Positions 1 through 22,130 of a stretch of DNA of 22,130 nucleotides are shown here, piece by piece. The notes beneath the pieces were generated by a model that was given only the letters and a program-made list of their open reading frames with translations, was not told where the DNA came from and made no database searches. Numbering within the stretch: the first letter of the stretch is position 1; each line of letters begins with the position of its first letter. The position numbers and the translations under genes were made by a program. The DNA is from a virus. The DNA is taken from positions 1 through 22,130 of the IMG/VR virus record IMGVR_UViG_3300020463_000154. One strand, 5' to 3'.

Positions 1-490
1 ACGAAATAACTTGTAGTGGTGATCCATTATTAGCTACATCACAGTATACATTGTTCATCTGTATATAACGTATGTTCCAACAAAAGTCAACCTGTGCGGC
101 TTTATCACTTTCAGGTGCCGCTTCGTGTGTACGCATTCTATTAACAACATCTACGGGCCAACACTTAATACCACCATTGCCGTATACTAACCCATTTACT
201 GTATTTTTACCTGCCCAACTTATTACGTCAGTTGGTCTAGTCTTACTCATGTCAAGTTCAGCATTAAAAAAATCTTCTCTTACAATATTATCTGCATCTA
301 CAGTAATAAATCGTTCAGTTTCACTCAGTGCCGCAGCCGCTTTGTGTGCGGCATCACTGCCCCATACTCCATGACTACGTTTAGCCCACGGACATTTATC
401 TAGCAAGTCTGCGTAATTTTCATCAGCATTTGGTTCGTCATAGCTTATAAAAACTATATCAAGTTCAGTAACGGGTATTAAGTCAGACAT
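1..490 (-). CDS. Putative GT-A-like glycosyltransferase, C-terminus cut by window edge
   Basis: The reading frame opens with ATG at 490-488 and stays open to base 1, so only the first 163 residues are visible. The N-terminus (LDIVFISYDEPNADENYADL) leads into a strand ending in ITVDADN, with a DxD motif (DAD) at residues 65-67. That is the layout of a nucleotide-sugar-binding GT-A fold, where DxD holds the metal and the sugar nucleotide. Further on are GNGGIKCW and MRTHE, which I recall from a conserved protein of marine T4-like phages usually annotated as hypothetical or glycosyltransferase. A strong Shine-Dalgarno AAGGAGA (505-499) lies 8 nt upstream, inside the 3' end of the preceding gene. 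The two genes overlap by 8 nt (ATGTCTGA), which suggests translational coupling. The donor and acceptor cannot be told from the sequence. The gene is clear; the enzymatic role is an inference from the fold-type motif. Confidence 0.78.
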   Translation of the reverse strand, partial: MSDLIPVTELDIVFISYDEPNADENYADLLDKCPWAKRSHGVWGSDAAHKAAAALSETERFITVDADNIVREDFFNAELDMSKTRPTDVISWAGKNTVNGLVYGNGGIKCWPVDVVNRMRTHEAAPESDKAAQVDFCWNIRYIQMNNVYCDVANNGSPLQVIS

Positions 491-1493
491 TAATTGTCTC
501 TCCTTTGTAAGAAAATGTTAAATTTCTACTGGATTCTCTACATAAAAATCCACAGTTGTCTAACTGTAATTCGGTGTCAAGTTCAATAGTACTTTCCCAT
601 CCAATATCTGCAAGTGGTAGTTTTAAGTATCCTAGCAGTTGGTTAGGGTTTTTTGGTGCAGTAACGTATATTCCTATGTCAGTATATATTTTAGATTCTT
701 GTGGGTCTCCAAAATTACTTTTCAAATAAAACTGTTCTCCATGTTTAAATAATGTGAAAGATGTATTGATTTCTGGATCCTCAACTGATGGTAATAAAAA
801 TGTTCTACGCTTAGTATATTTACTCGCATAGTCAGCGCCAGTAAATAGAGCTTGTTTTTTAATTCGATAACTTTTAAAAATCTTCCTAGTCATAATACTA
901 ATATCATTCAACGAAACTAATCGTCTTAGAGGTGTCATGTCAAACATCATGTAACCTTCTTCTATTAGCTCTCCTGGGTCAATATCCAACTGCATTAACA
1001 AAAAATTTGGATCGTTTTTCTTAATCATATACAGCGATATCATATCATAGTCGCCGTCTTCTTCTGGATTAACACTGACATTTCTAAAGAATCGTTTACC
1101 TGTCATTCTATATAGTGTATCTTGATTAAAGTTAACTTCCATCTTCCAACTTTGCACATAAAGAATTATGTTAATATCAGCACTTTCTTTACTATTAACT
1201 GGTATTGCACTAAGTTTATTCTCCGCTTCTTTAATTCGGATAACTGCTGATTTTTCTACTAGTCTAAGTTCCTGATTAATGTCGACTACAGCAAATTTTT
1301 TAGGATCTATTGTGCCCATTAGTATTTTGCGGGCATCATCACTCTCTGTCAGTAGATGAGGATTTTTTTGACTTTCTTGAATTTTATTAGACACAGTGAT
1401 AACATCACCGGTCTCCGATTCATAGTATACAACCCACTTTTGTTGGGGTTTATCTTTCCTGTATTCTTTTAATAAAACTGGTTCTAAAGACAT
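483..1493 (-). CDS. Unrecognised phage protein, 336 aa, between glycosyltransferase-like genes
   Basis: I do not recognise this protein. It starts with ATG at 1493 and ends with TGA at 485-483. It has no signal peptide, no membrane segment and no long low-complexity stretch. The N-terminal part (WVVYYESETGDVITVSN, about residues 20-36) looks like a small beta-hairpin module of the kind seen in phage structural proteins. The rest is predicted by eye to be mixed and mainly beta. It overlaps the preceding 301-aa gene by 44 nt, unusually much for this gene set, and no clear Shine-Dalgarno precedes the ATG. The true start could therefore be further downstream, or the gene may be translated by coupling. 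Its 3' end carries the ribosome-binding site of the next gene. Its position inside a late cluster of glycosyltransferase-like genes suggests a virion protein or a partner of those enzymes, but nothing in the sequence proves either. Confidence 0.75.
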   Translation of the reverse strand: MSLEPVLLKEYRKDKPQQKWVVYYESETGDVITVSNKIQESQKNPHLLTESDDARKILMGTIDPKKFAVVDINQELRLVEKSAVIRIKEAENKLSAIPVNSKESADINIILYVQSWKMEVNFNQDTLYRMTGKRFFRNVSVNPEEDGDYDMISLYMIKKNDPNFLLMQLDIDPGELIEEGYMMFDMTPLRRLVSLNDISIMTRKIFKSYRIKKQALFTGADYASKYTKRRTFLLPSVEDPEINTSFTLFKHGEQFYLKSNFGDPQESKIYTDIGIYVTAPKNPNQLLGYLKLPLADIGWESTIELDTELQLDNCGFLCRESSRNLTFSYKGETINV

Positions 1494-2355
1494 CTAATAT
1501 TTCATCTGATATAAAGTTTTCGTCGCTGTAGTGGATAATTCCACTACCTATTATACTATTTTCTATTTGTATTTTTCTATTGTCTGTAACCCAATAGTTT
1601 AACTGTTCTGTCCAACTAAGTGGTATTTCTTCAAATACTGGAAAGCTACCATGTGAATATCTATGTAGATCATAATGATTATTTAGATTCACGCCAATCT
1701 CATTAGTTAGATCCACATAAGCAGTTACTACATTTCCTAACAAGTTTTTTTCAAAACGATCTGGTTTTTTATCAGGAAACTGTTTGGTATATATAGATCT
1801 CCAATGTTGGAAAACTGGATCACACATCTTGAACCATTCTCTAGCTTGTAAACTTTCTTTATGCCAGTATATTAAATTGTAAAAATTTGTAGGTAAGTCA
1901 TACTGAATCTCAAATTCAAACCTCCACATGGGAGGTGTTGGGAAATTTCTATAACTCAATGCTCTTTTAGGTACACTTATTTCTTTAGTAACACTCATGA
2001 CATCCCAAAGGTCGTTAATATCTGTATTAACAAATAGTGTGTCATAATCTACATATATTGTTTCTTGATATGGGCTAGCATAATATATCTGCCAAAGATT
2101 CATTCCGTGAAATCCATCTTTGTGAGCACTATTTCCATACGGAAGTTCTACTATATAATCAAACGCATGTTCATATACTTTAGGAACATTATCTAGTTTA
2201 CCTTTGTCAACTATAAGTGTTACACTTGCTGTTGGGTCACATGTTTTAAGACTACACGCCATAGCATAAGAGAATCGAATTAGATCGTCTCCGGTATCGA
2301 TGCCTAACGTAACAAATCCACGTTTTGGTGTCTCTTCGTCGACTATTTCATTCAT
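1450..2355 (-). CDS. Putative glycosyltransferase, GT8-like (301 aa)
   Basis: The protein has the outline of a GT-A glycosyltransferase. An N-terminal beta-alpha segment (GFVTLGIDTGDDLIRFSYAM) is followed by a strand with VTLIVD, then TIYVDYDTLFVN with a DxD motif (DYD) at residues 103-105. DxD coordinates the metal and nucleotide-sugar in such enzymes. Aromatic-rich segments follow (WRFEFEIQYDLP, NLIYWHKESL), and HYSDEN near the C-terminus could supply a second metal-binding His, as in GT8-like families. The ATG at 2355 overlaps the TGA of the upstream 299-aa gene by 8 nt (ATGAATGA). This is the same spacing seen at the 336-aa/partial glycosyltransferase junction. Sequence upstream gives only a weak ribosome-binding site, so coupling to the upstream gene is likely. 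The sugar donor and acceptor are unknown. It could also be an inactive GT-A-fold protein. Confidence 0.78.
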   Translation of the reverse strand: MNEIVDEETPKRGFVTLGIDTGDDLIRFSYAMACSLKTCDPTASVTLIVDKGKLDNVPKVYEHAFDYIVELPYGNSAHKDGFHGMNLWQIYYASPYQETIYVDYDTLFVNTDINDLWDVMSVTKEISVPKRALSYRNFPTPPMWRFEFEIQYDLPTNFYNLIYWHKESLQAREWFKMCDPVFQHWRSIYTKQFPDKKPDRFEKNLLGNVVTAYVDLTNEIGVNLNNHYDLHRYSHGSFPVFEEIPLSWTEQLNYWVTDNRKIQIENSIIGSGIIHYSDENFISDEILDVFRTSFIKRIQER

Positions 2356-3247
2356 TTTTTAACCGTTCCATAATGTTTTCATAATATCTTGCTAATGCAC
2401 GTTTATTCATTATATGCAAGTTTTGATCAGTGTGTCTAACCAAATAGTTTTTCCATTGTTCTGCTCTATCATGCTTTAAAAAAATAAAGTCCTGTACTGA
2501 ATTCATTTCAATGATGTCATCTTTTTGATCCATATTTAATAACGGTTGGTTTTGAAAATCATGTATCCAACTGTCGTTGTTACATCCATTCATCAGATGT
2601 GATGCAATACTTACACAAAAGTCAGTTCTAAATAACATTTTTGGAAATTGATACAGCAAGCTATAGTACTCCCAATGATCTTTAACATGAGCCCACGTAT
2701 CAAAGAACAGTTTACTTTCTTCACTTTGATCAAAGTAAACCACAGTACTCCACCAGTGATTTACTCCTGCATCGTTTAATGTAATCTCATTTCGATAAGG
2801 CATGTCGCCGCCAATATACTGTGCATATCTGTGCATAGCAACAGGCTCATTAGTATCAAACATATAACTGTAAAAGTCGTTCATAATTAAAAAGTCAACA
2901 TCAATCAATAGTGTTTTCTCATATGGCGTAAGATCAAATACCAAATGCTTATTACTATTATTGAACTGTGCATTAAATTCAGTCCACGGACTGTCCATAT
3001 GCTTTCTATAGTTTTTCTTCTGCTCAGTATTATCTAATACAATATGATTGAAGCATCTATCTATCAATGCCCAATCAATATTATTTCGCATCCATTCTTG
3101 GGTACCATCATCAGTTATTAACGTAACACTGATATTGTCCATGTTACGTTTGGCATAGCTTGCTGCTATGATTGCAAACTGTGTGTAATCAAGTTGATCG
3201 TTATTGTACGCAAAAATACATATGCCTTGATCTTCGGGTTTTGACAT
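2348..3247 (-). CDS. Putative glycosyltransferase, GT-A-like (299 aa)
   Basis: The sequence begins with GICIFAYNNDQLDYTQFAII and VTLITDDG. It then reaches YEKTLLIDVDFLIMND, with a DxD motif (DVD) at residues 116-118 after a hydrophobic strand. This is the usual GT-A glycosyltransferase arrangement of an N-terminal nucleotide-binding half followed by the metal-binding DxD. The downstream half is rich in Trp, Tyr and His (NHWWSTVVYFDQSEESKLFF), consistent with an acceptor-binding region. It starts at ATG 3247, 4 nt after the stop of the 115-aa gene, and its TGA overlaps the next start by 8 nt. It is similar in length and layout to the following 301-aa protein, so the two may be diverged paralogues. 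No transmembrane segment is seen, so it probably acts in the cytoplasm of the infected cell. The activity is inferred from motifs only. Confidence 0.78.
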   Translation of the reverse strand: MSKPEDQGICIFAYNNDQLDYTQFAIIAASYAKRNMDNISVTLITDDGTQEWMRNNIDWALIDRCFNHIVLDNTEQKKNYRKHMDSPWTEFNAQFNNSNKHLVFDLTPYEKTLLIDVDFLIMNDFYSYMFDTNEPVAMHRYAQYIGGDMPYRNEITLNDAGVNHWWSTVVYFDQSEESKLFFDTWAHVKDHWEYYSLLYQFPKMLFRTDFCVSIASHLMNGCNNDSWIHDFQNQPLLNMDQKDDIIEMNSVQDFIFLKHDRAEQWKNYLVRHTDQNLHIMNKRALARYYENIMERLKNE

Positions 3248-3251
3248 ATGT

Positions 3252-3599
3252 TTACCAGTCCATTAAACTTTTAATACTTCTTGATTTTTTTAGCTTGTCA
3301 GCTTGAACTTTATATGTATTACTTGCTTCCATATAAGCACTTACAAGTGTTTCTAAAAAATCTTGTGTATCTTCAATTTGGATTGGATTTTCTTTTGTAT
3401 CTACAATTACTACCGAGGTTTTATCTAAATCAACTAATGTCTTTACAAAAGAAATAGTTACAGCATTTGCATCAAAAACACCTTTAGCATAGTGTACTGT
3501 CTGTAATACAGCGGTACGTTGTTTAAGTGTACGTTTTTGATTACTTAATGTAATTCTATAATTTGCAAAGTCTAGAGCTTTCTCGAGTCTCTCATCCAT
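3252..3599 (-). CDS. Small conserved-type phage protein, 115 aa, function unknown
   Basis: The protein opens MDERLEKALDFANYRITLSN and continues with NQKRTLKQRTA, PIQIEDTQDFLETL and a charged C-terminus ending in SLMDW. It looks mostly helical with a central beta-hairpin. I recall very similar small proteins (MDERLEKALEFSNYR-type starts, NPIQIE in the middle) in the structural regions of marine T4-like phages, where they are annotated as hypothetical. The start is well supported: AAGGAGA at 3612-3606 lies 6 nt upstream of the ATG. It is the first gene after a 61-bp gap that carries a candidate late promoter and a sigma70-like promoter, so it probably leads the transcript that includes the glycosyltransferase-like genes. 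No catalytic motif is visible. Confidence 0.88.
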   Translation of the reverse strand: MDERLEKALDFANYRITLSNQKRTLKQRTAVLQTVHYAKGVFDANAVTISFVKTLVDLDKTSVVIVDTKENPIQIEDTQDFLETLVSAYMEASNTYKVQADKLKKSRSIKSLMDW

Positions 3600-3605
3600 A
3601 GAGTT

Positions 3606-3612
3606 TCTCCTT
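3606..3612 (-). promoter_or_regulatory. Strong Shine-Dalgarno for the 115-aa gene
   Basis: AAGGAGA on the minus strand sits 6 nt before the ATG at 3599. It fixes the start of the first gene after the intergenic gap. Confidence 0.85.
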
Positions 3613-3623
3613 TATTAACTACT

Positions 3624-3653
3624 ACTATAACTTATTTATGCTGTGGTTGTCAA
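3624..3653 (-). promoter_or_regulatory. Candidate sigma70-type promoter in the 61-bp gap
   Basis: On the minus strand a perfect -35 hexamer TTGACA (3653-3648) is followed after 18 nt by TATAGT (3629-3624), which differs from the -10 consensus TATAAT at one position. It lies in the largest intergenic gap of the window and points at the 115-aa gene. A late-promoter-like octamer (3640-3633) lies inside the spacer, so the gap may be used by host-type and phage late sigma factors at different times. Confidence 0.5.
3633..3640 (-). promoter_or_regulatory. Candidate T4-type late promoter upstream of the 115-aa gene
   Basis: CATAAATA on the minus strand matches the T4 late consensus TATAAATA at seven of eight positions. 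T4 late promoters are read by the gp55 sigma factor together with gp33 and the sliding clamp. Initiation about 6 nt downstream would give a leader of roughly 28 nt that contains the AAGGAGA ribosome-binding site. Confidence 0.5.
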
Positions 3654-3660
3654 GTGTTTT

Positions 3661-4848
3661 TTAGCTATCGTCAGCACTTGTAAAATCATTCACGATACTA
3701 AATGTTGGATCAGGACTAACATCTAAGCTAGTCGTTCCTTGTGTGAGAGTGTCTGGCATTAGATAACTTATAGTAGGAGTTATTGATCCGTCTATAACGT
3801 TAGCATGAGTAGTATCATCTAATACAATTTTAAACTGTACTCCAGCACCGCCATTAATATACTTGCCATAAATTCTAAATTTTAGCTGTTGGTAACTACT
3901 ATAGATTCCGTAAGAACTAACATATATTCCAGAGTAACCATAGCCATAGCCATAGCCTCCGCCTCCACCAGCTATTGCAGGAGATGTAAAAGCTGGGTGA
4001 TTACCTTGTCCTGTGATGTATCCATAACCATATCCGTATGTGCTATATCCATAGCCGCCGCCAGGTGTTCCAACTTTTCTTCCTATTGTAACACCACTTG
4101 ATGTAAACAATAATCCTTCGTTAGTGTTAGTATCGCTACCATCGCCGTAATTTGCAGTGAGATCATAAAAACCTTTACCTTCACTTGTTCCGCTAGTTTT
4201 TGCAATACTTTGTGTTACAGTATCCCAATTAAAATTTAACACACCCATTTCATTAATAACATCACTCCAGTTGTAGTATCCTGCTGTACTACCGCCTGTC
4301 ATGTTTAAACTAAGTCTAAGTTGACCTCCTGCGTTAAAAAAATATCTAGCTTTATTGTAGTTGGCCCACTCAAATTTATGTTCACCTTTTAGCTGAAAAT
4401 TCCATGTTGTGGATCTGTTATATCCTGAACTAGGTGCAATTACTGCACTTGCGTTTGTTGCATCTATAGTAGTATGTTTGTTGTTATCTAGTACTGGAGA
4501 AAATTTAGTATCAATTTTATTAAGATCTTCTGCTCTTACTAGTGTACCTGTTGCAATACTAGTTCTATTGGTTGGTACTGCAAAAACTAGTATACTATCT
4601 GTAATATCAGTGTGATTTATAGAGATATTAGTTTTTTCAACTAACCCTTGTAATTGTTCTGCTGTTATAAGATCAGATGTATTAGCTACTACGTTAGGTG
4701 CCGATCCCCAACCAAATTTATGTGTGTCAACTCTATTGGCATCCGTCACAGCCGCAGAACTGTATATGTCTCCGAATACTTTGTTTACTTTGGATCCCAC
4801 TGTATTAAAATGGACAGCGGTTGCTATTTGACCGACGGAATTCGCCAT
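3661..4848 (-). CDS. Tail-fibre/virion protein with Gly-Tyr repeat segment, 395 aa
   Basis: The protein starts MANSVGQIATAVHFNTVGSK and contains modules that I recall from marine T4-like virion proteins: FGWGSAPNV followed by ITAEQLQGLVEKTNISINH (about residues 45-80), and ARYFFNAGGQLRLSLN (about 166-182) followed by W-D-V-NEMGVLNF. A glycine/tyrosine-rich segment occupies about residues 262-306, with GYGYGYGY runs and a GGGGG stretch. A beta-rich C-terminus (LKFRIYGKYINGGAGVQFKIVLDD) ends in an acidic tail. The ATG follows the TAA of the upstream 303-aa gene with no gap, and GGAG 8 nt upstream serves as ribosome-binding site. Glycine-rich loops are known to form receptor-binding tips in T-even gp38 adhesins, so this may be a distal, receptor-contacting protein; that role is an inference. 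It is the last gene of the three-gene fibre unit. Confidence 0.88.
   Translation of the reverse strand: MANSVGQIATAVHFNTVGSKVNKVFGDIYSSAAVTDANRVDTHKFGWGSAPNVVANTSDLITAEQLQGLVEKTNISINHTDITDSILVFAVPTNRTSIATGTLVRAEDLNKIDTKFSPVLDNNKHTTIDATNASAVIAPSSGYNRSTTWNFQLKGEHKFEWANYNKARYFFNAGGQLRLSLNMTGGSTAGYYNWSDVINEMGVLNFNWDTVTQSIAKTSGTSEGKGFYDLTANYGDGSDTNTNEGLLFTSSGVTIGRKVGTPGGGYGYSTYGYGYGYITGQGNHPAFTSPAIAGGGGGYGYGYGYSGIYVSSYGIYSSYQQLKFRIYGKYINGGAGVQFKIVLDDTTHANVIDGSITPTISYLMPDTLTQGTTSLDVSPDPTFSIVNDFTSADDS
3932..4064 (-). repeat. Gly-Tyr codon repeats within the 395-aa virion protein
   Basis: Two clusters of the hexanucleotide GGNTAY encode GYGYGYGY-type runs. One at 3932-3969 reads GGC TAT three times in succession after a run of five glycine codons. 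The other at about 4019-4064 is more degenerate. They are separated by about 17 non-repetitive residues (GQGNHPAFTSPAIAG). Exact hexamer repeats of this kind can change copy number by slippage without shifting the frame. Confidence 0.8.
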
Positions 4849-5760
4849 TTACTTTGCTCCGACTACTATTTCTATTGTACCTGCTTCTTCGGTAGTTTTA
4901 TCCTCTAAAGCTCGTCCTAGAACAAACTTCCAACTGTAATCATCTCCTGCTGCCGTTCCAACTCCGTCTGTTCCACTTGATACAATTCTATCGCCTTTAG
5001 TAATTTTGCCAATTACCTTACATGGTACTCTTCCTGCTAGAGCAATATAAGGATGTGTTGCATCTGTGCCTGCGGCACTATTCATCTCAAATCCAGGCGC
5101 TGTACTAACCACTCCAAATATTGCAACATCGTTAGCTGTAGTTGTTTGTGTAATTTCTTTTGTACCACCAATTTTAACTATTGTTCCAGCCGCATATTCT
5201 GCATCAGCTTCATAACGTTCTGCAAGGTCAGCATATTCTGCTGTAACTGCTGTTCCTCTAAACTTATAGTCTGTTGTGGTATTCATATTAGTACCTGCAC
5301 TAATAGTTGGAAACTGTGTGCTTAGTAGTGTAACACCGTCTTCTAAAAATTCAGTTACTGCTGGCGTCCACGCTGTAGTATCATCTGTCATAATTGTTAC
5401 AATATTTGCATCTACAATATGTTCTATTGTTTTATGAAAATTTCCGCCTGTATCTTTTCTGTTTCTAAATACAATCTTAGTCGTACCCGAACCTGCTAAA
5501 AGTGCAGTCCAAATTCCATTATCGAAAAATTTCATTTGACTCTCTGCACTATCATACCAAAGTTGACCTTCAGTTGGGTTTGTGGGAGCTGTTGGATTTG
5601 CAAAATTTTCTAACAAGTGTAACATATTTTCGTTTAGTATTTCACCAAAACGTGTATAGTTTTTACCAATCAGTCCAACACTTGTACTTGTATCTATTGT
5701 TCCATCGTTTACAACTATTGCTGTTTTTCCGCTGTTGCTATAATCTATTGTATATGGCAT
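4849..5760 (-). CDS. Tail-fibre-type virion protein, 303 aa
   Basis: The N-terminal region has a pattern that I recall from fibre-type proteins of marine T4-like phages: GKNYTRFGEILNENMLHLLE (residues 32-51), then NPTEGQLWYD (61-70) and MKFFDNGIWT. This short module recurs in tail fibres. After a variable middle, the C-terminal third contains YADLAERYEADAEYAAGTIV (about 175-194), GVVSTAPGFEMN (about 214-225) and ALAGRVPCKVIGKITKGDRI (about 236-255). That order resembles the C-terminal domains of phage fibres and spikes, including the Peptidase_G2 type. The start is supported by AAAGGA about 7 nt before the ATG, lying in the 11-bp gap after the 199-aa gene. Its stop codon directly abuts the next ATG. 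I infer a trimeric fibre or fibre-base protein. Confidence 0.87.
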   Translation of the reverse strand: MPYTIDYSNSGKTAIVVNDGTIDTSTSVGLIGKNYTRFGEILNENMLHLLENFANPTAPTNPTEGQLWYDSAESQMKFFDNGIWTALLAGSGTTKIVFRNRKDTGGNFHKTIEHIVDANIVTIMTDDTTAWTPAVTEFLEDGVTLLSTQFPTISAGTNMNTTTDYKFRGTAVTAEYADLAERYEADAEYAAGTIVKIGGTKEITQTTTANDVAIFGVVSTAPGFEMNSAAGTDATHPYIALAGRVPCKVIGKITKGDRIVSSGTDGVGTAAGDDYSWKFVLGRALEDKTTEEAGTIEIVVGAK

Positions 5761-5771
5761 ATCTTTTCCTT

Positions 5772-6371
5772 TTACAAGTCTGCAAAACTTGATCTAATTC
5801 TTAATGTGTATATGACTTGAATTTTTCTGTTAGCACTTTTTTGTACTGGATGAAAAATAACATGGGTTAACAAATCGTTGTTACCCGAGTATAGTGCAAG
5901 TTCATCAAACACATATGTTCCGTTCATGTTAGTAGCTGTATCTGAGGTATCTTGACCTGTTACACTACCGTAGTCCAATGTACATGTTGTAACAACATCA
6001 CTGTATGTATTTGGTGCAGTATGACTAGCCTCTGTACCGTTTAATGCACTGCCACTTACTGCTTCGTCAACTGCTTGACTAAATGTTTGATTGTATAATG
6101 CTCCACTAGCACTGTTGGTGTTAGTTGCTTTATATGTTACTGCGCCAAGTCCGTCTATTGCAGTTCCGCCATTACCAAATCGCATTGTAGCAACTTGGTG
6201 TGTGCTGGTTGCACCACTTTCATTGGCTAATAGACTAGCAATAGCAATACTCATATTTTCATAATTAATTGCATTGCGTCGACGTACTAGTACTTCGCCA
6301 GATTCTGGGTCAAGGATTTTAATATGTCCTTCTATCCCTATTAATGATGTGTCTATCTTTTCCAAGCTCAT
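5772..6371 (-). CDS. Virion structural protein, fibre-associated, 199 aa
   Basis: Residues near the N-terminus (GHIKILDPESGEVLVRRRNA then INYENMSIAIASLLANESG), the central MRFGNGGTAIDGLGAVTY and the C-terminal YVFDELALYS followed by LLTHVIFHPVQKS form a pattern that I recall from a small structural protein found next to tail-fibre genes in marine T4-like phages. I chose the ATG at 6371, not the in-frame TTG at 6383. The ATG is preceded at 4 nt by GGAAAG, while the TTG itself forms part of that ribosome-binding site. The gene begins 22 bp after the end of the giant structural gene, directly downstream of a perfect TATAAATA late promoter. It is the first of three fibre-type genes that probably share a transcript. 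Its exact place in the virion is unknown. Confidence 0.88.
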   Translation of the reverse strand: MSLEKIDTSLIGIEGHIKILDPESGEVLVRRRNAINYENMSIAIASLLANESGATSTHQVATMRFGNGGTAIDGLGAVTYKATNTNSASGALYNQTFSQAVDEAVSGSALNGTEASHTAPNTYSDVVTTCTLDYGSVTGQDTSDTATNMNGTYVFDELALYSGNNDLLTHVIFHPVQKSANRKIQVIYTLRIRSSFADL

Positions 6372-6390
6372 TGTTCTTTCCAATTTAAAG

Positions 6391-6398
6391 TATTTATA
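6391..6398 (-). promoter_or_regulatory. T4-type late promoter TATAAATA
   Basis: The minus strand reads TATAAATA, an exact match to the T4 late promoter octamer, overlapping the TAA stop of the giant structural gene. Initiation about 6 nt downstream would give a 14-nt leader carrying GGAAAG before the ATG at 6371. This would start a separate late transcript for the 199-, 303- and 395-aa fibre proteins. Confidence 0.65.
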
Positions 6399-9300
6399 TC
6401 GATCCCGGACCTACATTTCTAATGAATGCATGTTCAGGTGAAATTCCTGCAGCACTTAGGCTTGTACCGCTGTCGTTGTATGCTAAACGTAGTCCATCTC
6501 CATAATGTGAGAATTTTTCTAGTGTTGGAATACGTGTCGATGGTCCACTGTGTATTATAGTTGAGCCGCCGGTGTGTGCTTTTGCACTTGTTCCTAATGT
6601 GCCTCTTTTGCAATATAGTAGATTATTATTGTCTATTGCATCATATTCAATTCTTTCACCATTTATATATACAACCCCAGGCTCTGTGGTTGGATTATCA
6701 AAGAACGTTGTACTTGTTGCTGGTATTGTAGTGTCTGTTGCTGTTACGCTGCTACTTAGTGTTGTTTTATGAGCGTCATCAATGACATTACTGATCTGTA
6801 TATCGTTGGGTTGATATATGCACATTCTAAATGCTCTAGTATTTGCATCATATGTACTACCACTTGTATTTGTTTGTACTGTTATTGCAATATTCTCTGT
6901 ATAGTCTGTTGGTACAAGTTCTTCGCCCCAGCCTTCTAGTGCAGGTTGCTGGAATACGTTTCCATTATAGTCGTATTCTAAATCTGCTTGTTGTGTTGTA
7001 AACAATGAACTATCTACATTTGCAAGTGTGCTAGTAAAGTCGCCGCCTGTTAGTATTGTATCACCTTCCCAAGTTCTAATGCTATGATCTTCATACTTTA
7101 TAGTAATTTCAATGTTTCTACTTTGCTCTTCAATCTCTGTAGTTGTCGCTTCGCCGTATGTATTACTATCCATACTGCTTAGTAATTTTGTATGGAAAGG
7201 TTTTACACTATTAACAAACTCTTCAACAGGGTCGATTGTATATGGATTGTATGTTTTCTTATTCAATAGTAATGGATGTTTTATCGCAAGATGTGTGTTG
7301 GTTGTTTTAAATGCAAAGTCATCTGCTGTATTTTGTAATAGTGCAGTGAATAACATTTTAAACCATAACTTATTATACTTAACCTGATGCTTGCCAATAA
7401 ATATTTTCGTTCTAATCAAATCAAACAGTTTGCTAAGAACAATTTCACTACTACTATCAAAAGGAGTTACGTCAAATCCTTGTGCATCATATCCGTGTCC
7501 AAACTTTGGATTAAGCCATAATTCTTCACTAAGTTCTATTGTTGCTCTTTCTTTGAATACTAGCTTATCAGTACCTCCAGTGAAATGATACATTTCACTT
7601 CGAGCTATTCCTAATAAACTAGATGTATCTTTAACCAATACATAACTTCCTTCTACTGGATCGCCAGCGTCTAAATATGCTTGTTTTGTTTCATATACTA
7701 CGTCAGCTACGGTATTAGGGTTAAATCTAAATGTAACATTATTATTATCATCTCGTTCTACTAGATGCCAATCTTTAAAAGCTACATAATCACTTACTTT
7801 ATAATTTACAGTACCTTCAACAAATTCATGACTGAAAGCAGTCTCCCAGTTATTCATTTCATCTATAACGTTTACCTCTCTTAACAACGAGTTTACAGTA
7901 TAAACAAAGTTTTGTCTAGCCTCTTCTAGCTCTCTATACAGACTTTGTCTTGGTCTGATCTGATGTCCGTATCTATTAAATTTATGTAGCTTTAAGTTAG
8001 GAACAGGCTGATCTCTTCTTATGATAATGTCATTGGCTTCTGTACTATTATCTTCTTTAAAGTCGTAAATTCTATTCCAATGTGATGTATCACTGTCAGT
8101 ACTAGGTTGATTATTAAGATTGCTGTCAACTCTACTGATGTAGTAATTATCTCCATCTTTAACTACTGCATCTGCTGCATATGAAGTGCTACCCGACCAT
8201 GTTGTAAATAATTTTGTAATACTGTGTTTGTTAAATCCACACAAGCTATCACGTACTTTAATATGCAAGTACTCAGGGATAACACTTTGCGAGTCTGCTT
8301 CTGCAAGCATTAACCAATCTTGCATTGCTAAAGCATTAAATCTTCTATCAACATCTAATTGTACAACTGTATTTTGTGTAACTGAATTGCTAATACCTGA
8401 CAACAATAATGTATCTGTGCCTGCTGTAGCACACCAACTTAAATTATATCCACCGGGGTCAGTTAATAGTTGACTTAATTGTAATACATTGTACTGTCTA
8501 ACACCACTAAAGTTTGTTTTGTTTTTAACCCAGAAATAATATGACGTTTCAGTTTGTTTTGTACGGTTATTATAGTACGACTGTTCAGTCCAATTATATA
8601 CTTCCTCGCCGTTTACAATAGTAAAATATACTTCGCCGCTGGCTGTATTACCGTCTACTACTGTTCCTCTATCAACTAAAGAACTCCATGCTTCTGGAAG
8701 CACAGGAGATCTTGTCCATTCATATATGTCTATGCTTGCACCGTCAAAAAGTTTACCCCAGTTGTTTTGCATATAGTCTATGGTACCTTGTTCATAATCT
8801 AAATAAACTGCTTGACTTAAATCCCACCAACGTTTTCCAATATAATTGCTATCCCATGCATCAGGATTATCTATTTCTCCGTCTAGTGTATTATAGTTAT
8901 AATTTGCAACATCGTTTGTTAGTTGAATATCTATCTCATTATCAATAAATCCAAATATAATACCTTTAACCGGATCCCATGTTTCTAAACTAGTAATAGT
9001 TGTTTGCTTAACAGCATCATATAGTTTAACATTCTTAACCAAATCATTTCTTGCTTGCTTATTGCCACTACGAACTATTTGCCAAGAGCCAACATTGCCG
9101 TTTATATCGTCCCATGTGCCTACCCATTTATAAACTTGACTGCTAGGATTACTTGCATCGCCGTCATTGTCTACGAATGTATAAATTGGATTAAGTGCAT
9201 TATCTTGCCTAACACTTGCAAAATTATATTTGTAAACTCCGTTTACTTTTGTTTGTCTGTCTGCTTCCATAGCAGTATATGTGTTAAATCTCATTTTTCT

Positions 9301-12300
9301 CAATGGATAAATGTTACCGGCATCGCCATCAGTTTCAATGTATTCATCAATATAAAATCTTGCTACGTTATTTGTATCTACTCTTGAAACCTGATGTATT
9401 CCATCAATGCTAGGAATTGAATTACTACCGTTAATGAATACATAGTCTCCAACTTCTAAGTTATGTGCTTGTACATTTCCAGTTTGTCTAACAATATCAA
9501 TCTGTGCTTCATCACTACTTACAATACCAGTACATACTTTATTAGTGTACATACCAAAATCCATTGTTTGATAAATCTCATGTCCCAGATTATAGTTACC
9601 AAATTCACTATTGTCTGCAACCCAAATACTAAACAAGTTAGGATCATTATTCATTTCAACAAAAATTTGATTCCCATCACTGCCAACAATAGCATTAAAC
9701 ACATTACTTACTGGGCCTTCTGTAGCACTATAAGTTTGTGCTGTTAAACCTATTGTTGTATTTGCAGTACCAGCTCCAATTACCAGTGTTGAGTTTGTAC
9801 TTGAAATGTGTACTTTGTTTTGACTATTTGTAGCAGTCACACCGCTAATTGTTGCTATGTTAATGCTTTCTAAGATATCAGTAATACCAAGTGTTGCACT
9901 AGTTGTTGTGGTAGTTGTACTAGCTGGTGTTATACCACTGTTTATTCCTATAACACTGTTAGCAGTGCCGGGACCAACATAAAGATTACTATTATTACTT
10001 TGTAATCTAATTAAGTTCCCTAATGCACTAGCTGTAATACCTGTTATTCCTGCTTGGTTAATTTGATCAATCACTTGCTGTTGGTTTAGATTAGGTTTTA
10101 ATTCTACATCAGAACTAGTAGCTGATATTGTTTCAGTTGCAGTGTTAAATCCTACAGTAGCATTCATTGTTGCAGCACTAATAGATAATGAAAAGCTAGT
10201 TGAACTATCATTTGTAGTTTTAGTAATTGTTAGTTGACTGTTTACACTTTGTCCTGCGGTTATATTGGCAATGCCTGCCGAAGTAATTTTGGTTATAATA
10301 TCAGCTAACGAATATATTTTAAAACCAGTTGTTGACTCTGATGCAACTTGTGTATCAACGTCAAATACTATTGTAGCATTTGCAGCATTTTTTAAATGTG
10401 TCGCAATATCATCTGTATATGTGCCTAGATTTAGTCTTCCTCGGCAAGTTGTTAGCTGAGCAGAACTAATTGTTTCTGTGCCATCACCAACATTTTGTCC
10501 AATAAAATTTGTCCCCAGTAAGTTGTTTATTAAAATGCAGTCTTGGTCTAGCATGAACTGTGCGGCTGTAAGTGTACTACCACCTAAAGCTATAAGTGCC
10601 TTAAGATGATCAATATTAAGTCCTGCATTGTTTCCAAAATAAGTTTGTATCCATTGCGTCCATGCTGTAGAAGTATTAGCTGCGATATACGCCACTCTTA
10701 ATTGTTCAATCCTGTTAATTCTTTGTGATGCTATTGATGCAATACTACCTTGATTTTGTACCCAGCTACTACTGTTAAATGTGTTCTCAAATGCTACTTG
10801 AGCTGTAATTGGATTAGTTGTGGTCAGAAGGTCGTTAAAGTTAACAGTATTTCCGTCAATCGTTAATGCTGCTGTCGCTGAGCCTTGAATAATTGGATTA
10901 ATAACATTACCTGTTTTTACAATGTCATTGAACGTTGTTACGATAACAACATTACTAAAAGTAATAGTTGAAGCTAATGTTGCTGATTGTCCTAATGTTA
11001 ATGTACTATCATGTGGCACAACATCACTAGTGTTTATATCACCAGTACCGTTTACTGTAATAACATTTAGTGTTTCGCTAACTGCACTCTTTATTAAACT
11101 AATAGTATTGCCGTCTATTATCAATGTTTGCCCGGCTGTTGGGATAACAGGTAGTGTAACTGTGCCGTGAATTTCTATTGGGTTTCTTGCTGTTGCTAGC
11201 CCACTTGCTCCATCTGGATCTGCCATATCCCAAACTCGACCTTTATAAATTACTTTATCTCCTTGTTTATAACTAGTCTTACTGTCCCACTGATCATACA
11301 ACTTCCATTTACCACTAAAGTCGTACACATCTTTTGTTTCTGTTGGAAATAATGTAAAGTCTTCTTTGTTTAATGTTCTGTAGTCAGTTTCAGTCAACAA
11401 TGGTAAACCAGCGTTTATAAAATCTTTTGCAAACATACTGTTTTGATTTTGGTCGTCATATGTTTTTACTTCTCTAGTTGTAAACTGTTCAGAATCTGGA
11501 TTGTAAACGTTTAGCGGACTAGTATCATCGATATCAATTACAATATCACTGAGTACATCAATTTTTGGTGCATTTGTAAATCTAATTGGTTGCGGATCTG
11601 TTACTAATAGTTGAGGTGTTATTTGAAACTCAGTTAATTTTCTTTTAGCAGTATCTCCGAAATCAGCCATTCTAACTGCCCACATCTCATGTAAGTCAGC
11701 TGTTGCATCTCCATCAAACAGTCCAGTGTTTCTCATAAATGCATCAAGTGCATAACGAGTACCTTTATATTTGTATGTTCCTTTAACAAACTCGTACACA
11801 CTGTCTTCATCTAAATCTAGTGTGTTGGCCCAATTTGGTTTATTATATCCACTGTTAAATCTAGCAACATCACTTATTTGTTTATTGCTTAATGTGTTTG
11901 TTCTACCCAAGTATTGATCTACTTCTTTAGCTGTAGTATCAAAGTTTGGAAGTATAGAATTACCGTTAACAATATATCCAGGACTGTATAATTTACCATT
12001 CCAGTCTTTAGTTCTACTGCCTCTCCATTGTATACGCTTATGTACTTGCCCAATCTCCGAAGAACTAATTGTATCATCAAAGTTTGTAACATTATCAAAT
12101 ACAAATATATGTTCAATTTGTGATTTATATAATCTAAGTCCGTATAGATTAGTTTTAGTTGAATCTTTAACTTCAAATATTGTGTCTTCATATGTTGACA
12201 TTGACGTTCTATTAATTGCAATATCTGTTGCACTAATTTGCTTGCCTAAGTTATCAAGTATATTATAAACACCGTCGTATCTTGTGTTTAAATTATCAAA

Positions 12301-15300
12301 GTATCCTTCATTGTCATCTTTAACTACAACTGTAGTAGAATCTGGAATCAAATATAGTGGAAACTGTGTAGCTGATCCAGTTGCCCAGTTGCCAAAGTTA
12401 CTTGATGCACTGGTCCAAGACTGTGTAAATCCTAATCCATTAAGATAGTTTCCGTAACCACTAATAAAGTCATAAACTTCTTGTATTGTTTTTAGTTCTG
12501 TGTTATAGTCCAATTGACTAATAGCAGTTTCAAAGTCTGTGTATCTTCTAACATCTACTTGTAGTGTTCCACTGAATGTTACTTTAGCACTAGGTCCGTT
12601 AGTTGCTGGTGCGTTATATCTAAAGTATCCCAAGCTATTATCATAACCGTTAATTGTATAACCGTTAGCAGATTTAGTTACTATAATACCACCAAAAAAG
12701 AATTCAGTATCTGGCTTGTTGTTAAACAGTATAGTGGTAAAGTTTTCTTCTGGTACAAATACTCTGCCTTTATCTTGACTGCTTTCTAATATAAAGTTTT
12801 GATTGTTGTTTACAAACCCGCCTGCTTTAACAATAGGACTGAATGTCATATTTTTAAATCTGTTTAGAATTGTATCAGCATCATTGCCGTTAAACTTAGC
12901 ATATTCAATAATACAGTTACTCAATCCATTAAAATAATGTCTTGCATTATCAGCTAGTTGAGCTTCGAGTATAGCATCGCCGCTACTCAATACTATTGTA
13001 GGTCTATTATAATAACGCTCGCCTGGGTCTAGTACTTTTGCACTAATTATCGAACCATTACTTATTTGTACCTGAGCTTTTCCGTTTATTCCAAAGTTAT
13101 CATATATTGTTACAGTTGGAGCACTAGTATATCCACTACCAGCATTTTTAATTCTGACAGACTCGATGATGCTTCCAATTATTTTACTATCAGTAATCTC
13201 AATATCTTTCCAGCTTGTTAATTTTTTGCTATCAGTATTAATTACTTGTGGAATTTCATAACCAATTTTACTTTTGGTTGTTCTCTTTCCTGTTTTAAAG
13301 TAAAGATTACTTGCAATCAATGGTCTGACTCTGGTCAAAGCAATCATCTGAGCAAATTTAAATTCACTAGTTCTGCGCCACTGTTCTTCAATCGGACCCC
13401 AGTCTCCATATACAAAGTCTTTTTGTCTTTCTACTAATGTTGGACTAGTTACAACTCCTGCAGCAACAGGATCATTTAGTACACCTGTGTTATCTACTAG
13501 AGTATTGTTTGCCCAATCATATGATAAATTATGCAAACTTAGACTATAAAATGCGTTTGCTGAAGAAGGATCACTTGTCAACCCATATTTTAGTGCAGTA
13601 ATTAATGCTGTACGTTTACTCGCATCTGTCCAGCTATAGTTTGCGTCCCACCAGCTTGGTTTTTTGTTATACCCTAGCATCTCCCAAGGAGTAATATGTG
13701 GCTTGTCAGTATTAAAGAAGTATCTATATAATCCTCTCCATCCACCTATGTTAGGAGTAACACTACTGTAATTCCAGGTAAACTTATCAGCACCATTGTA
13801 ATAACTGTCGCTAGTTAAATTAACAATCTTGTTAGCTACTTTCCATTTATTAAATTCGCTTTTCATAGCACTGTGAAATTCTGTCCAGCTATAAGGTGTT
13901 GGTCTATTAGCATTTGGCCAGTATCTTTTAGAATCTGAAATAGATTCTAAGCCATCACTTAGATTGTTAAACATTCTTAATTCTAAGTCCCATAGTCCAG
14001 CATCAACTGGATCAAACCCTGCTACTTGTCTGTCATAAAGTTCTGTTCCGTTGCGTACATGGATACTACCATCGTGTCCAATAATTACACTATCAGTTGC
14101 TGTACCTGTACTATCTTTACTGTAATCACTCCTCAGTTCAGGTGTGTAAGGTTGTATCAATCCTACTTTTGAAGCACTCGGAGGAACAAAGCTAACACTA
14201 TCTTTTGCATACCATCTAACATGTATATTGTTTTTGCCACTACCAGGAAATGTAATTCCACTCAGTGTAATAGTAACTTGATAATCACTAAGTGTATACT
14301 CAATATCTTTAACTAATGCTCTCCATGTGTGGGCACCAGCAGCATCAGGTATCTGTATCCAAACCTGTATATGGTTCTGTGTATCATTATATTTGTTTAC
14401 TGCAAAAGGCAAATCAAAAACAGGTGATTGATTCAATACCCAACTGTAATTTTTACTTTCATAGTCTCTATACATTGCTACTTGACTTCTTGCAAAAATA
14501 CTATCTTTATTTTTACCTAAATTTATTGCTTCTAATGTTTTGTCTACTAGTTTATATACAGGCTCTGATATATCTGTTGATTCATGTAACTGTTTAATTT
14601 TATGTCTGAATAGTTTCTTAAACTCTTTGTATGAATTGCTACTATATTGTAAACTACTAACAATATCAGTATCATTTTCTGTAAACAGTTGACTTATTAG
14701 TTCTGTAGAAAAAACCTGTTGCTTTATTATACCACCGTGTGTGTGATCATGTACAATATTTCTCCAGTTGTTTGTTCCAAACCAATCATTTTCAAATAAA
14801 GGATTTGATATCATCTGTGATCTCATATGACCAAGTAAATCTCCAAAACTAACTTTACCAAAAGTTAAATTCTGTGGATTCTCTAGATGTGTGTCTGCAA
14901 CTTTTTGATATCCTTCAACATCATCACTATATCTTGCATCAGTAAAGCATTCTAATTTGTAAATGTCATCTTTCCGTAAACCACTACTAACCGTTACTAT
15001 GTTTCCGGATAGTGTGTAGTTTGTTATTTCTTTTCCATTTTTAGTAATACGAATATTTTCATCTTTTGTAGCAGTTTTTAAAAATACAACACCAAAATTT
15101 GTTGGATCTGCCGCTAGTCTATATTTAAAACTAGTAATAGTTGGTGTTGCTATTGTTAATGTAAATACGTCATTGCTACCCGCACTTCTAGTAATTCCAC
15201 TGCTTAATGCAGTACCATCAATATCAACAAACTCAATTTCAGCCTGAGGGAATCGAGTTCTAATAGTATAAGTGGTACCAGTATTTAAAAATAAGTTAGG

Positions 15301-17676
15301 TAGTTTGCCACCTAAACGGTGCGATCTACTGTTATTAACTGAAGTTGTAGGCTGACTGTGTACTACTAAAAGATTATTGTGTTCTTTAGAAAAATCATAC
15401 AGTCTATCAGTGTCAAAGTTATTGTGTCCTACATTGAATTTAATAGGAACAGTTGCGTCCGTAACAGTATGTTGTATAATTCTTTGTGTTGGTTGTCCTT
15501 TGGTAAGTGTCCAACCGTTATGGTATCTTCCTGTATCAACAAATTTATAATAATAGTATCCTTCAATTTCTCTAGCTACATTTTTTTGAAAGTCTGTACT
15601 TTGGAAAGTATAATTGAATCTCTTATGATACAAGTCAACACAAAAGTTTAATCCTGGATTATTTCCATAGTCAACATACTCCGGATTAAATCCCAATGCT
15701 TCATCATATACATTACCTTCTTTATAAGCAAAGTTAAAGATATGACCTCCGTTAAATGTGCTAACAGGATAGGTAGTGGTATCTTGTAATTTTACAAGTT
15801 CTAGGTCATATAGCTGTTGTAATATTCCTGCACTTCTGTGTGGTTTTTGTTGACCATATTCCCATGTATTATTAGTCCAATATAATTCTGCGCCACTTAG
15901 TGGAGCTTCAAAGTTTCCTTGTCCGTCACTGCCGGGACCGCTAAACTCATAGGTGTTAAAACCGTTTAGGATAACAATTTTGTCGTTATCATTTAAAGCA
16001 GTTGCTCCGCTTGATCCGTCACTATTATATTTTACAGTAAGTACAATACTAGTTCCTACTCCACTTACTTCAAATATTTTGTTGTTATAATCATTATTAG
16101 AACTTCTAAAGAAAATAATTGTGTCGCCATCTTCTAATTCTACTGGAGTAATCTGTTGCCATGTATCTCTATTAGATGCATCCAACGGATTTCTAGGATC
16201 TCCATGATTCTGTACACACTCCCAATAGGTAGTAACAATATTTGTACTAACACCAGAATCTATTTTTACTCTGTCACCTCTTGTTGCACCTAGCAAAGTA
16301 TTCCAATTTTGTGTAATTCCACTAATAGTAACACTGTAACTTGTTTTGCCTACAATAGTAGATGCTGGATCATCACTAGATTCTAATGCATGATCTACAC
16401 TTGTAATATGTTTTGAACCAAAATTATATTTCTCAATGTTTGCTTTATATTCAATAATTGGTCTGACTGCTCTGTATTTGTCTAATGCATAAAGATCATC
16501 TCCAACATTTTCATAGCCGTCATATATCAAACTATTAGCAATAGTTTGTTCGTGTACCCAAAGATTTGAACGTGACCATGCACTTTGGTCTGTGCTAAAT
16601 CTTTCTTCTACTAGATAATCTCTGGTAGTCATTCTATGTTCTCTGAGGTCATAGGGTTTAAAATCAAATGCAAACTTATCGCTATCAAACTCTGCAGGCT
16701 CTTGACTACTGTAAGTTGCCACGTTAAGCCATACTCGTTTTCCTTGCTTACCTTCATATTGACCTGGTTTAAATTGTTCAGTTAACTTGATACCAGTGTT
16801 AGATCCAACTCCATCTACAATATAAATTGCGTCATTGAAGTATGCATTTCCTACACTACCTGCATAATTTGTGTGTATTTCTATTTCGTCATTCACTGCT
16901 GGTGCAGTGTTCATTGTTAATACACCAGTTGCTTGTACAAAAGTATAATCACCTGTAAGTACAGGTTGATTATTTTTAAAAATAAATTCATGTCCGCCGT
17001 TAACTGTAGCAGTAAATGTTGTATTACCAACAACAGTTTGTGTGAATCTATCAACAGTGTGTGGTGCAAATTTAACACGCATGCCATTTTCAAACGTTAA
17101 TGCTCTTCCATTCTTTTGTGTTGGCGTGGTATACTGTATCTGCCCTATAATAGTGTCAATATCAAAAAGACTTGTATACTGTAAAGGACTTGGTGGTAGT
17201 ACGTCTAGAACCCAGTAATACTTGTGATGGTTTATAAACATATCATAGTTAATAGGCATGTCCATTGTATATCCAAATTCATTTAACAATCTGTTATGGT
17301 TATTGGTATCACTTTCGTTATACTTGAGGGTTTTTATAAGATCATCATATGGCAATGCTCCAATAATAGATCTATCATCAGTTCTATTAATTATTCCTGG
17401 ACTAAACTGATAAGGATCGTTGCTTCTACCATCTAACACATAGTTGTCTGTTATATCTTCAGATACTTCCTGCGAACCTATATAACTTTTAACAGGTTCT
17501 AAACTGCCGGTTGACATCACTTGTTCAAGTGTGCTATCTAAAAACTGTTTATTGACCTGTGTTTGTAAAATACTAGGAAGTAATGTTGTTATTTCTTTTG
17601 AACCTGTATTCTCAAGTGATTCACCAGGTTTGGTAACTAGTGGTGCTACTATTGGTTTTGGTTGACGTTCACTCAT
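6394..17676 (-). CDS. Giant baseplate/tail structural protein, 3760 aa (gp7-position)
   Basis: This single uninterrupted frame is far longer than T4 gp7 (1032 aa), whose place after gp6 it occupies. Segments that I recall from large virion proteins of marine T4-like phages occur in order: NYDMFINHHKYYWVLDVLPP (about residues 143-162), RPIIEYKANIEKYNFGSKH (about 405-423), LTFGKVSFGDLLGHMRSQ (about 935), GGWRGLYRYFF with PHITPWEMLGYNKKPSWW (about 1308-1345), IEHIFVFDN (about 1853) and DPVEEFVNSVKPFHTKL (about 3482-3500). Accessory modules are interspersed. These are a GSGYTSAP repeat (1507-1573), a WDSKTSYKQGDKVIYKGRVW module resembling a type 5/12 carbohydrate-binding domain (about 2130-2150), tandem flagellin hook-IN-like units (about 2454-2645), and a C-terminal NGERIEYDA/CKRGTLGT module (about 3669-3700). 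The start is supported by AGGAGG 6 nt upstream, and the ATG shares one base with the gp6 stop (TAATG). It probably links the wedge to peripheral fibres. Homology to gp7 itself is unproven. Confidence 0.9.
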   Translation of the reverse strand: MSERQPKPIVAPLVTKPGESLENTGSKEITTLLPSILQTQVNKQFLDSTLEQVMSTGSLEPVKSYIGSQEVSEDITDNYVLDGRSNDPYQFSPGIINRTDDRSIIGALPYDDLIKTLKYNESDTNNHNRLLNEFGYTMDMPINYDMFINHHKYYWVLDVLPPSPLQYTSLFDIDTIIGQIQYTTPTQKNGRALTFENGMRVKFAPHTVDRFTQTVVGNTTFTATVNGGHEFIFKNNQPVLTGDYTFVQATGVLTMNTAPAVNDEIEIHTNYAGSVGNAYFNDAIYIVDGVGSNTGIKLTEQFKPGQYEGKQGKRVWLNVATYSSQEPAEFDSDKFAFDFKPYDLREHRMTTRDYLVEERFSTDQSAWSRSNLWVHEQTIANSLIYDGYENVGDDLYALDKYRAVRPIIEYKANIEKYNFGSKHITSVDHALESSDDPASTIVGKTSYSVTISGITQNWNTLLGATRGDRVKIDSGVSTNIVTTYWECVQNHGDPRNPLDASNRDTWQQITPVELEDGDTIIFFRSSNNDYNNKIFEVSGVGTSIVLTVKYNSDGSSGATALNDNDKIVILNGFNTYEFSGPGSDGQGNFEAPLSGAELYWTNNTWEYGQQKPHRSAGILQQLYDLELVKLQDTTTYPVSTFNGGHIFNFAYKEGNVYDEALGFNPEYVDYGNNPGLNFCVDLYHKRFNYTFQSTDFQKNVAREIEGYYYYKFVDTGRYHNGWTLTKGQPTQRIIQHTVTDATVPIKFNVGHNNFDTDRLYDFSKEHNNLLVVHSQPTTSVNNSRSHRLGGKLPNLFLNTGTTYTIRTRFPQAEIEFVDIDGTALSSGITRSAGSNDVFTLTIATPTITSFKYRLAADPTNFGVVFLKTATKDENIRITKNGKEITNYTLSGNIVTVSSGLRKDDIYKLECFTDARYSDDVEGYQKVADTHLENPQNLTFGKVSFGDLLGHMRSQMISNPLFENDWFGTNNWRNIVHDHTHGGIIKQQVFSTELISQLFTENDTDIVSSLQYSSNSYKEFKKLFRHKIKQLHESTDISEPVYKLVDKTLEAINLGKNKDSIFARSQVAMYRDYESKNYSWVLNQSPVFDLPFAVNKYNDTQNHIQVWIQIPDAAGAHTWRALVKDIEYTLSDYQVTITLSGITFPGSGKNNIHVRWYAKDSVSFVPPSASKVGLIQPYTPELRSDYSKDSTGTATDSVIIGHDGSIHVRNGTELYDRQVAGFDPVDAGLWDLELRMFNNLSDGLESISDSKRYWPNANRPTPYSWTEFHSAMKSEFNKWKVANKIVNLTSDSYYNGADKFTWNYSSVTPNIGGWRGLYRYFFNTDKPHITPWEMLGYNKKPSWWDANYSWTDASKRTALITALKYGLTSDPSSANAFYSLSLHNLSYDWANNTLVDNTGVLNDPVAAGVVTSPTLVERQKDFVYGDWGPIEEQWRRTSEFKFAQMIALTRVRPLIASNLYFKTGKRTTKSKIGYEIPQVINTDSKKLTSWKDIEITDSKIIGSIIESVRIKNAGSGYTSAPTVTIYDNFGINGKAQVQISNGSIISAKVLDPGERYYNRPTIVLSSGDAILEAQLADNARHYFNGLSNCIIEYAKFNGNDADTILNRFKNMTFSPIVKAGGFVNNNQNFILESSQDKGRVFVPEENFTTILFNNKPDTEFFFGGIIVTKSANGYTINGYDNSLGYFRYNAPATNGPSAKVTFSGTLQVDVRRYTDFETAISQLDYNTELKTIQEVYDFISGYGNYLNGLGFTQSWTSASSNFGNWATGSATQFPLYLIPDSTTVVVKDDNEGYFDNLNTRYDGVYNILDNLGKQISATDIAINRTSMSTYEDTIFEVKDSTKTNLYGLRLYKSQIEHIFVFDNVTNFDDTISSSEIGQVHKRIQWRGSRTKDWNGKLYSPGYIVNGNSILPNFDTTAKEVDQYLGRTNTLSNKQISDVARFNSGYNKPNWANTLDLDEDSVYEFVKGTYKYKGTRYALDAFMRNTGLFDGDATADLHEMWAVRMADFGDTAKRKLTEFQITPQLLVTDPQPIRFTNAPKIDVLSDIVIDIDDTSPLNVYNPDSEQFTTREVKTYDDQNQNSMFAKDFINAGLPLLTETDYRTLNKEDFTLFPTETKDVYDFSGKWKLYDQWDSKTSYKQGDKVIYKGRVWDMADPDGASGLATARNPIEIHGTVTLPVIPTAGQTLIIDGNTISLIKSAVSETLNVITVNGTGDINTSDVVPHDSTLTLGQSATLASTITFSNVVIVTTFNDIVKTGNVINPIIQGSATAALTIDGNTVNFNDLLTTTNPITAQVAFENTFNSSSWVQNQGSIASIASQRINRIEQLRVAYIAANTSTAWTQWIQTYFGNNAGLNIDHLKALIALGGSTLTAAQFMLDQDCILINNLLGTNFIGQNVGDGTETISSAQLTTCRGRLNLGTYTDDIATHLKNAANATIVFDVDTQVASESTTGFKIYSLADIITKITSAGIANITAGQSVNSQLTITKTTNDSSTSFSLSISAATMNATVGFNTATETISATSSDVELKPNLNQQQVIDQINQAGITGITASALGNLIRLQSNNSNLYVGPGTANSVIGINSGITPASTTTTTTSATLGITDILESINIATISGVTATNSQNKVHISSTNSTLVIGAGTANTTIGLTAQTYSATEGPVSNVFNAIVGSDGNQIFVEMNNDPNLFSIWVADNSEFGNYNLGHEIYQTMDFGMYTNKVCTGIVSSDEAQIDIVRQTGNVQAHNLEVGDYVFINGSNSIPSIDGIHQVSRVDTNNVARFYIDEYIETDGDAGNIYPLRKMRFNTYTAMEADRQTKVNGVYKYNFASVRQDNALNPIYTFVDNDGDASNPSSQVYKWVGTWDDINGNVGSWQIVRSGNKQARNDLVKNVKLYDAVKQTTITSLETWDPVKGIIFGFIDNEIDIQLTNDVANYNYNTLDGEIDNPDAWDSNYIGKRWWDLSQAVYLDYEQGTIDYMQNNWGKLFDGASIDIYEWTRSPVLPEAWSSLVDRGTVVDGNTASGEVYFTIVNGEEVYNWTEQSYYNNRTKQTETSYYFWVKNKTNFSGVRQYNVLQLSQLLTDPGGYNLSWCATAGTDTLLLSGISNSVTQNTVVQLDVDRRFNALAMQDWLMLAEADSQSVIPEYLHIKVRDSLCGFNKHSITKLFTTWSGSTSYAADAVVKDGDNYYISRVDSNLNNQPSTDSDTSHWNRIYDFKEDNSTEANDIIIRRDQPVPNLKLHKFNRYGHQIRPRQSLYRELEEARQNFVYTVNSLLREVNVIDEMNNWETAFSHEFVEGTVNYKVSDYVAFKDWHLVERDDNNNVTFRFNPNTVADVVYETKQAYLDAGDPVEGSYVLVKDTSSLLGIARSEMYHFTGGTDKLVFKERATIELSEELWLNPKFGHGYDAQGFDVTPFDSSSEIVLSKLFDLIRTKIFIGKHQVKYNKLWFKMLFTALLQNTADDFAFKTTNTHLAIKHPLLLNKKTYNPYTIDPVEEFVNSVKPFHTKLLSSMDSNTYGEATTTEIEEQSRNIEITIKYEDHSIRTWEGDTILTGGDFTSTLANVDSSLFTTQQADLEYDYNGNVFQQPALEGWGEELVPTDYTENIAITVQTNTSGSTYDANTRAFRMCIYQPNDIQISNVIDDAHKTTLSSSVTATDTTIPATSTTFFDNPTTEPGVVYINGERIEYDAIDNNNLLYCKRGTLGTSAKAHTGGSTIIHSGPSTRIPTLEKFSHYGDGLRLAYNDSGTSLSAAGISPEHAFIRNVGPGSI
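9740..10320 (-). repeat. Three tandem hook-IN-like modules inside the giant protein
   Basis: Three diverged units of about 55-65 residues follow each other at about residues 2454-2513, 2530-2585 and 2593-2645. Each begins with an amphipathic helix (ADIITKITSAGI, QQVIDQINQAGI, TDILESINIATI), continues with I-x-GITA or ISGVTA, then a strand (LIRLQSNNSN, KVHISSTNST). Units 2 and 3 end in VGPGTANSVIGI and IGAGTANTTIGL. This order resembles the flagellin hook IN motif of flagellar hook-associated proteins. A threonine tract (TTTTTTSATLG) links units 2 and 3. Confidence 0.7.
12958..13157 (-). repeat. GSGYTS-type beta module in the giant protein
   Basis: Residues about 1507-1573 read IKNAGSGYTSAPTVTI, a short beta segment, then a second half starting LDPGERYYNRPTIVLSS. 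The same module type is found in gp6. Eighteen bases (13123-13140 here, 19371-19388 in gp6; plus-strand actagtatatccactacc) are identical between the two. Confidence 0.75.
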
Positions 17677-20600
17677 TAATAGCCTCCTCCGCTACTACCG
17701 CTACTACCACTACTACTAACACCACTACTTACACCTATATTAATACCAGTGTTTTGTGAAATTGTTGTACTATTACCAGATGATGTGTTATTAACAATAA
17801 TATTATTGCTAGATAGTACTGGTAAGAATAGTTCGTCACTATCACTAGTTATCTCAAATAATTCAGTAGTATTTGTTTGTCCGCCTGCTGGACTAATTGT
17901 TATTTGACTTATCTCGCCAATCATATTATTATGTATAAATGCTGACATTTCAGTAAAGTAAAATTCTTCGCCAAAATCCCAGTTATCAATATTAAAATAA
18001 CTGCTGATTAGATTAATAACTCTTTGTTTAATTTCTGTATCGCTTAGTGTACTGTTTACAGTTTTAGTAACAAAAAATTTAGCTTGTAGTTCACTACTTG
18101 CCAAATCTCCAAATAGTATTTTATATTTTACAGGTCTGTATATAACTTGATCACTGATACTTTTCTTATTGTTTAACTTAACAAACAAGTCTGTAAGTTC
18201 ACTTATAGTAGGCTGATTAGGTCTTGTTTCAATTCTTCCATCATAAAGTGCCCAAGCTCTAAATTCACTATCGTAACTGTTTAACAATACATAAGTGTCA
18301 ATAATATTTGTGGTACTTGGATCTATAACTTGATTGATATCAGCTATTCTATTATACTGCATATGTAGATCACTAACTCCATTTACTTGTGTTGTTCCAC
18401 TAGAATTATCTACTACAGTATAATCAAAACCATCAACAGTAGTTGTTCCTAAGTTTACAGTTTGACCTGCAAGTATTTTATTAAATGCTTCTGGATCGTT
18501 TGGATATCCATCATTGTCTGGGTCAGCTAAACTAACTCTAATATTATGAGGATCAGTATATCCGTCTTGATATGTAAATGTTCCAAATGCATTAAACTTA
18601 TAGTCCGTTCCCATTGGTGTTGGATCTGTTTTACTTGTAGGATTAATTTTTAATATCTTAATATTATCCCTTAGTGGTTTATGTGTTTCACTACTAAAAC
18701 TATTATTGAAGTTTAAGTTTGTAAACTTCAGTTTCTGAGGACTACCTAAAACAAGACGTGTTTTTCTAACCAGCATCTCCCATTCTACTGCACTGTAATT
18801 AAAACGCATTACCCAGCTATTGTCAATACCTGTGCTAGACCCATCACCTTCAAATTGTCTATTCCATTTGCTTGGATCGTTTAATTCAGCACTACTAGCT
18901 GGTAAGTTTGAACTATCAATAATTATCCACTGCTGATTCTGAGCACTATATCTTAATGCAAAACTATTTCTATTGTTAATTTTATTAATAACATTTTGTT
19001 TAGTTGTGCGTGTTAAATCTGTGCTTAATCTAGGGACAATTCGTTTAATTCTAGCACCACTAGGAATAATACCATTCAGTACTACTGCTCCTTTGCCAGT
19101 ATTATCAATGCCAGTTGGAGTTCCTGCACTATTATCGTCACCTAGTCCACCTTTATAAAGCCTATCAACTTTAACCCACTGTATATCTGCATCAATAATC
19201 GTAGGCTTTACTGTTGCTCCTGTGCCGCCACCGCCAGATACTGTAATATTCGTAGCTTGATCATATCCGCTACCACTATTAGTGATTGAAACACTAGTAA
19301 CTGCACCATTTGCTACTGTTGCAGTTGCGGTTGCACCTGTTCCTTTACCAGTAATAGTTACTGATGGTGTACTAGTATATCCACTACCGCCGGCTGTTAC
19401 TGTTGCTAAACTGATGTATCCTTCTTTATAAGGACTACTAATAAATTCTACTAATCCGTTTAGGTTTGCTTTTGCTAAAGTATTAGCAGACGTATCTCCA
19501 ACTCTCTGTACATTTGAATTTAATGTAAAGTAACCACTACATCCGTTACTACCTTTTGTTATTTGATTCCAACGAAATGCGTTAGTATCAGCTGTGCCTA
19601 AATATGTTATACCACTTGTAGTATCTGAGAAATCTGTGTTTGCATTGTGTGTAGTTGAACTGTATCCATGTCTATTATAGTAAAAGTTACTCACTTCAGG
19701 ATTAGCAAGTAATGGTTTAATATACTTGTTATAAATTGCATCACCTGTTAGATTATTAGGTAAACTAACTACACTTTTACTTGTAATATTATCTTCATAC
19801 AAGTAAGCGTCATCTGTATATTGTATTGCATCTGCGTAAGTTGCTGTTGGATCGTATATGTCACGGAATCTACTGTGTCCACTGTGTACTCTGTTGATAC
19901 TTTTAATTTTTCTAATGTTTTCACTGACTGTTACAGGAAAAATGCTGTAATCTTCTGCTGTGATCATTCTATCTTGTGTTGCAAAGAATCTAGGAGCGTT
20001 TGCTTTAATACTAGCAACACTTTCTCTAATACTTGCATTTGTAACATTTGTTTTTAAACTTGCATTAAAAATTGCGTTGTATGTGTTTCCATTTGCACCC
20101 AAGTAACTCATTGTAAAACTTGTATTATTAAAAGCATCGGGTGTTAAACTATATGTTTGATTAAGTCCTGTTCTATACCAAACTCTAATAATACCACGTG
20201 GAATATTTCCAAAATTTCCGTCGGCAAATACAACACTAATCTGATCATCTTGTCTACTAGCAATACTAAAAATATCTCTTATATTATTACTCTTTGCATT
20301 AAATATTGTACCATTGCCAAATAGTGTATCAACTTGTGTCCAATTTTTTTGTATTTGTCCTATCTCGTCAATAGTTTGTACCCATACATTGCCATTGGCA
20401 ACATTATCTGCATCAATATCTAAGACTATGTTAGGCAAACCTTGATCAATTCTAAAATCTTTGTGTGCTAGTGTACCTTGCTTAAAACCTACAAAGAATC
20501 CAGTGTTAGCACTACCAAATCCACTATTGTCATCTTTATACAAAAAGTCAATTACTTTATAAGGATCAGGTGCCGCTTCATTTATAGTTTGTAATGTGCC

Positions 20601-21257
20601 ATTAATTTCTGGATTGTAAAAACTAAAACTAGAACTTGAATTATTAATTAAATTTGAAAAGTTTCTTTCAGCTGTATTGGTTACACTGTTGGTTCTATAT
20701 ATTTCGTTTTTAACTCCGCCAAGAGTAGCACTGCTAAACGGAGAACCAAACTGGCTACTAGATTGAAATATACTGTTCATAACATTTATAAAATTTTGAT
20801 AGCTGTTAGTATCAGTTACGTCTTCAAATTGTATAGTAGCATTTGCTAAACTGTTACCACTAGAATCAAACACTTCTTCGTCGGTTTTTACACTATCAAT
20901 TTTTAAATATCCGCTAGCCACAACATTTCTAGTAGGTTTGTATCCTAAAAATTCAGCAATACGCAAGGCGCTTTCTCTACGTTCTGCTGTACTCAAGTAG
21001 TTTTCTCTACTAGCTAAATCAGCTCTAAAAGCTAAGTTATGCCCTAAGAAAGCTATAAGTTCAACTATTGCTATAAATTCACTACTGTTAATATAGTCGT
21101 TAAAGTTCTCTGGATAGTTTGTGCTAATATAATCGACCATCGTATTACGAATGGTTTCAAAATCATATGCTTGAAAATTCGCTTCGCTAAAACTTTCGTA
21201 TGCTACACTAAAGTCTTCTGCGGCAAATAAACTACTCTGTCTTGCGCCTTGTGCCAT
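17676..21257 (-). CDS. gp6: Baseplate wedge subunit gp6 (T4-type), enlarged to 1193 aa
   Basis: T4 gp6 (660 aa) dimerises to join baseplate wedges into the ring around the hub. Here the N-terminal region (NFQAYDFETIRNTMVDYIST, then LIAFLGHNLAFRADLASREN) and the core PRFFATQDRMITAEDYSIFP (about residues 421-440) match the gp6/baseplate J-like family. The C-terminal EIKQRVINLISSYFNIDNWD (about 1073-1092) with FGEEFYFTEMSAFIH completes the match. The protein is nearly twice T4 length. Extra material includes a GSGYTS beta-repeat module (about 614-687) and a long region after it. The last 29 residues form a Ser/Gly-rich tail ending SSGSSGGGY. Its ATG overlaps the gp25 stop by one base, and its stop overlaps the next start by one base. 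The GGA-GGA-GGC codons of the tail double as the ribosome-binding site of the giant gene. Confidence 0.92.
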   Translation of the reverse strand: MAQGARQSSLFAAEDFSVAYESFSEANFQAYDFETIRNTMVDYISTNYPENFNDYINSSEFIAIVELIAFLGHNLAFRADLASRENYLSTAERRESALRIAEFLGYKPTRNVVASGYLKIDSVKTDEEVFDSSGNSLANATIQFEDVTDTNSYQNFINVMNSIFQSSSQFGSPFSSATLGGVKNEIYRTNSVTNTAERNFSNLINNSSSSFSFYNPEINGTLQTINEAAPDPYKVIDFLYKDDNSGFGSANTGFFVGFKQGTLAHKDFRIDQGLPNIVLDIDADNVANGNVWVQTIDEIGQIQKNWTQVDTLFGNGTIFNAKSNNIRDIFSIASRQDDQISVVFADGNFGNIPRGIIRVWYRTGLNQTYSLTPDAFNNTSFTMSYLGANGNTYNAIFNASLKTNVTNASIRESVASIKANAPRFFATQDRMITAEDYSIFPVTVSENIRKIKSINRVHSGHSRFRDIYDPTATYADAIQYTDDAYLYEDNITSKSVVSLPNNLTGDAIYNKYIKPLLANPEVSNFYYNRHGYSSTTHNANTDFSDTTSGITYLGTADTNAFRWNQITKGSNGCSGYFTLNSNVQRVGDTSANTLAKANLNGLVEFISSPYKEGYISLATVTAGGSGYTSTPSVTITGKGTGATATATVANGAVTSVSITNSGSGYDQATNITVSGGGGTGATVKPTIIDADIQWVKVDRLYKGGLGDDNSAGTPTGIDNTGKGAVVLNGIIPSGARIKRIVPRLSTDLTRTTKQNVINKINNRNSFALRYSAQNQQWIIIDSSNLPASSAELNDPSKWNRQFEGDGSSTGIDNSWVMRFNYSAVEWEMLVRKTRLVLGSPQKLKFTNLNFNNSFSSETHKPLRDNIKILKINPTSKTDPTPMGTDYKFNAFGTFTYQDGYTDPHNIRVSLADPDNDGYPNDPEAFNKILAGQTVNLGTTTVDGFDYTVVDNSSGTTQVNGVSDLHMQYNRIADINQVIDPSTTNIIDTYVLLNSYDSEFRAWALYDGRIETRPNQPTISELTDLFVKLNNKKSISDQVIYRPVKYKILFGDLASSELQAKFFVTKTVNSTLSDTEIKQRVINLISSYFNIDNWDFGEEFYFTEMSAFIHNNMIGEISQITISPAGGQTNTTELFEITSDSDELFLPVLSSNNIIVNNTSSGNSTTISQNTGINIGVSSGVSSSGSSGSSGGGY
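17683..17690 (-). promoter_or_regulatory. Shine-Dalgarno inside the gp6 Gly codons
   Basis: The minus strand reads GGAGGAGG over the last glycine codons of gp6, 6 nt before the ATG at 17676. It is the strongest ribosome-binding site in the window and drives the longest gene. Because the gp6 stop and this start share a base (TAATG), reinitiation by gp6-translating ribosomes is also possible. Confidence 0.85.
19200..19415 (-). repeat. GSGYTS-type beta module inserted in gp6
   Basis: Residues about 614-687 consist of two half-repeats, GGSGYTSTPSVTITGKGTGA and SGSGYDQATNITVSGGGGTG, joined by a strand TSVSITN. The same module occurs once in the giant protein. It interrupts the region between the conserved baseplate J-like core and the conserved C-terminus of gp6. 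Confidence 0.75.
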
Positions 21258-21619
21258 TATTCTTCACCTGTAAAGTTTAGAAACAGTTCTTCAGCTGTTC
21301 CTGTATCGATATATTCGAGTCTAACCTTGATGGTCAACGAGTGTTCATCAGGTTTTGATAATAGTGTTTCCAATGGTTTCCATCGTGGATCATTGTTTAC
21401 TATTGCATCTACATCATCATTTGCCAATCTTTCTGTTTGTGCATCAAGAGGTTCAAATACTAAATCCGGAAGTATACTTCCAAATGTAGGGTTTTGTACA
21501 CGTTCGCCCCTGCGAGTGTAAAAATGATTCAGTAGGTCTCGACGAGCAATATCAATATCGGTCAGTGTTTTACTACCGTATGTTGATCCTACTGTGCTAT
21601 ATCCTATATACGTTACCAT
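21257..21619 (-). CDS. gp25: Baseplate wedge subunit gp25 (T4-type)
   Basis: The 120-aa protein matches the gp25/GPW family in length (T4 gp25 is 132 aa) and in its main signature. LTDIDIARRDLLNHFYTRRG (residues 19-38) is followed by ERVQNPTFGSILPDLVFEPL and, after a helix, VDAIVNNDPRW. The family's conserved Asp-Leu-Leu-Asn-x-Phe-x-Thr-(Arg/Lys)-x-Gly-Glu-Arg stretch is intact. gp25 sits at the inner wedge with gp6 and gp53 and helps nucleate sheath polymerisation in T4. It directly precedes gp6, sharing one base (TAATG), which is the order usual in marine T4-like phages. No Shine-Dalgarno is visible upstream of the ATG. A CATAAATA late-promoter-like octamer ends only 5 nt before the start codon. 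No alternative in-frame start lies close upstream. Confidence 0.93.
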   Translation of the reverse strand: MVTYIGYSTVGSTYGSKTLTDIDIARRDLLNHFYTRRGERVQNPTFGSILPDLVFEPLDAQTERLANDDVDAIVNNDPRWKPLETLLSKPDEHSLTIKVRLEYIDTGTAEELFLNFTGEE

Positions 21620-21624
21620 ACAAG

Positions 21625-21632
21625 TATTTATG
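21625..21632 (-). promoter_or_regulatory. Candidate T4-type late promoter upstream of gp25
   Basis: The minus strand reads CATAAATA followed by CTTG, one mismatch from TATAAATA and in a context (ATAAATACTT) shared with the 6391-6398 promoter. It lies in the 32-bp gap before gp25. T4 late initiation about 6 nt downstream would fall at or next to the gp25 ATG, giving a leaderless message. Either that is real or the motif is fortuitous. Confidence 0.42.
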
Positions 21633-21651
21633 GTAGAATTAACTGCTGAGT

Positions 21652-22119
21652 TTATATTTTAATGGTAGTTGCAATGATATCACCAGTATTCATTGTTTTA
21701 AGTATCGATAGTTGATTTCCAATCACAGTGAAGTCAAATAAATGCTGTTGAACAAGTCCATTTATGGTAACTTCTAACTTTTCAGCTGGTTCCATACTAG
21801 GAGATTTTTCTAAAGTAAATGTAGTAACAGTGCCATCAAACGTATAGTTTTTTACAACTACCTGTTTCTCATACTCTCTGACTACATTTCTATTAGCACT
21901 TTCCGGACTAAAAGGTAAAAAGTTTCCGGTTTCTGCAAAGTACGAAAATCTTGCTCGTTTTAGCAAATTTGTATCTAATACATCTTTTTCATTTTTATCA
22001 CGCATCTTGTGTATACCATTTGTGCGTTGCCATAACCTAGTCTTTGGCTTTCCGTAATCAGCTAACCTTAAAATTGTAGCACACTTTATGCATAAACTCT
22101 TGTTCCTGTTACTTCTCAT
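21652..22119 (-). CDS. Small phage structural-type protein of uncertain start
   Basis: The stop is at 21654-21652. The frame contains an ATG at 22119 (155 aa) and another at 22005 (117 aa), and it is also open to the right window edge, so the true start could lie outside. No good ribosome-binding site precedes either ATG. The first 38 residues (Arg/Lys-rich with CIKC) look unlike the rest, so the 22005 start is a serious alternative. The main body holds a helical segment (DTNLLKRARFSYFAETGNFL). It is followed by a compact beta module in which TVTTFTLEKSP leads to LEVTINGLVQ, FDFTVIGNQLSIL and TGDIIATTIKI. The same strand pattern occurs in the giant protein at about residues 215-265, a module type common in phage tail proteins. 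Placement just before gp25 suggests a baseplate or tail role. I do not recognise the family. Confidence 0.62.
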   Translation of the reverse strand: MRSNRNKSLCIKCATILRLADYGKPKTRLWQRTNGIHKMRDKNEKDVLDTNLLKRARFSYFAETGNFLPFSPESANRNVVREYEKQVVVKNYTFDGTVTTFTLEKSPSMEPAEKLEVTINGLVQQHLFDFTVIGNQLSILKTMNTGDIIATTIKI

Positions 22120-22130
22120 TAATATACTAG

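Follow-up and report, generated by a model that had tools for sequence, protein, structure and literature searches.

A block of three putative glycosyltransferase (GT) genes keeps a fixed place among the tail genes of a large, widespread, uncultured group of aquatic jumbo phages, where it sits beside an unusually large set of radical-SAM genes. We lean toward cytoplasmic modification of fiber or tail proteins as its function. Modification of virion proteins had been proposed in a sequence-only reading of this DNA and is still the best inference, while modification of the host surface stays as the main rival. The homologs adjoin structural genes. The window analyzed here comprises 22,130 nucleotides of the IMG/VR virus record IMGVR_UViG_3300020463_000154, and all genes discussed lie on its minus strand.

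Four ORFs fill positions 1–3247 and overlap one another by 8–44 nt, namely GTc (2–490), orf2 (483–1493), GTb (1450–2355), and GTa (2348–3247), with a 4-nt gap between GTa and orf5. The earlier description of three DxD-containing GT-A-like proteins holds, with GTa and GTb assigned to GT8 by profile and GTc to the GT-A fold by structure. Direct Pfam, NCBIfam, and PHROG scans gave no usable match for the window GTs, and only deep profiles were informative. Specifically, the GTb profile (A8) matches glycogenin-1 (E = 6e-6) in an alignment limited to the N-terminal third, and GTa is tied to GT8 through GTb (hhalign probability 99.8%, E = 4e-30), its direct hit reaching just E = 0.87. These profile comparisons support GTa as a GT8-related and GTb as a GT8-type, glycogenin-related glycosyltransferase. 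As in glycogenin-1 and GT8, the N-terminal GT-A half aligns together with its DxD, and a C-terminal His is kept in both proteins; unlike them, GTa and GTb lack a significant single-sequence Pfam match (Pfam GT8 is matched by 2 of 55 members, best E = 0.022), and GTb is degenerate in one clade.

The DxD motifs, i.e. DVD in GTa (2902–2894), DYD in GTb (2049–2041), and DAD in GTc (298–290), do not arise by chance. Both Asp residues are invariant in GTa, where D116, D118, and H278 are present in 124/124 sequences, and in GTc (184/184), and both are kept in 79 of 108 GTb homologs. P95, D103, D105, and the C-terminal H275 are invariant within the intact GTb set; the GTb DxD is degenerate in 29/108 homologs, and in 25/108 it is lost together with His275.

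GTc is cut by the window end, leaving the first 163 of ~325 residues, and a full-length relative (L010:11845-12825) was folded (pLDDT 82). The best PDB matches of this model are glycosyltransferases, with Z = 11.2 to B4GALNT1 (rmsd 2.9, 141 aligned residues) and a Foldseek E of 3e-4 to SunS, though Foldseek TM-scores are low (~0.3) and nucleotidyltransferases, which share this core, reach scores almost as good. Strand 60–65 precedes D65xD67 in the model, which supports a predicted GT-A-fold glycosyltransferase. A comparison of the GTa and GTc profiles gave no significant match. GTc homologs in Roseibium chromosomes have no GT neighbors in common and thus offer no functional clue; a GTc-like gene in a Bdellovibrionia contig (L187) adjoins a gene that, judged by eye, looks like a member of the SPASM group.

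The one protein of the run previously listed as unknown, orf2 (336 aa), indeed has no GT identity and is now read as a multi-domain beta-sandwich (FN3/Ig-like; AF2 pLDDT 85) and not as a glycosyltransferase. Its model gives weak matches of FN3 type and to uncharacterized phage proteins, and it is the fastest-evolving gene of the block. The protein is a candidate virion protein or acceptor/adaptor.

Structural genes lie ahead of the block. The giant structural protein orf9 (6394–17676; 3760 aa) has a homolog in Sinorhizobium phage Phosso, named "virion structural protein" (E = 2e-137), and the structural protein orf8 (5772–6383; 203 aa) has 42% identity to a Pectobacterium phage CBB protein annotated as "structural protein". 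The fiber/structural protein orf7 (4849–5760; 303 aa) matches PHROG virion structural and tail fiber families, and the fiber protein orf6 (3661–4848; 395 aa), a candidate acceptor, carries a Tyr/Gly-rich array with 13 Tyr in 59 residues (residues 260–318, nt 4071–3895). Fiber genes lie ahead of the operon-like run, as had been noted, but a 61-nt gap carrying a promoter and orf5 (3252–3599; 115 aa) separate GTa from orf6. The conserved orf5 protein adjoins GTa in 159 loci and is possibly an assembly or adaptor factor. Tyr arrays occur in 57 of 102 unique orf6 proteins (0.6 expected from shuffles) vs 1 of 1971 other proteins, with none in the freshwater clade, although all three GTs are kept there. 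Array presence and the GTb DxD appear coupled when counted by locus (Fisher P = 8e-5), but the association disappears in phylogenetically independent pairs, and we therefore do not claim this coupling.

Synteny is strongly conserved, with GTa preceded by an orf6-family fiber gene and orf5 in 149 of 157 IMG/VR loci. Searches of 50,697 cultured-phage records with GTa, GTb, GTc, orf5, and orf6 as queries revealed no homolog, and the Phosso region searched has no homolog of GTa, GTb, orf2, GTc, orf5, or orf6. The jumbo phages Phosso and Atu_ph07 (an Agrobacterium phage) nonetheless resemble the window in that a giant structural protein and orf8 are followed by modification-type enzymes, and an orf7 homolog is present in Phosso. 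In both phages, this slot is filled by SPASM radical-SAM enzymes (peptide-maturase-like in Phosso) that adjoin a protein whose C-terminus carries the conserved sequence CHxSCHASCHxSRSRR.

The likely late promoter proposed for the block is only half right, because a near-perfect, conserved sigma70-type site ahead of orf5 (TTGACA-N18-TATAGT, 3624–3653) overlaps the late-like CATAAATA that is indeed present (CATAAATAAG at 3631–3640). A search for a T4-type late promoter (TATAAATA without a -35) ahead of the block finds the late-like motif, overlapped by the sigma70 pair. Late co-expression is weakened, since the roughly 2-fold enrichment of the late-like motif upstream of the block (47 vs 24) is far below the enrichment of the -35/-10 pair, which occurs with at most 1 mismatch in 51 of 90 upstream regions vs 0.5 expected. 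The tail gene orf8 has the late-like motif only, without a sigma70 site. With a sigma70-like promoter, expression of the GT block may therefore be early.

Behind GTc lies a variable island. Twitch/SPASM radical-SAM enzymes are found there in 97 of 131 loci, one contig having as many as 21 matches, with NCBIfam twitch family E-values down to 1e-124. Nucleotide-sugar enzymes (CTP_transf/mannose-P-isomerase, UDP-glucose dehydrogenase, and epimerase) are present in 24/131 islands, and sulfotransferase-like proteins are also among the variable genes. The core encodes no polytopic membrane protein, and by hydropathy only 2 of 763 genes downstream of GTc have at least 4 TM-like segments. A membrane flippase, polymerase, or anchor would, however, also be missing from modifying clusters that rely on the export machinery of the host.

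Several features favor modification of virion proteins, i.e. the identity of the GTs, catalytic residues kept across deep divergence, the fixed place behind fiber genes, a core without polytopic membrane proteins, an island with nucleotide-sugar and radical-SAM enzymes, Tyr/Gly arrays confined to orf6, and SPASM enzymes in the Phosso/Atu_ph07 slot. The case is weakened by the sigma70-like promoter, by similar cyanophage clusters being read as host-capsule modifiers, and by the freshwater clade, which keeps the GTs without Tyr arrays; on the tree, moreover, the arrays and the GTb DxD vary independently of each other. In T4-like phages, the adjacency of genes bears only indirectly on what they do. 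LPS synthesis is the role of many GT8 enzymes, and it is conceivable, if somewhat unlikely, that the GTs and sugar enzymes change the infected cell's LPS or capsule and block superinfection, as has been proposed for cyanophage GT clusters. The sigma70-type promoter permits the early expression that would suit such a role, and the variable part, with epimerase, cupin isomerase, HIGH nucleotidyltransferase, and UDPGDH, resembles the cyanophage clusters described in section 3.4.10 of PMC7824862. Yet flippases, polymerases, and other polytopic membrane proteins are missing from the island, its place in the tail operon stays fixed across widely diverged loci, the GT run includes a beta-sandwich protein, and the twitch/SPASM enzymes are hard to accommodate.

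The most famous phage GTs modify DNA, and many phages encode such enzymes, but glycosylation of hydroxymethylated bases is highly improbable here. GTa and GTb are GT8-related by profile, the GTs lie away from replication and nucleotide genes in most loci, and their homologs, examined for location in DNA-modification clusters, adjoin structural genes instead. The thymidylate-synthase family (PF00303) occurs in just 3 of 10 long, possibly incomplete contigs, and the two copies inspected near GTc (L024 and L145) keep the FNIA motif, whose Asn we take to be the mark of true thymidylate synthases. We give little credence to GT-fold proteins without a transferase role, e.g. fiber-assembly factors; the joint loss of DxD and His275 in some GTb homologs would fit this, but every GTa and GTc sequence keeps both DxD Asp residues and every GTa keeps His278. 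It is similarly improbable that the radical-SAM-rich island mainly serves iron-sulfur auxiliary metabolism and that the GTs are unrelated neighbors; Nishimura et al. 2017 (PMC5332604) described radical-SAM-rich T4-like marine genomes in the sense of such an auxiliary role. A-type Fe-S carrier genes occur in 4/10 long contigs, but phage radical-SAM enzymes that themselves consume Fe-S clusters would call for this supply just as much; moreover, the tight linkage to GTs and fibers is left unexplained, and the Bdellovibrionia contig also places a GTc-like gene beside a SPASM-looking one.

Starting from the observed gene content, homology, conserved motifs, synteny, and promoter, we infer the donor, acceptor, linkage, timing, and effect of the favored virion-protein modification. 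GTa, GTb, and GTc would be soluble cytoplasmic enzymes forming the constant leading part of a modification island, and their expression from a sigma70 promoter of their own would probably begin early and recur late. Using nucleotide-sugar donors, these enzymes would attach sugars to tail or fiber proteins as the latter are synthesized, the best candidate acceptors being orf6 with its Tyr/Gly array and orf2. GTa may be the obligate active GT8 enzyme; GTb would be active alongside it in most phages but a pseudo-enzyme in one marine sub-clade, while GTc would add or extend the sugar. Twitch/SPASM radical-SAM, sulfotransferase-like, and nucleotide-sugar enzymes could then diversify the decoration, altering receptor contact or hiding the fiber. 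A more speculative and rather unlikely version is that fibers are matured like ribosomal natural products, with glycogenin-like GT8 O-glycosylation of Tyr in exposed orf6 arrays and further cross-links or groups added by radical-SAM and sulfotransferase enzymes; rhizobial jumbo phages would be analogous via their CHxSCHASCHxS tail. If true, fiber chemistry would be combinatorial and fast-changing.

To our knowledge, proof of virion glycosylation exists for very few phages and a link with radical-SAM chemistry for none, and our literature search for GTs together with radical SAM in phage tails found no paper. Among mycobacteriophages, capsid and tail tube proteins are glycosylated (Freeman et al. 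2023, as cited in PMC12619734); the same kind of target is proposed here, but the present system differs in its GT8 pair plus GT-A enzyme, tail-fiber location, and radical-SAM and sulfotransferase-like partners. By description, cyanophage clusters of the P-SSM2 type, read as host-capsule modifiers (PMC7824862), likewise combine paralogous GTs and nucleotide-sugar enzymes in a variable cluster, and differ from the fixed start behind tail fibers and radical-SAM expansion seen here. The T4-like marine genomes described by Nishimura et al. 2017, which carry 12 radical-SAM genes and Fe-S carriers, possibly belong to the same broad lineage; the link to fiber genes and GTs is drawn here and not in the part of that account considered. 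Moraphages are large aquatic phages with 4 core orthogroups of putative glycosyltransferases, as outlined in PMC12619734, but Moraphage identity of this group is not supported, since a Lys-tRNA-ligase-type gene is reported there in 24/28 genomes compared vs 1/10 of our long, perhaps incomplete, contigs (tRNA-synt_2). Virion glycosylation is thus already known, while the present gene architecture appears undescribed. Since Phosso and Atu_ph07 are cultured relatives in which an analogous slot exists, the idea of fiber modification is testable now. If fibers are decorated, host recognition in this group would hinge not only on fiber sequence but also on enzymes.

All genes of the tail and glycosyltransferase (GT) run in this 22,130-base IMG/VR virus record lie on the minus strand, in the order gp25-like baseplate protein, baseplate-wedge protein (1193 aa), 3760-aa structural protein (orf9), 203-aa structural protein (orf8), 303-aa fibre or structural protein (orf7), 395-aa fibre protein (orf6), conserved 115-aa orf5 (3252–3599), GTa (2348–3247), GTb (1450–2355), orf2 (483–1493), and GTc (2–490, cut by the window end). 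The wedge protein has its nearest counterparts (~35–42%) in two jumbo phages, SCTP-2 and Phosso, and in the PA5oct and Serratia BF groups; orf8 resembles a structural protein from Pectobacterium phage CBB. From these relationships, we take the window to be part of a genome that is T4-related and jumbo-phage-like, far from every cultured one. Among 169 related IMG/VR loci gathered by GT similarity (some of them near-duplicates, which makes the counts non-independent), the order from orf9 to GTc is repeated with few changes. An orf6-family gene and orf5 precede GTa in 149 of the 157 loci with enough upstream sequence, which bears out the sequence-only reading that a GT gene block adjoins tail-fibre genes. 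One clade (L005:10861–11571 and relatives) has an unrelated 235-aa protein instead of GTb, and three GTc copies. Across ten long contigs, matches to GTa, together with weaker ones to its neighbor GTb, are confined to the tail-block place, and GTc has additional copies elsewhere in the contig.

Single-sequence scans of the window GTs were uninformative. A GTb profile (55 sequences) reached glycogenin-1, a GT8 enzyme, with the DxD motifs aligned (E = 6e-6), and GTa and GTb align as homologues across 200 columns (hhalign 99.8%, E = 4e-30). The GTa profile alone reaches glycogenin at E = 0.87 only, and therefore the GT8 status of GTa rests on GTb. For GTc, with a fold predicted from a full-length relative in locus L010 (pLDDT 82), the best structural matches of the first 160 modeled residues are GT-A enzymes—i.e. 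B4GALNT1 (Z 11.2), SunS/ThuS, and TarP—with nucleotidyltransferases of the same core scoring close behind. All 124 GTa and all 184 GTc sequences keep both Asp of the DxD; the motif is gone in 29 of 108 GTb, 25 of which also lack the C-terminal His. These losses suggest that GTb has, in part of the lineage, turned into a non-catalytic partner, as also occurs in other paired transferases. The fourth protein, orf2, is predicted with good confidence to consist of beta-sandwich domains (pLDDT 85); its PDB matches are weak and FN3-like, and those to uncharacterized phage proteins are stronger. It is the block's least conserved gene at almost every distance (94 loci), and it suits a structural or acceptor role more readily than an enzymatic one.

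The gap upstream of orf5 is 61 nt in the window and has a median of 63 nt in relatives, compared with medians of at most 23 nt at other junctions. Within it, 51 of the 90 non-redundant regions contain TTGACA-N15–19-TATAAT with 1 mismatch at most, against 0.5 expected by shuffling, and a TATAAATA-like motif is also enriched (47 vs 24). Regions upstream of orf8 are likewise enriched for the latter (35 vs 16), with no sigma70 enrichment. In our reading, the GT operon has a putative sigma70-type promoter of its own and a late-like element, and could be transcribed separately from the tail genes. This weakens the argument from late co-expression with structural genes.

A candidate acceptor is orf6, which carries a Tyr/Gly-rich tandem array (residues 260–318, 13 Tyr; 3895–4071). 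Arrays of this kind are present in 57 of the 102 unique orf6 proteins (mean 0.6 of 102 after shuffling); among the 1971 other proteins of these loci, only 1 has such a stretch, and it is a fragment belonging to the orf6/orf8 cluster. Tyr is kept while spacing varies (GY, GGY, SGY, and GEY), and repeat type and length shift fast between relatives, the GTa tree showing at least 10 gain or loss events. Because glycogenin attaches glucose to Tyr, we hypothesize that these Tyr are glycosylation sites. Two results count against this: a freshwater clade has the GTs and lacks the arrays, and the tree reveals no link between arrays and GTb activity.

For a virion-protein target, cultured phages supply the strongest independent evidence. 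Sinorhizobium phage Phosso has homologues of orf9 (E = 2e-137), orf8 (3e-45), and orf7 (2e-55); after them come a cupin-like protein (by eye), a SPASM radical-SAM enzyme whose closest matches are peptide maturases, and a 306-aa protein (L206:41627–42547) with the C-terminal end CHTSCHASCHSSRSRR. The same set follows the orf8 homologue of Agrobacterium phage Atu_ph07; it includes a 296-aa protein (L209:18089–18979) that ends in CHSSCHASCHNSRSRR and is 42% identical overall to the Phosso protein. Their common CHxSCHASCHxSRSRR tail, in both cases beside a SPASM radical-SAM gene, looks like a RiPP-type core on a possible virion protein. Enzymes of a protein-modification type thus fill the slot after these structural genes in two distinct forms. 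That slot lacks such enzymes in the enterobacterial relative CBB and in Vibrio phage 2.275.O.

The window ends within GTc, after which relatives carry a variable island with radical-SAM genes (97 of 131 loci), nucleotide-sugar enzymes (24 of 131), and sulfotransferase-like genes (8 of 131). The chief radical-SAM group is an NCBIfam twitch-domain family (E down to 1e-124), with 21 matches in one 198-kb contig (G002, behind L137) and 15 each in two others (G005 and G006 are also noted), counts that include fragments or weak matches, some not beside tail genes. Nishimura et al. (PMC5332604) had earlier described a T4-like marine genome with 12 radical-SAM genes, which they interpreted as Fe-S metabolism; 4 of the 10 long contigs likewise carry A-type Fe-S carriers. 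In one sub-clade, DHFR-like and thymidylate-synthase-like genes are inserted right after GTc (L024:7672–9008 and L145:13838–15201). A Bdellovibrionia MAG (L187:9995–13159) has a GTc-like pair followed directly by a gene resembling the SPASM radical-SAM group, among apparently chromosomal genes, possibly a bacterial version of the association. Single GTc homologues (~40% identical) also occur outside any GT cluster in Roseibium bacterial contigs (L181, L183, and L185), each preceded by the same two smaller genes.

Modification of the host surface by the GTs and sugar enzymes remains a real alternative, as similar clusters in cyanophages were given that interpretation (PMC7824862) and early expression would suit it, but the fixed tail-block position, the absence of membrane transport genes, and the radical-SAM content oppose it. 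A role in DNA modification is unlikely, given that no local DNA-modification genes were recognized and that just 3 of the 10 long contigs carry thymidylate-synthase family genes. Modification of virion proteins, as the sequence-only reading proposed, is partly supported. The GT block may be a form of phage virion glycosylation, a known kind, and the little-described system adjoining it deserves attention.
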